IMG/VR virus record: IMGVR_UViG_3300032286_000962
Span: 1-62,288 of that record
Length of the DNA: 62,288 nucleotides
From: a virus
Reading direction: 5' to 3' (one strand)
Shown piece after piece: positions 1 through 62,288 of this stretch. A program made the translations under genes and the position numbers. The notes beneath the pieces are model-generated. The model ran no database searches. It had not been told where the DNA came from and saw only the letters and a program-made list of their open reading frames with translations. Within the stretch, counting starts at the first letter, position 1; each line of letters opens with the position of its first letter.

Positions 1-273
1 GAGTACAAAAAGAAACTAGCCCGTCAAAAAAACGGATGCGCCATTTGCACCGAAGTATGCGGCTCAGGCAAGAGCCTTGCAGTCGATCACTGCCATGAAA
101 GCGGAAAGATTCGCGGTCTTTTGTGCAGCAAATGCAATTTAGGTCTTGGTCTCTTTAGAGATGACATTATCTTACTTGTTGCAGCCAAAAGATATTTAAC
201 GAAATACAAAAAATCGCCATGCAAAAAACCAAAAAGGTCTCCATCCAAATCTCAGGCAAGAAGTGGACGATAG
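1..273 (+). CDS. Recombination endonuclease VII-like protein (5' truncated)
   Basis: The reading frame is open from base 1, so the start lies outside the window. The visible 90 residues hold the endonuclease VII zinc/His-Me signature: a CxxC-type pair (CAICTEVC), then DHCHESGKIRGLLCSKCNLG with its catalytic DH, paired Cys and Asn. In T4 (gp49) this family resolves branched DNA before and during packaging. The C-terminus is rich in Lys, Ser and Arg. The last 55 bases overlap the next gene in another frame. Family assignment is strong; the role in this phage is inferred. Confidence 0.88.
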   Translation, partial: EYKKKLARQKNGCAICTEVCGSGKSLAVDHCHESGKIRGLLCSKCNLGLGLFRDDIILLVAAKRYLTKYKKSPCKKPKRSPSKSQARSGR

Positions 274-500
274 AGTTTGGGAATCCCGGCACGACAAACG
301 GAACCCCCGACGACGCGGTTTGTATCTACGACGAGCGCAGAATTGTGCTTCGTAGGAAGTCGAAAGGGAGTCTCCTGAACTGTACCGCACACGAAATCAT
401 CCACGCTCGGTGCCCAGACCTTGAGGAAAGCGCCGTCCACGACTGCGGAGACCTGATTGACGAAGCGATCAATAAAGTTTTAGAAAATCTGGTTGATTGA
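219..500 (+). CDS. Small HExxH zinc metallopeptidase-like protein
   Basis: A 93-residue protein with HEIIH at residues 58-62 preceded by a helix-like TA, and acidic residues E69/E70 shortly after, as in compact zincin folds of the SprT or ImmA type. No signal peptide or membrane segment is seen. It starts 55 bases inside the end of the endonuclease VII gene, so the pair is translationally linked. The target could be a phage structural precursor or a host protein. The zinc motif is seen directly; protease activity is inferred. Confidence 0.6.
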   Translation: MQKTKKVSIQISGKKWTIEFGNPGTTNGTPDDAVCIYDERRIVLRRKSKGSLLNCTAHEIIHARCPDLEESAVHDCGDLIDEAINKVLENLVD

Positions 501-547
501 CGTTTTTCATCTTTACACTTTGTCCTACTAACCTTATTTTCCAACTC

Positions 548-1771
548 ATGAGCTGCGACTGTAATTCTTCCAACGGCAACGTATATGGACATGTGTGCCG
601 TCAAGACATCCCATATCCAAATATTTCGCACGAGTCGGTACCATCGATGATGGACAACCTGATTACCTCGCTGTACGGGGTTTTCACGAAGTCTGTGGTG
701 AATGGTCGTATAGTTTGGAATATTCCTTGCGATCCAGTGACCTCACCGGGTGAAATTTCGTGGCTTCCACGTGAAGAGGGCGAAGGATTTCTGTGCTACA
801 TGCTGCGAGCATTCAACGCCGTATTCCCTGCAGCAGTCACTCTGGATGGGGTTCAAACACTCACCAACAAGACTCTTATCGCTCCAGTTCTTACTCTACC
901 TACTGGCATCGTTGCTTCTGACATCGGTGCAGGAGCATTTGGTGGGTCAGTAACTCTTGCTGCTACCCAATTAACTGGCATTGTTCCAAACGCAAATACC
1001 ACATCAACTAATCTGGCGTCCCCATTGTCCATTGTTGAGCGTGACGCTTCTGGAGACTTTGCTGCTGGAACAATTTCTGCAGATCTCATTGGAGATGTCA
1101 CGGGAACCATTACTGGAAATGTGATCGGAAATGTCACGGGCAACGTGACAGGAAATCTTACTGGAAATGCTTCTACCACAACTCTTGCAACACGAGCTGC
1201 TGGATTGACAGAAGGCACTACTGGAGCGATTCCTTACCAGTCTTCAGTTGGAAACACTACATTCCTTACCGCAGGAACTACTGGACAGATTTTAACTCAG
1301 GGAGCTGGTGTTCCTGCATGGTCAAACTCATACAAGGGCACTATCACGAACGACTCCGCTCCCGCTGGATATGTCGGAGAATTTGTGACTAGCACCTTGG
1401 CCTCTGGAAGCGCTGTCACACTCACCACAGCGACCTCGGCCAACATAACCAGCATCTCTCTTACTGCTGGAGATTGGGACGTGTTTGGAAGCACAGCCTT
1501 TATACTTACTGCAGCCACTTCTACCTTTGGAAATCTTGGGTATATCGGAGGTATTAGCACGACTTCAAACACTTTGGGAACTCAGGATACATATTTCAAT
1601 TATCCAGTAGATTTGACTACCAAGACTGGGTCATTCAATTTTTCTAATCCACAAGTGAGAATATCGATCGCTTCTACAACCACTGTTTATCTTGTTGGAC
1701 AAGCCACTTTCTCAACAGGGGGCACTTCTGTTAAAGCATTTGGAACTATCTCAGCCCGTCGCGTCCGTTAA
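548..1771 (+). CDS. Tail fibre-like protein with GNVTG repeats
   Basis: The first Met with a sensible N-terminus is at 548 (MSCDCNSSNG); an upstream Met at 497 would add 17 hydrophobic residues with no support. The 407-residue protein has a Cys-rich N-terminal region, then the LDGVQTLTNKTL motif common in phage fibre shafts, then degenerate GxVxGNVTGN repeats around residues 180-205, and a beta-rich C-terminal domain. This is typical of trimeric tail or head fibres that contact the host surface. Which virion site it attaches to cannot be read here. Confidence 0.75.
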   Translation: MSCDCNSSNGNVYGHVCRQDIPYPNISHESVPSMMDNLITSLYGVFTKSVVNGRIVWNIPCDPVTSPGEISWLPREEGEGFLCYMLRAFNAVFPAAVTLDGVQTLTNKTLIAPVLTLPTGIVASDIGAGAFGGSVTLAATQLTGIVPNANTTSTNLASPLSIVERDASGDFAAGTISADLIGDVTGTITGNVIGNVTGNVTGNLTGNASTTTLATRAAGLTEGTTGAIPYQSSVGNTTFLTAGTTGQILTQGAGVPAWSNSYKGTITNDSAPAGYVGEFVTSTLASGSAVTLTTATSANITSISLTAGDWDVFGSTAFILTAATSTFGNLGYIGGISTTSNTLGTQDTYFNYPVDLTTKTGSFNFSNPQVRISIASTTTVYLVGQATFSTGGTSVKAFGTISARRVR

Positions 1772-1783
1772 TCTACACAAATT

Positions 1784-2194
1784 ATGTCCTACTCATCCGC
1801 ACCAGTTGTCCTTCCTGAAGGTTTTTATGACCTGAGCGAGAAGATTGTCGCCCACCCATTGATTGAATCCGCAGAAAAAGCGGAAGAGACCGAGATGGCA
1901 GAGAACAATCTCCACTATCCTTGCTTGTACTTCTCCAACGCGCCTGAAGGTCTCAAAGATCTTCCGAAGGAAGGAACTGCAGTCATTCATTACAAAAAAG
2001 TAATGGAGCGCACCGAAAAGGTAGAACGGTCAGGAAAGACTCTTACGAACTACTGCATCGAGCTTGAGATCCATGGGATTAAACCTTCCAAGGACTCCGC
2101 CACTTACGAGACCAAGGAAGTTGAACCCGACGATGAGGACGCCATCGAGAAGGGCTTAGAAGAAGCGTCAGAAGAAACCTCAACCGAAGATTAA
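1784..2194 (+). CDS. Hypothetical virion-module protein, acidic C-terminus
   Basis: A 136-residue protein with no domain I recognise. The middle (residues 45-100) looks like a small beta-rich fold (PCLYFSNAPEG, AVIHYKKVMERTEK), and the last 30 residues are almost all Asp, Glu, Ser and Thr. It sits between a fibre gene and the adaptor-like gene with gaps of only 12 and 4 bases, so it is probably made with tail parts. The acidic tail could be a DNA mimic or an assembly tether; both are guesses. Confidence 0.65.
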   Translation: MSYSSAPVVLPEGFYDLSEKIVAHPLIESAEKAEETEMAENNLHYPCLYFSNAPEGLKDLPKEGTAVIHYKKVMERTEKVERSGKTLTNYCIELEIHGIKPSKDSATYETKEVEPDDEDAIEKGLEEASEETSTED

Positions 2195-2198
2195 TACC

Positions 2199-2528
2199 AT
2201 GCCCTCAGACCCATCCATGCCCCCTACGGAGGCTCCTACCCCATCTCCTGTTCCTGCTGGTGTACCAGAGGGCATCGCCGCTCCCATGGGCGGAGGATCC
2301 GTGATGATGCAGATGCCGAAGAGCGCTTTTGATGAGCTCGCAGATATTGCTGCGATGCTTGCAGACGCTTTGCAACGTGCTCGTGGCCAAGTTGATTCTG
2401 AAGCGGCTGTAGCTCAAGCTCCCGCTCCTGAAGGAATGGTTCCAGAAGAGATTCCTGCTGAGATGGCTTCTGCAGATGAGCAGGATCTTGCTATGTTTGC
2501 TCAAGAGCTCAACAATCGCGGAAAGTAA
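2199..2528 (+). CDS. Hypothetical Pro/Ala/Met-rich small protein
   Basis: A 109-residue protein with a proline-rich first 35 residues, a Gly/Met segment (GGGSVMMQMPKSAFDEL) and a predicted helix around residues 40-70, then an acidic Ala/Pro/Glu-rich region ending in a short helix. No known domain is recognised. It is closely spaced with its neighbours (4 bases after the upstream stop, 12 before the next start). The composition suits a flexible assembly linker or scaffold-like factor for the tail module, but this is inference. Confidence 0.6.
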   Translation: MPSDPSMPPTEAPTPSPVPAGVPEGIAAPMGGGSVMMQMPKSAFDELADIAAMLADALQRARGQVDSEAAVAQAPAPEGMVPEEIPAEMASADEQDLAMFAQELNNRGK

Positions 2529-2540
2529 AAATTAAAAATT

Positions 2541-5500
2541 ATGTTCGTCTCAGAAATCTTTAGCGAGGCGGCTGAGATTTTAGGAACAACCGACGAAAGC
2601 AGGGTATTCCGAAAGCTCACTCAGGCCGTGCAGGCTCTCATGGAGAGTGGACACTGGTTCCACACTACCCGTGAGGTCGATGTCTGCACTGGTTGGGATG
2701 GGTTTACAGTCACGCTACCGAAAGACATTGAAGTTCCATTGGCTATTAATATGGACGGATCTCCGTCGTATTTTCGCGGAAAACTTTTTCAGTATCACGT
2801 AAATCAAGGCGGAAGATTCGAGTCGGTAAATTGGGCGTGGGACGATCGGGGATTCGTTGCTACTCAGATGGATATTCGCCAGCCAGCGCAGGTCATTGCG
2901 GTAGCCGAGAGCGACGCAGATGTTGGTGCAACTTTAAGACTTGTCGGAACCAACCAATGGAATCGCGATCTGCGATCTCAAACTGCGGATGGGACTGGAG
3001 TTGATGGAATCATCATCCCAGTTCACAGTCTCAGTGATTTTACTCGCGGAACTATCATTCCTGATGGCAATACAATTGTAACTCGTGAAGTAGCAGTCAC
3101 TCCGATTACTAAGTTTGAGTCCACGACTCCTCATCAACTTGCATCTGGTCAGGGTATGATTCTTTCTACCGTTACTGGAACAACTCCGACTGGGATCACT
3201 GATTCCAATCAGTACTACGTTGGAGTAGTTAATCCAACTACGATTCAGCTTTATAGCGACCCTCTTTACGCAAAAAGCGGAACCTATCCGATTGCTTTGT
3301 CCAATATTACTGATGCTGGAACATTAAGACTTACTGATCAGAGGACTGCAAACTTGGTGACTTCCATAGAATTGTCCTCTCCGCCAACGATTTCATTGAG
3401 TGTAGGGAACCCTGTAACTTTTGAGGGAGCAATTTTACCAAGCCCCTTGGTAGAAGGAGTCACGTACTACATAAATTCGTTGGACTCTACAAATTTCCAA
3501 GTCTTCCTAAGTCTTTCAGACGCACAAACTCAAACGCGTCCAATTTATCTTACTGGAACTTCTCTGACATTTTCCATGTACATCAGGAAGCCAATTGCTC
3601 CGATTACGAAACTTACTTTTTCAGTTCCTCACTACTATTCAACTGGTGATTTGGTACAAGCTAGTACAAACGGTGGAACTCTCCCAGAACCTCTTGTATT
3701 GTCTCAGAATTATTACGTCTACGTGATCGATGACTTGACGGTAACTCTGCACGTATCGAACTCGGATGCTTTGTCTGGAATTAATCCAATTGTGTTAACT
3801 ACTGCAGGAACTGGTCAAAACTCTTTGGCAAAACTAATCCCTGCAACAGTTGCAATTGGAACTACAAGTAACGTGCTAGCTACTGGAGTTGGACTATCTC
3901 CAGCAACTGGATCAGGAGCAACGGTGAGAGCAAATTTAACAGGCCCTGTTACAAATATAACAGTTACTGCTGGAGGATCTAGTTATGGAAGTGTTCCGTT
4001 AGTTACTTTTGATAGCACAGGAGGAACTGGGTACGTATCAACACCAAGTGTTCAACTTGTCGGTAGTACTGGAGTTGGAGCGGTTTTTACTGCAAATATT
4101 GCGGGAGGTAAAATTACATCATTCACTAGAGTGTCTGGCGGAAGTGGATATACATTTGCTCCAACCGTAGTCATTAGTAATGGCGGAGGATACGGAGCCG
4201 CAGCACATGCTGTAGTAGTTGCTGGAGCTGTCGATTCTATCGTACTTGACCCAGTTGGATCTGGAGTTACCGCACATGCGTTGATCAATTCAATTACCAA
4301 TGTGGTCACAAACATAATTATTGATGACCCCGGTCAAGGCTACCAATTTCCACCACGAGTAACTATCTCAGGAGGAGGTGGAGCAGGTGCAACCGCCACA
4401 TCCACATTGACAACTTCATTTATTGAGAGCTACACAGTGCTCACTAGAGGATCAGGATACTTGTACCCACCAGCAGTATCCATCGTTGGTGGCGGAGGAA
4501 CTGGAGCAGCAGCAACCGCAGTAGTCCAAGGTGGTGAAGTAGTTTCAATATCTGTAATCTCTGAAGGTACAGGATACTCTGCTGCTCCATCGGTCAATCT
4601 TGTGTCTTCTACTGGAGCTTTTGTTCAATTTACAAGTACTGGAACTCTTCCAACACCACTAGTTCAAGGAACTACTTACAGAGCTGATGCTCCGTTGTCT
4701 GCTAATGGGTTTACAGTTGTTAACGCTGACTTTAGCCCCGTGAATATTACTTCTCTAGGAGCAGGAACCTTGTATGTGGTTATTTCAAGAACTTTTGGAG
4801 TTACGTTTACAAACGACTGGACTGGAGATTTCTCAGCTACTCCAACTGGAACTGCAATCTACTTCGGAACTGATTACTTGCTGCCAGTTACGTCTCCACC
4901 AATTGATTCAAGTACTGAATTTTGGTTGAGAAGGTTGACTAATGATACGGCTCAAGTTTTTGACACAGAAGCTCATGCTAATGGAACTGGTGCTACTGGA
5001 AAAGTGATCATTACCCAATTTGGAACTGGTCAATCGTATTATGCAATTAAGCAAACTGCTCAAGCAGTTCCTTACAACAATCAGTTAGCTGTTAGCAATA
5101 TTCAATATCTTTCAGACGGACAACGAGTTAAAGTTTCTACAACTGGGACTCTTCCAGCACCTTTGGAAGACGATATCGAGTATACTATAAAAATTGTAGA
5201 CTCAAACATTGAGCTTTATGAAAACAATCTACTAGTAGATTACACAACTCTTGGAGTGGGAGAGTTAAAAATTAATATCGTCAGAGATTTCACAGTAGTT
5301 CCAGCGACTACACTTACTTTGAACAATGCTTTTTACAATACTGGAACTGAGGTTATTGCTAGGGCGTCTGAAAATGACGTACTACCAACCCCCCTTCTTC
5401 CAGATACTTCGTACTTCGTCAGGTTCTTTGATAACAATGAAATTGAACTGTACGACACTTTTGCACACGCTTCTGGAACTGGAACTACTGGTCGCATATC

Positions 5501-5996
5501 GTATACAAAAACTGGCAATTCACTTGAGAGCAGTTTCTTTGTTGATGCCATAGAAGACATAACACTTGTAAAAGCTATATATCACGTCGAAAAGCCAGTC
5601 ACTCAAGGATATGTCAGCTTGTACGCTTACGATTACGGACGCAGCAACGACATGACTCTTATTGGTCAGTACCATCCGACCGAAGTTAATCCTAAGTATC
5701 GTCGAGTACGTCTTGGATCCGCCTGCTCTTGGGCTAGAATCATTTATCGAGTCAAGGCACCTAAAATAACAAGCATGTTCGATTACATTCCCGTTGAGCA
5801 AGAACGCGCCCTGATCGCTGCGGTTCACGCGGTTGATCTTGAGGATAAAGATTTTATGGATCAGGCCACCAAGTACTGGGCAATGGCTCTCAACTATCTC
5901 AAGAACCAACAGAATAGCATGGACGGACACGCCTTTGTTCCTCCGCAAATCAACAACATCACGTACGGAGATGGAACAGATCCCGTGATGTTCTAG
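2541..5996 (+). CDS. Tail adaptor-like protein with inserted beta repeats
   Basis: A 1151-residue protein. Residues 1-160 and 996-1151 resemble the two halves of a podovirus adaptor (T7 gp11-like): an N-terminal helical segment then a GHWF beta region, and a C-terminal part ending in helices (VEQERALIAAVHAVDLED). Between them lie about seven Ig-like repeats with the theme LPxPLxxGxxYxV (near residues 190, 270, 355, 690, 843, 917), and a block at about 436-690 of roughly 40-residue repeats with GSGY..P.V.I.GGGGTGA. Such repeats in phage tails usually bind surface glycans. The adaptor role is inferred from the flanks and from the nozzle-like gene that follows. Confidence 0.65.
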   Translation: MFVSEIFSEAAEILGTTDESRVFRKLTQAVQALMESGHWFHTTREVDVCTGWDGFTVTLPKDIEVPLAINMDGSPSYFRGKLFQYHVNQGGRFESVNWAWDDRGFVATQMDIRQPAQVIAVAESDADVGATLRLVGTNQWNRDLRSQTADGTGVDGIIIPVHSLSDFTRGTIIPDGNTIVTREVAVTPITKFESTTPHQLASGQGMILSTVTGTTPTGITDSNQYYVGVVNPTTIQLYSDPLYAKSGTYPIALSNITDAGTLRLTDQRTANLVTSIELSSPPTISLSVGNPVTFEGAILPSPLVEGVTYYINSLDSTNFQVFLSLSDAQTQTRPIYLTGTSLTFSMYIRKPIAPITKLTFSVPHYYSTGDLVQASTNGGTLPEPLVLSQNYYVYVIDDLTVTLHVSNSDALSGINPIVLTTAGTGQNSLAKLIPATVAIGTTSNVLATGVGLSPATGSGATVRANLTGPVTNITVTAGGSSYGSVPLVTFDSTGGTGYVSTPSVQLVGSTGVGAVFTANIAGGKITSFTRVSGGSGYTFAPTVVISNGGGYGAAAHAVVVAGAVDSIVLDPVGSGVTAHALINSITNVVTNIIIDDPGQGYQFPPRVTISGGGGAGATATSTLTTSFIESYTVLTRGSGYLYPPAVSIVGGGGTGAAATAVVQGGEVVSISVISEGTGYSAAPSVNLVSSTGAFVQFTSTGTLPTPLVQGTTYRADAPLSANGFTVVNADFSPVNITSLGAGTLYVVISRTFGVTFTNDWTGDFSATPTGTAIYFGTDYLLPVTSPPIDSSTEFWLRRLTNDTAQVFDTEAHANGTGATGKVIITQFGTGQSYYAIKQTAQAVPYNNQLAVSNIQYLSDGQRVKVSTTGTLPAPLEDDIEYTIKIVDSNIELYENNLLVDYTTLGVGELKINIVRDFTVVPATTLTLNNAFYNTGTEVIARASENDVLPTPLLPDTSYFVRFFDNNEIELYDTFAHASGTGTTGRISYTKTGNSLESSFFVDAIEDITLVKAIYHVEKPVTQGYVSLYAYDYGRSNDMTLIGQYHPTEVNPKYRRVRLGSACSWARIIYRVKAPKITSMFDYIPVEQERALIAAVHAVDLEDKDFMDQATKYWAMALNYLKNQQNSMDGHAFVPPQINNITYGDGTDPVMF

Positions 5997-6000
5997 TCCT

Positions 6001-8130
6001 ATGAAATCACCGAATGTTACATCGGGTAGAGTTGAGAAGGTTACCGCTGGGTGGACTAAGGGAATAAATAGCGTTAGAAACCCATGGAACCTTTCAGCTG
6101 ATCAATTAAAATGGGGCGTTAACGTAACCGTTCGTGGAGGGATTGCACAGACTCGTCCCGGTCAAGGGATGAAGTTGTCACTCCCGCCGGGCAACCTCCA
6201 AGGAGGCTGTTTCTTCGCCTCAAACAAGCAAGCCAAGGCCGCTAGCACGTCAATCTCTAGCGGAAGAACTTCTACCGTTAGTGCAACCATCTACAACTAC
6301 GATGGCACTACTTCTTTTGAAGAAGAGTTGCCCTATATTGTATTTGCAGTTGGAGGATCCGTTTACTTTGCTCCATTTCCACTTGTTCAGCCTAAAGATT
6401 GGAACGACTACAAGTTGAAGAATATTTCTCTTAGCCCAGACGTTAAGGAATTTGTTTTTACTGTAGCTACTCAGACCGCAACCCTTAGTGCTGGTGGAGA
6501 CGTAACCGTCACTCCTTCTAACCGCGTTGTGATCATACAGGACGGAATAAGTGCTCCAGCGTATTGGGACGGATCCGACAAGAATGGCGGACAGGAGAGC
6601 AAGATTCCCGTTGGGTACTGGATGTCGTTTTCAGGAAACAGACTCTGGGTTGCAGCTAAGAATATCGTATTTGCTTCCGACATTGGAAATCCATTTTCTT
6701 GGACTGAAAGAACCGAAGGAGCTGGCAGGGGAGACTTTTCGTTCCCGCGCACAGTCACTGCACTTGTCGATTATATCGGTCAGGACAATGATACCAAGTT
6801 AATCGTATTTACAGATAGAGCTACATACTCGCTGTCTAGTGGAATTCTCGATAGATCTCAGTGGGCAACTACTGCAAATTTCCAAAAGACTCTTTTTGCT
6901 ACAATCGGCTGCATAGCTGGTAAGTCGATAGCATTTCAGGCTGGTCTCATGTGGTGGTACTCACGTGGCGGGCTAATAAATACAAACGTAGCTGCTGGCG
7001 TGTATGTTTCTTCTCAGGCGCTATACAAGGACGTTGAGATGGCCCGCGTGAAAAGATACATGCCATCCAACATGTCGAGTATCTGTGCGACTTCATTTGA
7101 GAATTACCTTCTTTACTCCATCCCTTACCTAGAAGCACTTCCTAGCGCGACTATGGTTCTCGACTACGCTGCGGCAAGTGAATTGACCCAGAGTGAGATT
7201 CCAGCTTGGGCTGGAGTGTGGAATGGAACGCGTCCTATTGAGTGGGTGTCGGGAACTATTGGACAACAGCCACGCTTGTTCCATTTTTCAGTCGACTACG
7301 TACCTACAAACGATGGTTCGTACAACCACCTTTGGGAATCCTTCCTTCCAGAGCGAGTCGATAGTTATTTACAGATTAATCCTGATGGATCCACTACGAC
7401 GAAGTACTCAAGGATCTATTCTCAGGCCGAGACAGCGCTTATGGGCGACGGCATGGATCTCAAGCAGATCAAGTACGGAGAACTAGACTGCTCTCAGATC
7501 GGTGGAACGGTTGACCTTCGCGTGTCGTACCGAGGAAGCAAAGGCGCGTACCAACCCATTCTTAATACTCGTTTCCTAGCGGTTACCGACGACTATCAGT
7601 TCGACAAGACTCCGCAGGCCGAGAAGATTGCTGAGTACGGAATTCTAAGGACGCAGCATCGACGTGTATCGACCGAGTCGGTGCAACGCTTAGACGTAAG
7701 TTCTTGCGAAACGAGATACTCTTCCGACGTGGACAAGGCGTTTAGTCTACTCGTCGAGTGGTGCGGAGAGCTGGGACTAGAAGCTGTTCGTGTGTTCATG
7801 GATCCATGGCAGGAGATGTCTGTTGGAATTCCGCAGTCCGACGAAAAAGAATCCTGCATCATCCACGAGGATGGGACTTACTCCCTCGTTGAACTTGAGG
7901 AGAGTCCTTATGAGGTTGCAAATTACAACGCTCAGTCGTGGTTTGCCACTCAGACACAAACAATCACATTACCCTGCACAAGTGGCCTTGGATTCGATGT
8001 TTCAGCAACTGCCACCGCGTCTGCGGAATCGTTTGTCTCATTGGCGGACGCAACTCAGAAAGCAATAACTCTGGCAGCACAAGCAGCATCTGCAGCAGCA
8101 CAAAAGTATAGGCAACAGAACCCCTGCTAA
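6001..8130 (+). CDS. Tail tubular/nozzle-like protein
   Basis: A 709-residue protein. The N-terminus (WTKGINSVRNPWNL, then QLKWGVNVTVRGGIAQTRPG) matches the start seen in many podovirus nozzle or tail tubular B-like proteins, which form the beta-propeller end of the short tail. The remainder is beta-rich, and the final 60 residues become Ala-rich and helical. It starts 4 bases after the adaptor-like gene stop, the usual adaptor-nozzle order. There is no clear Shine-Dalgarno. Confidence in a virion tail role is good; the exact family is less certain. Confidence 0.65.
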   Translation: MKSPNVTSGRVEKVTAGWTKGINSVRNPWNLSADQLKWGVNVTVRGGIAQTRPGQGMKLSLPPGNLQGGCFFASNKQAKAASTSISSGRTSTVSATIYNYDGTTSFEEELPYIVFAVGGSVYFAPFPLVQPKDWNDYKLKNISLSPDVKEFVFTVATQTATLSAGGDVTVTPSNRVVIIQDGISAPAYWDGSDKNGGQESKIPVGYWMSFSGNRLWVAAKNIVFASDIGNPFSWTERTEGAGRGDFSFPRTVTALVDYIGQDNDTKLIVFTDRATYSLSSGILDRSQWATTANFQKTLFATIGCIAGKSIAFQAGLMWWYSRGGLINTNVAAGVYVSSQALYKDVEMARVKRYMPSNMSSICATSFENYLLYSIPYLEALPSATMVLDYAAASELTQSEIPAWAGVWNGTRPIEWVSGTIGQQPRLFHFSVDYVPTNDGSYNHLWESFLPERVDSYLQINPDGSTTTKYSRIYSQAETALMGDGMDLKQIKYGELDCSQIGGTVDLRVSYRGSKGAYQPILNTRFLAVTDDYQFDKTPQAEKIAEYGILRTQHRRVSTESVQRLDVSSCETRYSSDVDKAFSLLVEWCGELGLEAVRVFMDPWQEMSVGIPQSDEKESCIIHEDGTYSLVELEESPYEVANYNAQSWFATQTQTITLPCTSGLGFDVSATATASAESFVSLADATQKAITLAAQAASAAAQKYRQQNPC

Positions 8131-8132
8131 TC

Positions 8133-8906
8133 ATGCCAACGATTCAGGATGCCAATACCAAGATCACAAGTTTCCCAAACAAATTTGTGAGTCCATGGGG
8201 AAATGATGCGATCACTCCATTTTACTCGTCCATGCCTCTAAAGACGCCAGTAGAGGGATGCTTGGAGTGCATCGTTTGTGGAACTTCAGTGGACAGGACT
8301 CAGATTGTGGCGGACGAAAACTTATCTAGAGTTCAAATTACCAACACGTATGTTCCGTCTGAAATTTTTACTGGATCAGAGGGAGACCAAGATTGGGGCA
8401 ATATTTTAAATTGGACTGATAATAATGGAGCTCAATCCACACTACTTCCCAACGATCTTTCAGAAGTAGAAATTCAGTCTAGTATTTCCACTAATTCAAG
8501 TGGGACTACTGGATATTGTTACTCTTTGACAACCTCAAATAATGCTTCTATTTCAGGCACATCTATTAACTGCATACAAGAAGCAACATTCAATGGAAGC
8601 TCAACTTGCATGGGATTTGACCCAGAGTTTACTTTAACTTCTCCAATAACTTATTTTAAAGATGAGTCGTTTTGTAATGGGAATGTTTTTGGAGACGTTG
8701 TTTTCAGTGATACTGCTGTGATGAATGGATTCATTGGAGACCCCGGCGAAGAAATCTATGTTGAGATCCACGGAGACGTAATTTTTACAGAGAACTCTGA
8801 AGCCAACTACGGAAAAGTTTTTGGAAACGTAGACGTGTACTCACCAGCTCAAAATCCAATTTGGCTTACTGAAGTTACTGGTACAATAACCTACCACGGG
8901 TATTAA
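8133..8906 (+). CDS. Fibre-tip-like virion protein, paralogue 1
   Basis: A 257-residue protein whose first 50 residues (MPTIQDANTKITSFPNKF, then SPWGNDAITPFYSSMPLKTP and a CxxC pair, CLECIVCG) are repeated in the next gene. The rest is Ser/Thr/Asn-rich beta structure with short repeated GNVFGDVVF-like steps suggestive of a beta helix. The shared head probably docks on one virion site while the variable body faces outward. No enzyme motif is seen. Confidence 0.6.
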   Translation: MPTIQDANTKITSFPNKFVSPWGNDAITPFYSSMPLKTPVEGCLECIVCGTSVDRTQIVADENLSRVQITNTYVPSEIFTGSEGDQDWGNILNWTDNNGAQSTLLPNDLSEVEIQSSISTNSSGTTGYCYSLTTSNNASISGTSINCIQEATFNGSSTCMGFDPEFTLTSPITYFKDESFCNGNVFGDVVFSDTAVMNGFIGDPGEEIYVEIHGDVIFTENSEANYGKVFGNVDVYSPAQNPIWLTEVTGTITYHGY

Positions 8907-8912
8907 AATATC

Positions 8913-9554
8913 ATGCCATCCATCCAGACAGCATCGATTCCAGTGACGTCATTCCCCAATGAGTTTGTGTCGCCTTGGGGCAATGACGAGGTAATTCCCT
9001 TGTACTCGTCTGTTCCTCTTAAAACTCCTGTTGTAGGTTGTTTGCCTTGTGTGGTTTGCGGAAATTCTAATACTCGGTATCAGATTATTTCTGGAGCTGA
9101 TCAAAACCAATCAGGATTCCTAGCAGGATCCCAATCAGGATCCCAACCTATATTAACTATCTCACAGCCGGGAATTTGGTTTTCTGGATTTATAACCCCA
9201 TCCAACAAATATCAGACCGCTGTTTTATTCGATTGGGACACGTGTTTATTTAGTGCTGGAATTTTAGACTATTCGGAAACTCCACTTTTAGCTGATGGAA
9301 ACTCTCTCAATTCAGTTCCATGGTTGGTTGATGGACATGTAAAATTAAAAGCAGTTGGGGAAGATGTCGGAGAAATTATAGAATCTACTGGAGGATATGC
9401 ATCTTTGTATCCAGTAGGAACGACTTTGCCAATTTCCAGTATTTTTAACGAAAATAATTATCCACAGATAATCGACGACACTCATAGGTCTCTTGAGGGA
9501 GGCCCATTTTGTGGTAATCCAACTGGTGCTTATGTGCAGTGTGCCCTCTACTAA
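8913..9554 (+). CDS. Fibre-tip-like virion protein, paralogue 2
   Basis: A 213-residue protein with the same N-terminal module as the gene before it (SFPNEFVSPWGNDEVIPLYSS, then CLPCVVCG), followed by an unrelated body rich in Gly, Ser and aromatic residues. The GSQSGSQP segment is encoded by a short tandem repeat near 9125-9145. A tandem pair with a conserved anchor and divergent ends is what is expected of adsorption proteins that change by duplication. The receptor is unknown. Confidence 0.6.
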   Translation: MPSIQTASIPVTSFPNEFVSPWGNDEVIPLYSSVPLKTPVVGCLPCVVCGNSNTRYQIISGADQNQSGFLAGSQSGSQPILTISQPGIWFSGFITPSNKYQTAVLFDWDTCLFSAGILDYSETPLLADGNSLNSVPWLVDGHVKLKAVGEDVGEIIESTGGYASLYPVGTTLPISSIFNENNYPQIIDDTHRSLEGGPFCGNPTGAYVQCALY

Positions 9555-9571
9555 ATTTTTATAAAAAATCT

Positions 9572-9955
9572 ATGAAATCCCAAGTCACCTACAAACTCGT
9601 ACCGCACGGCACTCAGGAGTTCCAACAGCTCCAGACCTTTGCAAAATCCTTCGACCATAAAATTGTCTTACATCCTCAGATAAATGTTTACGCACACTAC
9701 AGAGATGATGTATGTTTTGGATATTCTGACCACGTTTATATACCGACCGTGTACCCCGCTTTCCATCCAGCACTGACCAAGGCCAAGGACGTCATCCAAG
9801 TGATGTCCGACTGGCGTGCTCACGTGCAGCTCTCAGGATCCACGGGTTTTATTGGAGTTCCATCTCCTGATCACAGCGGTCGTGCAAACTTCCCTCAAAC
9901 CATCATGGAAAAACTAGGGCTCACGCGCTTGGAGCGTGAAGTCTACAGCCTCTAA
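9572..9955 (+). CDS. Hypothetical protein of the tail module
   Basis: The Met at 9572 (MKSQVTYKLVP) follows an A/T-rich leader after the previous stop and gives a 127-residue protein; an in-frame Met at 9539 lies inside the upstream gene and is less likely. It looks alpha/beta, with an N-terminal strand-helix unit and a HPALTKAKDVIQVMSDW helix. Similarity to small acyltransferase-like folds crossed my mind but no binding motif is visible. No function is assigned. Confidence 0.55.
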   Translation: MKSQVTYKLVPHGTQEFQQLQTFAKSFDHKIVLHPQINVYAHYRDDVCFGYSDHVYIPTVYPAFHPALTKAKDVIQVMSDWRAHVQLSGSTGFIGVPSPDHSGRANFPQTIMEKLGLTRLEREVYSL

Positions 9956-9960
9956 ACATC

Positions 9961-10848
9961 ATGGGCGGAACACCAGAAATTCAAGCGCCAGACACCAAGC
10001 CCATGTGGGCGTCTCTGCAGATGCAGCAGAGCGGTCAGAATCAAGCGATGCAGAATCGTGCTGACCTGCTCAAGTACATGTCTCAAATTTCTCCTGCAGT
10101 TTCCTACACCGACATTTGGGGTCAGAAGGGTGCAGCGAATGTGGCGAAGGACGCTGCGGAAATCAATTATCGAAATCAACAGGCAATGCAGAAGGCGCTC
10201 GATCCTCAAGGATTTCAGATCGCTGAGGATACCCGCAACCGCGTTGCTCAAATGGTTAGCCCAGCAGGTCAGAAGGCGCTGGCGAACCAGCAGTTTGCAC
10301 AGCGCACGTTGCCGGGCATGTACGGCACTGGTCTCGACCCGCGCAGCACGATTTATGGAAGCGGATTGTTCGATTCAAACACGCTTCAGGGGCTACAACT
10401 CCAGCAGCAATTGGCCAATCTTGGTCAAGGATACAGCGCGGCCAATCCAGCTCCGAAAGTTGGCCTTGATCCCGGCATGGTCGCCTCCGTCGCCTCTCAG
10501 GAGGGAGCACGAGCTGCGGATCGTGCGAATGCATTCACACAGAATATCCTCCAAGGCGCTGGCAACCTTCAACAGGGCTACGAGGCTGGAATGAACAACC
10601 TCTACAGCAATATTGGACAAGCGGTGCAGACCAGTATGGCCAATCAACTTGCCGCACAACAAGCAAGCCTAGCTGGACAGTCTCAAACTACAGGATCGAT
10701 GTATCAGGGTCTTGGTGCTCTTGGTGGCGGGATTCTTGGATCCTTCGCAGGCCCACTAGGAACTGCTGCTGGGAGTTATATTGGGAAATCACTTGGTGGA
10801 ATGGCGGGTGGACAAAGTGCAGGACAAGCTACTGGATTTGGAAGATAA
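9961..10848 (+). CDS. Internal virion/ejection-type protein, Gln/Ala/Gly-rich
   Basis: A 295-residue protein starting MGGTPEIQAP, rich in Gln, Ala and Gly, with long helices (residues 20-110 and 180-240) and a hydrophobic Gly-rich C-terminus (LGGGILGSFAGPLGTAAGSY) that could insert in a membrane. This is the usual look of podovirus core proteins released with DNA to form the channel across the envelope. The next two genes share the same style. The role is inferred from composition and place. Confidence 0.6.
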   Translation: MGGTPEIQAPDTKPMWASLQMQQSGQNQAMQNRADLLKYMSQISPAVSYTDIWGQKGAANVAKDAAEINYRNQQAMQKALDPQGFQIAEDTRNRVAQMVSPAGQKALANQQFAQRTLPGMYGTGLDPRSTIYGSGLFDSNTLQGLQLQQQLANLGQGYSAANPAPKVGLDPGMVASVASQEGARAADRANAFTQNILQGAGNLQQGYEAGMNNLYSNIGQAVQTSMANQLAAQQASLAGQSQTTGSMYQGLGALGGGILGSFAGPLGTAAGSYIGKSLGGMAGGQSAGQATGFGR

Positions 10849-10924
10849 TTTAATTGCGTCTGCACTCTGTTTGTCTTACAAATTACCACAAATTTAACCA
10901 CAACCTCTAACCAACTAAAATATC

Positions 10925-11422
10925 ATGGGCGGCGCACCTAAAATTGTTCAGCAAAAAGACAACTCAATGGAAATGATGGCGATGATGCAGCGCCAGCAAG
11001 AAGCAGCTGCAGCCGCTGCCCGTGAGGCACAACGTCAAGCTGCAATTCAAGCTCAGAATCAAGCTAACCAACAGATGGCCAACCAAAGTCAGCAGGCTGT
11101 TGGTCAATACTTGAGCCAGCAGAATCAACTTCAAAAGGGGCAAGATCTTGCCGCAATTCAGGCCGCTTCCTCCGCAGCACTTGGTGCTGGTGGAGCTGCT
11201 ACTGGTGGTGGTTTCGACATCAACAAATCCAAGGAGCAGGCTCTCTCCAATCTAGGAGCAGCTTCTAGTCAACTTTCCCCAACGGCTTACAACCAAGCTG
11301 GAGGTGGTGGATCCACGATGAATCCAGCACTTGCTGGTCAAGCCGCGACGGTAAATCAGACGTCTCAAGCCAATCAATTCACCATGCCTTCGATGGCGGG
11401 GATCACTTTCGGAGGATCCTAG
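10925..11422 (+). CDS. Internal virion protein-like, coiled-coil and Gln-rich
   Basis: A 165-residue protein beginning MGGAPKIVQQK, like the MGG start of its upstream neighbour. Residues 15-75 are an almost pure Met/Gln/Ala/Arg helix likely to form a coiled coil, followed by a Gly/Ala segment and a flexible Gln/Ser tail. The 76-base gap before it ends in an A/C-rich leader without a Shine-Dalgarno and may hold a weak promoter. Probably part of the ejected core; no enzymatic motif. Confidence 0.6.
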   Translation: MGGAPKIVQQKDNSMEMMAMMQRQQEAAAAAAREAQRQAAIQAQNQANQQMANQSQQAVGQYLSQQNQLQKGQDLAAIQAASSAALGAGGAATGGGFDINKSKEQALSNLGAASSQLSPTAYNQAGGGGSTMNPALAGQAATVNQTSQANQFTMPSMAGITFGGS

Positions 11423-11434
11423 TCTCCTCCGTTA

Positions 11435-13108
11435 ATGGCTTACGACACCTCTGGTTTTAATTTGAATTTGGGTCAGGAGCAGGCAATTGTGCCTTCTCTT
11501 GCGAACCTCGCTCCGTACGCTCCCAACTTCCAAGGGATGGCGTGGAAGCCCGCCAATATTCAAGCTCCAGACGTTTCGGAGGCCAAGGGAATCGGCGCTG
11601 CGTTAAGCTCGATCGGAGAAGGAATCAAAGTTGCCTACAAGTCTGCACAAGACGACAAGAAGGAACTACGAAAGTACGCTATAGAGAGCGCCAAACTTGC
11701 TGCTGCTGAAAACAAAGAAGCCATCAGGGAGGCGAGAGCTCAACAGAACCACGCCGATTCCATGGCCATGCAAGCGGCGAACCTCGCTGTCTCTCAGGGG
11801 CAATTGAGCCTAGCACAACAAAAGCAAGCTGATAAGACGAGTGGAGCTGGTAATTACGACGAGTATCTCACTCCTGAAAATGTTGAAGCTAACGCAACTG
11901 GAGACAGGATTGAAGGTGTGATGCAGGGCATTAAGAAAAAAGAAACTCCTCAGTACTTTCCAGAATCGAAACTTGAACTCGGTGCTCCTGCGCCTCCAGT
12001 CGATGAGTCTGGCGGTTTGTCTTTTGACAGCGGAAATAATCTTGGATCTTTGACCGCTCCAGTAGCCATGCCCGCAGATCAGCGGTACGCTGCACTTCAG
12101 GACATCGGATCAAGCAGTTCGCCATTTAACGTAGCCAGTGCTGATGGTGCGGGGATGAATGCTCCAACGCCTGATCTCCCGTACTCGCTTCAGGGAGGAG
12201 TGCCTAAGCCACTCGCAGACGTTCAAGTTCCTAGCACGAGGGAGCTTTATTCTAGCTCTGGATTTACCCCCACTCCTATCCCAACCTATGGAACTACTAC
12301 GCAGGAAACTCCTGCAGTTGCAGCTACCCAGCCTTCGCGGTCTCCGATCGTGGCGTTCCCTATCGCTGATCCCAAGGGCGGCGTGCTCGGTTACGCGTAC
12401 TACGATAGGGCTTCCAGAAAGCTGATACCGGGTTCCTACGTAGCTGAGACAAAGGCTTCAAACATTTCTCCCGCTGGCTTCCAAGTTCCAGAGGGACAAG
12501 TATTAAAGGGTATGACAATTTCTTCGGAAGGCAAGCCCAGCTACACCTATGGACTAGAGAAGGAAGGAAAAGCTGAAGCTCCGCTCCTGCAGGATCAGAT
12601 GAAGATCTTGACCAACATCGAGGGTGCCAACTCCACCTTGAACAATATCGAGACGAAACTCAAAGAGATCGGTAGTTCTACTGGCCCGATTGTTGGAACT
12701 GCACGTGGGTACAATCCCTACGACGTCGTTGCCCAGTCGGTCGAGAACATGGTCAATAGTCTGGTACCGGGTCTCGCACGCGGTGTCTTCGGCGAGGTCG
12801 GCGTGCTAACCGATAGCGACGTGAAGCGTTACAAAGCGCTTATCCCCAACATGAGGACTGACCCAAAAGTCGCGCAGCAGATCATGAAGGATCTTCGTGA
12901 GAAACTAAACAGCACCAAGAAAGCCAACTTGGGAGTCTGGGAAAAAGCTGGCTACAACACGAAGGGGTTCCAAGAAACTGAACCGCCTGCAAAAAACGAG
13001 CTTCAGAAATTGGTGAAAGAAATTGATTCTGCCAAAGATCAAAACTCGCCAGAGATTCTCGCAAAAAAGAAACGAGCAACTGAACTTTACCTCTTGCAAC
13101 GCAAATAA
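11435..13108 (+). CDS. Internal virion-type structural protein
   Basis: A 557-residue protein. Residues 1-140 are helical and Ala/Lys/Glu-rich, the middle is Pro/Ser/Thr-rich and probably flexible, and residues 380-530 form a helical domain containing GPIVGTARGYNPYD, LARGVFGEVGVLTDSDVKRYKALIP and further helices. That last motif recurs in phage proteins encoded beside ejection proteins. It ends 6 bases before the giant gene. I regard it as a core or ejection component. Confidence 0.6.
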   Translation: MAYDTSGFNLNLGQEQAIVPSLANLAPYAPNFQGMAWKPANIQAPDVSEAKGIGAALSSIGEGIKVAYKSAQDDKKELRKYAIESAKLAAAENKEAIREARAQQNHADSMAMQAANLAVSQGQLSLAQQKQADKTSGAGNYDEYLTPENVEANATGDRIEGVMQGIKKKETPQYFPESKLELGAPAPPVDESGGLSFDSGNNLGSLTAPVAMPADQRYAALQDIGSSSSPFNVASADGAGMNAPTPDLPYSLQGGVPKPLADVQVPSTRELYSSSGFTPTPIPTYGTTTQETPAVAATQPSRSPIVAFPIADPKGGVLGYAYYDRASRKLIPGSYVAETKASNISPAGFQVPEGQVLKGMTISSEGKPSYTYGLEKEGKAEAPLLQDQMKILTNIEGANSTLNNIETKLKEIGSSTGPIVGTARGYNPYDVVAQSVENMVNSLVPGLARGVFGEVGVLTDSDVKRYKALIPNMRTDPKVAQQIMKDLREKLNSTKKANLGVWEKAGYNTKGFQETEPPAKNELQKLVKEIDSAKDQNSPEILAKKKRATELYLLQRK

Positions 13109-13114
13109 TTTATT

Positions 13115-16100
13115 ATGGGATTCCTTGAAGAACTGGATCAAAAATACCCTCAAGAGACCCCAAAGGAGGAACCCACTAAGCCTAGTGGTTTCCTTGGGGA
13201 GCTAGAGAGTAAGTACAAGGATGCTCCCGTGGAGCAGCCGAAGTCGTTCTTGAGTGATTTGGAGCAGAAGTACGACGTAAATCCAGACTCTCTACGCAGC
13301 AGGAAAGAGCGCGGCGAGCCGCTTTCCGAGGATCAGGAGCGAGTTATCTTCGACGCAGACCGAGCCCGCAGCCTTGGAGAACAAGCAGCTGCAACTGGCA
13401 AGGGAGTCTTTACTAGTCTCAGTGAGATGGTTCCCCAAGCATTTGAGGGATCGAAAAGAATCATAGGCGCTAACAAGGATCTTCTTAAAGAAATTGGAAT
13501 CAAATACCTAGACGTCAATCCACTTGTTCCAGAGATTGCGGTCAACTACATCGCGGGCAACACGGCTGAAGACAGAAAAGATGCTCTGGAGAAGGCCGCT
13601 AAGAAAGAGTCGGAAACCGTCAGGTCATTGGCGTCTGGCGCAGTTCAGGCTGGTGAAGAAGTAATCAACGAGGCCGCACGTGGTGCGTTCTTCGGCACTC
13701 CCCTCACAGATCTCGTTCAGGAGTACCCCACTGGCAAATTGGCAGTCGAAGCCATGAAGGCTGGTGGCCCTGTAGGATTCGCCAGTGAACTACTGAGTCA
13801 AAAGATTTTTGGAGAACCGCTAGTTGACCTGAAGCCGATCACGAAGGACGAGTCGTTTTTGAGATCTAGACAGCGTGAAAGTATGCGCCAGCAGGAGCAG
13901 CAGGAGTACAAAGATCTGCCAGAACGAACCACAGCGGCGTTGGTGAAGCTAGCCGAAAGCTCCGTCGGTTCTGCGCTTGGCAAGTCTTTGGGAGTTCCTT
14001 CCGACGAGCAGTTCCAAAAGGACTTGGTTCAGGAGCTGAAAAACAACGCCATCGTCCCAGACAAGGACATTGCCATGATCGGCAATATGTTGAGTCCGCT
14101 CGACCCTACTTTTATCTTGGCTGGGCCGCTGGCTAGGGCGTCGTCAAAGGCGTTTGACATAGCATCGGGAGCTGGTCTGCGAGCTATTACCAAGCCGACG
14201 ATTGCTGGAATGAATCCCCTCGAAGCGACTGGACGTGTGATACGATTCGGCGGAGAGGGCGCACAAAATGTTGCTAGAAAGTTCAGCGACTTCCTAACTG
14301 GGTCAGAAGACAGCTTCATCGGCAAGCTGGCGGATCCACTTGTAGCGGTTACCAAACGCCCCGGCATGATGGTCGAGGGCGCTGGACGTGCTCTCAGGGA
14401 CATCGGACGTCAGATCGACGACGTCGGAGTACGCTCTCGTACGGGAATCATCGAGCGTGCTGGACAGGACGCACGTTCTGGAGACTTTATGCGTACGGTC
14501 TTCGGATCTGGCACCGAGAAGGCTCAGGCCAGAGCACTTAAAGCAGCCGAGAAGCTCGCTGGTGAGGGCGGAGAGGCTGGCGTTCCAACGTCAACACTAA
14601 GCTCAAAGCGACTAGCAGCCGCTAGAACTGCGGACTGGGTATTCAGACAGGCCGAAGCCATAGCGCGTTACGGAACGAGTGGTGCTGCCATCGGAACCGC
14701 TCTTGGACTGCCAGACATCGAGAACGCGGAGCAGCTTGGACAGGTGGCCACCACTGGAGCCATGGTCGGTGCTATCGGCGGTATGAGACTTGGGGAGAAA
14801 GGCGCAAAGATAATCGATCCTAGGGTTTCGCTGAAAGGAAAGATCGACGCTATCCTAGCGGATGATCCTGTCTCAAGACGCGCCGACGAGGACGCCGACA
14901 TCGAGCGTTTCCGCAATACTGCATCTCCAGACATCATCAACAAGGCCGACGAATTGGGAAATATCAATTCCGTTCTGCAATCTTTTGATGGGCATATCCA
15001 GAATCTGACCGCACAACGCGACCAAGCAATTGCTCGTGGAGAAGGCGACGTCGCCGCTGGCATAGAGCTAGAGATTCAGAAGACCATTGCCAGCAAGGAC
15101 GCGGTCTCCAAGATGACTCCAGACGCCGCGAAGGAGTACCAGCGTCGAGTTGATCTCACGCTCTCGGACGCGCTAGACCAAGCCAAAACCACTGGCGAGG
15201 CGGTGGGTCTCAACAACATCGAGATCAAGCTGCTCTCTCCAGTCGAGATGCTGGGTCACCTTCGAGACAAGTGGGGATCGACCCTGACAAACGCGGAGTA
15301 CGTTCTCCAGTCTCTGGCAGGCAACAACGACCTGAGCGACGCGGATCAGCAGAAACTCAATCAGGCGCAGGAGACTGTCAATCAGTTCAACGCGATGTAT
15401 CAGACCGCCATGGGACAGCGGGGATATGCCATGTCTGAGAACACGTATTCGGACAGCCCCATGCATCTGCGTCCAGCGAATCTCAAGACTCCATCGGTCG
15501 TCATCAACTCCGAACTGGTGAAGAGCCAACTCGGAAACAATTTGTACGGAACCCTGCGCCACGAGATCGATCACGCGCTTAGAAACTTCAAAGAAGTAAG
15601 GGCGATGATGGGCCCGCTTGAGGAGTACTTGTTTGGCAAGAAGGTTCAGAACGCTGATGGAAGCATCACCGAAATATCGAAAGGAATTTACGACGACGCG
15701 GCGATCGATCGCATGGGCGATTACTACGCGGATCTTTTGGGCGGAGACAAGTGGAAGGCTGGATTTGCTACAGAAGGTCAGTACAGGGACTACATCAAGG
15801 AAGAGATCCTAGCTGAGGCCGCTGGCCTGTCCTCCAACACGGCCAACCTTCGCGCTGACTTGGACTCGCCCGGTCAAGCCTTCGTCGATTGGGCCGCTAC
15901 CGCCAACAAGAATACTTTGATCGGAAGGATCCGCGACGCGCTCGGTCTCAAGGGCGTGCTGTTAGACGAGTCGGGAGGAATCTCCGACATCCTCGGAGAG
16001 ACGCTCTCTCCAGAGGTTCTCGCACTTACTCGTCAGTACCAGCGCCAGCTTCGAGACTACAACGGATCCTTGTCGCAGATCACTTCTGCCAGTGGGCCAG

Positions 16101-19100
16101 AAGTTACGATCTCAGCTCCTGAGCTGCTATCGAGCAAGATTCTGCAGAACAAGTATCGCGGACTCGACATCTGGCAAAAGGAGCAGGTGCTCACGATCAA
16201 GGACGACGAAGGAAACGTGGTGCGAGAAGTCGTAGTGCCTCAGTCCGCGTCTCTAAACACGCTTGTCGGACAATACCGACTAGAAGGTGGAATGCTTGTG
16301 GACGAGAACGGAAACAAGATGCAGATCGCTCCTGAGATCGCTGCAGCCAATCTTCCAGACAACACCAACCTCTCTGTTGACCAAAGAATCGCAAGAAATC
16401 CAGACGGTTCTCCGAAGATCCTATCGAATCGAGAGATTCAGGCGCGTGCTAGGAAGCGTGGACAAGTCCTTAGAAACGCCATCGAGGGCGCTGTGGAGGA
16501 CGGATCGACAAACCGAGTCCGACCAGTCGGAGAGGACGAGTACGCTGGGATTCTGAGTCCGAGTCAGATGCAGGCGATCTTGGAACTTCCCAACGACATC
16601 GTGTCTCCAGAGTTGAAGCGCAAGATTGTAGCTTTCAACGAGGTGTGTCTCCGCAAGGACGGAACACGAATGATCGTCGAGTACCAAGCGGCCCTGAAGG
16701 GTGGCAAGTACAAGGCACTGGCTCCAAAGATCCGCGATGTTGTTCCTTTTGGATTCCGTATCACCAAGGACGGAAACTTCTTAGCGACCACAATTTCCGT
16801 AAGTAGAATTTTCGACAAGATCAACGCGTGGGCGAAGCCCAACAGGAACAGGTTGAACCTTTGGAACGGAGACACCAACGCGTTGTGGGAAGACATCATT
16901 CACGTTCTCAAGAATCACCAGAAGGGCGAGCGCGGAGAAGTCGGACTCGACGTTGATCCCGACATGGCGAAGCTCAAGAAGGATCGAATCAACGACATCT
17001 TCAATCTCTTCGACAAGGCCACCGAGGCCAACAATCCCGATCGTTCCGTAAGCAAGACTCGCAAGGGTCAAGACTCAATCGACCGAGTGATCATGGGCAT
17101 GAGGATGGATCGTGTGAATGATTTCGCTGTCTCCAACGCTCAGAAGCTGCCAGTAGATTACGGCAAGATCAAAGAGAACTACATGCCGTACGTGCCTGTA
17201 GATCCAGTCGAGGAAGCAGGTTTCAACTGGCCACCAGAGGTCGAGGACGCAATCGTTCGAGTTAGGTCGGTGCTGGAGAACCCAGAGAACATGCCTACTG
17301 AGGCCAAGCCCGAAGCACCGCTTCCAGTCAACCTCTACGAGTCGGGAACTAGCTTGGAGTCCTTTGGATCTGATTCGCTGAAAGAGATTGCCAAGTACTA
17401 CGGCGTACCTGTCCCAGAGAAAGCTGGCAGAGGCGAGATCATCGACCTCGTTCAAAACCAAAAGTCTGGAGTACAATTCAAGCCAGTGGTGCCCGAAGAC
17501 GGCAAGGAGTCTAAGTTCGCGTTCACGACTTCAACAACTCGCAACGACGAGATAAAGAGGTTGATAGCTAATGGTGACGAAGACGGTATCAGGAACCTGA
17601 ACAGGACTACCATTCTCCACGTTCTCTCGGACTTGAAGAACGTCAACGTGTCGATAGAAGACGCCAAGGGCGTGTATCAGGGCGACAAGGAAATCTCTTC
17701 CATAGTTAAAGTAAGAACCAAGAACGACGAGGACTTGAACAAAGTCAGAAGCAGGCTCGCGGATGCCGCGAAGCTCTTCCAGCAAATGGAATTTTTGGAA
17801 GAGAAATTAAATGGTGGAGACCGAGAGTTGCTCGGTCAGGTCGACGATGAGGGGTACAAGCACATCGGAAGCGCCACATTGTTTACGGACGGCGTTACGG
17901 AGCAGCAGATTGAAACGGCTAGGAAATTGGCTGGCATCGACGGATTAACGCTTGCAGATGGAAGAGTTGAGCTGTATGACAGAGGTGATGATCCAGAATT
18001 CTTCAACAGAGTTGCAGCCTTTGACAGAGCAATCCGACAAGCTGGAGGTATGGTCGCATCGTCTGAAACAGGCGTTGCAGCAGTCAAATCCTACAGTGAG
18101 GATCCGCAACAATACCAAGGCACCATCGGATACGACGACGAGTCGCTTTCTATTCATTCCGCAAAAGGCGAGCGAGACCGACTCAGCACGCCCCTCGTAA
18201 CAAAATTGCTCGGCCTGCTGGGGAGGCCGCTGGACGCCCTAGAAAACGGAAAGAGGTCGTACTTCGAGGCGGTAGACCTGACGCCAAGACAGGTCAAGAA
18301 GCAGGTAGACATAGCGGATAGGTTCAACGACCTGCCAGTCAACGACCTCGACAATCCTCTCGTACAGAAAGCGTACCAACGACTCAGCGAGGAGATTCTC
18401 AAGCAGTACGATAGTCTTGTGGCTGGGCCTGATGGCACGAGATTTACGAGCCAGCTATGGTCTGAGGGCGGAGAGCCCTACAAGTCTTCCGCAGAAGCGG
18501 TCAAGGACATCCAAACGAACAACTCGCTGAAGTTCCTGAAGACAGATCCCACTGTTTTCGGGCCAGAGGGAGTTGACTTCAGCTTCCATCCGCTGCTCGA
18601 AGATAGCGGAAGGAGAGACGCAAACGGAGTTCCCTTGGTCTACAACGATTTGTTCAGGGCCGTCCACGACGCGATCGCACACGGTTTATTCGGCGCTGAG
18701 TTTGGGCCGATCGGAGAGGAGTCCGCTTGGCAGACTCACCTGCGAACCATCGACGATCCTTGGGCTCGCTGGGCATTGACTAGTGAGACGAGGGGTCAGA
18801 ATTCGTACGTAAATTATCGTCGTGAGATGCTCAATGAAAACGGCATGCCGATCAAGAAGGGGGAGGAAGGATACATCCCACTTGAGAAGCGCGGATTCGC
18901 CGATCAGAAAGCTGCGTTGCTCCCTCTCACCGATTCGATGACTGGCAACGCGAAGGTCGACGAGCCCGTCAAAAAGCTGATGGAAGAACTTGGGCCTGAA
19001 GAGTCCATGGGAAGCTACGCTGGGCCAGCGTTCAAGCCAGCAAACATCACTCGTAAAGTCGGAGCTAACGAAGACTTCATCACGATACCCGAAGAGAACG

Positions 19101-21622
19101 CCGCTAGGTCTGCGCTGAACAGCAGCAAGCAGCCAAAATTCGGAGCCGCCAGAGAGCTTAAAGCTGGATATCCAGTGGCACTGCGAATTGATATTCCTGC
19201 GTTCAAGTCAACTGGCAACTACGTGGTGACCGTTCACGAGAAGGGAACTCCCAGCAAGGTCGGTGAAGTCATCGGGTACGACACAATCGCACGCATCGAC
19301 AATCCCCAGTTCATGTCCAACGAGACTGGAGCGGAGAAGATTAAGAAGGGCGAGAGCAACAAGTTCCCGATCGCCACGGTGGCTGGTGAATTCAATCCAT
19401 CTCGCGAGATGCCTGCAGACATCAACGACTGGACACCAGTCGGATTTGATCCTAGCGAACATTCGTACTTCTACGACAAGGCGACCGACGAGCTTGTGCT
19501 GGGCGGAGACGAGGCCGTGAGTGTTGGGAATACGGTCTTCGTTAAGAATCCAGTCTACGGCGACAAGGCCACGGCTAGGTTCATGCCTGCAGCACGCAAG
19601 GGCGACTCGCCAGCCTCCACTCTCTCAAAGGACGAGCGCGACGCCGCAGTCAAATTCCTCGAACGCGGAACACTCACCGCAGCCAACGTCTTGGACTCGC
19701 TCGCAAAGCTATCCAACGGCGACATGCAGTCCATCACCGAGAAGCTCTCCACGGGACGTCTATTCGAGCTCGCACACCGAGCCACTGGCACTCCTATCCT
19801 GAACCGCGTCGATGCGATCTCCGCCATCCGCAGGGAGATCAACAATCGCAAGGAAGCAATGCCTCAGAGCAACATTGCAGCACCCATGGCCGACGACATC
19901 GTCCGCACTCCTGTCAATCGTCAGGCCGCTCAGGGCGTGTCCTACCAGCCAGCCACGAATGTCTCTACAACCGAGATCGCTCCTGATCCCAAGGACAAGG
20001 CCGCGACCGCAGCTTGGAGCAAGTTTGACGAGGAGTCTCGCAAGCGAGTTGAGGAACAAGTCGGTAAAAACGCAACCGCCCAATCAATCAGAAAAGCAAT
20101 CGCCCAAGAGCGAGACAGGATTCGACGCTACTCCAGCACCCCCGACGCCGCAGGCATGAAGACGTTGATGGCGGACGCGACCGCCGAGGGCGAGGTCGCT
20201 GGCGAGGAGTTCAAATCGGAGCCGCTGCTGGTACGGAGCGACTACGTGACGAGGGCGGACGGCTCCAAGAAGTACAAGGACGTGGTCGAGAAGTCTCTCA
20301 CCGACCAGCCTCTCGTCGTTCCTCCAATGCCCAATACGCTGATCACAAAGGAAAACAATCCCTTGGCGCTCAAGAGCAAGAACGTGGCGGGGCTCAAGGC
20401 TGGTCGCTACCAGAAAGAGATCGGAGACCGCATCGACGCTGGCGCTGCACGCATCGCTGATGACCCAGAGATCCTAACCAACACGACTGGGTACGCGGAG
20501 TACATGCGCGACATGGGCGTGACGGGAGACATCCTGACTCCGCCGTCCGCACTCAAGATGATGCTGACAAATCCCGACCAGACGCTCGCGCTTCTGAAGG
20601 GCGGATACCACGGCAACAAGACCGTCGCTGGCACCAAGGAAGCTGCAATTCAGGGGCTCGATGGAGTCGCCGAAATGCGTAGGATTCTCAACGGCCAAGG
20701 CCCGACGCCGCTCGTTACCGCGCTTCACCATTTCTGGGGCACGCTGTCCAAGCAACTTCCTCCGATACAGCAGGAGGCTCTCTGGATGCGTTTAATTTCC
20801 AACCCGCTTGTCATGGAGCAGATCCAAAATTCGATCGACGGAAAGTACACGCTTACGCTAGCTCAATGGAAAGCGGTCGTGCAGAAGGCCAAGACCCAGA
20901 ATCAGGGCAACTACGGAAAGTTTGGAAACAACGCGACGGCCAACGCCAACTCGTTCCATCTGATGCTTGCAAATCACAATGGAAAGTGGGATCAGGTCGC
21001 AAACGTCTACAAGAACGACGACTCGGTAGCCATGAGAAACGAGTTCTGGGGGCTCGGACATGGCCCGACGGGAATCAAGAACAAGGTGCAGAGCTTCATT
21101 GGTCTGACCTTTGGAATTCCATCGAACATCCTCGACCGCTGGAGATTCGTAAGCCTCAACCTTCCCATGCTCATGAACATGAAGAAGTCGCCAGCCGCGC
21201 CTGAGTTCTTCGAGTACAGCGGTCGCAACAAGACGGTTCCAACCGATCCGATCGGAGTCTACAAGAACTACGGAACGGTCGAGAACGACAACGTGCCTCT
21301 CAGCATCGCGCTTTACTCAGGACTCGATCGCGCTGTTCAGGCGGGCATCGACAACAGCCCAGCGCTGAAGGAGTACCTTGGGGCGCATGCGAACCCCGGT
21401 GGCTTCCACTGGATCGACTGGAACGCGATCAAGAACGAAGCGGTGGGGCATTCCTCACTCGACATCACCAAGTCGTTCCTGACGCAGTATGGCCGCGATG
21501 CGACCGCCTCCGACTTCCTCGACCACGTCAAGAAAACCTCGATCTACACCGAGGGCGAAAACAAGGGCAAGATTATCCGATTGAAGATGGACGGCGGAGT
21601 CTTTAGCATGGAAGAACAATGA
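13115..21622 (+). CDS. Giant polyvalent virion protein with HExxH domain
   Basis: A 2835-residue protein, the largest in the window. The N-terminus has three FLxxLxxKY repeats (residues 3-11, 26-34, 45-53), common at the start of phage polyvalent proteins. A zincin motif HEIDH lies at 816-820 with possible third ligands E896, E897 or E901. Around 1846-1902 is the LFRAVHDAIAHG segment followed by EESAW and SETRGQNSYVNY, a module typical of large polyvalent phage proteins. Residues about 2456-2780 form another helical module (FWGTLSKQLPPIQQEALW). Such proteins are packed in the capsid and ejected into the cell. No N4-type RNA polymerase motif was recognised. Confidence 0.75.
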   Translation: MGFLEELDQKYPQETPKEEPTKPSGFLGELESKYKDAPVEQPKSFLSDLEQKYDVNPDSLRSRKERGEPLSEDQERVIFDADRARSLGEQAAATGKGVFTSLSEMVPQAFEGSKRIIGANKDLLKEIGIKYLDVNPLVPEIAVNYIAGNTAEDRKDALEKAAKKESETVRSLASGAVQAGEEVINEAARGAFFGTPLTDLVQEYPTGKLAVEAMKAGGPVGFASELLSQKIFGEPLVDLKPITKDESFLRSRQRESMRQQEQQEYKDLPERTTAALVKLAESSVGSALGKSLGVPSDEQFQKDLVQELKNNAIVPDKDIAMIGNMLSPLDPTFILAGPLARASSKAFDIASGAGLRAITKPTIAGMNPLEATGRVIRFGGEGAQNVARKFSDFLTGSEDSFIGKLADPLVAVTKRPGMMVEGAGRALRDIGRQIDDVGVRSRTGIIERAGQDARSGDFMRTVFGSGTEKAQARALKAAEKLAGEGGEAGVPTSTLSSKRLAAARTADWVFRQAEAIARYGTSGAAIGTALGLPDIENAEQLGQVATTGAMVGAIGGMRLGEKGAKIIDPRVSLKGKIDAILADDPVSRRADEDADIERFRNTASPDIINKADELGNINSVLQSFDGHIQNLTAQRDQAIARGEGDVAAGIELEIQKTIASKDAVSKMTPDAAKEYQRRVDLTLSDALDQAKTTGEAVGLNNIEIKLLSPVEMLGHLRDKWGSTLTNAEYVLQSLAGNNDLSDADQQKLNQAQETVNQFNAMYQTAMGQRGYAMSENTYSDSPMHLRPANLKTPSVVINSELVKSQLGNNLYGTLRHEIDHALRNFKEVRAMMGPLEEYLFGKKVQNADGSITEISKGIYDDAAIDRMGDYYADLLGGDKWKAGFATEGQYRDYIKEEILAEAAGLSSNTANLRADLDSPGQAFVDWAATANKNTLIGRIRDALGLKGVLLDESGGISDILGETLSPEVLALTRQYQRQLRDYNGSLSQITSASGPEVTISAPELLSSKILQNKYRGLDIWQKEQVLTIKDDEGNVVREVVVPQSASLNTLVGQYRLEGGMLVDENGNKMQIAPEIAAANLPDNTNLSVDQRIARNPDGSPKILSNREIQARARKRGQVLRNAIEGAVEDGSTNRVRPVGEDEYAGILSPSQMQAILELPNDIVSPELKRKIVAFNEVCLRKDGTRMIVEYQAALKGGKYKALAPKIRDVVPFGFRITKDGNFLATTISVSRIFDKINAWAKPNRNRLNLWNGDTNALWEDIIHVLKNHQKGERGEVGLDVDPDMAKLKKDRINDIFNLFDKATEANNPDRSVSKTRKGQDSIDRVIMGMRMDRVNDFAVSNAQKLPVDYGKIKENYMPYVPVDPVEEAGFNWPPEVEDAIVRVRSVLENPENMPTEAKPEAPLPVNLYESGTSLESFGSDSLKEIAKYYGVPVPEKAGRGEIIDLVQNQKSGVQFKPVVPEDGKESKFAFTTSTTRNDEIKRLIANGDEDGIRNLNRTTILHVLSDLKNVNVSIEDAKGVYQGDKEISSIVKVRTKNDEDLNKVRSRLADAAKLFQQMEFLEEKLNGGDRELLGQVDDEGYKHIGSATLFTDGVTEQQIETARKLAGIDGLTLADGRVELYDRGDDPEFFNRVAAFDRAIRQAGGMVASSETGVAAVKSYSEDPQQYQGTIGYDDESLSIHSAKGERDRLSTPLVTKLLGLLGRPLDALENGKRSYFEAVDLTPRQVKKQVDIADRFNDLPVNDLDNPLVQKAYQRLSEEILKQYDSLVAGPDGTRFTSQLWSEGGEPYKSSAEAVKDIQTNNSLKFLKTDPTVFGPEGVDFSFHPLLEDSGRRDANGVPLVYNDLFRAVHDAIAHGLFGAEFGPIGEESAWQTHLRTIDDPWARWALTSETRGQNSYVNYRREMLNENGMPIKKGEEGYIPLEKRGFADQKAALLPLTDSMTGNAKVDEPVKKLMEELGPEESMGSYAGPAFKPANITRKVGANEDFITIPEENAARSALNSSKQPKFGAARELKAGYPVALRIDIPAFKSTGNYVVTVHEKGTPSKVGEVIGYDTIARIDNPQFMSNETGAEKIKKGESNKFPIATVAGEFNPSREMPADINDWTPVGFDPSEHSYFYDKATDELVLGGDEAVSVGNTVFVKNPVYGDKATARFMPAARKGDSPASTLSKDERDAAVKFLERGTLTAANVLDSLAKLSNGDMQSITEKLSTGRLFELAHRATGTPILNRVDAISAIRREINNRKEAMPQSNIAAPMADDIVRTPVNRQAAQGVSYQPATNVSTTEIAPDPKDKAATAAWSKFDEESRKRVEEQVGKNATAQSIRKAIAQERDRIRRYSSTPDAAGMKTLMADATAEGEVAGEEFKSEPLLVRSDYVTRADGSKKYKDVVEKSLTDQPLVVPPMPNTLITKENNPLALKSKNVAGLKAGRYQKEIGDRIDAGAARIADDPEILTNTTGYAEYMRDMGVTGDILTPPSALKMMLTNPDQTLALLKGGYHGNKTVAGTKEAAIQGLDGVAEMRRILNGQGPTPLVTALHHFWGTLSKQLPPIQQEALWMRLISNPLVMEQIQNSIDGKYTLTLAQWKAVVQKAKTQNQGNYGKFGNNATANANSFHLMLANHNGKWDQVANVYKNDDSVAMRNEFWGLGHGPTGIKNKVQSFIGLTFGIPSNILDRWRFVSLNLPMLMNMKKSPAAPEFFEYSGRNKTVPTDPIGVYKNYGTVENDNVPLSIALYSGLDRAVQAGIDNSPALKEYLGAHANPGGFHWIDWNAIKNEAVGHSSLDITKSFLTQYGRDATASDFLDHVKKTSIYTEGENKGKIIRLKMDGGVFSMEEQ

Positions 21623-21819
21623 GTGCCTTTCCATCAGACAACGTAGAAGACGTCGGAGAAATCGACGACACGATCGCCGCTATGATCGAGCTCGAAGAGA
21701 CGCGACTGAAACGAAAGCTGACCAAGAAGGAGCTCAAGGAAATCGTGTCCAGCTTGACTCCAGAGGATCAGGACGACTACGAGGGCGACGGTGGATATTT
21801 TCCTGAAACCGAAGCCTGA
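21619..21819 (+). CDS. Small acidic helical protein
   Basis: A 66-residue protein whose ATG overlaps the stop of the giant gene (ATGA), so it is probably made by translational coupling. It is acidic with one amphipathic helix (ETRLKRKLTKKELKEIVSSL) and an Asp/Glu/Tyr-rich tail. No domain is recognised. Coupling suggests it works with the giant protein, for example as a chaperone; this is inference. Confidence 0.6.
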   Translation: MSAFPSDNVEDVGEIDDTIAAMIELEETRLKRKLTKKELKEIVSSLTPEDQDDYEGDGGYFPETEA

Positions 21820-21864
21820 AACGACTTTACGCAAACCAACCAACCAACCAACCACCTATTAACC

Positions 21865-22008
21865 ATGCCACTTAAACAATGCGCCTCCCAGAATTGCTTT
21901 GAACGCAACATCGCCTCAGAAGTTCGTTCTGGAAAACCTGTAAAACAAGCTGTTGCCATCGCTTATAGCGTCAAACGTCGGGCTCAAGCAAAGGCTAGGA
22001 AAAAATAG
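21865..22008 (+). CDS. Small basic phage protein (KQAVAIAYSV type)
   Basis: A 47-residue ORF that follows an A/C-rich leader made of repeated AACC units. It has a Cys pair (C6, C11) near the N-terminus, the phrase SGKPVKQAVAIAYSVKRR and a Lys/Arg tail. Very small basic ORFs with a KQAVAIA helix are widespread in phage genomes, with no defined function. It may bind nucleic acid. The start is the only in-frame ATG. Confidence 0.6.
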   Translation: MPLKQCASQNCFERNIASEVRSGKPVKQAVAIAYSVKRRAQAKARKK

Positions 22009-22018
22009 TCGCGTCTAA

Positions 22019-22642
22019 ATGCGGATAGAAATCAAGGCAGTCGATCCGATCGCGATACGCGAAAAATCCGTCTGGATGAAGGACGGATCGCTGCAGGTTC
22101 TTGTTCCCGATTACGGAAGAAATCGGGACGGCGCTTTTCTTTTGGCAATTCGAGAAGTTGTCGATGCGTGGAGACGTCGCAAGTTGCACCTGAAAAAGGA
22201 GCACCAGTTCCACGAGACGAACGCAGCCGACGAGATCGAAAAAGAAGTCGCAAGTGCGATCGAGGTCGATTGGTCGCAGCACGAAAAGTGGGTCGAGAAT
22301 TCGTACGACGAAGTCGCTCGCAATAGTGCGATAGAAGCTCCAAGAATTTTACTTCAAGGCCCACGCGCTTGGGCCGAATTGCATCTCTTCGCACTGCGAC
22401 ATGAAGCAACGCGTCAGGGCGTCAGTGCAGCAGCATGGTTTGCAGATTGGGTCGCGGATCTTCCATTCGATGGTTGTCCATGCAAGGGGCACCTGCACGA
22501 ATTTCTAGCGCACAATCCACCAGACTGGGATCGGTTTTTTTCGTGGTCAGTCAACCTGCACAACGCGGTGAATGCGCGTACTGGAAAACTCACGATCGGC
22601 CTCGATGAGGCGCGTGAGCTTTGGTCTTCGCGGTTGTTCTAG
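22019..22642 (+). CDS. Protein with Erv1/Alr-like C-terminal domain
   Basis: A 207-residue protein. The last 60 residues read like the core of an Erv1/Alr sulfhydryl oxidase: a Cys pair followed by His (C153, C155, H158), NPP, an aromatic W, then LHNAVN (H181, N182, N185) and an ELW helix. In the true enzymes CxxC and the HN..N motif hold FAD and make disulfides. Here the pair is CxC, so activity is doubtful and it could be a relative with another job. The N-terminal 100 residues have no recognised domain. Confidence 0.5.
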   Translation: MRIEIKAVDPIAIREKSVWMKDGSLQVLVPDYGRNRDGAFLLAIREVVDAWRRRKLHLKKEHQFHETNAADEIEKEVASAIEVDWSQHEKWVENSYDEVARNSAIEAPRILLQGPRAWAELHLFALRHEATRQGVSAAAWFADWVADLPFDGCPCKGHLHEFLAHNPPDWDRFFSWSVNLHNAVNARTGKLTIGLDEARELWSSRLF

Positions 22643-22660
22643 CCTCTAGAGCTAGTGTTT

Positions 22661-22734
22661 ATGCGGGTCAAAAATAATTAAAACTTTTTGTTGCGTACCG
22701 AAGCGGAATAGGCAATACTCACTCCAGTCAGTAA
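22661..22734 (+). promoter_or_regulatory. Repeated early promoter module, copy A
   Basis: An A-rich stretch (22670-22684), then TTGCGT (22691-22696), a 16-base spacer with ACCGAAGCGGA, then CAATAC (22713-22718) and the downstream block GTCAGTAA (22727-22734). Four further copies with the same 16-base spacing precede other early genes. Copy D at 39730 also shares the upstream ATGCGGGTC. Arrangement and recurrence support a promoter; activity is inferred. Confidence 0.65.
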
Positions 22735-22771
22735 CAACACAACCAACCAACCAACCAAAGGAACCAACAAA

Positions 22772-23173
22772 GTGAACACACAACTACCAGTCCTCAATCA
22801 GCTCGTCATCAAGGCGCTCGAAGTCATCGGCCACCCAGCCTCGATCGCCGAGATCTGCAACGAGATCGAACGTCAGGGAACCCGCTTCACGCAGAAGCAC
22901 CCACGTCAGGAGGTCTACACCCGCATCGGAAAGTTCCGTGGGATCCGCAAGATCGAAGCGGCCCTCTACGCTCTCGAAGAGCAGCCAGAGGTCTACGTCG
23001 AGTACGTCGGACAGCGTGAGGGCGAGGAGCCCTTCGAGATCAACGGTCAGCGCTGGCAGTACGTCAACGTCCTCGACGGACAGGGCAAGCGCGACATCGG
23101 CGTCTACAGCTTCGGCGAAGACCGCTGCTACAACTACAGCGTCTGGCGCAGCCGCGAGCTCGCCATCAACTAA
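22772..23173 (+). CDS. Small winged-helix-like (HARE-HTH-type) protein
   Basis: A 133-residue protein starting at GTG, 11 bases after a strong AAAGGA in the leader. The first half (ALEVIGHPASIAEICNEIER) resembles HARE-HTH or other winged-helix domains that bind nucleic acid or transcription complexes. The second half is beta-rich with a YVNVLDGQ strand. It is the first gene after promoter copy A, so it is probably expressed early and could be a regulator or host-takeover factor. The domain call is by eye. Confidence 0.55.
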   Translation: MNTQLPVLNQLVIKALEVIGHPASIAEICNEIERQGTRFTQKHPRQEVYTRIGKFRGIRKIEAALYALEEQPEVYVEYVGQREGEEPFEINGQRWQYVNVLDGQGKRDIGVYSFGEDRCYNYSVWRSRELAIN

Positions 23174-23200
23174 TCAACCTCAACCAAGGAGACCAAACCA

Positions 23201-23923
23201 GTGAACCACATCATCAACACAACAGCAGTCACACGCGTCTACAGCGACGCAGGACGCAGTGCAGCGGACAAGCTGCACAACGACACCAACTCCTGCACCG
23301 TCAACGCTCTCGCCAACACCACGGGCTGGGAGTGGAACCTCTGCCACGACATCGCAGCCGAGTCAGGGCGTAAGCGTGGCAAGGGCCACGATCCTGTCAA
23401 GCTGCTCAAGCACGCGGGGCACTACGGCGTCAAGAGCCGACGCCTCACGCGGATCAAATCGAGCAACTCGTGGACGGTGCAGAAGTTCATCAAGAAAAAT
23501 CCCACTGGAAAATTCTACGTGTGCTCATCGCGGCACGCGTTCGCAATCGTTGACGGCGTCGTCAAGGACTGGCTGCACAACGGCGACCTCGTGCGAATCG
23601 TGCAGGCGTGGCGCATCCTCGACTCGGTCTACAACAACCGCAAGATCGAGGTGCCAGTGCACAAACCGAAGCCACGTCCTGCAGCACGCGTCAAGCGCGT
23701 CGAGTTCGCGCTCCGCCTCAAGGACGTGAACGGCGATTGCTACGACGTGGATTACTTCGAGTCACGTGCGGCTGCGTTGAAGGCGGCTAGGGCTTATCAG
23801 CTCGACGCCGAAACTCCGAGCGTCGAGGTCGAACGCGTGACCATCGGACAATACGATCACACCACCATCTTCGAGAAAACATTGATAGATGGTGTCGTAC
23901 ATGTCGACTGCGGAGCCGCATAA
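23201..23923 (+). CDS. Papain-like cysteine-protease-fold protein
   Basis: A 240-residue protein with GTG start after AAGGAG. C32 lies in NDTNSCTVNALANTTG, H112 in SRHAFAIVDG, and D123 (or D118) follows, in the spacing expected for a C-H-D triad of compact papain-like phage proteins. Residues 160-240 form a separate beta-rich C-terminal domain. It lies in the same early operon as the preceding winged-helix-like gene. The substrate could be a host protein or a peptide bond in a cell-wall or defence system; the fold call is reasonable, activity is inferred. Confidence 0.6.
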   Translation: MNHIINTTAVTRVYSDAGRSAADKLHNDTNSCTVNALANTTGWEWNLCHDIAAESGRKRGKGHDPVKLLKHAGHYGVKSRRLTRIKSSNSWTVQKFIKKNPTGKFYVCSSRHAFAIVDGVVKDWLHNGDLVRIVQAWRILDSVYNNRKIEVPVHKPKPRPAARVKRVEFALRLKDVNGDCYDVDYFESRAAALKAARAYQLDAETPSVEVERVTIGQYDHTTIFEKTLIDGVVHVDCGAA

Positions 23924-23932
23924 TTACAGGCT

Positions 23933-23997
23933 CAAAAATAATTTAAAATTTTTCTATACAACCGAACCAGATTCGCTATTCTCACTCTTGTCAGTAA
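23933..23997 (+). promoter_or_regulatory. Repeated early promoter module, copy B
   Basis: An A/T-rich tract, TATACA (23955-23960), 16-base spacer ACCGAACCAGATTCGC, TATTCT (23977-23982), then GTCAGTAA (23990-23997). The spacer core is nearly identical to that of copy E at 40508. It precedes a GTG-started gene with the same AAAGGAACCA leader found after copies A and D. Confidence 0.7.
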
Positions 23998-24027
23998 ATA
24001 CTAACCCTAACCAAAGGAACCAACACA

Positions 24028-24537
24028 GTGAACGACATCATCATCCCAGCAGCCTTCTACGACCTCGCTCTTGAGAGCAACGTCGCGGTGCCAGTCGAGC
24101 AGGAGATCCGCTCCAAGGGCAAAGGACGCCAGTACGTCATCGATCGCAACGACTCGTGCCTACCGTACCTCATCCAGCACGCGGACACCTGCCTCGTAAG
24201 CGATCCGAAGACTGCAGCCGCAGCACGCAACCTCCTGCTCTCTCTCAGGAAGCAGGGCGTCAAGTTCGAGCTGCAGCACGCCGCTGATTTCAAGATCAGC
24301 GCAGCCAAGCCAGTCACACGCCGCACCGCAGCCAAGGCCACTGGCCGCGACTTCAACCGCGAGCTGATCGTCACGATCACACCACGCGGCAACCTGATCC
24401 TTCGTCCAGTCGGACGCCGTCAGGCCGAGGAGGTCGCTCTCAGCGACGTCTACGCTTGGGTGCAGCGCAACCGCTGCCTCAAGATCGCCCGCGACAAGGC
24501 CGCGCTCAAAGCATCCAAGCGCAAGAGCCGCCGATAA
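24028..24537 (+). CDS. Hypothetical early protein, basic
   Basis: A 169-residue protein with GTG start and AAAGGA leader. It is basic, especially the last 40 residues (KIARDKAALKASKRKSRR), and residues 100-140 are beta-rich (RELIVTITPRGNLILRPV). No domain is recognised. Charge and early position suit a nucleic-acid-binding or host-interacting protein, without direct support. Confidence 0.65.
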   Translation: MNDIIIPAAFYDLALESNVAVPVEQEIRSKGKGRQYVIDRNDSCLPYLIQHADTCLVSDPKTAAAARNLLLSLRKQGVKFELQHAADFKISAAKPVTRRTAAKATGRDFNRELIVTITPRGNLILRPVGRRQAEEVALSDVYAWVQRNRCLKIARDKAALKASKRKSRR

Positions 24538-24546
24538 CAATCACCA

Positions 24547-24571
24547 GCCCCGACGTTCGATCCGAAGGGGC
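24547..24571 (+). terminator. Hairpin between early genes
   Basis: GCCCC (24547-24551) pairs with GGGGC (24567-24571), and an inner TTCG/CGAA stem (24556-24559 with 24563-24566) leaves a GACG bulge. There is no T-run, so it may be an attenuator or RNA-stability hairpin rather than a full terminator. Confidence 0.4.
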
Positions 24572-24591
24572 ACCACCAACACACCACTACA

Positions 24592-24819
24592 ATGAACGCC
24601 AAACGCCGTACAGAAATCGCAGCAGCCATTAGCACGCTCGAAGAGCTCATCTCCCGCATCGAAGACCTACAGAGCGAGGAGCAGGACGCCTACGACAACC
24701 TGCCAGAGGGTCTGCAGAACAGCGAGCGCGGGGAACAGTCCTCCGCAGCCGCCGACGCACTCCAGAACGCTGCGAGCGAGCTGGAGTCAGCTCTCTCATC
24801 GCTGCAGGACATCGAGTAA
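24592..24819 (+). CDS. Small coiled-coil protein
   Basis: A 75-residue acidic helical protein. It contains the phrase DEEQ-type helix, AYDNLPEGLQNSERG, then a second helix rich in Ala, Glu and Leu (ASELESALSSLQDIE). Small proteins with this DNLPE..LQ.SERG centre are widespread in phages but have no defined role. The leader is A/C-rich without an obvious Shine-Dalgarno. Confidence 0.7.
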   Translation: MNAKRRTEIAAAISTLEELISRIEDLQSEEQDAYDNLPEGLQNSERGEQSSAAADALQNAASELESALSSLQDIE

Positions 24820-24830
24820 TCGCAAGGCTT

Positions 24831-24884
24831 AAAAATAATCCTGTACAACCGAAGCCGATTAGATAGTATCTCTCTCGTCAGTAA
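24831..24884 (+). promoter_or_regulatory. Repeated early promoter module, copy C
   Basis: AAAAATAAT followed by TGTACA (24842-24847), the 16-base spacer ACCGAAGCCGATTAGA, TAGTAT (24864-24869), and GTCAGTAA (24877-24884). It has a shorter upstream A/T tract than copies A, B and D. It leads directly into the (CACAA)7 leader of the DUF932 gene. Confidence 0.7.
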
Positions 24885-24885
24885 A

Positions 24886-24920
24886 CACAACACAACACAA
24901 CACAACACAACACAACACAA
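24886..24920 (+). repeat. (CACAA)7 tandem repeat in a leader
   Basis: Seven perfect copies of CACAA fill the 5' leader between promoter copy C and the ATG at 24927. The tract contains no G and no Shine-Dalgarno, and should be unstructured in RNA. It may serve as an enhancer-like ribosome landing site, or simply be slippage-prone DNA. Confidence 0.85.
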
Positions 24921-24926
24921 CACACC

Positions 24927-25748
24927 ATGAACAACACCAACACGCTCCGCCCTCAGTTCGACACCGCAACCCGCTACGTCGACACCACCACCGAGAAGTT
25001 CGCCCCGATCCGCACTGCGGACGCGGTGGACGCGCTCCTCGACAACGGCTGGCAGATCCAGACCTCAAGCGTCGCCAAGACGCGCACGCTGGCTCGTCAA
25101 CCATTCGCCCGCCACGCAGCCACGCTCTCGTTCCCAGACGACCAGTCGTCCGCTGAGTTCCGCCCGCAGATCCTGATCGTCAACAGCAACGACGGCGGAT
25201 CGGCGTTCAAGCTCTTCGCTGGCATCTACCGCTTCGTCTGCGCCAACGGCATCGTTGTCGGCTCGACCTTCGAGGGCATCTCGATCCGCCATATCGGCGA
25301 CGTCGATACCATCAAGGCTCGCATCGTCGATGGCGCTGACCGCGTCCGCCGTGGGGCTCCCGTACTGGGAACCTTGGCCGAGACGTTCCGCAACACCGAG
25401 CTGAACCCATCGCAGATCCTGCAGTTCAACACGATCGCCGCTGGCCTTCGATTCCCCAAGCTCGGAGACCGCGACAAGCTCGCCAACCTCGCGCTGCAGT
25501 TCGACGTGGTTCGTCGCCCCGAAGATCTCAACAACGATCTCTGGTCAACCTTCAACCGCGTTCAGGAGACCGCCATTCGTGGAGGCATCCAGAACGGAAG
25601 CCGACGCGTCAGGGGGCTCTCCAGCATCGGTCGCAACGTCTCGCTCAACCGCTCCCTCTGGGATCTCGCGGTGGACACTCAGGAGGGTCGACTAGCCGAG
25701 CGCTACGACGCCTTCCAGAGCAGCATTCAGAACGCCGTTCTCATCTAA
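24927..25748 (+). CDS. DUF932-family protein
   Basis: A 273-residue protein matching DUF932 in style and length: FAPIRTADAVDAL near the N-terminus, GIYRFVCANGIVVG in the centre, and the C-terminal LWSTFNRVQETAIRGG helix. The family is common in phages and mobile elements and is often highly expressed; its biochemical role is not settled. Here it has its own promoter module, an A/C-only leader, and a strong hairpin downstream, so it is a monocistronic early unit. Confidence 0.8.
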   Translation: MNNTNTLRPQFDTATRYVDTTTEKFAPIRTADAVDALLDNGWQIQTSSVAKTRTLARQPFARHAATLSFPDDQSSAEFRPQILIVNSNDGGSAFKLFAGIYRFVCANGIVVGSTFEGISIRHIGDVDTIKARIVDGADRVRRGAPVLGTLAETFRNTELNPSQILQFNTIAAGLRFPKLGDRDKLANLALQFDVVRRPEDLNNDLWSTFNRVQETAIRGGIQNGSRRVRGLSSIGRNVSLNRSLWDLAVDTQEGRLAERYDAFQSSIQNAVLI

Positions 25749-25755
25749 GGTTTAA

Positions 25756-25785
25756 TTTGGGGGCTCCCTTCGGGGAGCCTCCAAA
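25756..25785 (+). terminator. Terminator hairpin after DUF932 gene
   Basis: A near-perfect hairpin: TTTGG plus GGGCTCCC pairs with GGGAGCCTCCAAA around a TTCG tetraloop (25769-25772). The core GGCTCCC/GGGAGCC is 7 bp and extends to 13 with one G-T pair. There is no T-run after it, so the arm symmetry suggests a bidirectional or rho-assisted stop, or an RNA-stabilising cap. Confidence 0.7.
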
Positions 25786-25800
25786 ACCATCATCAATTCG

Positions 25801-26100
25801 ATGAGTGAAGAATTTATCCAAGCCATCCACGACGCGATCGAAGAGCTCACTGGTAGCACCGCTATCGAGTTCCCTGCATCAGTGGATCAGGGCGACCCCG
25901 CGACAAGGCGTCAGATCGCAAAGCTAATCTGCAGCAATCCTGAGCGCTACAAGGTCTGCTGCGGCTGCGAGGCAATCGTCCGAGAGTCTGCACCAATCTG
26001 TCCCCAGTGCGACGCGTACCGCTTCGAGACCGACGCCGATATTATCCGAGAACAGGCAAACATCTTGGCGGAGCGTTTGCCAGCAACATGGCTAGACTGA
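25801..26100 (+). CDS. Small zinc-ribbon protein
   Basis: A 99-residue protein with two knuckles: C53/C56 in CCGC and C67/C70 in CPQC, the classical CxxC-x10-CxxC zinc ribbon, flanked by an N-terminal helical part and a C-terminal helix (IIREQANILAERL). Likely a nucleic-acid or protein-binding adaptor. It begins a dense run of small overlapping genes. Confidence 0.65.
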   Translation: MSEEFIQAIHDAIEELTGSTAIEFPASVDQGDPATRRQIAKLICSNPERYKVCCGCEAIVRESAPICPQCDAYRFETDADIIREQANILAERLPATWLD

Positions 26101-26288
26101 TGAACTGGATTATTAGAAAACCTATTTGGGGATCTTTGGAAGATCCGCAACTTGACCCACTAAAAATAGACTTGGGTCTTGGGCTGCACAACGGACGCCC
26201 GATCTTAACAACTGGACGGGACGCGGAGTCGATTGACTACCTCGTCGAAACCCGCAGAAACATACGCGAAAATGAGCAATCGAATTGA
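26100..26288 (+). CDS. Hypothetical 62-residue protein
   Basis: The start codon overlaps the upstream stop (TGATG), which decides it over an in-frame Met 12 bases earlier. The N-terminus is short and hydrophobic/basic (MNWIIRKPIWG), the rest polar (ESIDYLVETRRNIRENEQ). No domain is recognised. Its 3' end overlaps the next gene by 17 bases. Confidence 0.5.
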   Translation: MNWIIRKPIWGSLEDPQLDPLKIDLGLGLHNGRPILTTGRDAESIDYLVETRRNIRENEQSN

Positions 26289-26544
26289 CGACATCCTGAA
26301 GGAGCTTGGACTCCCAGTAGACAAGACGTACCGTCCGCCTGAGCCTGAGCGTGAGAAGCGCGAGCGCGGCCCATGCGGAAAGGTGGCCTTTCCGTCCGAG
26401 GGATCGGCCAAGAAGGGAGCACGTTCGCTGCTGCGTAGTGGCAGGACAAATACTTCTTTCCTGCGAACCTACTTCTGCGATACATGCAAGGCTTGGCACA
26501 TGTCATCGTCCTACTTCGGCGAGTTTGCCAAACCAACAAAATAA
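26272..26544 (+). CDS. Small zinc-finger-like protein
   Basis: A 90-residue protein; the Met at 26272 (MSNRIDDILKELG) fits better than one at 26233 that lies deep in the previous gene. C35 with C69, C72 and H76 (FCDTCKAWHM) can form one C3H zinc site. The pattern CGK..YPS...A......YFC..C.AWH recurs in small phage proteins whose function is unknown. Confidence 0.6.
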   Translation: MSNRIDDILKELGLPVDKTYRPPEPEREKRERGPCGKVAFPSEGSAKKGARSLLRSGRTNTSFLRTYFCDTCKAWHMSSSYFGEFAKPTK

Positions 26545-26548
26545 AATT

Positions 26549-26812
26549 ATGACCCAAGACGAACTGAACGATTACGTGGACGAAAGCGAAGAGCCATTCC
26601 TGCAGCCCGACGGCTTCGAGGATTGCTTGGTCGGCATCGCCGAGGGATTTGGCGGAGACGAGGCGCTCGTGTACGACAAGGACAAGGTGCTGCAGAAGCT
26701 GCAGGACGAGGGAATGTCCTTCGAGGAAGCGATCGAGTACTTCGAGTTCAACATCATCGGCGCGTACGTCGGCCCGAAGACGCCGCTGTACATAACCCTA
26801 GTCACAAAATGA
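26549..26812 (+). CDS. Conserved small phage protein (EEAIEYFEFN type)
   Basis: An 87-residue acidic protein. The C-terminal part MSFEEAIEYFEFNIIGAYVG then TPLYI is a recurrent small phage and bacterial motif without known function. The start at 26549 follows an A-rich leader; upstream extension has no support. The stop overlaps the next ATG (ATGA). Confidence 0.65.
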   Translation: MTQDELNDYVDESEEPFLQPDGFEDCLVGIAEGFGGDEALVYDKDKVLQKLQDEGMSFEEAIEYFEFNIIGAYVGPKTPLYITLVTK

Positions 26813-27162
26813 TTACTCCATCGCAGCAGACCAAGATCGAGGAGATCTTGGACGAGTTCAACTTTCACCGCGTCTACCTCGTGATGGAACACCTCGAATG
26901 GAAATGGTTCGATACGGGTGGCGTGCCTTCGGTCGGAGACCTCCGAAGAGCTGCTAGGAGGCATTTAAACGAGCTTGCATTGCGTCCCACTAAGTCTGGG
27001 CCATGGGAGCACAACAAGACGATTGGGGGGTTCTCAGCGACGCGCTGGGGGGATGCTGACGAGTACGGCTCGTGGGAAAACTTTTCCTTGGAGTTTGTGC
27101 TGGAAAGTTGGAGGACTGAGGAGCCAGAGGGAAAAAGTAAAAATCTTAATAAACTCTATTGA
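26809..27162 (+). CDS. Hypothetical 117-residue protein
   Basis: The start overlaps the preceding stop (ATGA), so it is translationally coupled. Residues 1-60 are helical (SQQTKIEEILDEFNF, DLRRAARRHLNEL) and the rest is aromatic-rich with GGFSATRWGDADEYGSWENF, ending in a Lys/Asn tail. It may be a small enzyme-like or binding fold, but I recognise no family. Confidence 0.6.
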   Translation: MITPSQQTKIEEILDEFNFHRVYLVMEHLEWKWFDTGGVPSVGDLRRAARRHLNELALRPTKSGPWEHNKTIGGFSATRWGDADEYGSWENFSLEFVLESWRTEEPEGKSKNLNKLY

Positions 27163-27184
27163 CTCCCAAAAGGGATTAGCTTTA

Positions 27185-27319
27185 GTGTCGCTGCTTGTGA
27201 AAAAGATACTAACTATCCTTGACGAGAATTTAGTCTTCATGTCCCTGACGCTGCTCGCGGTAGTATGCGTTCTCCAACTCCTTAAATACGGATGCGCCGT
27301 CCTAGAAGCTCACGCATGA
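27185..27319 (+). CDS. Possible small membrane protein
   Basis: A 44-residue ORF starting at GTG with AAAAGGG about 10 bases upstream. The second half (MSLTLLAVVCVLQLLKYG) is a single hydrophobic span. Its stop overlaps the start of the resolvase gene (ATGA), as real genes do here. Alternatively only the 26-residue form from the Met at 27239 is made. It could equally be chance. Confidence 0.4.
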   Translation: MSLLVKKILTILDENLVFMSLTLLAVVCVLQLLKYGCAVLEAHA

Positions 27320-27795
27320 TTTACGGAATTGACCCCGGTAAGGGCGGAGCAATCGTGATGCTGAATCACGACGGCACGCTCAAGGCCGTTGACGAGATGC
27401 CGCAGGAAGACGCCGATCTCGGCGCGTACCTGTCCATGATCGTGGACGACTCGAAGATCGCAGACGTGTGGATCGAGCGCGTGCCCAAGTACGCGGGCAA
27501 GAATCAGTCAGGATCGTCCGTAGCGACTTTGTTTGCCAACTACCGATACATCGTGGGGTATCTCGAAGGGCGTGGAGTGACTGTCAATCAGGTCATTCCG
27601 CAAGTCTGGATGAAGCCCTACCGACTAATTACACCTACGTGGCAGGTTCTCACGTACCCCCAGAGGAAAAAGACTCTGCACGAGCTCGCTCTCGCTGAGT
27701 TTTTTACCGACAAGAAAACTCTGCCACGCTGGGCTGCAGACGCAGCTCTAATCGCTTTGCACGGGCATACCGCCTGCGCTCTAACCACAAAATAA
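27316..27795 (+). CDS. RuvC-like Holliday junction resolvase
   Basis: A 159-residue RNase H-fold nuclease. The first catalytic Asp is D6 in YGIDPGKGGA, the Glu is E54 in DVWIERVPK, and the last acidic site is D142 in WAADAALIAL. RuvC family members cut four-way junctions to debranch replicating DNA. The ATG overlaps the upstream stop, favouring this start over a Met at 27292. The window has a second branch-cutting enzyme, endonuclease VII, at the left edge. Confidence 0.8.
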   Translation: MIYGIDPGKGGAIVMLNHDGTLKAVDEMPQEDADLGAYLSMIVDDSKIADVWIERVPKYAGKNQSGSSVATLFANYRYIVGYLEGRGVTVNQVIPQVWMKPYRLITPTWQVLTYPQRKKTLHELALAEFFTDKKTLPRWAADAALIALHGHTACALTTK

Positions 27796-27803
27796 AAAAC
27801 ACC

Positions 27804-27986
27804 ATGGCGAAAACAACCGCTACCCTGAAAATCGGATCTCCCGAAATCCGCGTCCCTCTCGACGCCAAGAAGCCCAAGTCCTCGATGACGAAGGTCACGG
27901 GCACAAAGAAAAAGCCAGTCTTCACGAACGAGGCTTCGATGCCCAAGAACAAGAAGATGAAACTGCCCAAGCGGGCTAAATGCTAA
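27804..27986 (+). CDS. Small very basic protein
   Basis: A 60-residue protein with about one third Lys and Arg (AKKPKSSMTKVTGTKKKP, PKNKKMKLPKRAKC) and one C-terminal Cys. There is no domain. Such a protein probably binds nucleic acid or an acidic partner. Its stop overlaps the following ATG by one base. Confidence 0.6.
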   Translation: MAKTTATLKIGSPEIRVPLDAKKPKSSMTKVTGTKKKPVFTNEASMPKNKKMKLPKRAKC

Positions 27987-28078
27987 TGGGCTCGACCTCA
28001 AATTTGGCGGACGCGCTAATGCTGGTATCAATATTATCGTTCTCCGCGTATTTCCTTTGGCTAACCAATCGCTATTAA
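27986..28078 (+). CDS. Single-span membrane micropeptide
   Basis: A 30-residue ORF starting in a TAATG overlap. After seven polar residues comes a hydrophobic span (ALMLVSILSFSAYFLWL) and a short basic-polar end (TNRY). Coupling and membrane character support a real product such as an early membrane effector. It is too short for strong proof. Confidence 0.5.
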   Translation: MGSTSNLADALMLVSILSFSAYFLWLTNRY

Positions 28079-28082
28079 TTCT

Positions 28083-28433
28083 ATGTCAGACACAACAACA
28101 CCAGAAAACGTGGTGCCCATTACCGAGGCACCAGAAACCCCGAACACGGCCCCTTTGTCTTCGGACTGCGACCAGACCCAACAGCCTGCGTCGGATGTTT
28201 CAGAGACCCCTGTTGCCGCACCAACCGACGTGCCAGCCCCGAACGAGGCCAACACGATCGACCTCAACACGATCACCCATGAGGACGTTATCCAGCGCCT
28301 CATCGACGTTAACAAGCGCCTCACCTACGAGCTGCTCCTGAGCCTCAAGCTCCACGAGCACATCAGCGTGCGTGATAATCCTGAGCTCGCTGCTCAGGCC
28401 GAAGCCAATGCCGCTGGCACGAGCGAGGGATAG
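28083..28433 (+). CDS. Hypothetical protein, Pro/Thr-rich with helical end
   Basis: A 116-residue protein. Residues 1-60 are Pro, Thr and Ser-rich and likely disordered; residues 60-100 form one or two helices (DVIQRLIDVNKRLTYELLLS). No family is recognised. The ATG follows TAATTCT with no Shine-Dalgarno. Confidence 0.6.
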   Translation: MSDTTTPENVVPITEAPETPNTAPLSSDCDQTQQPASDVSETPVAAPTDVPAPNEANTIDLNTITHEDVIQRLIDVNKRLTYELLLSLKLHEHISVRDNPELAAQAEANAAGTSEG

Positions 28434-28560
28434 TTTCTTGCCAGTATTTGAGACTCTCTCCCGCCGCAAGCGGGAGGGAGTTCCTCTGCCAGCGAACAAA
28501 GTTTTAAAAGCTCCAGAGACTTACAAAACCCCACCCAAACTGAAGGCAAAAAAATTATGA
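28408..28560 (+). CDS. Possible small basic ORF before dNMP kinase
   Basis: A 50-residue basic ORF that begins 26 bases inside the previous gene and ends in an ATGA overlap with the dNMP kinase gene. The body is Lys/Pro-rich (APETYKTPPKLKAKKL). A strong hairpin at 28453-28481 falls inside it, which argues against efficient translation. Either a real coupled micro-gene or an accident. Confidence 0.35.
   Translation: MPLARARDSFLPVFETLSRRKREGVPLPANKVLKAPETYKTPPKLKAKKL
28453..28481 (+). terminator. Hairpin with GC-rich stem
   Basis: CTCCCGC (28458-28464) pairs perfectly with GCGGGAG (28470-28476) around CGCAA, and the stem extends several more pairs on each side. The following bases (TTCCTCTGCC) are only weakly T-rich. 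It may stop or pause transcription between the early block and the dNMP kinase operon. Confidence 0.45.
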
Positions 28561-29186
28561 ATGGATTAGAATTCAATCCCGACGCAGAGATTCAACGCTT
28601 GAAGGAAAAAGTACTTCTACTAGAGCGTCAAATCAGGAAGCCAAAGCTAGTTGGACTCATCGGAGTCGCAGGAGCTGGCAAGTCAACCGTCGCAAATATC
28701 GTCGAGCGCGATTACGGATTCTCGAAGATCCGATTCGCTGGAGGCATAAAGAGCATGCTCCGCGCTTTGCTTCACGAGGCTGGAGTCGAGCGTGGACGGA
28801 TTCAAGAGATGATCGACGGGTCGCTCAAAGAAGTCGCGTGCGACGAGCTCGCTGGAAGGAGCCCTAGGTACTGCTTGCAGACTCTGGGAACGGAATGGGG
28901 TCGTGAGTTCGTATCCCAAAATTTCTGGGTAGACCTCACGATGCACTCGGTGGACAACCTGCTGGCGGTCTCGAAGTCGGTCGTCATCGACGACGTTCGT
29001 TTCCCAAACGAGGTAAAAGCTGTCAAGGACTCAGGAGGTAGAATCTTCCGAGTAATGCGCGATCACAACTCGATTCCAGAAGCTGGGCACAAAAGCGAAG
29101 GACAAATACTTGAATTCGACGCGTGCATCCTTAATACTGGTAGTCTATCGGATCTCGAAGATCAGATAAAACAACTAATACAATGA
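28557..29186 (+). CDS. Deoxynucleoside monophosphate kinase
   Basis: A 209-residue P-loop kinase. After a 30-residue coiled helix, the Walker A GVAGAGKST lies at residues 37-45, followed by the FAGGIKSMLRALL segment. SVVIDDVRFPNEVKAVKDSG and RIFRVMRD match the central region of phage dNMP kinases (T4 gene 1 type), which phosphorylate dNMPs for phage DNA synthesis. It heads a run coupled by ATGA to the next gene. Confidence 0.8.
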   Translation: MNGLEFNPDAEIQRLKEKVLLLERQIRKPKLVGLIGVAGAGKSTVANIVERDYGFSKIRFAGGIKSMLRALLHEAGVERGRIQEMIDGSLKEVACDELAGRSPRYCLQTLGTEWGREFVSQNFWVDLTMHSVDNLLAVSKSVVIDDVRFPNEVKAVKDSGGRIFRVMRDHNSIPEAGHKSEGQILEFDACILNTGSLSDLEDQIKQLIQ

Positions 29187-29479
29187 GCTTAGAGGCACAA
29201 TGTCGGGCGTTCACCACTCCAAGATGGCTAGCATGCATCTACGAGCGCCTGTCTGCGCCCTTTGCCGTGACGGTCGAGGGATCTCTCCCAGTGACGGGAG
29301 AGGTCTCTGTCCTGAACTTTCCAAACTACAAACTCCCGCCATACACTGGCCGCACATTCACAACTACCGAGGGAAACATCACTCGGATCGTTTACTTCGA
29401 TGGATCGACTCAGGTGGCTACCCGCGTGTTAGTTTACGATGCAGGCGCTATCGTCTCCGACACTCTCTCACTCCCCTAA
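29183..29479 (+). CDS. Hypothetical beta-rich protein
   Basis: A 98-residue protein coupled by ATGA to the dNMP kinase gene. The C-terminal half (GRTFTTTEGNITRIVYFDG, then VATRVLVYDAGAIVSDT) resembles the protein at 59537 (IVLKQDGVTVATLTLAYDG), so it may be a structural beta module of fibre type. It opens a four-gene insert that also has a fibre-like gene. Confidence 0.55.
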   Translation: MSLEAQCRAFTTPRWLACIYERLSAPFAVTVEGSLPVTGEVSVLNFPNYKLPPYTGRTFTTTEGNITRIVYFDGSTQVATRVLVYDAGAIVSDTLSLP

Positions 29480-29483
29480 TGCC

Positions 29484-29696
29484 ATGGAACAATTCTCACT
29501 ATCCCTCACCATCCTTCCTGATGGAACCCTCACATCCTGCGTATCGAGCATTCCTTTCATCGACGGAGAGCTAAGACCAGATGGAGTGAAGTCTGCCATC
29601 ATCGGCGGACATAACTCGTCGGAAGAGGCCGAATCAAGGTTTCTAGTAGCAGTGCGGACAGCACTCGCCGAGTACCGACTAGCTAAGGGAATCTAA
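29484..29696 (+). CDS. Hypothetical 70-residue protein
   Basis: The Met at 29484 lies 4 bases after the preceding stop. The protein has a beta-hairpin start (FSLSLTILPDGTLTSC) and a helix near the end (EEAESRFLVAVRTALAEYRL). No family recognised. Its stop overlaps the next ATG (TAATG), linking it to the fibre-like gene. Confidence 0.55.
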   Translation: MEQFSLSLTILPDGTLTSCVSSIPFIDGELRPDGVKSAIIGGHNSSEEAESRFLVAVRTALAEYRLAKGI

Positions 29697-31327
29697 TGGC
29701 GAATATCAAGGCACAGGCGAACGGCAACTGGAGTGCTACTGGAACGTGGGCTGGAGGCGTTGTGCCTGTTGCTGGAGATGCGGTTTGGGCAAACGGATTC
29801 ACCGTTACGTTGAATCAAGACATTTCTGTAGCCTCTCTAAATACAGCTGCTGTTTCTGGTATTAGTTTTAATGGAGGAAGCACGTCTGCGTTAACTGGAG
29901 GAACTTTTAATGCTGGCAATCTTGTAGCAAACATAACCGCAACCGACATAACGGCTGGTGGAAATAATTGCATTTCTGTTCTGAACACCAATCTCGCTTT
30001 GACCATTACTTCTACAAACATTAATGGAAGCTCTACTGGTAACAATGTTTCAGGAATTTCTTACGGAGGAAATGGAACTTGTTCTATTAATGCGGTAAAT
30101 ATAAATAGCGGAATTGTTGCAAACCTTTCAGGCAACGGAATAAACGCAGGAGGAACGGCAACAAGCAATTTAACAATAACTGGAAATGCGTATTCGCGTA
30201 ATGCTGTTGCATTGAATTTTGGCGGTGCTGGAATAACCACATTCACAGGAACACTAAATTTTGTTTCTGGCGCAACAACTGGCCCTCTTTCTATATCCAG
30301 CACAGGAACTACTAACATAAACGCCGATCTTATTACACCGTCAGCATTCGGTTTCACAATGGCATCAGTCAGTTCAACTATAGGGACTATAAACTTTGTA
30401 GGAAATGTCCAAGCAAATACAAGCGTTTCATTCGTATCTTGTCTCAACCATAGTTCAACAGCTACTGTAAATGTCACGGGGAATTGCACAGGAGGGGCGG
30501 TATCTAGTAATGCTGTTAGCAATAATAGCACAGGAACCATAAATATTTATGGAACAGCTATAGCAGGAGCTAATGGCGGGGCAGGGGCTAACAATAACTC
30601 TACTGGTATACTTTATGTAATCAGAGCAAAAGGTAACGGATACGGATTAGGATCAGTTGGAATTGTTTCCGCTGTAGGATTAAGCTCTAACAACCAAGCA
30701 GCCATAAACATAGTTCGTGAATTGGAGTATGGGCCGCTTGGGATGAGTCCGATTGGGCAAATTCCAGTTCGACTTTTGCCATCGTCTTCCAACGTAGCGA
30801 TTTTCTACACCAGCACAGGAGGAACAAAAACGCTTACAGATTCAGGCGCATCGGCAGACTTCCCCGCAACATCAAATGTGCGTCTTGGAACTACCTACAA
30901 TCTTGGAAACTTGACAGGCACTCTTGCTGTTCCTGCTGCCGGAAGCGTTGCGCTAGGAGTTCCAGTAGACAACACCACAGGAACCGCTGTGCTGACTGCA
31001 GCCAACGTACAAACTGCGTTGACGTCTCAGGGATTGACTACGACAAGAGCCGCGAACCTAGACAACCTAGACGCCACGATAACAAGCCGCATGGCATCTT
31101 TTACTTATACAGCACCCGACAATGCCTCAATCACAGCAATCAAAGCTAAGACTGATAACCTTCCAGCTGCACCAGCTGCGGTTTCGGACATCCCTACAGC
31201 CGTTACAAATGCTTCCGCCGTACGTGCGAACCTAGCTGCAGAACTAGCTAGGATCGACGTGGCAACTTCTACACGATCAACCCTAACCGCAGCACAGGTG
31301 CAGGCCGCTGTGATTCCTATTTTATGA
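29696..31327 (+). CDS. Fibre/adhesin-like beta-repeat protein
   Basis: A 543-residue protein beginning ANIKAQANGNWSATGTWAGG and VPVAGDAVWANGFTVTL, an adhesin-type opening. Residues 60-330 are Asn, Thr, Ser and Gly-rich short beta-helix turns, then a junction (ARELEYGPLG-like) and a helical C-terminus (AELARIDVATSTRSTLTAAQVQ). It looks like a surface-binding fibre, yet lies between a dNMP kinase and a replication helicase. The base composition is visibly more A/T-rich than its neighbours, as if acquired separately. Confidence 0.65.
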   Translation: MANIKAQANGNWSATGTWAGGVVPVAGDAVWANGFTVTLNQDISVASLNTAAVSGISFNGGSTSALTGGTFNAGNLVANITATDITAGGNNCISVLNTNLALTITSTNINGSSTGNNVSGISYGGNGTCSINAVNINSGIVANLSGNGINAGGTATSNLTITGNAYSRNAVALNFGGAGITTFTGTLNFVSGATTGPLSISSTGTTNINADLITPSAFGFTMASVSSTIGTINFVGNVQANTSVSFVSCLNHSSTATVNVTGNCTGGAVSSNAVSNNSTGTINIYGTAIAGANGGAGANNNSTGILYVIRAKGNGYGLGSVGIVSAVGLSSNNQAAINIVRELEYGPLGMSPIGQIPVRLLPSSSNVAIFYTSTGGTKTLTDSGASADFPATSNVRLGTTYNLGNLTGTLAVPAAGSVALGVPVDNTTGTAVLTAANVQTALTSQGLTTTRAANLDNLDATITSRMASFTYTAPDNASITAIKAKTDNLPAAPAAVSDIPTAVTNASAVRANLAAELARIDVATSTRSTLTAAQVQAAVIPIL

Positions 31328-31494
31328 GCCAACCTATCAAATCAAATCAATTCTCCCATGGAGCAGGTAAGGGCGACGATGAGCGCCCCGTAGATCGCAT
31401 CAAGTACCGACAAAATTACGACGCTATCAAAAAATTGGGACTCAAAGGTACGCCAGCCAAAACTAAGGTCGGAAAGACCACGTACAAGTACTAG
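31324..31494 (+). CDS. Small basic protein after the fibre-like gene
   Basis: A 56-residue protein coupled by ATGA to the fibre-like gene. It is polar and basic with SHGAGKGDDERPVDRIKYRQ and a KTKVGKTTYKY end. No domain is recognised. The next gene starts two bases after its stop. Confidence 0.55.
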   Translation: MSQPIKSNQFSHGAGKGDDERPVDRIKYRQNYDAIKKLGLKGTPAKTKVGKTTYKY

Positions 31495-31495
31495 C

Positions 31496-32842
31496 GTGAT
31501 CACTCTTCGTGAGTATCAGGTAAAGGCCGTCGATGTACTTTCCAAGTCGATAGCCGACAATGGCGTCGCGGTAGACCTGTCCGATACGGGTCTCGGAAAG
31601 ACGATGCACTCGCTGGGAACTGTCCAGCGTTTTGGATCCGAGATTCAGTTCATCGTGATCTGCAGGGCCGTGTCTCGGCACAAGTGGGAAAAGGCCGTTC
31701 GTGACTTCGGCCTGCAGGATCGCTGCATCGCGGTGGACAGCTACCAGAAATTCACAAGCGGTCGTCACTACAAGGATCACGTCACCAAGATCAAGACACG
31801 CGGCGTCAAGTACGTGTGGGCCGATCGTGAGGTTCCCATGATCGTGATCTTCGACGAGTGTCAGGACGCGGGCGGACTCACCAGCCTTAACAGCCAGCTG
31901 CTTATTGGCTGCGGAGAGTGCAGCGGCACGTTTCCCCTGTGCCTTAGTGCGACGGTCGCTGACAGTCCGCTGAAGCTCAAGGCGCTTGGATTCCTCACTG
32001 GCATGCACGACTTGCGGAACTACTACCAGTGGTGCCTTCAGAACGGATGCGGAAAGAGCCCCTTCGGCTTCAACAATCTTTACTTCCGCAACTCCGATCG
32101 CAAGGCGGTCGTGGGCAAGCTGCACCAGCACCTGAAGCGTTACGGCGTGCGCGTCAAGCGCGAGGAGGTGCTTGAGTTCATGCCAGAAGAAACGATCGAG
32201 GTGGAGCTCTGGGACGTTGGCAGCAGGCCCAAGTCGGGAGTCGTGGCCGACGCGCTGGAGATGCTGGAGCGTACGCGTGACGAGGACATCGTTCGCCACG
32301 AGGAGGCGGTGCCCGGTGCCGTGGAGACCATGCGTAATCGCCAAGAGGCGGAGCTGCTCAAACTACCCTCACTCGCACGTGAGATCGCTGCAGCCGTCGA
32401 GGATGGACTCTACGTGCCTGTGTTCCTCAACTTCGTAAACTCGATCGACGCGCTCGTCTCGCTGCTCGCTGGAGACGGCATCACCGCAGGCGTCTTCGAT
32501 GGTCGTGATACAAAGAACCGAGACCAGACGCTTCAGGACTTCATGGACGCAAAGCTGCAGTGCATCATCCTGCAGTCTCAAGCTGGATCAGCTGCGATCG
32601 ACTTGCACGACACCGTGGGAGGACGTCCACGCTGCACGTTCATCTGTCCAACCTATCACGCGGAGACCATGCTGCAGATGCTCGGACGCGCCACGCGTTT
32701 CGGTGCCAAGTCTCCAGTGCTTCAGCGCATCTGCTTCGCGGAGGGAACGATCGAGGAGCGCGTGTACCGCGTCGCGGAAACGAAGTGCGAGAACATACGC
32801 GCCATGAACGACGGCGAGTGGGCGAATGCTTTTGGCAATTGA
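31496..32842 (+). CDS. SF2/SNF2-like DNA helicase
   Basis: A 448-residue helicase starting at GTG. Motif I is DTGLGKT (residues 29-35), motif II DECQD (about 119), motif III LSAT (about 150), and motif VI QMLGRATRFG (about 393). The N-terminal LREYQVKAV is the usual Q-motif-like start. It probably unwinds or remodels DNA in replication or recombination; the mild departure of motif II from DEAD/DEAH is seen in many phage SF2 proteins. It leads the replication block. Confidence 0.85.
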   Translation: MITLREYQVKAVDVLSKSIADNGVAVDLSDTGLGKTMHSLGTVQRFGSEIQFIVICRAVSRHKWEKAVRDFGLQDRCIAVDSYQKFTSGRHYKDHVTKIKTRGVKYVWADREVPMIVIFDECQDAGGLTSLNSQLLIGCGECSGTFPLCLSATVADSPLKLKALGFLTGMHDLRNYYQWCLQNGCGKSPFGFNNLYFRNSDRKAVVGKLHQHLKRYGVRVKREEVLEFMPEETIEVELWDVGSRPKSGVVADALEMLERTRDEDIVRHEEAVPGAVETMRNRQEAELLKLPSLAREIAAAVEDGLYVPVFLNFVNSIDALVSLLAGDGITAGVFDGRDTKNRDQTLQDFMDAKLQCIILQSQAGSAAIDLHDTVGGRPRCTFICPTYHAETMLQMLGRATRFGAKSPVLQRICFAEGTIEERVYRVAETKCENIRAMNDGEWANAFGN

Positions 32843-32876
32843 CTTCCCAATCCTTTTCGGTTCATCCTCGAAACTT

Positions 32877-33065
32877 ATGGCAAATCTTAATTTCCCTAAA
32901 ATGAAAAACAAAAAAGAAATCCCCGAATGCGTTCGCGAGTACCTGAGTGCTCTTGGAAAGAAGGGCGGAAGCGTGAGCAGCGAAGCGAAGCGCCAGTCCT
33001 GCATCCTCAACGGCCTGAAGGGCGTCGAGGCACGCAGAAAGAAAAAAGAAAATTCTGCAGAATAA
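32877..33065 (+). CDS. Small basic protein (LGKKGG type)
   Basis: A 62-residue protein. It holds ALGKKGGSVSSEAKRQSCIL and NGLKGVEARRKKK, a phrase common in small bacterial and phage basic proteins of unknown function. The start at 32877 follows a region with TTGACT (32839) that may be a weak promoter; a second Met is at 32901. Likely DNA-binding. Confidence 0.6.
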   Translation: MANLNFPKMKNKKEIPECVREYLSALGKKGGSVSSEAKRQSCILNGLKGVEARRKKKENSAE

Positions 33066-33068
33066 GGA

Positions 33069-33097
33069 TTGACCCAATCTGGTTCGCTCTTTAATCT
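33069..33097 (+). promoter_or_regulatory. Candidate sigma70-type promoter
   Basis: TTGACC (33069-33074), 17-base spacer, TAATCT (33092-33097). The predicted start of transcription would be at or just before the ATG at 33104, implying a leaderless or nearly leaderless message. The site falls right after the preceding stop codon. This is a match by eye to a weak consensus. Confidence 0.35.
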
Positions 33098-33103
33098 TCG
33101 ATC

Positions 33104-34246
33104 ATGCCAACAAAACAGACGCTCAAACCCAAACCAATCGTTACCCATGCCGACTCCGAAACGCGCCCTCATCATCCCTTCGGCCCATCGTCCCTCAAGA
33201 ACTTTGAAGCCTGTCCCAGCTACAAAGGCAAAGGCGGATCAAACCCAATCGCCGAAGCGGGCACAAGGATCCACAACGCGATCGAAAAAGGAAACCCAAG
33301 CCTCCTCATCGACGGAGAAGAGCAGTCACTTGCCGAAACATGCTTGGACTTTCTTGATAACGTACGAGGAGCTCGCGCTGTGTCTGCAAATCTTGTGGCT
33401 AGCCATCAGGAGATCTTTTTTGAAATTGACCTTGGCGAGCATTCAACTTACGGGACATGTGATTTGTTGGATATATACTCTGACAACTCTGCTACGCTAT
33501 TCGACTGGAAGACGGGCTTCGGATCTGTGGACGATGCTGAGTTTAACTCTCAAGGTATCGCCTATTGTCTGGGGGCATTTGGAGCATTTCCACAACTGGA
33601 AACAATCCAGCTCTACTTCGTGCTCCCAAGAAGACACGAGGTTTCCATGGCTGAGTTCACGCGAGCAGACATTCCTAGACTCAGTCTCAGAATATCAACT
33701 ATCATTGCTCGCGCAAAAGAGCTCGCAGGAAAAGAGTTCAACCCGACGGAAGGCGTGTGCCAGTACTGCGCCTTCCAAGGCTCGTGCAAAGCACTCGCGG
33801 GACGTGCGCTCGTAGTCGGCAAGAAAGCTGGCTTCGAGGTTCCAGCCGACATCAGCGGCGACGGATCTCCAGAGGACAAGGCCAAGCTGCTCAAGCTGGC
33901 CAACATCCTAGCTGACTGGTGCGACGCCACGAAAAAAGAGATGCTGCGTCAGGCGCTGGAGGAGGGAGTGGAGATACCGGGCTACCGCCTCGATCACCGC
34001 AAGACCCCACGCACCGTGGAGTCTCCCCTGCTAGGCTTCGCAGCCGTAAGCGACATGATGACTTTCGACGAATTTCTCGGAGCCTGTACCCGCGTAAGCG
34101 TGGTCGAGCTTGAGAAGATAGTCGCGGACAAAGCAGACCGAGGTCAGAAGGGCAACGCCCGTCAGACCTTGGAGTGCCGACTACGCGACAAGGGAGCGCT
34201 CAAAGACGAGGGAGTAATCCACGTCCTGAAGGCGATCCGTAACTAA
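33104..34246 (+). CDS. RecB-like PD-(D/E)XK nuclease (DUF2800-type)
   Basis: A 380-residue protein. The nuclease core is visible: GTCDLLDI (Asp about residue 119) and FDWKTG (about 132-137). Cys residues near residue 37 (ACPSY) and at 217-226 (CQYCAFQGSC) are placed like the Fe-S cluster ligands of AddB/Cas4-like nucleases. Residues 270-380 form a helical extension. Such phage proteins process DNA ends in recombination-linked replication. It is followed by a possible ssDNA-binding protein. Confidence 0.8.
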   Translation: MPTKQTLKPKPIVTHADSETRPHHPFGPSSLKNFEACPSYKGKGGSNPIAEAGTRIHNAIEKGNPSLLIDGEEQSLAETCLDFLDNVRGARAVSANLVASHQEIFFEIDLGEHSTYGTCDLLDIYSDNSATLFDWKTGFGSVDDAEFNSQGIAYCLGAFGAFPQLETIQLYFVLPRRHEVSMAEFTRADIPRLSLRISTIIARAKELAGKEFNPTEGVCQYCAFQGSCKALAGRALVVGKKAGFEVPADISGDGSPEDKAKLLKLANILADWCDATKKEMLRQALEEGVEIPGYRLDHRKTPRTVESPLLGFAAVSDMMTFDEFLGACTRVSVVELEKIVADKADRGQKGNARQTLECRLRDKGALKDEGVIHVLKAIRN

Positions 34247-34275
34247 ACAACAAACCCAAAATAACCATCCATACC

Positions 34276-35010
34276 ATGGCTACACTAACACTAACGCCGA
34301 AAGGCTCCACCAAGCCCGCAGCTCCCGTCGAGATCATCGACGAGTCCAGCGAGCTCGTCACCACGCAGCCTGCAGTCCTTGCAGCTCCAGTCAAACTCTC
34401 CGCTTCGGGAATCGAAGGAGAGATCACCACGGCGGACGTCAATACTCCCCGCGTCAACCTCGTCCAGAAGTCTGGTCAGTTGGTCGATAACTTCAGCCCG
34501 GGTTCGTTCCTCCTCGTCAAGGAGGTCGTTCTCGCCAAGCCGAACGAGTCGTTCAAGTTCACTCCGCTTCGCCTGAAGAAGTACTACCAGCTCAAGGTCG
34601 AGTTTGGTACGTCTCAGGACATGCCCCCCAAGTTCAACACCATGCAGGAAGTCATCGACTTCGGCGGTTCGTTGCAATACGGCGACGACAAGTACTGCGT
34701 GGAGATGGCCGACATCCTCATGGCCGTCGAACAGCCAGAGGGCGCTGACGATCAGCTCTTCCCCTACAGCGACGGGAAGAACAACTACGCGCTCGCCATG
34801 TACACCGTGGGCAGCAGCTCGTACACGTCCCTCGCAAAGCGTCTCATCACCGACTCGGTTGGTCTCCTTCGCAACGGCCTCTACACGGGCTGCTACGAGA
34901 TCCACAGCGAGCTCCGTAAGAACGCGATGAACAGCTGGTACGTGCCAGTCGCCAAGTTCATTGGCAAGCATCAGGATCCAGACTTCTTCAAGTCGATCGC
35001 TGGTCTGTAG
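34276..35010 (+). CDS. Possible ssDNA-binding protein
   Basis: A 244-residue protein. After a Pro/Thr/Ala-rich 60-residue start, the body is beta-rich with LVDNFSPGSFLLVKEVVL and SFKFTPLRLKKYYQLKVEFG. RecB-like phage nucleases are often followed by an ssDNA-binding protein, and the A/C-rich leader and tight spacing fit an operon with the nuclease. The assignment rests mainly on context; a plain replication accessory is possible. Confidence 0.5.
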   Translation: MATLTLTPKGSTKPAAPVEIIDESSELVTTQPAVLAAPVKLSASGIEGEITTADVNTPRVNLVQKSGQLVDNFSPGSFLLVKEVVLAKPNESFKFTPLRLKKYYQLKVEFGTSQDMPPKFNTMQEVIDFGGSLQYGDDKYCVEMADILMAVEQPEGADDQLFPYSDGKNNYALAMYTVGSSSYTSLAKRLITDSVGLLRNGLYTGCYEIHSELRKNAMNSWYVPVAKFIGKHQDPDFFKSIAGL

Positions 35011-35018
35011 GTAAATTA

Positions 35019-35091
35019 GAGACCGGGGAATAGAGTCTGGGGAGATCCCAGAACGGGTCAATGTTTGGGCTCCATTTATCACCCCGGTCTC
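35019..35091 (+). ncRNA. Structured RNA-like element, 73 nt
   Basis: GAGACCGGGG (35019-35028) and CCCCGGTCTC (35082-35091) are perfect reverse complements and close a 53-base region that holds an inner hairpin TCTGGG/CCCAGA (35036-35041 with 35047-35052, loop GAGAT). The right part (GGGTCAATGTTTGGGCTCC) may pair further. It lies between the possible ssDNA-binding gene and DNA polymerase, with no T-run, so it is not a simple terminator. It could be a leader control element or a replication signal. Confidence 0.5.
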
Positions 35092-35108
35092 ACTACCAAT
35101 CTCTTTAC

Positions 35109-36860
35109 ATGATCGTTGCATTAGACACTGAAACTTTTTACGACGACGAGGTCTCCATCAAGACACTCGGAACGTGGCACTATCTGCGCCACCCCAAGGC
35201 CGACCTGTACCTGCTCTCGGTAGCAGCCGACAACGGGCTCAGGTGGGCTGGCCACCCAAAGGACTTCGACTGGTCGCAGATCGTCGGGCCTGACGTGACG
35301 TGGCTCTCTCACAACGTCTCCTTCGACTCCATGGTCATCGAGCGGCTGCAGGAGCTCGGACACGCTCCAGAGAGCATCGAGATCGCGGAGTGGGTATGCA
35401 CAGCCGACATGGCCGCGTACCTAGGCCACAATAGAAGCCTCAAGGAAAGCGCCAACAGCCTGCTGGGCGTCGAGATGACGAAGACAGTACGAGACAACAT
35501 GAAGGGACAGCGCTGGGAGGACATGGACGTGTTCTTTCGTGACGACGTGCTCAAGTACGCTCTGGACGACGCGGTTCACTGCCTCAACCTTTACCTGCAG
35601 CACGGCGACAAGTTCGTGGAGCACGAGCGCGAGATCAGCGCCATGACGCGCACGATGTGCTCACGCGGAGTTCCGCTCGACGTTCCAGCTCTCGACAAGG
35701 CGATTACCAAGTTGCAGACGGCTATCTGGCAGGCCAAGCTCGACATCCCATGGGCCGACCGCGAGGCGATCCTATCGCCGCTGGCAGTACGTGCCGAGTG
35801 CGAGAAGGTGGGAATCTGGGCTCCAGCGTCCTTCGCCAAGGGCGACGACGAGGCGGAGCGTTGGGAGGACGAGTTCTCTCACCTGCACCCATGGATCAAG
35901 GCTGTACGTAACTTCAGGCGCGGCAACAAGCACCTGAGCACGCTTGAGACCATGCGGAGTCGCTGCAGGGAGGATGGGACTATGCCATACGGATTGAAGT
36001 TTTTCGGAGCCCACACTGGGCGTGACAGCGGCGACGGCTCGTGGAACGCGCAGAACCTTCCCAAGGGCGAGGTCTTCGACGTCGATGTCCGCAGCATGAT
36101 CAAAGCGCCCGAAGGCTACACCTTCGCGATCGTTGACCTTAGTCAGATCGAGCCACGCGTGCTTCACTGGCTCGCAGGAGATACCAAGATGCTCGAACAC
36201 ATCCGCCAGTGCCCAGACTTCTACGAGGCTCAGGCGCGTGCCATGGGCCTCTGGAGCGGAGACGAGCCGCTGCGTACCGACCCCAAGAAACGCCACCTGA
36301 TCAAGGGATTGAACCTTGGGCTCGGCTACGGCATGGGCGCGAAGAAATTTGCTTCGGTCGCGAATATCCCCACCGACGAGGCGGAGCGACTAACGCGCCT
36401 GTACCGCGTCAAGAACCCGCTCGTGACTAAGCTCTGGAAAGACTTGGAGGAGGTACTACGCAGCACCGCTACGAGCAAGGAGGACAAGAACGCGGAGATC
36501 GAGATGCCTTCGGGTCGCAAGATGACATACCGAAACGTGTCAGTGGATCACGGCGGACTCACCGCTCAGATACCGCGCCAAGGCAAGTTCATGCGTCTAG
36601 GATTTTGGGGCGGCGTCGTTACGGAAAACCTTGTGCAGGCGACCGCCCGCGACGTCTTCATGGACTGCTGTCTTCGCATCGAGGCGCAGGGATTCCCAGT
36701 GCTCATGAGGATCCACGACGAGGTCGTGTGTCAGGTGCCAGTATCTGAGGCCGACGCTAGGCTGCAGCAGATCATCGAAATTATGTCCACGGCTCCAGAA
36801 TGGGCCGAGGGGCTTCCGCTATCCGCCGAGGGATCACTCTCCGACGTCTACAAAAAATAA
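35109..36860 (+). CDS. Family A DNA polymerase with 3'-5' exonuclease
   Basis: A 583-residue polymerase; the Met at 35109 begins MIVALDTETF, placing the exonuclease DxE (D6, E8) at the N-terminus as usual. Exo II is in SHNVSFDSM and Exo III in YALDDAVHCLNLY. Polymerase motif A is AIVDLSQIEPR (about 338), motif B is RHLIKGLNLGLGYG (about 394), motif C is IHDEV (about 535). It has no 5'-3' exonuclease domain, as in T7-type enzymes. It copies the genome with the primase-helicase encoded 600 bases downstream. Confidence 0.92.
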   Translation: MIVALDTETFYDDEVSIKTLGTWHYLRHPKADLYLLSVAADNGLRWAGHPKDFDWSQIVGPDVTWLSHNVSFDSMVIERLQELGHAPESIEIAEWVCTADMAAYLGHNRSLKESANSLLGVEMTKTVRDNMKGQRWEDMDVFFRDDVLKYALDDAVHCLNLYLQHGDKFVEHEREISAMTRTMCSRGVPLDVPALDKAITKLQTAIWQAKLDIPWADREAILSPLAVRAECEKVGIWAPASFAKGDDEAERWEDEFSHLHPWIKAVRNFRRGNKHLSTLETMRSRCREDGTMPYGLKFFGAHTGRDSGDGSWNAQNLPKGEVFDVDVRSMIKAPEGYTFAIVDLSQIEPRVLHWLAGDTKMLEHIRQCPDFYEAQARAMGLWSGDEPLRTDPKKRHLIKGLNLGLGYGMGAKKFASVANIPTDEAERLTRLYRVKNPLVTKLWKDLEEVLRSTATSKEDKNAEIEMPSGRKMTYRNVSVDHGGLTAQIPRQGKFMRLGFWGGVVTENLVQATARDVFMDCCLRIEAQGFPVLMRIHDEVVCQVPVSEADARLQQIIEIMSTAPEWAEGLPLSAEGSLSDVYKK

Positions 36861-36862
36861 TT

Positions 36863-37128
36863 ATGAAAACAGAACACAAACCCGTCTACATGGTCTTCCG
36901 CGTTGGCGGAGGATCTCCATCAGAAATGCACGCAACGCGTGAGGATGCTAGCGAAGAGGCTGTCAGGCTGTGCCACAAACACCCCAGCAACACGTTCTAC
37001 GTGCTGGAAGCTGTGTCCGCCTACTCGTCTGTAGTGAAAGTAGAAAACACTCATTTTAAACCCATTCACGAAAGAAATCGGTGGTGCAGCTGCAACGACT
37101 GCACTTCTTACTACAGCCAGAAACTTTC

Positions 37129-37132
<4 letters not shown>
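36863..37132 (+). CDS. Hypothetical 89-residue protein with CSCNDC
   Basis: A small alpha/beta protein. The first 55 residues look like a strand-helix-strand unit (VYMVFRVGGGSP, DASEEAVRLCHKHP, NTFYVLEAV) and the end has a WCSCNDCTSYYS cluster with three Cys, perhaps a zinc knuckle. It is coupled by ATGA to the deaminase gene. No family recognised. Confidence 0.6.
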
Positions 37133-37452
<320 letters not shown>

Positions 37453-37459
37453 GACCCAT

Positions 37460-39640
37460 ATGAAGTTATTCTCACTGAAGAACCTCGTCACTCACGAGAT
37501 CCTCGAAACGGACGACCAGTACCTAGCTGGCACCGAGAACCCACGCAACCTGCTCGACACGCCACTCAAGACCAAGGAGGAGTACGCGAGCTGGTGCGCC
37601 GACGCCACGACCAGCGGCGTCTTCCTCTCAGCCGCTGAGGGCGTCAATCCTCACGATCGAGTGAAGGACAGTAACCCCGCGAAACGGCTGCACGGCATCA
37701 TCGGCGACTACGACGCGGAGACCGCGATGGACAACATCGACAAGCTCTCGAAGAGCACCGCGTACATGCCAGCCTACGTGATCAGCACGTTCACGCCGGG
37801 CAAGGTGCGCCTCATCTGGGCCTTCGAGGCTCCAGTCAACGTGCTCAACGAGGCGATCACCGAGAAGTTCCTGCTGGAGCTGAACAAGGCGGTGCGTATC
37901 TCGTCGGCGTTGCCCGGCTTCGACAAGAAGTCTTTCGAGCTCAACCAGTACTTCGAGATGGGCACTCAGTGGAGCGCCGTGTCGATCGACGGCAAGATTC
38001 CCTTCCTACCATCCACTCTGCTTGAGACTTGCCTGCTGCAGGGCGCTGAGAAGGCCAAGATACAGCCCACCGACGCTCCACTGATCCCCATCGAGATCGT
38101 CGCAGCCGAGGTCGAGCAGCAGTTCCCCAACCGCATTCAGGGCACCTTCGAGATCGGCAAGAAGCAGCCCCTGTTCTGGATCAACGACGGCATCGAGCGA
38201 CTCGCATCAGTCATCTCGGAAAACGGCATGGTCATCTTCTCAGACCGCGAAGGAACCAACTTTAAGACTTGGCGTCAGATCCTAGGCGGAAAGTTCGTCG
38301 AGCGTTTCGAGCAGGAGCAGACTGGCAAGGCGGCTCAGATGTTCTGGTTCGACGGCAAGACGTACTGGACGAAGCACCACGCCGACAACTTCGTGTACCT
38401 CGCCAAGGAGGACGCCAAGCTGCACCTGCGGGGCGCGGGAGTCAACGATCGACCACAGCGGGGACAGCAGGTCAGCGACGTGGAGCGCGTGCTCATTCAC
38501 GTGCAGACTCAGCGCCGAGTAACCGCAGCCGTTCCCATCCTGTTCTCTCCAGACGAGACCGTGGACTTCGGAGGCGAGCGTTACCTCAACATCAGCAACA
38601 AGCGCGTCACGCAGCCCGCTAGCAGCGCGTCAGTGGATCAGTTCCCATGGCTGCACGACTTCATCACCAACGCGTTTGACGGCGAGATGGACGGCATCCC
38701 AGCGTACGAGTACTTCCTTGGATGGTTCAGGCGGTTCTACGAGTCGGCGCTGAACTGCAGGCCACTGCCGGGTCAGGTGATCATCATCGCTGGCGACGCG
38801 CATACTGGAAAGTCGTTCATCAACAAGTGGGTCATCGGCGAGGCGCTGGGCGGATCCGTAGACGCGGAGCCTCTCCTGATGAAGGAAACCAGCTTCAACA
38901 AGCAGGGCGCTGAGTGCGCTCTCTGGCGCTGCGACGACGCCGCTACAGACGGCAACTGGAAGACACGCGAGATGTTCACCAAGAGCCTCAAGCAGATGGC
39001 CGCAAATCCTAGCCAGCTCTACCAGCCCAAGTTCCGAGACAGCGTCGAGCTACCATTCCTTGGGCGCGTAGTCGTCACCTGCAACACCGATCCCGAGTCG
39101 CTGCGAATCCTGCCAACTCTCGACGGAACGATCCGAGACAAGATCATGCTCTTCAAGCTGCGAGAGGGATACCGCCCGCACTTCCATGGCACCAACTACG
39201 ACAACGAGCAGCGAGTGTGCAAGGAGCTCCCGTTCTTCCTGCGCTGGATGCTAGATCGTGAGATGCCAGAGGGCATCATAGATCCAGTGTATAAGCGCTT
39301 CGGTGTGAAATCGTTTCACCACGCGGAGCTCGTGACGTCGGCTCAGACCACGCAGAGCGAGTACGTGTTCTCGGAGATCTTGGACGCTTGGCTCAACGCG
39401 AAGCGCGAGGAGAAGGTCAAGCAGGTCGAGGTGACTGCCACCGAGCTCAGGACTCAGCTCGCAGCGGTGCTGGGTCAGGGCGCTGATCTCTCGAACTTCA
39501 AGACGGTGAGCATCGGCAAGCAGCTCTCCAAGCTCATGCAGCAGGACATGGTGCGAGAGCTCAAGGGAAAGCGGATGCTCGACGGCAAGGTCAAGTACCA
39601 GTTCGTCTTTACGGACGATCCAGTCGAACAGCCGTTCTAA
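37460..39640 (+). CDS. Primase-helicase (AEP-like plus SF3/DUF5906)
   Basis: A 726-residue replication protein. The N-terminal part holds HGIIGDYDAE (about 79-88), the DxD of archaeo-eukaryotic type primases, and later TFTPGKVRLIW. The helicase part has Walker A AGDAHTGKS (about 444-452), Walker B LWRCDDAA (about 488) and motif C VVVTCNTD (about 535), typical of the superfamily 3 D5-like ATPases. The C-terminus looks like a winged-helix. It probably primes and unwinds at the fork. It has an AC-repeat leader, and a strong terminator follows. Confidence 0.8.
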   Translation: MKLFSLKNLVTHEILETDDQYLAGTENPRNLLDTPLKTKEEYASWCADATTSGVFLSAAEGVNPHDRVKDSNPAKRLHGIIGDYDAETAMDNIDKLSKSTAYMPAYVISTFTPGKVRLIWAFEAPVNVLNEAITEKFLLELNKAVRISSALPGFDKKSFELNQYFEMGTQWSAVSIDGKIPFLPSTLLETCLLQGAEKAKIQPTDAPLIPIEIVAAEVEQQFPNRIQGTFEIGKKQPLFWINDGIERLASVISENGMVIFSDREGTNFKTWRQILGGKFVERFEQEQTGKAAQMFWFDGKTYWTKHHADNFVYLAKEDAKLHLRGAGVNDRPQRGQQVSDVERVLIHVQTQRRVTAAVPILFSPDETVDFGGERYLNISNKRVTQPASSASVDQFPWLHDFITNAFDGEMDGIPAYEYFLGWFRRFYESALNCRPLPGQVIIIAGDAHTGKSFINKWVIGEALGGSVDAEPLLMKETSFNKQGAECALWRCDDAATDGNWKTREMFTKSLKQMAANPSQLYQPKFRDSVELPFLGRVVVTCNTDPESLRILPTLDGTIRDKIMLFKLREGYRPHFHGTNYDNEQRVCKELPFFLRWMLDREMPEGIIDPVYKRFGVKSFHHAELVTSAQTTQSEYVFSEILDAWLNAKREEKVKQVEVTATELRTQLAAVLGQGADLSNFKTVSIGKQLSKLMQQDMVRELKGKRMLDGKVKYQFVFTDDPVEQPF

Positions 39641-39665
39641 AATTTGCGGTCGGTAGTAGTGTGTG

Positions 39666-39707
39666 AGGGGCTCCAGTCGTCTTCGGATGGCTGGAGCTCC
39701 TTTGTTT
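39666..39707 (+). terminator. Strong intrinsic terminator after primase-helicase
   Basis: A 16-bp stem (39666-39681 with 39686-39701), including GGCTCCAG/CTGGAGCT and an inner stem closed by C(TTCG)G, is followed by TTGTTT (39702-39707). This is a standard rho-independent terminator ending the replication operon, just before promoter copy D. Confidence 0.85.
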
Positions 39708-39729
39708 ATGCGGGTCTAGAGGGCATTAA

Positions 39730-39792
39730 AAATAATTAAAACTTTTTGTTGCAACCAAAGCGGATTTGGACAATGATCACTCCAGTCAGTAA
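39730..39792 (+). promoter_or_regulatory. Repeated early promoter module, copy D
   Basis: AAAAATAATTAAAACTTTTT as in copy A, then TTGCAA (39749-39754), 16-base spacer CCAAAGCGGATTTGGA, CAATGA (39771-39776) and GTCAGTAA (39785-39792). Sequence shared with copy A extends upstream to TTTATGCGGGTC, so A and D come from one duplication. Confidence 0.65.
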
Positions 39793-39822
39793 CAACCAAC
39801 CCGAACCAAAGGAACCACCACA

Positions 39823-40257
39823 ATGAGCATCAAGTACACCGCAACCTACAACGGACAGAAGTTTGTTCGCCGCTCCAAGCGCGACGCTTCACGGCCCTAC
39901 ACCCACTGCATCATCGCCCGCAAGAGCGAGTCATACTACAATCCGTTTGACCTGTCCCGTGAGATTGAGAGCCTCGAATACGCTCTGAGCAACGTCTGGA
40001 AGAAGTACTACCCTGACAACAGCCCTGACAGAAATCTGTCCATCCAGAACGCCCGCTACACCAAGCTGGCCAACACCCCAGCCGACGAGTACCTGCAGGA
40101 GTGTCTTGACCGACGTCTGGAAAATTACTCGGAGATCGACTTCCAGAAGTACCACATCATCGCTTGGGCGGGACGCCCCGACCTCGCCATCAAGCAAGTC
40201 GCTGAAATCAGCACGCACTCCGAATGGAGCGACGTCCGCGCCGTAGCTGCAGAATAA
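39823..40257 (+). CDS. Hypothetical early protein
   Basis: A 144-residue protein with AAAGGA 14 bases before its ATG. Residues 1-35 are beta-rich and basic (KYTATYNGQKFVRRSKRDASR), residues 45-70 a helix with LEYALSNVWKKYYP, then further helices. No domain is recognised. It is the first gene after promoter copy D. Confidence 0.65.
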   Translation: MSIKYTATYNGQKFVRRSKRDASRPYTHCIIARKSESYYNPFDLSREIESLEYALSNVWKKYYPDNSPDRNLSIQNARYTKLANTPADEYLQECLDRRLENYSEIDFQKYHIIAWAGRPDLAIKQVAEISTHSEWSDVRAVAAE

Positions 40258-40282
40258 CCCATCAACCCAAGGAACCACTCCA

Positions 40283-40507
40283 GTGAAGCTCAACAAACGC
40301 ATCATCGACCGCGCTGTACGCCCTTTGGGCGTGCAGATCCAGCACGAGCGCGGCTCAGGCTACTTCTACTTCACCACGCTCGGCGAGGACGCCCACCAAG
40401 TCGGCGAGTCGGTCTACGTCTGCTACTACGATCAACTGACTCTGCAGCAGTGGGAGAGCGAGGCCGAGCTGGCTGTACGCTTTGAAACTGAAAACCCAAA
40501 TTTTTAA
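40283..40507 (+). CDS. Small conserved-type early protein
   Basis: A 74-residue protein starting at GTG after AAGGAACCACTCCA. The layout GVQIQHERGSGYFYFTTLG then SVYVCYYDQLTLQQWE recurs in small phage and plasmid proteins with no assigned function. It lies in one operon with the gene before it. Confidence 0.65.
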   Translation: MKLNKRIIDRAVRPLGVQIQHERGSGYFYFTTLGEDAHQVGESVYVCYYDQLTLQQWESEAELAVRFETENPNF

Positions 40508-40560
40508 AATTAATTGTTTACAACCGAACCCGATTCGCTATTTTAAAACTCGAAAGTCAA
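40508..40560 (+). promoter_or_regulatory. Repeated early promoter module, copy E
   Basis: TTTACA (40517-40522), 16-base spacer ACCGAACCCGATTCGC, TATTTT (40539-40544). The downstream block is GAAAGTCAACA rather than GTCAGTAA, so this copy is the most diverged there, but its -10 and spacer are closest to a sigma70 ideal. Confidence 0.7.
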
Positions 40561-40577
40561 CATCAACACCCAACACC

Positions 40578-40784
40578 ATGACCAACAACACACAATCGAT
40601 CGTCGTCACGATCAACACCATCAACGACGCGTTCCTCTTCCCATCTCCAGACTTGGAGGTGGCAAGGATCCTACGGGATCTAGCGGATCGCATCGACGAC
40701 GGGCACACTCCATCGTTCCTGTACGACGCCAACGGAAACGTCACTGGTAACGTCGCACTCTTCAACCAACCATCCAACATCTAA
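40578..40784 (+). CDS. Small hypothetical early protein
   Basis: A 68-residue protein with an A/C-rich leader. It has SIVVTINTINDAFLF, then EVARILRDLADRIDDG and YDANGNVTGNV. The phrase AF..P..EVARILR.LADRI recurs in small phage proteins. No function is known to me. The Met at 40482 upstream lies before the promoter and is not used. Confidence 0.65.
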   Translation: MTNNTQSIVVTINTINDAFLFPSPDLEVARILRDLADRIDDGHTPSFLYDANGNVTGNVALFNQPSNI

Positions 40785-40795
40785 CACACACGACC

Positions 40796-41248
40796 ATGGG
40801 CTACACGCACTACTACAAACTAAACAGGGCCGCGATTACGCCAGAGGAACGCGCCACGGGCTTCAAGCTCGCCGCCGAAGAGATCAACCGCATGAAGCTG
40901 TACCTGCCAAAGGACATCAAGATCAGGGGAGGACTCGGCCACGGCGACGCCGTTATCAACGAGGAAGAGATCTGGTTCAACGGCGACGACAAGTACGACC
41001 TCGACCACGAGACGTTCCACGTCAAGCGAGACAACGACGCTCTGGAGTCGATCGGCTTCTGCAAGACCGCACGCAAGCCATACGACGTGCTCGTGTGCTG
41101 CGCCCTGATCAGTCTCAAGCGCCACCTGCGTGGAGCATTCGACTTCACGAGCGACGGAACGCGCAGCGACTGGGCCAGCGCCATCGCGTTCTACAACGCC
41201 AACACGAACGGACACCACGGCACCAACAACACGACTCACCTCTCATGA
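40796..41248 (+). CDS. MGYTHYY-type conserved protein
   Basis: A 150-residue protein starting MGYTHYYKL, with GGLGHGDAVI in the centre and FCKTARKPYDVLVCCALISL then SDGTRSDW. The MGYTHYW start and FCKT.R.PYD are hallmark phrases of a family widespread in bacteria and phages with no defined function. The C-terminus is Asn/Thr/His-rich. It is coupled by ATGA to the next gene. Confidence 0.7.
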   Translation: MGYTHYYKLNRAAITPEERATGFKLAAEEINRMKLYLPKDIKIRGGLGHGDAVINEEEIWFNGDDKYDLDHETFHVKRDNDALESIGFCKTARKPYDVLVCCALISLKRHLRGAFDFTSDGTRSDWASAIAFYNANTNGHHGTNNTTHLS

Positions 41249-41520
41249 ACGCACCAACACGACACAAGCGCGGCGAACTCAGTCCCTGCGGAACGCTGCG
41301 ATTCTGGCAGTACCAAAAGTACGTGCCCAAGAAGACTGGCAAGCCCTGCGAGCGCTGGATACCAGTCGAGAACTACGAGCGGTACTCGAAGCAAGTCGCG
41401 TTCAACAACACGCTTGGATCCGCACGATCCGATTTCATCAAGTCGCAGCAGGCTAAGATCAAGGCGAAGCGAAGCGCCAAGAATACGATTGACCCAGTCG
41501 GCTCGACTGAGATCAAATGA
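41245..41520 (+). CDS. Small basic protein
   Basis: A 91-residue protein coupled by ATGA to its neighbour. It is basic with GELSPCGTLRFWQYQKYVPK, two separated Cys, and a Lys-rich helix (FIKSQQAKIKAKRSAK). It probably binds nucleic acid; no family recognised. A large inverted repeat follows two bases after its stop. Confidence 0.55.
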   Translation: MNAPTRHKRGELSPCGTLRFWQYQKYVPKKTGKPCERWIPVENYERYSKQVAFNNTLGSARSDFIKSQQAKIKAKRSAKNTIDPVGSTEIK

Positions 41521-41521
41521 C

Positions 41522-41592
41522 GTTTTCGCCTTCGGCTAGGTTCTAACGAAACAAACGTCTCGTGGATCTGACTCCCTAGCCGAGGGCAAAAC
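41522..41592 (+). ncRNA. Long-stem structured element, 71 nt
   Basis: The left arm (41522-41540) pairs with the right arm (41575-41592) over 18 bp with one bulged C and one G-T pair; the core GGCTAGG/CCTAGCC is perfect. The 34-base loop contains ACGA/TCGT. It lies in an 79-base gap between two genes and has no T-run. Either a small RNA, an RNase III site, or a DNA palindrome used as a protein target. Confidence 0.55.
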
Positions 41593-41599
41593 TTTATCA

Positions 41600-41707
41600 A
41601 TGAAACCCAAGATCAAAGCGTGCCTACCCACATGCGCCAAGTGCGGACGTCTCGCACCAGTCGCCGTGAAGACGAACAGGTGCATCAACTGCGACAAGAC
41701 GAAATGA
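41600..41707 (+). CDS. 35-residue zinc-ribbon micropeptide
   Basis: The ORF starts 7 bases after the structured element and ends in an ATGA overlap. C12/C15 (CAKC) and C28/C31 (CINC) form a full four-Cys knuckle in only 35 residues, with Lys around it. Size, Cys spacing and coupling support a real gene. Probably a nucleic-acid or protein-binding effector. Confidence 0.6.
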   Translation: MKPKIKACLPTCAKCGRLAPVAVKTNRCINCDKTK

Positions 41708-41820
41708 ACTGGATCCCACTATTACAATGCTTCGGCGCTGGAGCCTTCGGCATGCTCGCCATGTTCGTGGCCATTTGCTTGATCCCGGAGATCGAGGACT
41801 TTTTTAAGAAAAAGAAATGA
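41704..41820 (+). CDS. 38-residue membrane micropeptide
   Basis: The ORF is coupled at both ends (ATGA in, ATGA out). One hydrophobic span with Gly (LLQCFGAGAFGMLAMFVAIC) is followed by EIEDFFKKKK, so the basic tail is probably cytoplasmic. Similar small membrane proteins in phages can alter host envelope or be superinfection factors; this is inference. Confidence 0.55.
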   Translation: MNWIPLLQCFGAGAFGMLAMFVAICLIPEIEDFFKKKK

Positions 41821-41999
41821 ACCACCCACAGACACCCAACAACGAGGTCGCAAGGCTCCGTGAGCTTCTGAACCGAGCGATAAAGATCCAAGAAGAGAAG
41901 TGCACCTCATGCCGTTGCTACCATTGCGACGCGCTAGAGATGGAGCTTGAAATCATCAAAAGAGAAACCAACCAACTTAACAGCATACCTAATACTTAA
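41817..41999 (+). CDS. 60-residue coiled-coil with Cys cluster
   Basis: Coupled by ATGA. A short helix VARLRELLNRAIKIQEEKC is followed by CTSCRCYHC (C29, C32, C34, C37) and another helix. The VARL..L motif recurs in the protein at 42963, so the two share a coiled segment. Possibly one zinc site. Confidence 0.55.
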   Translation: MNHPQTPNNEVARLRELLNRAIKIQEEKCTSCRCYHCDALEMELEIIKRETNQLNSIPNT

Positions 42000-42003
42000 T
42001 AAA

Positions 42004-42369
42004 ATGAATACAGATAAAGGAATTAACCTTGGAATTGCTCTACGACGGATATTTGAAATCGCAGAATGGCTAGATCTCCGAGCGATAGTGCTTGATAAAA
42101 GCGACGCTGAAACGCTTCCAAAATTGAGAGCTGAACTTGCACAACTGAAAACCCGACTCGCCCCCGCGCCAGAGGAACCCTGCAAGCACGAAACCAAAAA
42201 CCTCATGCTCCTTGGCTCCCATTGGCATTGGTGTAATCGGTGTGGGTCGGCTCAACGATTGGTTGACGGGAAGCCTTTTGGAAGCTGGAAAGTGCCAGAG
42301 GAAACCCAAGACGGGGCAATGATGGACGAGTGGTACGGAGGCTTCTCAAAGATCGAAAAAACCAACTAA
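42004..42369 (+). CDS. Hypothetical protein with LAPAPEEP and Cys motifs
   Basis: A 121-residue protein; the Met at 42004 follows TAATAAA. Residues 1-50 are helical, then comes the phrase LAPAPEEPCKHE, also present in the protein at 42963, and a C/H-rich part (HWHWCNRCGSAQRL). It likely binds one zinc. The shared linker suggests duplication within this block. Confidence 0.55.
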   Translation: MNTDKGINLGIALRRIFEIAEWLDLRAIVLDKSDAETLPKLRAELAQLKTRLAPAPEEPCKHETKNLMLLGSHWHWCNRCGSAQRLVDGKPFGSWKVPEETQDGAMMDEWYGGFSKIEKTN

Positions 42370-42376
42370 TAGAACT

Positions 42377-42721
42377 ATGAAACGAAAAGAAGTCAGGAAT
42401 GCAATTCGGATTCGCACAACCCCCCGCAATGTCGATGGTCACCAAACTGTAATCGGGGAAGTCACGTTTGGAGTCTCCGTTATTGCTGATGTGCGAGCCT
42501 CGGGGGCTATGGCTATCGCCACGGAAGAAATCAAGAGAAGGATTGAGGAAAGGCTCTTTAATGAAACAGGCGAGGAGATCATGGAACTCATCTGGGAGCT
42601 CAAAGGGGATATTGCCTTGGAATGCAGGGCCATGCGTAAAATTATTTTCAAAAAGCTGGATCGGATCGTGGATCTTATCGCTGGCCGCGAGGAGGAGACT
42701 GAAATGGAGGACGGGGAATGA
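42377..42721 (+). CDS. Hypothetical 114-residue helical protein
   Basis: An N-terminal beta-rich part (RIRTTPRNVDG, VIGEVTFGVSV) is followed by long helices (ATEEIKRRIEERLF, EIMELIWELKGDIA) and a very acidic tail. No domain recognised. It is coupled by ATGA to the following micro-gene. Confidence 0.55.
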   Translation: MKRKEVRNAIRIRTTPRNVDGHQTVIGEVTFGVSVIADVRASGAMAIATEEIKRRIEERLFNETGEEIMELIWELKGDIALECRAMRKIIFKKLDRIVDLIAGREEETEMEDGE

Positions 42722-42804
42722 AGATAACATTCTGGAATCCACTACCATTGATCTTTATTGGATTTATCCTAGGAGCTTTAACCTCACACTTATTCTGGAA
42801 ATGA
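42718..42804 (+). CDS. 28-residue membrane micropeptide
   Basis: ATGA-coupled at both ends. The whole peptide is one hydrophobic span (PLPLIFIGFILGALTSHLFW) with Lys at each end. Context of serial coupling supports translation, but size limits certainty. Confidence 0.45.
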   Translation: MKITFWNPLPLIFIGFILGALTSHLFWK

Positions 42805-42881
42805 ACCCCAACGAAATCCGTTCGCAGATTCGCAAACAATTAGACCTACTAAACCACAACCCGAACAATAAACCCTCCTAG
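42801..42881 (+). CDS. 26-residue polar micropeptide
   Basis: Begins in an ATGA overlap with the membrane micropeptide. The helix NEIRSQIRKQLDLL is followed by an Asn/Pro-rich end. It ends just before the TTTACT repeats. Uncertain but consistent with the coupled train. Confidence 0.4.
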   Translation: MNPNEIRSQIRKQLDLLNHNPNNKPS

Positions 42882-42916
42882 TTTACTGAAACACCGCAAG
42901 TTTACTCACCAGTAAA
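42882..42916 (+). repeat. TTTACT repeats and small palindrome
   Basis: TTTACT occurs at 42882-42887 and 42901-42906, preceded by AG in both, and the second copy forms a palindrome with AGTAAA at 42911-42916 (TTTACTcaccAGTAAA). It lies in the only sizable gap of this block before the gene at 42963. It could be an operator. Confidence 0.45.
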
Positions 42917-42962
42917 AAGCTACACAACCAATAAAAACATCAACCCCGCATTCAATAAGAAT

Positions 42963-43610
42963 ATGAACACCGAACAAATATACCAAATGAACCACGGCAC
43001 CTCACCAACGCAAGGCTTCTATGTTTCAAAATCGGAGTTTCTTGATCTCAAACGATCACTCTCCGAACAAACCAGCGAGGTCGCAAGGCTCAAAGAGCAA
43101 AACCAAAAACTCCGAGAGATTGCGGATTTTGCTGTCGATGCACATCAACACTCTGGAATGCGCTACAAACTTAAAACAGAACTAGCCCGACTCGCCCCTG
43201 CGACAGAAGAATCAGATCATATCGAGCAAGACCTCGAAATGGTTCACCCAATCATGAACTGCCAAGTCTGCGGAGAGTTCCAAGGACATGGGCATGAGTG
43301 CGCCCCCGCGCCAGAGGAACCAGTTATCCAAGATTCTCGGATAACTGAACCCTGTAAATGCGGATATGGGCCGCATTGGAATGAGTGGAATGGAGTTTGT
43401 TCTGATTGCGGACGCACCCGACGCCCGTTGCCAAAGCAGGAGGAGATGCCGCTGGAGAAAGATCAAGTGATTGATTACTGCCGCAAGTGGTCAGACAAAC
43501 ACCTTGCAGATCACGGCAAGGAGACATTTTACTCCCGCCTTGGGCTTCTGGTGGACTTTGCCACCGACCTATACCGCGACGAGATCCAGAAGCTCAAGGA
43601 GGCCAAATGA
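42963..43610 (+). CDS. Zinc-finger-rich protein with coiled coil
   Basis: A 215-residue protein. Residues 25-60 form a coiled coil (LKRSLSEQTSEVARLKEQ), followed by Pro-Ala-Glu linkers (ARLAPATEES, CAPAPEEP), a CQVCGEF..HEC finger, a CKCGYG...CSDCG finger, and a helical C-terminus. Probably a nucleic-acid or host-protein binder. Shares linker and coil phrases with its neighbours. Confidence 0.6.
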   Translation: MNTEQIYQMNHGTSPTQGFYVSKSEFLDLKRSLSEQTSEVARLKEQNQKLREIADFAVDAHQHSGMRYKLKTELARLAPATEESDHIEQDLEMVHPIMNCQVCGEFQGHGHECAPAPEEPVIQDSRITEPCKCGYGPHWNEWNGVCSDCGRTRRPLPKQEEMPLEKDQVIDYCRKWSDKHLADHGKETFYSRLGLLVDFATDLYRDEIQKLKEAK

Positions 43611-43792
43611 GCACCAACACGACGAGCTCCGACAAGTGCCCCACGTGCGGCGCTGTTTGGTCAGGCGGAATTGGAAGACATAATTGGCTCGATCGGGCCC
43701 CAAAAGCTGAGGCCGAGCTTCAAGCGCTGCGCCTCGAACTTGCTGAGACGCGTCGGCTTCTCGACGAAATAAGATCGTCGTTGGAGAGCTAA
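43607..43792 (+). CDS. Small Cys-pair coiled-coil protein
   Basis: A 61-residue protein coupled by ATGA. It opens with DKCPTCGAVW, one zinc knuckle half, and continues as a coiled coil (AEAELQALRLELAETRRLLDEI). It may dimerise and share a zinc site between two chains. Confidence 0.55.
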   Translation: MSTNTTSSDKCPTCGAVWSGGIGRHNWLDRAPKAEAELQALRLELAETRRLLDEIRSSLES

Positions 43793-43793
43793 C

Positions 43794-43946
43794 ATGACGC
43801 TGATTCAGCGCATCAGGCTGCAGAAATCCTTCGCCGACTGGTGCCGATTGCACCGAGTTCCAGCCAAAAAGTACCCAGCCTACGCCGCTCGTGTCTTCGC
43901 CATCTACAGCGCCGTGATGCTGCGCGGCGGTTGTCGCAGCAAGTAA
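43794..43946 (+). CDS. 50-residue basic protein
   Basis: The ORF starts one base after the previous stop. It is Arg-rich with helices (QRIRLQKSFADWCRLH, AYAARVFAIYSAVMLRGG). It is the last gene before the 1.1-kb gene-free region. Probably a DNA-binding helix bundle, but unassigned. Confidence 0.55.
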   Translation: MTLIQRIRLQKSFADWCRLHRVPAKKYPAYAARVFAIYSAVMLRGGCRSK

Positions 43947-43982
43947 CGTGCAATTAATTCAAAGGATAGTGATTCACTGATT

Positions 43983-44000
43983 CAGTGCATCAGTGCCGCA
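43983..44000 (+). repeat. 18-bp repeat, copy 1
   Basis: CAGTGCATCAGTGCCGCA. Copies with two mismatches lie at 44643-44660 and, inside a coding gene, at 48711-48728. This copy also forms a CACTGA-T-TCAGTG palindrome with the bases just upstream. Confidence 0.6.
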
Positions 44001-44110
44001 AAGTAACATTGTATTATCGGAAGAGTTAAGTGGGAGTGGAGTGAAAATGGAGATGGAAAAGTCATCTCCCCTACAGCTAAGTGTTTAAACAGCAGACAAT
44101 TACGAACAAA

Positions 44111-44239
44111 GAAGTGGAGAAGTGGAGAAGTTGGGGAAATTGTCATGGCTGCGGCGGCGCGGCGCGGCGGCGGCGGCGGCGTCTATCTATATATATTTTC
44201 CCTACAATATTTTATATTATTACTCCACTTCTCCACTTC
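44111..44239 (+). repeat. 17-bp inverted repeat around GGC tract
   Basis: 44111-44127 (a doubled GTGGAGAA) is the exact reverse complement of 44223-44239. The 95-base interior holds a pure G/C run of GGC and GCG units (about 44151-44181) followed by A/T-rich TATATATA DNA. This is an extruding-cruciform or protein-binding layout. Confidence 0.7.
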
Positions 44240-44642
44240 CACTGGCCGTTGGCCCTGTGTTTAAGCGGCTGCGCGGCGGAGTGGAGATGAAAAAATCAAG
44301 TCCACTTTACCCCACTTCCCTCTGTACAACTCCACTTCTCGGTCTCGTAACTTCTGCAGCGTTCTCCTTTGTATCAGTGTACCATGGTTTAGTGCTTCAG
44401 GGTAACAGAGTAGAATCTCGACTTCGTCTCTGTTCAGGCGTCTCGATCCTGCGTCGAACGCTTTCTCTGATCGCGCCGCTCCCTTCTGTGCCGCTTTGCC
44501 GCGCCGCTAAGGCACCCTGCGCTCATCTTCAGTGTCGAGCTGATACATTGTCGCCAAAGCGCTGGGCAAACTCGATGGCGGGGCTTTAAACGAGTCGGCG
44601 TTTGTCGGCGTAATGTTAAATTAATTAAATGCCGCATTGTCG

Positions 44643-44660
44643 CAGTGCATCGGTGACGCA
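44643..44660 (+). repeat. 18-bp repeat, copy 2
   Basis: CAGTGCATCGGTGACGCA, differing at two positions from the copy at 43983. It is flanked by two CGCATTGT units (44634 and 44657). Confidence 0.55.
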
Positions 44661-44907
44661 TTGTTGCTGCTTCTAACATGATGTTAATGAATTATCGATG
44701 TTATGATAGCGAGCTGAAGTCTTGAATTACTCTGTTCTAACCTGATAATAATCCATAACTTCAGATAACCTTTGTCATGGATACTTCTCGCATATTCGTA
44801 TCACTATTGCACTACTTACTACCTAAGTGCATCATCTACACAGGGTTACATATATTAATGCACCATGCCTCTCGACGACTCGGCGACGGGGTGCCTCTCG
44901 ATCGGAC

Positions 44908-44985
44908 GGGGGGTGGGGGGAGGAGGAGGAGGGTGGGTGGGTAGGGGGAGGAGGAGACGCGGCCCGCCCGCCGCCGCCGCCCCCC
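44908..44985 (+). other. G-quadruplex-type tract followed by C-rich tract
   Basis: The + strand carries GGGGGG, T, GGGGGG, three AGG steps, then GGGTGGGTGGG and TAGGGGG by 44948, a canonical intramolecular G-quadruplex pattern. It is followed by a C-rich stretch (44963-44985) able to pair with it or form an i-motif on the same strand. T-runs at 45005-45010 and 45021-45028 follow. It sits about 100 bases before the small terminase gene. Confidence 0.8.
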
Positions 44986-45076
44986 TCAAAAGGGAGGTGG
45001 CCAATTTTTTAGAAATAATTTTTTTTGAATTGCGTTGTCCTACCGATTCGACATAGGTTCTCCAACTGCTATCATC

Positions 45077-45637
45077 ATGCCAGTTTTAGAAAACCTCACA
45101 CACGAACGATTCTGCTCCCTCATCGCCGAGACTGGCGATACGGCGGCTGTTGCATACGGAAAGGTCAATCCGACGGCCAAGGCTCCAAAGGTCTACGCGA
45201 GCAATCTGATGAAGCGTACGGATATCATTTCGCGCATCGCGGAGATCCGTACCGAGGTGGCCACCCGTAGCGTCGCCGTCATTGGCCGCAAGCGGGAGCT
45301 CCTGCGTCTCATGATCGAGGGGGCGGTGCCCACCAAGGTCGTCAACCGCGCCAACGGCGTGGAGGAGACCTACGACAAGCTCGCAGCCATCGCGCTCGAC
45401 GCAAAATTGGCCGGGGAGCTCTCGGACAACATCCACCTCACTGCGAACAGCGAACTGAAGCTGAACTTCACGGTTCGAGACCGCGATAGCAAGACCCTTG
45501 ATGGATCAGGCGTCATGGACGCAGTACTCATTCCAGACGCAAACGACGAGCCGCTAGCGCTTCCTGAGCCAGAGTCAGACGTTCAGTTTGCCCACCTTGT
45601 AGATGACGAACCCACAGCCGAAGACACCAGCGCGTAA
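45077..45637 (+). CDS. terS: Terminase small subunit
   Basis: A 186-residue protein. It begins PVLENLTHERFCSLIAETGD, with the HTH region including AAVAYGKVNPTAKAP and ASNLMKRTDIISRIAEIR typical of the terminase_2 family of DNA-recognition subunits. A helical middle and an acidic C-terminus (DDEPTAEDTSA), which contacts the large subunit in relatives, follow. It overlaps the large-subunit gene by 35 bases. It should recognise packaging sites, plausibly in the repeat region just upstream. Confidence 0.8.
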   Translation: MPVLENLTHERFCSLIAETGDTAAVAYGKVNPTAKAPKVYASNLMKRTDIISRIAEIRTEVATRSVAVIGRKRELLRLMIEGAVPTKVVNRANGVEETYDKLAAIALDAKLAGELSDNIHLTANSELKLNFTVRDRDSKTLDGSGVMDAVLIPDANDEPLALPEPESDVQFAHLVDDEPTAEDTSA

Positions 45638-47489
45638 CGTAAGCCACGCCCTCAAGCTCGCGGAGGAGATCCGCAAGCAGGTTGATAGGGACGAGGAGAG
45701 GGGGATCCTCTACGGCGCTAGCCACATCCTGCGCCACGCTACGGCCAACGCCAACAACGTCGTCCTCGATATTCCCAAGGCCAAGGCTATTGTACTGCAA
45801 TTTGTACAACACCTGCTCGACAAGAATCAGTTCGAGGCTGCGGCCACGATCCTATGGGGGTCGGAGGTGTACGACTGGAGGCCAGCGTCCGCTCAGGACA
45901 CGTGGCGCTGCCTGTTCAAGTACGACAAGCTGCTCATTCAGGGCGCAGGTGCCATGGGCAAGTCGTTCAACGGCGCGGCGTGGTTCTACCTAGATTGGCT
46001 CAGAGATCCTTTCTACACCTGTATCAAGGTAATATCGCTCACCCGTGAGCACGCGGAGCGAAACATCTACGCGCACATCAAAAATTTCCATCGATCGGCG
46101 CTGGTCAAACCAGAGTTCCCGAAGGGGGAGGCGCTAGTCACATCGATTCAGGCCAACGAGGATTCAAAACAGGGAATTCACCTAGTCGCAATTCCTCGTG
46201 GAGACAGCGGAGCGGGAACGCTGCGCGGATTCCATCCTGCACCACGTTTTGGAAAGGCGCATCCAAAGTACGGACGGCTGTCTCGGATCAGGGTTGTACT
46301 GGACGAGGCGGAGGAGATACCGGGCGGGGTGTGGGAAGGCGTCAACAACATCGCATCGTCCATGGACGACGAGCACTTTGCGGGGCACATCAAGATTCTC
46401 GGCGCGTCGAACCCGAAGGACAGGACTAGCGACTTCGGCGCACGCTGCGAGCCCAAGAGCGGTTGGGCCAGCGTAGACTGCGAGGACGACTTCGAGTGGA
46501 CAAGTCGCGACGGCTTCAGGGTACTTCGCGTCGATGCATCAAAGTGCGAGAACGTCATCGAGAAGAAGATCGTCTACGCTGGTCTTCAGACGTACGACGG
46601 CTACATGAACTACGCGAATCGGGGTCACACGGCGGAATACTTCACGATGGCACGCGGGTGGTTCCCAGAGGAGGGCATCGCCATGGCCGTCATGACTCCC
46701 TCGATGCTCGACAACGCCCTAGGAACCGTTCGTTTTATCGGGCCAGTGGTTCCCCTAGCCGCGTTCGATCTAGCGCTTGAGGGCAACGATAGCGTCGTCT
46801 GCAGCTACGGACGCTTCGGGCTATCCGACGGCTATACTCCGCAGTCTGGAAAGTTTATTCCGTACGATAGCCCCAAGACTGTCCTGCAGCTGGATTCTCA
46901 GATCACGTTCCCCAAACGCGCCACGCTCGAACAGACGACCGCGATCATCAAGTTCTGTCAGCAGATGAAGATCAGTCCCAACTGGCTGTGCGTCGATCGA
47001 ACTGGCAACGGATCAGGAATCCACGATGGCCTCTGCACGCTCTTCGGGGAGGAGGTGCTGGGGGTGAACTATTCGTGGGCCGCGACCGACTCGCGCATCT
47101 TGGGAGACGACTCGCAGTTGGCGAACGAGCTCTACAGCGGAGTGGTCACCGAGCTGCTCTTCGGACTCGCGAAGTACATCGAGTTTGGATACCTGAAGAT
47201 CTCACCCGGCTTCCGAACCGAGGATCTCATCCGTCAGGCCACGGGTAGGAGGTACAAGCAGAAGGGCAAGGGACTCGTGCGCGTGGAGGCCAAGGCGGAG
47301 TACGTCAAGCGTACACGCAGCAAGTCGCCAGACGCACTCGACTCACTATCGCTGCTGGTCTTCCTCATGCGTCAACGCTCAGGCGTCGCAGCCGAGATGG
47401 TCGTCGATAAGCCAAAAGGAAAAGTCATCCGCGAACGCCGATTGGAAAGTTTGGTGGACGCCATGTCCTATGTTGACATGTCGGAATGA
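45603..47489 (+). CDS. terL: Terminase large subunit
   Basis: A 628-residue packaging motor. Walker A is GAGAMGKS (about 113-120), Walker B VVLDEAEEIP (about 232), with the coupling motif region GASNPKD. The nuclease half shows Asp residues in AAFDLALEGND (about 388), CVDRTGNG (about 463) and SPDALDSL (about 577). It cuts concatemeric DNA and pumps it into the prohead through the portal encoded downstream. Confidence 0.9.
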   Translation: MTNPQPKTPARNVSHALKLAEEIRKQVDRDEERGILYGASHILRHATANANNVVLDIPKAKAIVLQFVQHLLDKNQFEAAATILWGSEVYDWRPASAQDTWRCLFKYDKLLIQGAGAMGKSFNGAAWFYLDWLRDPFYTCIKVISLTREHAERNIYAHIKNFHRSALVKPEFPKGEALVTSIQANEDSKQGIHLVAIPRGDSGAGTLRGFHPAPRFGKAHPKYGRLSRIRVVLDEAEEIPGGVWEGVNNIASSMDDEHFAGHIKILGASNPKDRTSDFGARCEPKSGWASVDCEDDFEWTSRDGFRVLRVDASKCENVIEKKIVYAGLQTYDGYMNYANRGHTAEYFTMARGWFPEEGIAMAVMTPSMLDNALGTVRFIGPVVPLAAFDLALEGNDSVVCSYGRFGLSDGYTPQSGKFIPYDSPKTVLQLDSQITFPKRATLEQTTAIIKFCQQMKISPNWLCVDRTGNGSGIHDGLCTLFGEEVLGVNYSWAATDSRILGDDSQLANELYSGVVTELLFGLAKYIEFGYLKISPGFRTEDLIRQATGRRYKQKGKGLVRVEAKAEYVKRTRSKSPDALDSLSLLVFLMRQRSGVAAEMVVDKPKGKVIRERRLESLVDAMSYVDMSE

Positions 47490-47517
47490 CGACAATACTT
47501 TTATCAATCAATTTTAC

Positions 47518-47588
47518 CACGGGTTCGTCTAACGGTAGGATCCCAGCTTCATACGCTGGGGATGGGAGTTCGATTCTCTCACCCGTCA
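47518..47588 (+). tRNA. tRNA with CAT anticodon (Met or Ile2)
   Basis: All arms are present: D-arm GTCT/GGAT with A14, G18, G19 and A21, anticodon stem CCAGC/GCTGG with loop TTCATAC, 4-base variable loop, and T-arm GGGAG-TTCGATT-CTCTC. Acceptor positions 2-7 pair but 1-72 is C with C. Anticodon CAT means Met, or Ile if the first base becomes lysidine. It lacks the three G-C pairs of initiators and has an elongator-type T11-A24 pair. No CCA is encoded. Confidence 0.85.
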
Positions 47589-47625
47589 TTTTCCAACCTA
47601 CGAGTGTAGGAACTGGATACGAGGT

Positions 47626-47661
47626 CGCTGCTGGTGGGTGGGGAAGCCCAGACCAGCGGCG
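47626..47661 (+). other. Long hairpin between the two tRNA genes
   Basis: CGCTGCTGGT (47626-47635) pairs with ACCAGCGGCG (47652-47661), ten pairs including one G-T. The interior GGGTGGGGAAGCCCAG can pair further. It may guide processing of the tRNA transcript, act as a terminator, or be a decayed tRNA. Confidence 0.5.
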
Positions 47662-47672
47662 GCTTCATCCGA

Positions 47673-47746
47673 TACCCTGTAGTGTAATGGTAACACTTCA
47701 GTTTTTGGCACTGACATTCATGGTTCGAGTCCATGCGGGGTAGCCA
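47673..47746 (+). tRNA. tRNA-Gln (TTG), with encoded CCA
   Basis: Acceptor TACCCTG pairs with CGGGGTA, D-arm GTGT/ACAC with GG, anticodon stem TCAGT/ACTGA with loop TTTTGGC giving TTG, T-arm CATGG-TTCGAGT-CCATG, then G73 and CCA. U1-A72 is a known glutamine tRNA feature. It would read CAA and CAG, which the Gln-rich ejection proteins use heavily. Confidence 0.9.
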
Positions 47747-47794
47747 CACATTTCAACTTGCCACGTAACACGCGTTGCATTACAACGACATCTT

Positions 47795-47941
47795 ATGACA
47801 CGAGGACTATATTCCAACATCAACGCAAAGCGTGCACGCATCAAGGCTGGTAGCGGAGAGCGCATGAGGAAGGTCGGCTCCGCTGGAGCTCCAACCGCAA
47901 AGGCATTCAAGCAATCCGCCAAGACCGCCAAGAAACGGTAA
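47795..47941 (+). CDS. Small basic protein (RGLYxNI type)
   Basis: A 48-residue protein starting MTRGLYSNINAKRARIKAGS and continuing GERMRKVGSAGAPTAKAFKQ with a KTAKK end. Small proteins with this GLY.NI.AK..RI..GSGE.M pattern are common beside phage structural genes and have no known activity. Its stop overlaps the next ATG (TAATG). Confidence 0.7.
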   Translation: MTRGLYSNINAKRARIKAGSGERMRKVGSAGAPTAKAFKQSAKTAKKR

Positions 47942-48186
47942 TGGAAAAGCGATTCACCAAAGTCGTAAAGAACGAGAAGACTGGCAGGACTAAGACGATC
48001 AAGTTTGGTCAGGCTGGAAAAGCTGCGGATGGAAAGGATCGAATTCGACCCGGCACCGCAAAAGCGGACGCCTACTGCGCTCGCTCAAACAAGATCAAGG
48101 GAGACTGGAGAGACGATCCCAACTCACCGAACAACCTGAGTCGTCGCAAGTGGAAGTGCATCGGTGGCCGCAGCAAGCGCGGTTAA
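47941..48186 (+). CDS. Small basic protein (YCARSxKI type)
   Basis: An 81-residue basic protein coupled by TAATG. It contains KTIKFGQAGKAADGKDRIRPG, then AYCARSNKIKGDW and NNLSRRKWKCIGGRS. YCARS..I and LSRRKWKC are recurrent phage signatures without known function. Probably a nucleic-acid-binding or structural minor protein. Confidence 0.7.
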   Translation: MEKRFTKVVKNEKTGRTKTIKFGQAGKAADGKDRIRPGTAKADAYCARSNKIKGDWRDDPNSPNNLSRRKWKCIGGRSKRG

Positions 48187-48187
48187 T

Positions 48188-48203
48188 TTAGACTGCAGTC
48201 TAA
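48188..48203 (+). repeat. 16-bp perfect palindrome
   Basis: TTAGACTGCAGTCTAA is a perfect inverted repeat located 2 bases after a stop codon and about 50 bases before a candidate promoter. It could be an operator for a dimeric repressor or a very short terminator stem. Confidence 0.55.
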
Positions 48204-48242
48204 TTGGTAAAATTGCCGATTACTCTTATTCACAATATTCAC

Positions 48243-48271
48243 TTGCGTTGTTTTACATGGTTGTATATTTA
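48243..48271 (+). promoter_or_regulatory. Candidate promoter before the 193-residue gene
   Basis: TTGCGT (48243-48248), 17-base spacer, TATTTA (48266-48271), with an overlapping TATATT. It lies 12 bases before the ATG at 48283 in one of the few A/T-rich gaps of the late region. It has no clear tie to the five early modules apart from TTGCGT. Confidence 0.35.
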
Positions 48272-48282
48272 CGCAGCTAGAT

Positions 48283-48864
48283 ATGGCCAAGCCCATCGAA
48301 GGAATGATCCCACCTAACGGGTGGCATTACTACCAAAGTGATGTCAAGCTAGTCGGAGATTCGCTCAACGATTTGTATAAAGTCGTTGAGAATTTTCGTG
48401 CCGACAACTCGTACCCAGCTGGGGATGTGAAAGGCGATGTGGATAACTACATCTGCGGAAACTATCCATCCTTCTGCCATGGGGTGGACAACGTCACGAT
48501 CAACATTCTGAGCAGGCAAGCTGCCACTCGCTCAGGAGAACTGCTGCAGGACGTCTCGACGTGGGCCAACAACATGCTCCGATCCAAGGAGCCGATCAAA
48601 CTTGTTCAAGACGACGAGGCGGAGCGACGCGCCAAGATTTGCCAAGCGTGTCCCCACAACGCTAGCTGGCGATCGGGATGCATTTCATGTATCGTCAATG
48701 CTGACCGCGTCAGTGCATCAGTGCGTCAGGCTAGGGATACGGACACCTCCAAGAAGCTGGGTGGGTGCCACTTGCTGAGGCACGACAACAGGTCTGCTGT
48801 ATTCTTTGAGAAAGAAAATCTTGCAACAACTGGCAATTTGCCTACTAATTGCTGGCTAACGTAA
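48283..48864 (+). CDS. Hypothetical protein with Cys cluster
   Basis: A 193-residue protein. Residues 1-100 are mixed (GMIPPNGWHYYQ, DNYICGNYPSFC); residues 115-140 hold ICQACPHNASWRSGCISCI, a likely four-Cys zinc site. The segment RVSASVRQ is encoded by the third copy of the 18-bp repeat. Possibly a virion assembly factor, because the portal follows after 4 bases. Confidence 0.6.
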   Translation: MAKPIEGMIPPNGWHYYQSDVKLVGDSLNDLYKVVENFRADNSYPAGDVKGDVDNYICGNYPSFCHGVDNVTINILSRQAATRSGELLQDVSTWANNMLRSKEPIKLVQDDEAERRAKICQACPHNASWRSGCISCIVNADRVSASVRQARDTDTSKKLGGCHLLRHDNRSAVFFEKENLATTGNLPTNCWLT

Positions 48865-48868
48865 GACT

Positions 48869-51253
48869 ATGGCATCTGATATCAAACCACTTCCTCCGCG
48901 CATTACCGACGCCTTTGCAAACAAGTCGGCGCGTATCGACGACCAGTCGAAGCCCAGAGTACTTGGTTTGGATGTTGTTAATGCTGACAACAGCACCAAC
49001 GACACCGTCAATCCAGAGACGCTGCAAGTACGTCGCACGTTTAAGGATTCCCGTCAGGCGCACAGCGCCTACCGCAGGCTGAAGCAACAAAATTTAGAGC
49101 GCAATCGCAAGAATCAGCTCATCCAGAAGAAGCTCAACCTTGAGCCTCCCTACAACAACAAGAAGTTGGAGAGCATGGGTCAGAACTGGAGGAGCAATCG
49201 TCCTACTGGGTTTTTGTCCACCATGGTCAGCAGGATCCAGCCTCCTTTCCGAGAGGTAATCGAGTCAGCTCCGACACTTACTTACAGCAAGTATCCGCTT
49301 GAGTCTGTTGATTCTGAGAACAAGACGAAGGTTTTCCGCGAAGAGATCACCAAGTGCATTCGCGCATGGAAGGGTCACGACGATCTGTTGGCTCAGACCA
49401 CACACGAAAACACTTGCTTTGGATTTTGTGGATGGGTATGGGATGACATTCGTGATTGGAAGCCTGAATTCCTAAGACAGGATTACACGTTCTTCTCGAT
49501 CGAAACCCCACAAGTAACAGATGCAACACCTATTTGGGCTCGTAAACGTCGCTATCAAATCTCCGAGCTGCTTCCAGTGCTTGAGAAGCCTGAAATATCC
49601 GCGCTGGCGGGATGGCACATCAACAACCTCGTCACTTCTATCAACAACGCAATTCCTGCTGGACGAACTCTGGACTCAAATGACGATGCTCGCAGGTACG
49701 AAGACTGGATTCGTGAAGGGTCTTACGGCGCGGCTTACGAGAACGACGCGAAGTACGTAGAGCTAGGAGAGATCTTCGTCAAGGAGCCTCACGGCAAGAT
49801 CTCCAGATACTTGTTCGACGACAAGAGTGGAGACGAGATCTGTACGCAGGTCGATCGCTACAACAGCATGTCGGAGTGCTTGGCACTCTTCTCGGTAGAG
49901 ATCGGAAGTGGCAATTTGATGTCTAGCCGTGGAGCTGGACGCGATCTTTACAACACGCACGTCGCAATCGAGAAGGCACGTAATCTTGTCATCGACAACG
50001 TCTATCTCAAGGGTCTTCTGCTCCTCAAGAAAGGCCCGAATGCACGCCCCGATACCGCACCACTTTCTGTAGCACATCCTGTAGCGTATATCTCGGATGG
50101 ATATGAGGTGATACCGCAGCAGATGCCTGCGGATGTGGATGACTTTTTGAAACTCGATCAGTTCGTCAGCGGACTGGCGGAGATTCAGGTTGGGACGTTC
50201 CTACCCGGTGCGGCTACCGATTCTGGAGGTGGAGCAAGAACCGCCTCCGAGGTCAACCGAGTCGCCGCTATCGAGAACCAACTTCGTCAGGGAATTCTGA
50301 TGCGCTGGTCTCGCCAGTACTCCAAGGGTATCGAGCGCATGCAGCGTGGTATCTGTCACCCTGAACACGTGAAGGCCGCAGCAGATCTCCATGGAATGCT
50401 GCAGCAGGTGCGTATGGTGGATCCTTCTGCCATTTGGGCTCGCAAGGAGATTGTGGACGCCTTCGAGCGTTCAGGTGTAGAGATGCCGAGGTTCTTGGTC
50501 GGATTTGAAATTGACAAGCACCTCGACGAGGACGCTGTGGCGTGCTGCTTGGCGATGATGGATCGCAACCTTCCTCCTTCCGACATTCTGCTTATGGCTT
50601 ATAGTTCCGCTTCGGAGCTGCTGGTTGACGACACGCTTCAGATCAATCAGATGATCGACTTGGTCGTTCAGCGCTACATCGGAAACCAGAACATCAATCA
50701 AGACGAGCTCATGAAGCTCGATCTCGCTTCCAAGGTCGGAGCTGCCAAGGCCAACGCGCTTGTGCTTCCGAAGGATCACGTCGAGGCGGTCGGCATCGAG
50801 GCTACCCGTCAGCAGGTCATCGAGCTTCAGTCGATCATGGCTGGTCAGGAAATCGGAGTGTCTCCTCGCGACAACGACGTCGTTCACCTCGAAGCAATGA
50901 CGCAGAGACTCATGCCACTCATTCAGCAGGCTCCCGCTGGATCCCTGTCACCAGAGATCATGGGCCCGCTTCAGGCCGCTGTTCAGCACTACGCGAACCA
51001 CATCAAGCAGGCCGACGCCAAGGGCGTGCATGGTCAGGTCACTGGGCCGTTCAAGAAGGCGCTCAACGCTGCGGTCAATCACCTCAGTGCAGGAGCGATC
51101 AAGAATGTTCCGACGGATATCGAGCCAGCCGCCGCGATGCCAAGCATGGGTCGATCCCGTGGGCCATTGCCTGCAGAAATTGGAACAGAAGCATCTCAAA
51201 CTGGAGTCGTTGAAAGCATAGCGGCTCCCCCGAAACCACCAACTGCGGCCTAA
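48869..51253 (+). CDS. Portal protein
   Basis: A 794-residue protein. The central region has the typical portal clip/stem phrases, including GGGARTASEVNRVAAIENQL and RWSRQYSKGIERMQRG, and it lies directly upstream of internal and scaffold genes, behind terminase. Portals form the dodecameric vertex through which DNA passes and to which the tail adaptor binds. The length is within the large podovirus range. The C-terminal 150 residues are helical and flexible. Confidence 0.75.
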   Translation: MASDIKPLPPRITDAFANKSARIDDQSKPRVLGLDVVNADNSTNDTVNPETLQVRRTFKDSRQAHSAYRRLKQQNLERNRKNQLIQKKLNLEPPYNNKKLESMGQNWRSNRPTGFLSTMVSRIQPPFREVIESAPTLTYSKYPLESVDSENKTKVFREEITKCIRAWKGHDDLLAQTTHENTCFGFCGWVWDDIRDWKPEFLRQDYTFFSIETPQVTDATPIWARKRRYQISELLPVLEKPEISALAGWHINNLVTSINNAIPAGRTLDSNDDARRYEDWIREGSYGAAYENDAKYVELGEIFVKEPHGKISRYLFDDKSGDEICTQVDRYNSMSECLALFSVEIGSGNLMSSRGAGRDLYNTHVAIEKARNLVIDNVYLKGLLLLKKGPNARPDTAPLSVAHPVAYISDGYEVIPQQMPADVDDFLKLDQFVSGLAEIQVGTFLPGAATDSGGGARTASEVNRVAAIENQLRQGILMRWSRQYSKGIERMQRGICHPEHVKAAADLHGMLQQVRMVDPSAIWARKEIVDAFERSGVEMPRFLVGFEIDKHLDEDAVACCLAMMDRNLPPSDILLMAYSSASELLVDDTLQINQMIDLVVQRYIGNQNINQDELMKLDLASKVGAAKANALVLPKDHVEAVGIEATRQQVIELQSIMAGQEIGVSPRDNDVVHLEAMTQRLMPLIQQAPAGSLSPEIMGPLQAAVQHYANHIKQADAKGVHGQVTGPFKKALNAAVNHLSAGAIKNVPTDIEPAAAMPSMGRSRGPLPAEIGTEASQTGVVESIAAPPKPPTAA

Positions 51254-51256
51254 GTT

Positions 51257-51706
51257 ATGGGCGGGGTGAATCCAAATTTTAGATATTCGCAGAGCGTGAT
51301 GCCTGCTGATATGCGACGCGAAGACGGATCAGTCAAAGGCACTGGATTTCTTGGAGAGTACGCAAACAGAGGGGCGCAGAAGGATTACGGCAAGACATCG
51401 ACCGAGATTTCTACTGGGGTGGAGCCTGAACGCCTTGGCAAGAATGCGCCGAAGCCAAACGCAGAAGGTTATGTCGATGTGCCGACTATGATTCCTACGC
51501 TGAATAGGAACGAGCTTGAGTATCTTCTAAATACACCGCTAGATAGCCTCAACCGAAACAATCCGAAACTTATGGGGCGCATTGCTGATAAGTCTGCGGA
51601 ATTTGCTAAAGCAAGGTTTGATCAGGGCGAGTCACAATGGGCATCGCCTAATGAGTCGCCCGTTGCGCCACCTCGCTTTATGGCTAGGCCAACATTGCAA
51701 CAATAA
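51257..51706 (+). CDS. Small virion-type protein (KGTGFLG type)
   Basis: A 149-residue protein starting MGGVNPNFRY, with DGSVKGTGFLGEY, TSTEISTGVEPERLG and VPTMIPTLNRNELEYLLN. This set of phrases recurs in small proteins next to portals or ejection proteins. The role is probably structural; no catalytic motif is seen. Confidence 0.6.
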   Translation: MGGVNPNFRYSQSVMPADMRREDGSVKGTGFLGEYANRGAQKDYGKTSTEISTGVEPERLGKNAPKPNAEGYVDVPTMIPTLNRNELEYLLNTPLDSLNRNNPKLMGRIADKSAEFAKARFDQGESQWASPNESPVAPPRFMARPTLQQ

Positions 51707-51724
51707 AGCCAACCAACTACGACC

Positions 51725-52441
51725 ATGGGTGGCGCGAATACAAATACTGGGGTAAAGCAATATCCTGTAATTTCGTCGAAAGATGCTGGCGTTGATGAAT
51801 ATCTAAAAGCAAATCCAGAGGTATCTGGAATGGCGTGGGGCGCTGGTTTAAATGGAAGTCCGAAAGATTCCCCACGATCAGTTATAGTCAATCCGTACAA
51901 CATCTATTTAAAGACGCCTCAAGATACGAATAACCTGATTCAGAACGAAAGAATCAGGCATCAGATGGATGAGACCAAGTGGAGTTCTGACTTTGAGATT
52001 ACTCCAGAGCAACAGACTTGGAGCCAGAGTTTGGGTGAATACGCTACTAACCCACAGAAATTAAGAGAAACAATTGTTGCAAGATTAGCGTCAAACGAGT
52101 ATGTACCTAGTCCTACACAACAACAAAAACAACTAGCCAATACTTTCATGGGCGGCTCACCTACCAATTATCCTGTTCAAAACAATCCTGCACAAGAAGC
52201 GGCAACCTACGCACGTCTTGAGAAACAAGGGATGAGTGATCAGGGCATTGTTTCCCTACCAGAGCTCAAGAAAGAAGTTGTAGGTACCGCCAAGGATCTA
52301 GGAGCTGCCATTAACAAAAAGATCGTGCAGCCTATTGCAGAAGGAACTGCAAATTTCTTTGGACGCGACGCTAGCAAGCCTATGAGTGCTGACGATGAGA
52401 TCGAGATGGCACTTCGCAAGAGTGAACTTGGTACGAAGTAA
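51725..52441 (+). CDS. Virion-module protein (GMAWGAGLN type)
   Basis: A 238-residue protein starting MGGANTNTG. It has VSGMAWGAGLNGSPKDSPRS then VIVNPYNIY and LIQNERIRHQMDE, followed by helical and flexible parts. A PRSV.VNP..I....NERIRH.M phrase recurs in phage virion proteins. Probably a minor capsid-associated protein. Confidence 0.6.
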   Translation: MGGANTNTGVKQYPVISSKDAGVDEYLKANPEVSGMAWGAGLNGSPKDSPRSVIVNPYNIYLKTPQDTNNLIQNERIRHQMDETKWSSDFEITPEQQTWSQSLGEYATNPQKLRETIVARLASNEYVPSPTQQQKQLANTFMGGSPTNYPVQNNPAQEAATYARLEKQGMSDQGIVSLPELKKEVVGTAKDLGAAINKKIVQPIAEGTANFFGRDASKPMSADDEIEMALRKSELGTK

Positions 52442-52444
52442 TTT

Positions 52445-52690
52445 ATGTGGACACAAGCCGACGCGGTTAACCTGAAAGAATATCTTGGCCACTCTAGGGC
52501 CAATCTGATTCATCACCTCAAGGAAATTGTCCCCACATTTTCCGTAGAGATTGATTCCAAGGTGGAGGGCATCGCCCTTCGCGGAGCTTACAAGGAGGGA
52601 TTCCTCCTAGCTATCCAGCGCATCGAAGAGATGTCCATACCAACAAGCAAACAGGACGACGCTGCAACTAGCTCGTTCGTGTCCATGTAA
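52445..52690 (+). CDS. Small hypothetical protein before scaffold
   Basis: An 81-residue helical protein (QADAVNLKEYLGHSRANLIHHLK, with later GAYKEGFLLAIQRIEEM). It lies 3 bases before the scaffold gene. A role in capsid assembly is likely from context only. Confidence 0.6.
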   Translation: MWTQADAVNLKEYLGHSRANLIHHLKEIVPTFSVEIDSKVEGIALRGAYKEGFLLAIQRIEEMSIPTSKQDDAATSSFVSM

Positions 52691-52693
52691 TTT

Positions 52694-53971
52694 ATGTCAA
52701 ACGATACAGAAAACGACAACGTAGTCCCAGAATCCAACGCCATCAATGGCATGCTTGGAGCACCATCACTCGATGCGGATCCCATCGAGGAGTCAACATC
52801 AGACCTCCTAGACTCGCTGCTAGATAGCGCAGAGGGACTTAATACCGAGAGTGCTCCTGAGACTATTGAGACTCTTGAAACGATCGAAGAGGAACTTCCT
52901 TTGGAAGACGTGGCTCCAGCTCCCGTGGAGGAAGTTGTTACAGAAGTAGCTACAGAACCAGTCGCGACACCAGAAGTTGAGATCGACCCAGAGATCTCAT
53001 CGATCCCTCAGCCTCGCAATCTGTCCGAGGCCAACCAGAACAACTGGAAGAAGCTGCAGGAGACCGCGACCAACTACAAGAAGCAGGCCGTGGAGGCCGA
53101 ACAGCTTCGTCAAAAGGTTCAGGAGCTTGAGCAACGCCCAAGCCAGACGCCTCCCGACTACGAGGAGCTCAAGAAGTTCCGCGCTATCTTCGATACCGAG
53201 AACGACCCAGAGTTCAAGAGCAAGTACGACGTGCCCATCGCGAACGCGAAGGAGAACATCTACAACATCCTCAAGAAGAATGGAGCTAGCGACGACGTCA
53301 TCAACTCGATCGAGTCCGCTGGTGGCCCTGACAAGATCAGTCAGGAGTGGTGGAAGAGCCAAGCCATCGACAAGCTACCCATGATCGATGCGGAGCGCCT
53401 GAAGAAGGATCTCTTCAACGTCATCGACCTCAAGGAGGGACGCACGAAGGAGATCGGAGAAACCGCTGAGAAGCGAGACGAGTTTCTTCAGTCCCGTCAA
53501 AACGAGCTCGTTGAAAACTTCAAGAAACAGAACGAGGAGATCTACAGCCACACCGATCAGATCACGAAGGAGATTCCATGGGCTCGGTACAAAGAGATCA
53601 ATCCAAACGATCCACCAGAGGTTCAAGCCGAGACGCAGAAGCACAACGCGACGGTTCAGGATCTTTCCAACAAGTTTGAAGCCGCCCTTTGGCCCAAGAC
53701 TCCGCAGGAACGCGCAGACGTCGCTGCTGCTGCATCTGGTTTCCACGTAGTTGTTGGACAGCTACGCTACGAGCAGGAAGCCAAGCAGGCGATGCAGGCA
53801 AAGGTGGACGCCCTTACCAAGGAGCTCACCGCGCTGAAGAATGCGGGAAGGATGCCGAAGGCCAATCCGACTCCAGCCAATGCCAAACCAAGCACAAACG
53901 TCCAAGACCGCATCAAGATGAACGCCAGCGACGCGATTGATCTTGGTCTAGACGAGGCTAGCGGTCTCTAA
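52694..53971 (+). CDS. Scaffolding protein-like, acidic coiled coil
   Basis: A 425-residue protein. Residues 1-100 are Glu/Val/Pro-rich and disordered, residues 110-160 a coiled coil (NWKKLQETATNYKKQAVEAEQ), residues 190-360 helical domains, and the C-terminal 60 residues basic and Ala/Pro-rich. This is the profile of a prohead scaffold that lines the capsid inside. Its place between portal and capsid genes agrees, although a glycosyltransferase cassette separates it from the capsid gene. Confidence 0.72.
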   Translation: MSNDTENDNVVPESNAINGMLGAPSLDADPIEESTSDLLDSLLDSAEGLNTESAPETIETLETIEEELPLEDVAPAPVEEVVTEVATEPVATPEVEIDPEISSIPQPRNLSEANQNNWKKLQETATNYKKQAVEAEQLRQKVQELEQRPSQTPPDYEELKKFRAIFDTENDPEFKSKYDVPIANAKENIYNILKKNGASDDVINSIESAGGPDKISQEWWKSQAIDKLPMIDAERLKKDLFNVIDLKEGRTKEIGETAEKRDEFLQSRQNELVENFKKQNEEIYSHTDQITKEIPWARYKEINPNDPPEVQAETQKHNATVQDLSNKFEAALWPKTPQERADVAAAASGFHVVVGQLRYEQEAKQAMQAKVDALTKELTALKNAGRMPKANPTPANAKPSTNVQDRIKMNASDAIDLGLDEASGL

Positions 53972-53976
53972 AGCAT

Positions 53977-54960
53977 ATGCCCGATCCCATCATCACCCCC
54001 CTAGTCAACGTCACGGCTAGGGCGCTGGAGTCGTTCAACCCCATGGGCGGAACGATTGTCGATCAACCGCTTTCTGCACAGAGGCTAAAACTACCTCCCA
54101 AAGTAGAGACCCCAGAGGTTGTCGAGGAGAACGACTTCGAGTTCGATTCGATCGAAACAATAGTCGAAGAAGCTCCAGTGCAAGAGATCGTGGTGGAGAA
54201 GAAGAAGCCCACGAAGAGATCGAAGAATCCCATCATCGAGACACGCTCTCAGGAGGGATTGCCTTCGTACCGTTGCGAGTTTGAAGGTAGAGACATCTTC
54301 GTTGGTTTCCCCTGCTACAAGACGACTAATCCAGTCACCTGCTTCTCCCTGATTGCGATGGCGTTGGATTTTGGTCGAGACAAAATTCGTTTTGATATGG
54401 CTATCGGAGATAGCAAGATCGAACACGCACGCAATCGACTGGCGCACAAGTTTCTTGAGACCGACGCCAAGTGGATGCTGATGGTGGACGACGACATTAT
54501 CCCATGTATAGGAAGACCCGAATGGTCGAAGTACTGGGTTCAAAATTTAAGGAGCATTCCTGATCTACCCCTGAAACGTCATGTTCTCCATAGGCTAATG
54601 GGAGCAGGAAAAACACTTGTCGGTGCGTCTTACTTTGGTAGGCAAGAAGGCGGCGCACTTATGGCTAGCGATCAGTCACTAGCCCCTCGCGCACGTGCGT
54701 ACGAGGACGCTGTAGTCGAGGTGGATTGGGTGGCTACAGGCTGCATGCTCGTTCACCGAAAAGTTTTTGAAGACATTCGTGCGAAGTTTGGAGACGAGCT
54801 GAAGATCAAAGTTCCTGACTACGACTACGACTATTTCCGTCCCTTCGATAGCGCACACGGCGAGGACGTTTCTTTCTGCAAACGTGCGAAACAGGCTGGA
54901 CATCAACCGCACTTGGACTTGGGTCTTCCAGTTTCACACTTGGGATACAAGACGTATTAA
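53977..54960 (+). CDS. GT-A glycosyltransferase with acidic N-terminal arm
   Basis: A 327-residue protein. The catalytic domain begins near residue 105 (DIFVGFPCYKTTNPVTCFSL), carries the metal-binding VDDD at 170-173, and ends with GEDVSFCKRAKQAGHQ then LPVSHLG, a typical GT-A acceptor end. The first 90 residues form an unusual acidic, Pro/Val-rich arm (PEVVEENDFEFDS) like the scaffold protein before it. It may tether the enzyme to proheads. Activity is inferred. Confidence 0.75.
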   Translation: MPDPIITPLVNVTARALESFNPMGGTIVDQPLSAQRLKLPPKVETPEVVEENDFEFDSIETIVEEAPVQEIVVEKKKPTKRSKNPIIETRSQEGLPSYRCEFEGRDIFVGFPCYKTTNPVTCFSLIAMALDFGRDKIRFDMAIGDSKIEHARNRLAHKFLETDAKWMLMVDDDIIPCIGRPEWSKYWVQNLRSIPDLPLKRHVLHRLMGAGKTLVGASYFGRQEGGALMASDQSLAPRARAYEDAVVEVDWVATGCMLVHRKVFEDIRAKFGDELKIKVPDYDYDYFRPFDSAHGEDVSFCKRAKQAGHQPHLDLGLPVSHLGYKTY

Positions 54961-54961
54961 G

Positions 54962-55525
54962 ATGAAAAAGAAGATCTACGCTTACTACGAGTCGATCCCT
55001 TCCATACGTCAGGAGGAAGAGTTTGCCTGCTCTAATCTCTGGAAAGGATCGTGGGAGAGTAATGGATGGGAATGCAACATGCTGAACAAGACGCACGCCG
55101 CAGTGAGTCCGCTATTCAGGTCTTTGATGGGTAGATTTTTGAAGTACGAAGGAATCGCTCCATCCGCCATGGCTAGGTTTTCTAGGTGGTGCGCCCTACA
55201 GGCTGCAGGAGGCGGTTGGATGAGTGACTACGACGTTTTGAATTTAGGATTTACTCCTTCTCTGGCAACGGAGATTGAGTCTGTGCATCCATTGCACATG
55301 GTGGCGGGGAAGCGTTCGCATATTTTTTATGCGACACAGGAGAAGGCCGAGGAGGTGATTGGGAGTTTCATTGCAAAAGAAATACTTCGCAATGGAACTC
55401 CCATCCCCGAATCGGAGATAGTTGGTTGCGACATTTCTTTTCCGACGATTGATACTTTGTTTCATCCTGAGCGGGATGGAGAACTTACTCGATCGCAGCA
55501 GATGGTTCAGAAAATCTCTAACTAG
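54962..55525 (+). CDS. Glycosyltransferase (GT32-like DxD)
   Basis: A 187-residue protein starting at 54962, one base after the stop. ARFSRWCALQAAGGGWMSDY, with D89 and D91 (SDYDVLN), matches the capsular GT32-like pattern that binds a sugar nucleotide. No membrane span. A parS-like site overlaps its stop. It is probably the second transferase acting on the same glycan. Confidence 0.68.
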   Translation: MKKKIYAYYESIPSIRQEEEFACSNLWKGSWESNGWECNMLNKTHAAVSPLFRSLMGRFLKYEGIAPSAMARFSRWCALQAAGGGWMSDYDVLNLGFTPSLATEIESVHPLHMVAGKRSHIFYATQEKAEEVIGSFIAKEILRNGTPIPESEIVGCDISFPTIDTLFHPERDGELTRSQQMVQKISN

Positions 55526-55539
55526 TTCCACGTAGAACA
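55524..55539 (+). promoter_or_regulatory. parS-like centromere sequence (14/16 match)
   Basis: AGTTCCACGTAGAACA differs from the bacterial ParB target TGTTCCACGTGGAACA at only two positions. It lies in a 15-base gap between two glycosyltransferase genes, overlapping the stop by two bases. No parA or parB gene is visible, so if real it would use host ParB. A chance match is possible. Confidence 0.4.
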
Positions 55540-55540
55540 G

Positions 55541-56278
55541 ATGGAATCTCCATTTACAAGACAGGTAGTGGTTCTGCACCAAGGTCACATCGGTGATATA
55601 ATCGCATTCATACCTATCTACAGGAAACTAGAAGCCACTAGGCTTTTAGTTACTGACGCGTCGTGGGGAGCTCCAATGACTGGGTACAAGTACGACTCGT
55701 TAAAGCCGCTGCTTGATAGCCAAGGAATCCCTTCTGATCTTAATGTCTGCAGATCGAGCATCGATTACGACACAACGAACTGGAGGGAGTGCTACAAGGA
55801 CGACATCTCTTTGATGGACGCTCAGGCAAGATACCTAAACTTGGTGGACAGGAAAAACGGGCACATGGAAATTACCGAGCCATGGCTAAAAGTCGAACCA
55901 AACGAAGATTTGCGTGGGAAAGTAGTGATGAATCGTTCTCACAGGTACAGGAACGATAAATTTCCATGGAAGAAAGTCGTGGAGCGGTACGGAAACGAGG
56001 CGGTATTCGTCGGAACAGATGAGGAGTACGACGATTTCGTGCAATCATTCGGAAAAGTGCCCCGCCACTTGACGAAAGACTGCTTGGAAGTGGCAAAAGC
56101 GATCGCTGCGAGCAAGTTGTACGTGGGAAATCAGTCGAGTGCCTACTGGATAGCCGCAGGACTGCGTGTTCCCCTGCTGCAAGAAGTCTACAAGACCGCT
56201 CCAAACAGCATTATACGATACTCAGGAGCGGTTTACTGCTTCGATGGCAACGTGGACTTTGAATCCTTGCCGCAATGA
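55541..56278 (+). CDS. GT-B glycosyltransferase (heptosyltransferase-like)
   Basis: A 245-residue protein. HIGDIIAFIPIYRKL (H16-P24 region) is the N-terminal signature of GT9-type transferases, and VAKAIAASKLYVGNQSSAYWIAA is the C-terminal nucleotide-sugar site, where GNQSS takes the place of the usual GNDTGP. It is shorter than cellular GT9 enzymes. ATGA couples it to the next transferase. Confidence 0.72.
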   Translation: MESPFTRQVVVLHQGHIGDIIAFIPIYRKLEATRLLVTDASWGAPMTGYKYDSLKPLLDSQGIPSDLNVCRSSIDYDTTNWRECYKDDISLMDAQARYLNLVDRKNGHMEITEPWLKVEPNEDLRGKVVMNRSHRYRNDKFPWKKVVERYGNEAVFVGTDEEYDDFVQSFGKVPRHLTKDCLEVAKAIAASKLYVGNQSSAYWIAAGLRVPLLQEVYKTAPNSIIRYSGAVYCFDGNVDFESLPQ

Positions 56279-56859
56279 AGCCCGTAATCGTTGCTGCAGA
56301 GCGTCAGGCCAAGGAAGTTGACAATCTCGTCAACTACATCAAGCGGCTGGATGGAACTGAGGTGCTTGTGATACCAGCGATCGACGAGACCCAAGAGTAT
56401 CCAGCTCGAAATAACTACGCGTTTCATCAGGCCGCGAAGATTATGGTTGGAAAACCTTTCTTTTGGCTGGAGCCCGACTCGATCCCACTTTGTGCAGGCT
56501 GGCTCGACCGCATAGAAGCTGAGTACGAGGGATCTTGTAAACAATTCATGCTGTCCTCCGATAAAAACTATCCTTTCGATGTTGTCGGAGGGATAGGAGT
56601 GTACGGCCCACGAACTCTTGAGATAATTCCCAAGGATATCGATGGCAATTTGAGAGGTCATGGTTGGGACATGTGGATGATACGCAACGTATTGAATCTC
56701 ATCCACAAGTCTCCACTGATACAGCATAGTTATGGGAGGTACGATAAACTCGGAAACGCTACTCCCCATAGGTTCCCATCTGAAAATAGCCTCATCAGGA
56801 AAGATTCTGTAATTTTTCACAGAGACAAGTACCAAGACATCATAAACCGCAAACCCTAA
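56275..56859 (+). CDS. GT-A glycosyltransferase-like protein
   Basis: A 194-residue protein coupled by ATGA. KPFFWLEPDSIPLCAGWLD has E66-P67-D68, a DxD-like metal site, in a GT-A setting, and the C-terminal RFPSENSLIRKDSVIFHRDK fits the acceptor end. The substrate is unknown. It is the fourth sugar enzyme in a row. Confidence 0.62.
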   Translation: MKPVIVAAERQAKEVDNLVNYIKRLDGTEVLVIPAIDETQEYPARNNYAFHQAAKIMVGKPFFWLEPDSIPLCAGWLDRIEAEYEGSCKQFMLSSDKNYPFDVVGGIGVYGPRTLEIIPKDIDGNLRGHGWDMWMIRNVLNLIHKSPLIQHSYGRYDKLGNATPHRFPSENSLIRKDSVIFHRDKYQDIINRKP

Positions 56860-56864
56860 AAACT

Positions 56865-57452
56865 ATGTGCCAAGAATCTTCCAAAGCGATGACGCGCAGA
56901 ATGTCTGGAACCGAAAAGCCCTTCTGGGAAAAAGTATTCACAGGAAGGGGCATCGATATCGGCGCTGGTGACGACCTGATCAACGTGGAGGGCGTGATTG
57001 GATTTGACGTCGAGGACGGGGATGCGAACAGGATCCACGAGTACTTCGCGCCAGATTCTTTCGACTACGTCCACGCGTCTCAATGCCTTGAGCACATGCA
57101 CGACCCAGTGGCGGCTCTCAAGTCGTGGATGACGATCCTGAAGCGTGGTGGGTACGCCGTCGTCACGATTCCTTCTTGGGAGCTTTACGAGGGAATGGTC
57201 TGGCCATCGCGCTACAATCCCGACCACAAGAGCACCTTTTCGATGTGGCAGAAAGGATCCCCAGCGCCGAACCACGTGCTATTGCCCGATTGGTTGAAGG
57301 ACAATTTCAGTGAGCACAAAGTGGAGATTTGCCGACTTGTGGACACCAACTACAACTACAAGCTCGGAACTTCAGTTGACCAGACGTTCGATCGAGAAAA
57401 TGCCGTCGAAGCATTTATTGAATTTATTTTGAAAAAAGATCTTGCGTTGTAA
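56865..57452 (+). CDS. SAM-dependent methyltransferase
   Basis: A 195-residue class I methyltransferase. Motif I is GIDIGAGDD (29-37), an acidic binding residue follows in IGFDVED, and FDYVHASQCLEHMHDPV with ALKSWMTILKRGGYAVV is the usual motif IV/VI stretch of small-molecule methyltransferases. It may O-methylate the glycan made by the four upstream transferases. It is the last gene before the capsid leader. Confidence 0.75.
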   Translation: MCQESSKAMTRRMSGTEKPFWEKVFTGRGIDIGAGDDLINVEGVIGFDVEDGDANRIHEYFAPDSFDYVHASQCLEHMHDPVAALKSWMTILKRGGYAVVTIPSWELYEGMVWPSRYNPDHKSTFSMWQKGSPAPNHVLLPDWLKDNFSEHKVEICRLVDTNYNYKLGTSVDQTFDRENAVEAFIEFILKKDLAL

Positions 57453-57487
57453 TACGACGACTAGTAAAAACAACTTAACTCGGCGTG

Positions 57488-57640
57488 CTTCCTCCGTATG
57501 GAAGTGACTCGGTAGGGGTCAAAAAAATCTACTAATCAGGCCGCAAACAAAAACTTCCAGCGTGCCGGGAAGTGACACAAAACCAAACTTCGTACCGAAA
57601 GCGCACGCGCCTTCCGTACAACTCTGTGGTTGTCACTTCC
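57488..57640 (+). repeat. GGAAGTGAC repeats in the capsid leader
   Basis: GGAAGTGAC occurs at 57500-57508 and 57568-57576, and inverted as GTCACTTCC within TGTCACTTCC at 57631-57640. Each of the first two is the right arm of a local hairpin with CTTCC (57488, 57554). The second and third pair as GGAAGTGACA/TGTCACTTCC over about 50 bases. The 200-base gap has no other gene. Confidence 0.65.
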
Positions 57641-57683
57641 AAAATTGGACGAGATGGCTGCAGGGAAAACTAAACAAAATCCC

Positions 57684-58892
57684 ATGGCTAATAATTGCAT
57701 CGATCTGGCAACAGTCCAGAACTTCGCTTCCAAGGATACGAACCGTATCGTTGGACAAATCGCAAAGGTTCTTGCCCGCAAGAGCCCCTACATCAACTCC
57801 ATCGATGGTGGAACTCTCCCCAACGTCTCCGACGTTGTGCGTTCCGTCGTTGAGGAAATGGCAGTTCCCGCGTCCTCGCTGGCGTCCCCCACCTTCACCG
57901 CTGACATCAATCTTTGCGGTATCGGTGCGACTCCTGACCGCGTAGGTTCGACCGAGTATCAGTTCCAGCTCGCCACCCTCCGTGGTGCTGGCCCACGCGT
58001 CTGCGTCAAGCAAGCCCGTACCGCCTTCAAGGGTTCTTACCTTCAGGCTCAGGTCTCGCTTGAGAAGACGATCCTCCAGCTCATCAACGCTGATATCCGT
58101 TATCAGTTCTTGATCCAGTCTGGTATCAAGTACACCTGCTCCAGCACCAACACCTTCAACTCGAACTTGACTGGTGACATGCAGCAGATCAACACCCAGT
58201 TCTCTGCCAACGTCGTTGACAGCCCGCTGAACTTCAAGACCCTCTACAAGATCGGTAGCTTCCTCCGCGAGGAGATGCTTGCCGAGCCCTTCGCCTCGAA
58301 GGACGGAGAGTTCTTCCAAGTTCTTCTCGGCGCAGACGCCATCGAGAACATCCGCAACGACGCCGACGTTAAGGAGGATCTCCTCTATCTAACCGCTGGT
58401 TCGTTCAAGCTCGGTGAGGAGTCCATCTCTGGTTACCAGTTCATGGGCTATCGTGGGTTCGCCTTCGGTATCGACCAACAGCCTCTGCGTAGCACGGGTC
58501 TTGGGGTTGATGGCAACCTCGTCCTCGTCAATCCGATCATCGCTCAGGCCGTCACCAATGGTTTCGGACAGCGCCGTAACCCAGCTTGGGTGAACGCTCC
58601 CTACGAGGTCGGATTCGTCATCGCAGGCGAGAGCTTCAAGCGTCTCGTTCCTGAGCAGTACGTCGGTGAGGGCACCTTCCGCTTCGCTCCCCAACTTAGC
58701 ATGGGCGAGCTTGAGTGGACGTACTTCCGCGATAACGATTGCAACCTCTACGGAGATTTCGGTCAGCACATCTATCAGATCCAGCGTGCGATCCAGCCGA
58801 TCCGCCCACAGAACGTGTGCGCGATCCTGTTCAAGCGCTGCCCGTTTGATGGTCAGGCGCTGCCCTGCTCGACCTCCACGACTGGTCTGTAA
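57684..58892 (+). CDS. Major capsid protein
   Basis: A 402-residue protein from MANNCIDLATVQNFASKDTN. It has an N-terminal helical arm, a large beta-rich shell domain, and lies after scaffold with its own structured leader and a terminator behind, as expected for the most abundant gene. Two starts are possible: 57684, behind A-rich AAACTAAACAAAATCCC, as chosen, or 57654 (MAAGKTKQNP) with ten more residues. No HK97 fold signature is fully certain by eye. Confidence 0.75.
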   Translation: MANNCIDLATVQNFASKDTNRIVGQIAKVLARKSPYINSIDGGTLPNVSDVVRSVVEEMAVPASSLASPTFTADINLCGIGATPDRVGSTEYQFQLATLRGAGPRVCVKQARTAFKGSYLQAQVSLEKTILQLINADIRYQFLIQSGIKYTCSSTNTFNSNLTGDMQQINTQFSANVVDSPLNFKTLYKIGSFLREEMLAEPFASKDGEFFQVLLGADAIENIRNDADVKEDLLYLTAGSFKLGEESISGYQFMGYRGFAFGIDQQPLRSTGLGVDGNLVLVNPIIAQAVTNGFGQRRNPAWVNAPYEVGFVIAGESFKRLVPEQYVGEGTFRFAPQLSMGELEWTYFRDNDCNLYGDFGQHIYQIQRAIQPIRPQNVCAILFKRCPFDGQALPCSTSTTGL

Positions 58893-58908
58893 TAGTTAGG
58901 TAGTTATC

Positions 58909-58942
58909 GGTGGCTAGTGTAATTAACTTTATGCTAGCCACC
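58909..58942 (+). terminator. Hairpin terminator after capsid gene
   Basis: GGTGGCTAG (58909-58917) and CTAGCCACC (58934-58942) are perfect 9-bp complements around a 16-base A/T-rich loop. The following bases are TCAACTGC then TTAAATAATA, only weakly T-rich. It probably limits read-through or protects the capsid message. Confidence 0.6.
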
Positions 58943-58965
58943 TCAACTGCTTAAATAATACTGCT

Positions 58966-59532
58966 ATGACTCCACAAGAATACACCCTCACTTGCCGTTT
59001 GGCGTCTGGAAGCGCAACCTTTCCAGCATATATTCGCAATCTGATCCAGAATCCTCAGATTGTGAATATCAACAACTTCGCCAATCTGATCAGCACGGTC
59101 ACGCAGGCGTCTGGTGGTATTACTGCTAAAAATCTTGTTCAACTTAATACCATTGTTCACGCGAGCGGTCTAGCCGTTGTGAATAACGCAGTAGTACCAT
59201 CGAACTCTGGAACCTATCACATCAACACGCTTGGCCAGTTCAAGTTTACTGGTGGCGGATCTGGTGGAAATATCACTTTCTGGTACGAGATTAATGATGT
59301 GGCTCCTGATAATGCCTCGTTCACATTCTTCCTGCCAACTTCAAACAACTATCAGCTACTGACAAATGTTGAGGCGGTATTGCCACTTAATGCTGGTGAT
59401 CGGATTAAATTCTACTGGTGGAGCGACATTAACCCTGCCGCAAATGTGGCCTTGCATTACACTCCAGCAGGAACAAATCCCTCCCGCCCAGCTTCGCCAA
59501 GCGTTAATGTAACAATCCTGCAACTTTCTTAA
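58966..59532 (+). CDS. Fibre protein with C1q/TNF-like head
   Basis: A 188-residue protein. The N-terminal 60 residues (QEYTLTCRLASGSATFPAYI) form a helical/short-repeat stalk. The C-terminal 95 residues, including GGNITFWYEIND, LPLNAGDRIKFYWWSD and PSRPASPSVNVTILQLS, look like a C1q/TNF-type jelly-roll as in head fibre tips. It lies directly after the capsid gene, so a capsid decoration is more likely than a tail part. Confidence 0.62.
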   Translation: MTPQEYTLTCRLASGSATFPAYIRNLIQNPQIVNINNFANLISTVTQASGGITAKNLVQLNTIVHASGLAVVNNAVVPSNSGTYHINTLGQFKFTGGGSGGNITFWYEINDVAPDNASFTFFLPTSNNYQLLTNVEAVLPLNAGDRIKFYWWSDINPAANVALHYTPAGTNPSRPASPSVNVTILQLS

Positions 59533-59536
59533 AATT

Positions 59537-59770
59537 ATGTCCGATATCCCTTCCTTCCTAGATACAGCAAAATTCCGCCATCTTGTTCTTGAAAAGATTC
59601 AGGATTCAGCAGGTTTTGATCTTCCTTCATACAATGGTGTTCAATTAAGCAACTATGTTGCCGCAGACAAGCCGCAGACCATCGTCTTAAAGCAAGATGG
59701 CGTTACTGTTGCTACTTTGACACTTGCTTATGATGGGTCAAACAATCTGACTTCTATCGTTACTAGCTAA
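59537..59770 (+). CDS. Small structural protein of the fibre region
   Basis: A 77-residue protein. The end, IVLKQDGVTVATLTLAYDGS, resembles part of the protein at 29183. Its stop overlaps the start of the beta-helix gene (TAATG). It may be a chaperone or base for that fibre. Confidence 0.55.
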   Translation: MSDIPSFLDTAKFRHLVLEKIQDSAGFDLPSYNGVQLSNYVAADKPQTIVLKQDGVTVATLTLAYDGSNNLTSIVTS

Positions 59771-61473
59771 TGCCTTCTTTTGCCCATACAGCATACATCT
59801 CGCCTACAGGAGATGATGGAACAGCGGCTTTAGACAACCCAAGCCTTCCGTTTGCTACTGCACAAGCGGCGTTTGATATTGTTCAAGCGGATTGGTATAG
59901 CAATCAATCGGATTATTATCTCCTGTCTTTTGCCGATGGAGATGAAACAAACTATGGAGCGATTGGCGTTTTTGTTGATTGGCCTGAACAAATCTGGATT
60001 GAGGGAGCAGGAAGGAACACTACTTCTATTGGTGGAATTTCTGGATCTGCTGGTGGCGATCAATATGGAACTGGAGGTGCTGGAACAAGCCTAAACATCA
60101 ACTCCGATGGATCTATCAAGGTAGCTTATCTGCAAGGAGGGAGCGGCGGAACAGGAATAGGAGAAGGATATAATTGCTATGGTGGTGCTGGTGGAAATGT
60201 TATTGCCGCTAATTTGTATATCTCTGGCAACGTAACTGGTGGAAATGGCGGTGGAACTAACACTAGTCCATATGGTGATTGGACATACGGAGGTAACGGA
60301 GGTTCTGTAACTTTAACAAATTGCTATTGCACAAATGCATATGGTGGAACTGGCGCAGGAACTTCTAGCGATTATGAAGCGTTTTCTGGAATAGGAGGTT
60401 CAGTAACAATTTCTGGAGTTCTATCTGGAGAAACATATGCAAGTTCTATTTTCTATGGAGGAGATTCAGCATCTAGTTATGGCAACTTTGGTGGAAGTGC
60501 CGCAACGGGCGGAGGCATCGATATTTCCGATTGCACATTTAATTCTTGCGTCGCAGGGTCATCATCTGAAACTAGAGGGTTTAATGGAATTGGTGGGGCT
60601 TCAGTATCAATTACTAACTGCACATTGATTAACGCCGCAACAGCCGCAAGCGGAGGATTGGCTAGCGAGGTAAATTATGGTACAGGATCTGGAGGAAACA
60701 TTACTTTTACAAATTCAACTTGCCAAGGATGGCTATATGCAGGGAATGGTGCTGCTGCAAACATCTATGATGGTGGAAACACCGCAGGAAACGGCGGAAA
60801 CATAACAATTGTTAATTCAACAATTCCTGATGGTTTATATGGAGGAATTGCTGGCCCAAATACTTACAATGCTGACTACTACTACTCTGGTTTTGGATCA
60901 TTCGGGCAAGTGATTGTAGATGGCAATGCGTCTTTCTCTTATCCAGCAACTCAAGCAGTTACTTACAGGAATAACCTAGAATCTACTGCAAATTGGGATG
61001 TCTTTGTAAATTGGGAAGATGCAGATGGAAACTATGCATCCATTTTCCCGAGTTCAACAACCGACATTAACATATACGACAGCATTGGATTTGCATCCTC
61101 AACAAGCCTGCCAATTTCTGTAAAATCTGTATCTGTTCACGACTCTGCTTATGTCTCTATTGGTTTTTCTGCTGAATCAATCACAATGAGAGACAGCAGT
61201 ATGGTTAAATTTGGTGATTCTTTTAGATTTAGCTGTGATTGTCCTGTTGATTTTTATGATGATAGCGGCGTGGATTCAGGATATATTTTAAGCGGAGGAG
61301 TTGGGCCTTTAGCTAGATTGCACAGCAATAGTGCAATGTATAATGTCTTTTATGGAGCATTTTCTTCAGAAGCCGCTTTTGGTGCATACGAATATGTTTG
61401 CTCCTCTTCTGGCGGTGGCAACTCTGGACAGATTTCCCGCTTGCTCGGTCTTCCTTGGTTCATTAACATCTAA
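59770..61473 (+). CDS. Beta-helix tailspike or capsid-fibre protein
   Basis: A 567-residue protein. The first 60 residues (AYISPTGDDGTAALDNPSLP) match the opening of parallel beta-helix proteins that begin with a periodic DG..NP.PFAT. Residues 90-370 have repeating GG, GN, IT and TN units with turns such as GGSVTLTNCYC, then a compact C-terminal domain ending SGQISRLLGLPWFINI. No catalytic residues are evident. The gene is markedly A/T-rich compared with its neighbours. A host-surface adhesin is likely. Confidence 0.68.
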   Translation: MPSFAHTAYISPTGDDGTAALDNPSLPFATAQAAFDIVQADWYSNQSDYYLLSFADGDETNYGAIGVFVDWPEQIWIEGAGRNTTSIGGISGSAGGDQYGTGGAGTSLNINSDGSIKVAYLQGGSGGTGIGEGYNCYGGAGGNVIAANLYISGNVTGGNGGGTNTSPYGDWTYGGNGGSVTLTNCYCTNAYGGTGAGTSSDYEAFSGIGGSVTISGVLSGETYASSIFYGGDSASSYGNFGGSAATGGGIDISDCTFNSCVAGSSSETRGFNGIGGASVSITNCTLINAATAASGGLASEVNYGTGSGGNITFTNSTCQGWLYAGNGAAANIYDGGNTAGNGGNITIVNSTIPDGLYGGIAGPNTYNADYYYSGFGSFGQVIVDGNASFSYPATQAVTYRNNLESTANWDVFVNWEDADGNYASIFPSSTTDINIYDSIGFASSTSLPISVKSVSVHDSAYVSIGFSAESITMRDSSMVKFGDSFRFSCDCPVDFYDDSGVDSGYILSGGVGPLARLHSNSAMYNVFYGAFSSEAAFGAYEYVCSSSGGGNSGQISRLLGLPWFINI

Positions 61474-61478
61474 CTACT

Positions 61479-61820
61479 ATGATTGCTCTACCTTCTTCCG
61501 TCACAATTAACTCCGTTGTTATTAACGGGGTGATTCAGCCATCTTTTGAGGTTGGCCCAGAGATTGAATACTCGGTCACATACTCCAACGCAAACAAGGT
61601 TGCTTTTGCAACTATCGCAAAACTCCCTCCTATCGCTCTTTGGCGGGGAGCAGAATACGATGCCGCTGGTCAGTTTACCGATTCCGATGTTAATGCACGA
61701 CTAACTGAAGTTATCGGAGCAGATGCATCCAAGTTCTTTAACGACCTTGTTTCCTCGCGGGTGCTGAAGAAGCAACCATCTTCTAACAAGTCTACGCCTA
61801 TACCCGCTCGTAGCGTCTAG
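61479..61820 (+). CDS. Hypothetical protein before lysis genes
   Basis: A 113-residue beta-rich protein (SVTINSVVINGVIQPSF, IEYSVTYSNANKVAF) with a helical C-terminus (DASKFFNDLVSSRVLKKQ). It lies between the beta-helix gene and the lysis cassette with gaps of 5 and 2 bases. Possibly a fibre chaperone or virion protein. Confidence 0.55.
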   Translation: MIALPSSVTINSVVINGVIQPSFEVGPEIEYSVTYSNANKVAFATIAKLPPIALWRGAEYDAAGQFTDSDVNARLTEVIGADASKFFNDLVSSRVLKKQPSSNKSTPIPARSV

Positions 61821-61822
61821 CC

Positions 61823-62011
61823 ATGATTAACCATCACGATACAACAATCTTCAACGGAATTATTGGCACAACGACATCGCTTGGGGCTACTGCTTTTAGC
61901 CTATTGCCACAAGTCGAGACTTGGTTGCGTATTTCATCTCTAGTTATAGGATTGGTTATTGCTATCCTGACTCTTGATAAGATTCTCAAAGAAAGAAAAA
62001 GGAACAAATGA
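61823..62011 (+). CDS. Holin-like two-span membrane protein
   Basis: A 62-residue protein. It has two hydrophobic segments (about residues 12-29, FNGIIGTTTSLGATAFSL, and 34-55, SSLVIGLVIAILTLD) and a strongly basic end (KILKERKRNK), as in small class II holins. It is coupled to a spanin-type lipoprotein gene by ATGA. The holin would time lysis by opening the inner membrane. No endolysin is visible in the window. Confidence 0.65.
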   Translation: MINHHDTTIFNGIIGTTTSLGATAFSLLPQVETWLRISSLVIGLVIAILTLDKILKERKRNK

Positions 62012-62288
62012 AGACTCTACAAATCATTGCACGAATCGTCATTTCGTGTGCAATGTTATGTGTAGTTGGATGCGCTCACCATGAAGACAATCATTACACA
62101 CCTCCATCAAGCGTGGAAGTCCAGCGTAATGTGGCTAGGGTTGCTCCTCATGTTCGTCCCGAAGGCAAAGCGGCCTACATCGACCTCCAGAAGTCGCTCG
62201 CGGATTATCAAGTCCAAGTGGAGAAGCAGACCGCACTACTCGCTAAAGCGGAAGCTGATGCAGTCTACTGGCATGAGAAACAAGTCAA
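62008..62288 (+). CDS. Spanin-like lipoprotein (3' truncated)
   Basis: The visible 93 residues carry a signal peptide (MKTLQIIARIVISCAMLCVV) with lipobox V19-V20-G21-C22, then a Pro-rich region and a coiled-coil start (LADYQVQVEKQTALLAKAEA). This is the pattern of outer-membrane spanin lipoproteins that fuse membranes at lysis, but the sequence ends at the window edge. It suggests a Gram-negative host. Confidence 0.62.
   Translation, partial: MKTLQIIARIVISCAMLCVVGCAHHEDNHYTPPSSVEVQRNVARVAPHVRPEGKAAYIDLQKSLADYQVQVEKQTALLAKAEADAVYWHEKQV

Follow-up and report, generated by a model that had tools for sequence, protein, structure and literature searches.

A candidate replication origin of opposed G-rich octamers around an AT-rich block accompanies the SF3 helicase gene of uncultivated phages

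The window, i.e. the entire linear virus record of 62,288 bp (an uncultivated phage contig with genes almost all on the + strand), contains a repeat core at about 44028-44337 that is most probably the origin at which the phage, with its SF3 helicase (37460-39640) as initiator, begins replication. This reading draws on a layout conserved among relatives, the turnover of the repeats, the co-occurrence with the SF3 helicase and an out-of-sample check, on a statistically unusual anatomy of the classical origin type, and on the predicted helicase fold, the divergence of its winged helix and the parallels with the iterons of SaPI Rep and Cch2. The first-pass annotation had suggested a packaging signal, an origin, or both; the same comparisons favour the origin and speak against packaging as far as the repeat core is concerned.

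The replication genes at 31-40 kb encode a DNA helicase, a Cas4-like PD-(D/E)XK nuclease, a family A DNA polymerase (35061-36860, + strand), which belongs to the same replication module as the proposed initiator, and the SF3 helicase with DUF5906 itself (+ strand; Pfam E 1.7e-8, along with structure models and Foldseek matches). They are followed by small variable genes at 40-44 kb, the gap at 43947-45076 and, both on the + strand, the genes of the small (TerS; 45077-45637; PHROG 51, E 8.1e-5) and the large terminase subunit (TerL; 45603-47489; PHROG 2, E 5.3e-6). The small genes between the helicase and the candidate origin (39823-43946) are hypervariable, none of them being found in G005 or G024 and few in G003, and likely represent a cargo hotspot. 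Neither TerL nor the helicase protein matched INPHARED, the helicase did not match PLSDB, and the gap DNA gave no similarity match to INPHARED phages. Thus, annotated relatives were not usable for comparison.

Further observations concern the remainder of the window. The genes for tRNA-Met(cat) (47518-47588) and tRNA-Gln(ttg) (47673-47746) are located immediately 3' of the large terminase gene, a single ORF of 2,835 aa (13115-21622) occupies about 14% of the genome, and one of the 46 window proteins matches the Erv1/Alr sulfhydryl oxidase family (PF04777, E 2.3e-6), which is unusual in a bacterial virus. The GC content at fourfold sites is approximately 0.27-0.5 across much of the post-terminase half and 0.5-0.7 in the replication half and beside the terminase, a trend shared by G002, G003 and G005. 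The contig G014 (the contig of L047; 71,431 bp) carries two large terminase genes in the same orientation and 62 kb apart (69281-71143 and 6634-8475), whose products are about 71% and 65% identical to that of the window; it is either a chimeric assembly or an end-to-end fusion of two related genomes.

The absence of genes over 1.13 kb, noted from the sequence at first reading, was confirmed. When a codon-usage gene caller is combined with the listed ORFs, no stretch of the genome without genes is longer than 43947-45076, which is non-coding in the relatives as well. The gap contains eight ORFs of 49-155 aa, none of which is conserved across the relatives: their matches are partial, several run into stop codons or frameshifts, and the protein identity does not exceed the DNA identity. 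The remaining long gaps left by the gene caller hold conserved ORFs. Among them, the second gap at 36861-37459 was rejected as a gene-free region, as it contains a conserved, deaminase-like ORF of 97 aa and is free of repeats.

Several features that had been listed for the gap are statistically unusual. Two GC-only runs, of 31 nt at 44151 and of 28 nt at 44958, exceed all others in the genome, compared with a maximum of 20 nt in 100 Markov shuffles, whereas the AT-only runs, listed alongside them, turned out to be of ordinary length (17 nt in the gap versus 20 nt elsewhere in the genome). The 17-bp inverted repeat (44111-44127/44223-44239) is perfect; it is the only pair in the window with arms of at least 15 nt and a spacer of 15-220 nt, and no such pair occurred in 30 shuffles. 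The GTGGAG/CTCCAC units likewise hold up, since six of the 11 AAGTGGRG octamers of the window, where about 3.5 would be expected, are clustered within 230 bp of the gap.

Read along the + strand, the core is composed of direct octamers, a GC-only block, an AT-rich block, the octamers in inverted orientation and further copies. The outer left copies (44028-44069, + strand) comprise AAGTGGGAGTGGAG at 44028 and a GGAGATG..CATCTCC hairpin at 44049-44069; G005 and L007 have AAGTGGGG/CCCCACTT pairs at this place. The left iterons GAAGTGGA GAAGTGGA GAAGTTGG (44111-44134, + strand), with a period of 8 and a degenerate third copy, provide the first arm of the inverted repeat. They precede the GC-only block (44151-44181), the longest of the genome, the site of which is GC-rich in L008 and G024 and G-rich in G005 and L007, and the AT-rich block with TATATATA (44182-44222), the presumed unwinding element, which is AT-rich at the matching place in the positive genomes. 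The right iterons CTCCACTT CTCCACTT C (44223-44239, - strand) form the second arm; the two arms are complementary without a mismatch and occur nowhere else in the genome. A single forward copy GGAGTGGAG (44278-44286, + strand) follows a GCGGCTGCGCGGC stretch, and a lone forward copy at the matching position was also detected in L008, G024, G005 and L007. The right iteron cluster (44300-44337, - strand) consists of the three reverse copies GTCCACTT, CCCCACTT and CTCCACTT and has equivalents in the relatives. As in iteron-type origins, several short repeats are located beside an AT-rich region, and the same replicon encodes a candidate initiator, the co-occurring SF3 helicase with its predicted winged helix.

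Relatives with a TerL identity of 96-97% retain both the sequence and the layout of the core; at 82-84% the repeat letters differ and the layout is retained. The repeat reads AAGTGGGG in L010, TGCAGGGGC in L008, where it surrounds a GC block and TATATATTAAATTTATTTTT, and TGCATGGAG in G024, which has perfect arms of 21 bp that are 98 bp apart; the arm spacing is 95 nt in the window and 100 nt in L008. Across the genomes, the versions AAGTGGAG, AAGTGGGG, TGCAGGGGC, TGCATGGAG, GGTGGAT, GGGAGTG, GTGAGGG and GGTAGGG were detected, and within a genome the copies in both orientations switch letters together. Such a concerted change of many copies in both orientations is expected of sites bound by one protein that shifts its specificity. 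The first-pass annotation had proposed to compare the gap among relatives and to count a lack of repeat conservation against a functional role. In this comparison the layout proved conserved and the repeat letters did not; as judged from the aligned genomes, the layout is the conserved trait and a letter-by-letter comparison of the repeats would refute the element falsely. In G024, a second inverted repeat, ATACATGACTTGCATCA, with a spacer of 57 nt and a different octamer (ACTTGCAT), is located at 10275-10365 (TerL on the + strand), 0.4 kb after the main element.

Across the genomes compared, the element is associated with the SF3 helicase rather than with the terminase. It was searched for as an AT-rich 35-mer flanked by an opposed G-rich 7-mer occurring at least four times, the demand for G-rich repeats being a trait learnt from the first cases; 30 shuffled genomes gave no match. 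The strict rule detected it in 12 of 14 helicase-bearing genomes, and a relaxed setting (AT threshold 0.74) raised this to 13 by adding G003, in which the element is also visible in the alignment; as the 14 genomes represent few lineages, these counts are not independent events and overstate independence. In all 13 positive genomes the element is located 3' of the helicase gene at a distance of 0.3-6 kb, which amounts to 0.3-0.8 kb in four genomes and to 4.5 kb, behind the small variable genes, in the window. Relatives with a TerL identity of 69-74% lack both the SF3 helicase and the element, the strict rule finding it in none of seven long contigs of helicase-less terminase relatives. The relaxed setting gave one weak match in the helicase-less G006, and G004 showed one extra match at the strict setting.

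A search with the helicase led to a second phage group (group B), whose helicase is about 45% and whose TerL is 25-28% identical to that of the window. In this group the element, with the repeats GGTGGAT, GGGAGTG or GGGTGGAT, follows the helicase gene on its 3' side at a distance of 0.3-2.7 kb. The terminase, where present on the contig, is at least 12 kb away (12-17 kb) on the opposite strand, distances being measured on closed circles where the contig ends overlap. The position directly before the small terminase gene, part of the original description, is therefore valid for the window's clade and not outside it. The rule was kept fixed for genomes fetched later, with helicases 47-60% identical to those of group B, and three of these four were positive: G033 with GTGAGGG, G034 with GGTAGGG and G035 with GGGGGAT/GGGGTGGAGAT; no element was detected by the finder in the fourth, G032 (57.7 kb), which does encode the helicase. 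New genomes beyond group B were found only with the SF3 core as query, the group B helicase query finding none. No element was seen near the helicase in a further group, mostly fragments, with a helicase identity of about 33%.

The full-length helicase model reached a mean pLDDT of only 41, with the N-terminal part below 50, and we therefore relied on the focused model of the C-terminal residues 380-726 (pLDDT 80, pTM 0.70). The best Foldseek match was the C-terminal region of the NrS-1 PrimPol (6k9c; E 8.7e-9, probability 1.00, TM-score 0.57), followed by the ASFV PrimPol, SaPI PriRep1 (7pds, E 2.1e-6) and poxvirus D5/E5, and the papillomavirus E1 and SV40 T helicases were also among the matches; the sequence itself had no match among PDB chains. 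According to this model, the fold class would be that of known or proposed initiators. Residues 632-717 (approximate limits) are predicted with good confidence to form a C-terminal winged helix. Where the repeats of two clade members differ, this domain shows an identity of 0.46-0.59, compared with 0.78-0.83 for the SF3 core, and in members with the same repeat its identity is 0.91-1.0. This pattern, which is confounded with overall divergence, fits a putative specificity domain, although the quicker change of the winged helix could represent ordinary domain drift. The N-terminus of the helicase is variable, too, and a comparison of the window, G005 and G024 revealed no clear segment whose similarity tracks that of the repeats.

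In the proposed mechanism, the C-terminal winged-helix domain of the helicase would bind the G-rich octamers, and their opposed arrangement across the core would allow one helicase assembly to be loaded per side. The AT-rich block would melt, the GC-only block possibly acting as a stiff border, and the helicase rings would move onto the single strands, on which synthesis may be begun by the family A polymerase of the phage or by the N-terminal half of the helicase, should this be a primase. Against the origin reading, the GC skew at fourfold sites is uniformly negative in four genomes and keeps its sign across the gap, so that base composition gives no hint of replication leaving it in both directions; one-way replication, late recombination-dependent replication or a transcription-driven skew would fit. 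As a doubtful extension, the helicase and the origin might form a self-contained module with rapid iteron turnover in concert with the winged helix, related phages in one host population keeping mutually incompatible origins and the period-8 arrays acting as a second, equally fast-changing binding array.

These degenerate period-8 CANTGNNN arrays are located on the + strand at 43967-44014, a place conserved in L003, L005 and L006, and at 44375-44413 and 44635-44666. The gap contains three of the four such arrays of the window, with shuffled genomes having none or one each, and the two 18-bp repeats described earlier (43983 and 44643) do exist, but as parts of these arrays. Arrays of this type are enriched in the intergenic sequence of the window's clade; the CAGGGTNN versions of some group B genomes border the core, with others located elsewhere in those genomes. 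Two unrelated contigs (L112/L122/L146/L166 and L142/L156/L157) have similar arrays between many of their genes. The octamer-array pattern was also considered as a clue to the host in all viral contigs and bacterial genomes and rejected, yielding mostly unrelated exact microsatellites from many phyla; similar microsatellites are common in bacteria. The non-repeat block CTAACA..GTTAATGAATTA..; ..CATAACTTCAGATAACCTTTGTCAT (44673-44790) is conserved in the window's clade and was matched separately in L007 and in L010, L011 and L013. We propose this block and the period-8 arrays as putative accessory elements of the origin module. The block ahead of the small terminase gene (44903-44990), first G-rich and then C-rich, was confirmed: with 37 G in 50 nt it holds the maximum of the genome, but it is lineage-specific and absent in L007. 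It folds no better than shuffles (z -1.5) and is possibly a terminator or structured DNA.

If the gap were a packaging initiation site (pac or cos), with repeats bound by the small terminase and a cut made there by the large subunit, its position should be tied to the terminase genes across the relatives, which is not the case for the core. The gap does adjoin these genes in the window's clade, and tandem repeats resemble known pac sites. However, group B has the core on the opposite strand and at a distance from the terminase, the core is absent from seven terminase relatives without the helicase, and in L006 and L008 extra sequence or small genes separate the gap from TerS. Contig ends are not enriched at the gap (of 80 contigs, 36 start up to 3 kb upstream of TerL and 35 end up to 3 kb downstream, a symmetric distribution), nor do full-length contigs end there. 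Since the end overlaps of 123-205 bp in G002, G003, G005 and the three long group B genomes lie at differing positions, their assemblies are circular or permuted. This fits headful packaging, which may begin in the remainder of the gap, and short terminal repeats are also conceivable. Packaging initiation as the function of the gap therefore seems improbable, and a packaging role of the repeat core unlikely; the terminase-proximal remainder may have such a role.

An operator cluster or centromere, in which a regulator or partition protein instead of an initiator would recognise the inverted repeats, could look alike in its direct and inverted arrays, and promoters could sit in the AT-rich part. 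Considering that no ParA/ParB, integrase or repressor families were found among the 46 window proteins, that promoter-like sites are not enriched (3 versus 1.5 expected) and that the element co-occurs with the helicase, we regard this as quite improbable. A slighter chance still is given to an origin elsewhere, with the repeats serving only for initiator titration or copy control. Iterons can control copy number and the skew does not change at the gap, but the finder yields one credible cluster per genome and the AT-rich core would be needless for pure titration sites. Least probable appears a structured RNA or transcription-control hub (a long hairpin or terminator) between early and late operons, despite a fold of 44100-44245 far better than that of shuffles (z -6.1) and a G/C-rich hairpin that leads into a T-run ahead of TerS: such stability comes with any perfect inverted repeat, an Rfam search of the window detected the two tRNAs and no other family, copies in both orientations outside the hairpin would be needless for an RNA, and the gene order of group B differs.

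The origins of uncultivated phages are seldom located. With the replication-origin reading, a single rule (opposed G-rich repeats and an AT-rich core 3' of the helicase) finds a candidate origin in 13 genomes with differing repeats, and about eight natural helicase/repeat pairs become available for testing origin choice by ring helicases and the evolution of their specificity. Moreover, proximity to the terminase is not evidence for a packaging site. In the literature searched, no mapped natural phage origin was found for helicases of the DUF5906/NrS-1 class.

Among the better-known systems, the origins of the SV40 T antigen and papillomavirus E1 combine SF3 helicases with short repeats beside an AT tract. 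Both proteins recognise DNA via an N-terminal domain (PMC7581432). The candidate DNA-binding domain described here is C-terminal. The ori and crr of the satellite phage P4 carry short octamer-like iterons and replication requires these two cis sites. P4 thus resembles the window in having a helicase initiator with octamer-like iterons, but no second strong cluster was found here. In the P4 alpha protein the initiating helicase and a primase are fused (PMC7145576).

In SaPIs, the iteron origin comes immediately after the gene of the Rep helicase, whose C-terminal domain recognises it; for Cch2, a helicase of SCCmec, an AAGTG iteron is essential (PMC7581432). The window shares with SaPI Rep/PriRep and Cch2 a helicase of the D5/SF3 class that serves as initiator, here a proposed role, and binds DNA through a domain at its C-terminus, here a predicted one, as well as a multi-repeat origin 3' of the helicase gene (PMC7581432), here a candidate. 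Unlike these Staphylococcus elements, the genomes described here are full-size phages of about 57-70 kb; SaPIs are satellites without a full phage gene set, whereas the 62-kb window has its own terminase and DNA polymerase. Further differences are the extra GC-rich block, the period-8 arrays and, in the window's clade, the location of the candidate origin 4.5 kb from the helicase, beside the terminase.

The NrS-1 PrimPol (gp28), the best structural match to the helicase region, is likewise phage-encoded and of similar size (718 versus 726 aa), and judged by its modelled fold the window's protein would also possess a C-terminal ring-forming SF3 helicase. The NrS-1 enzyme depends on an 8-nt template sequence for priming, present in two copies in its genome (PMC7102993), in contrast to the multi-copy array here; furthermore, the window also encodes a family A polymerase, and an N-terminal PrimPol half is only putative. 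Being part of a full-size phage and having only a putative primase half, the module of the window belongs to neither the SaPI nor the NrS-1 type. By analogy, its element may work like a SaPI Rep origin, and its helicase is predicted to fold like the NrS-1 PrimPol.
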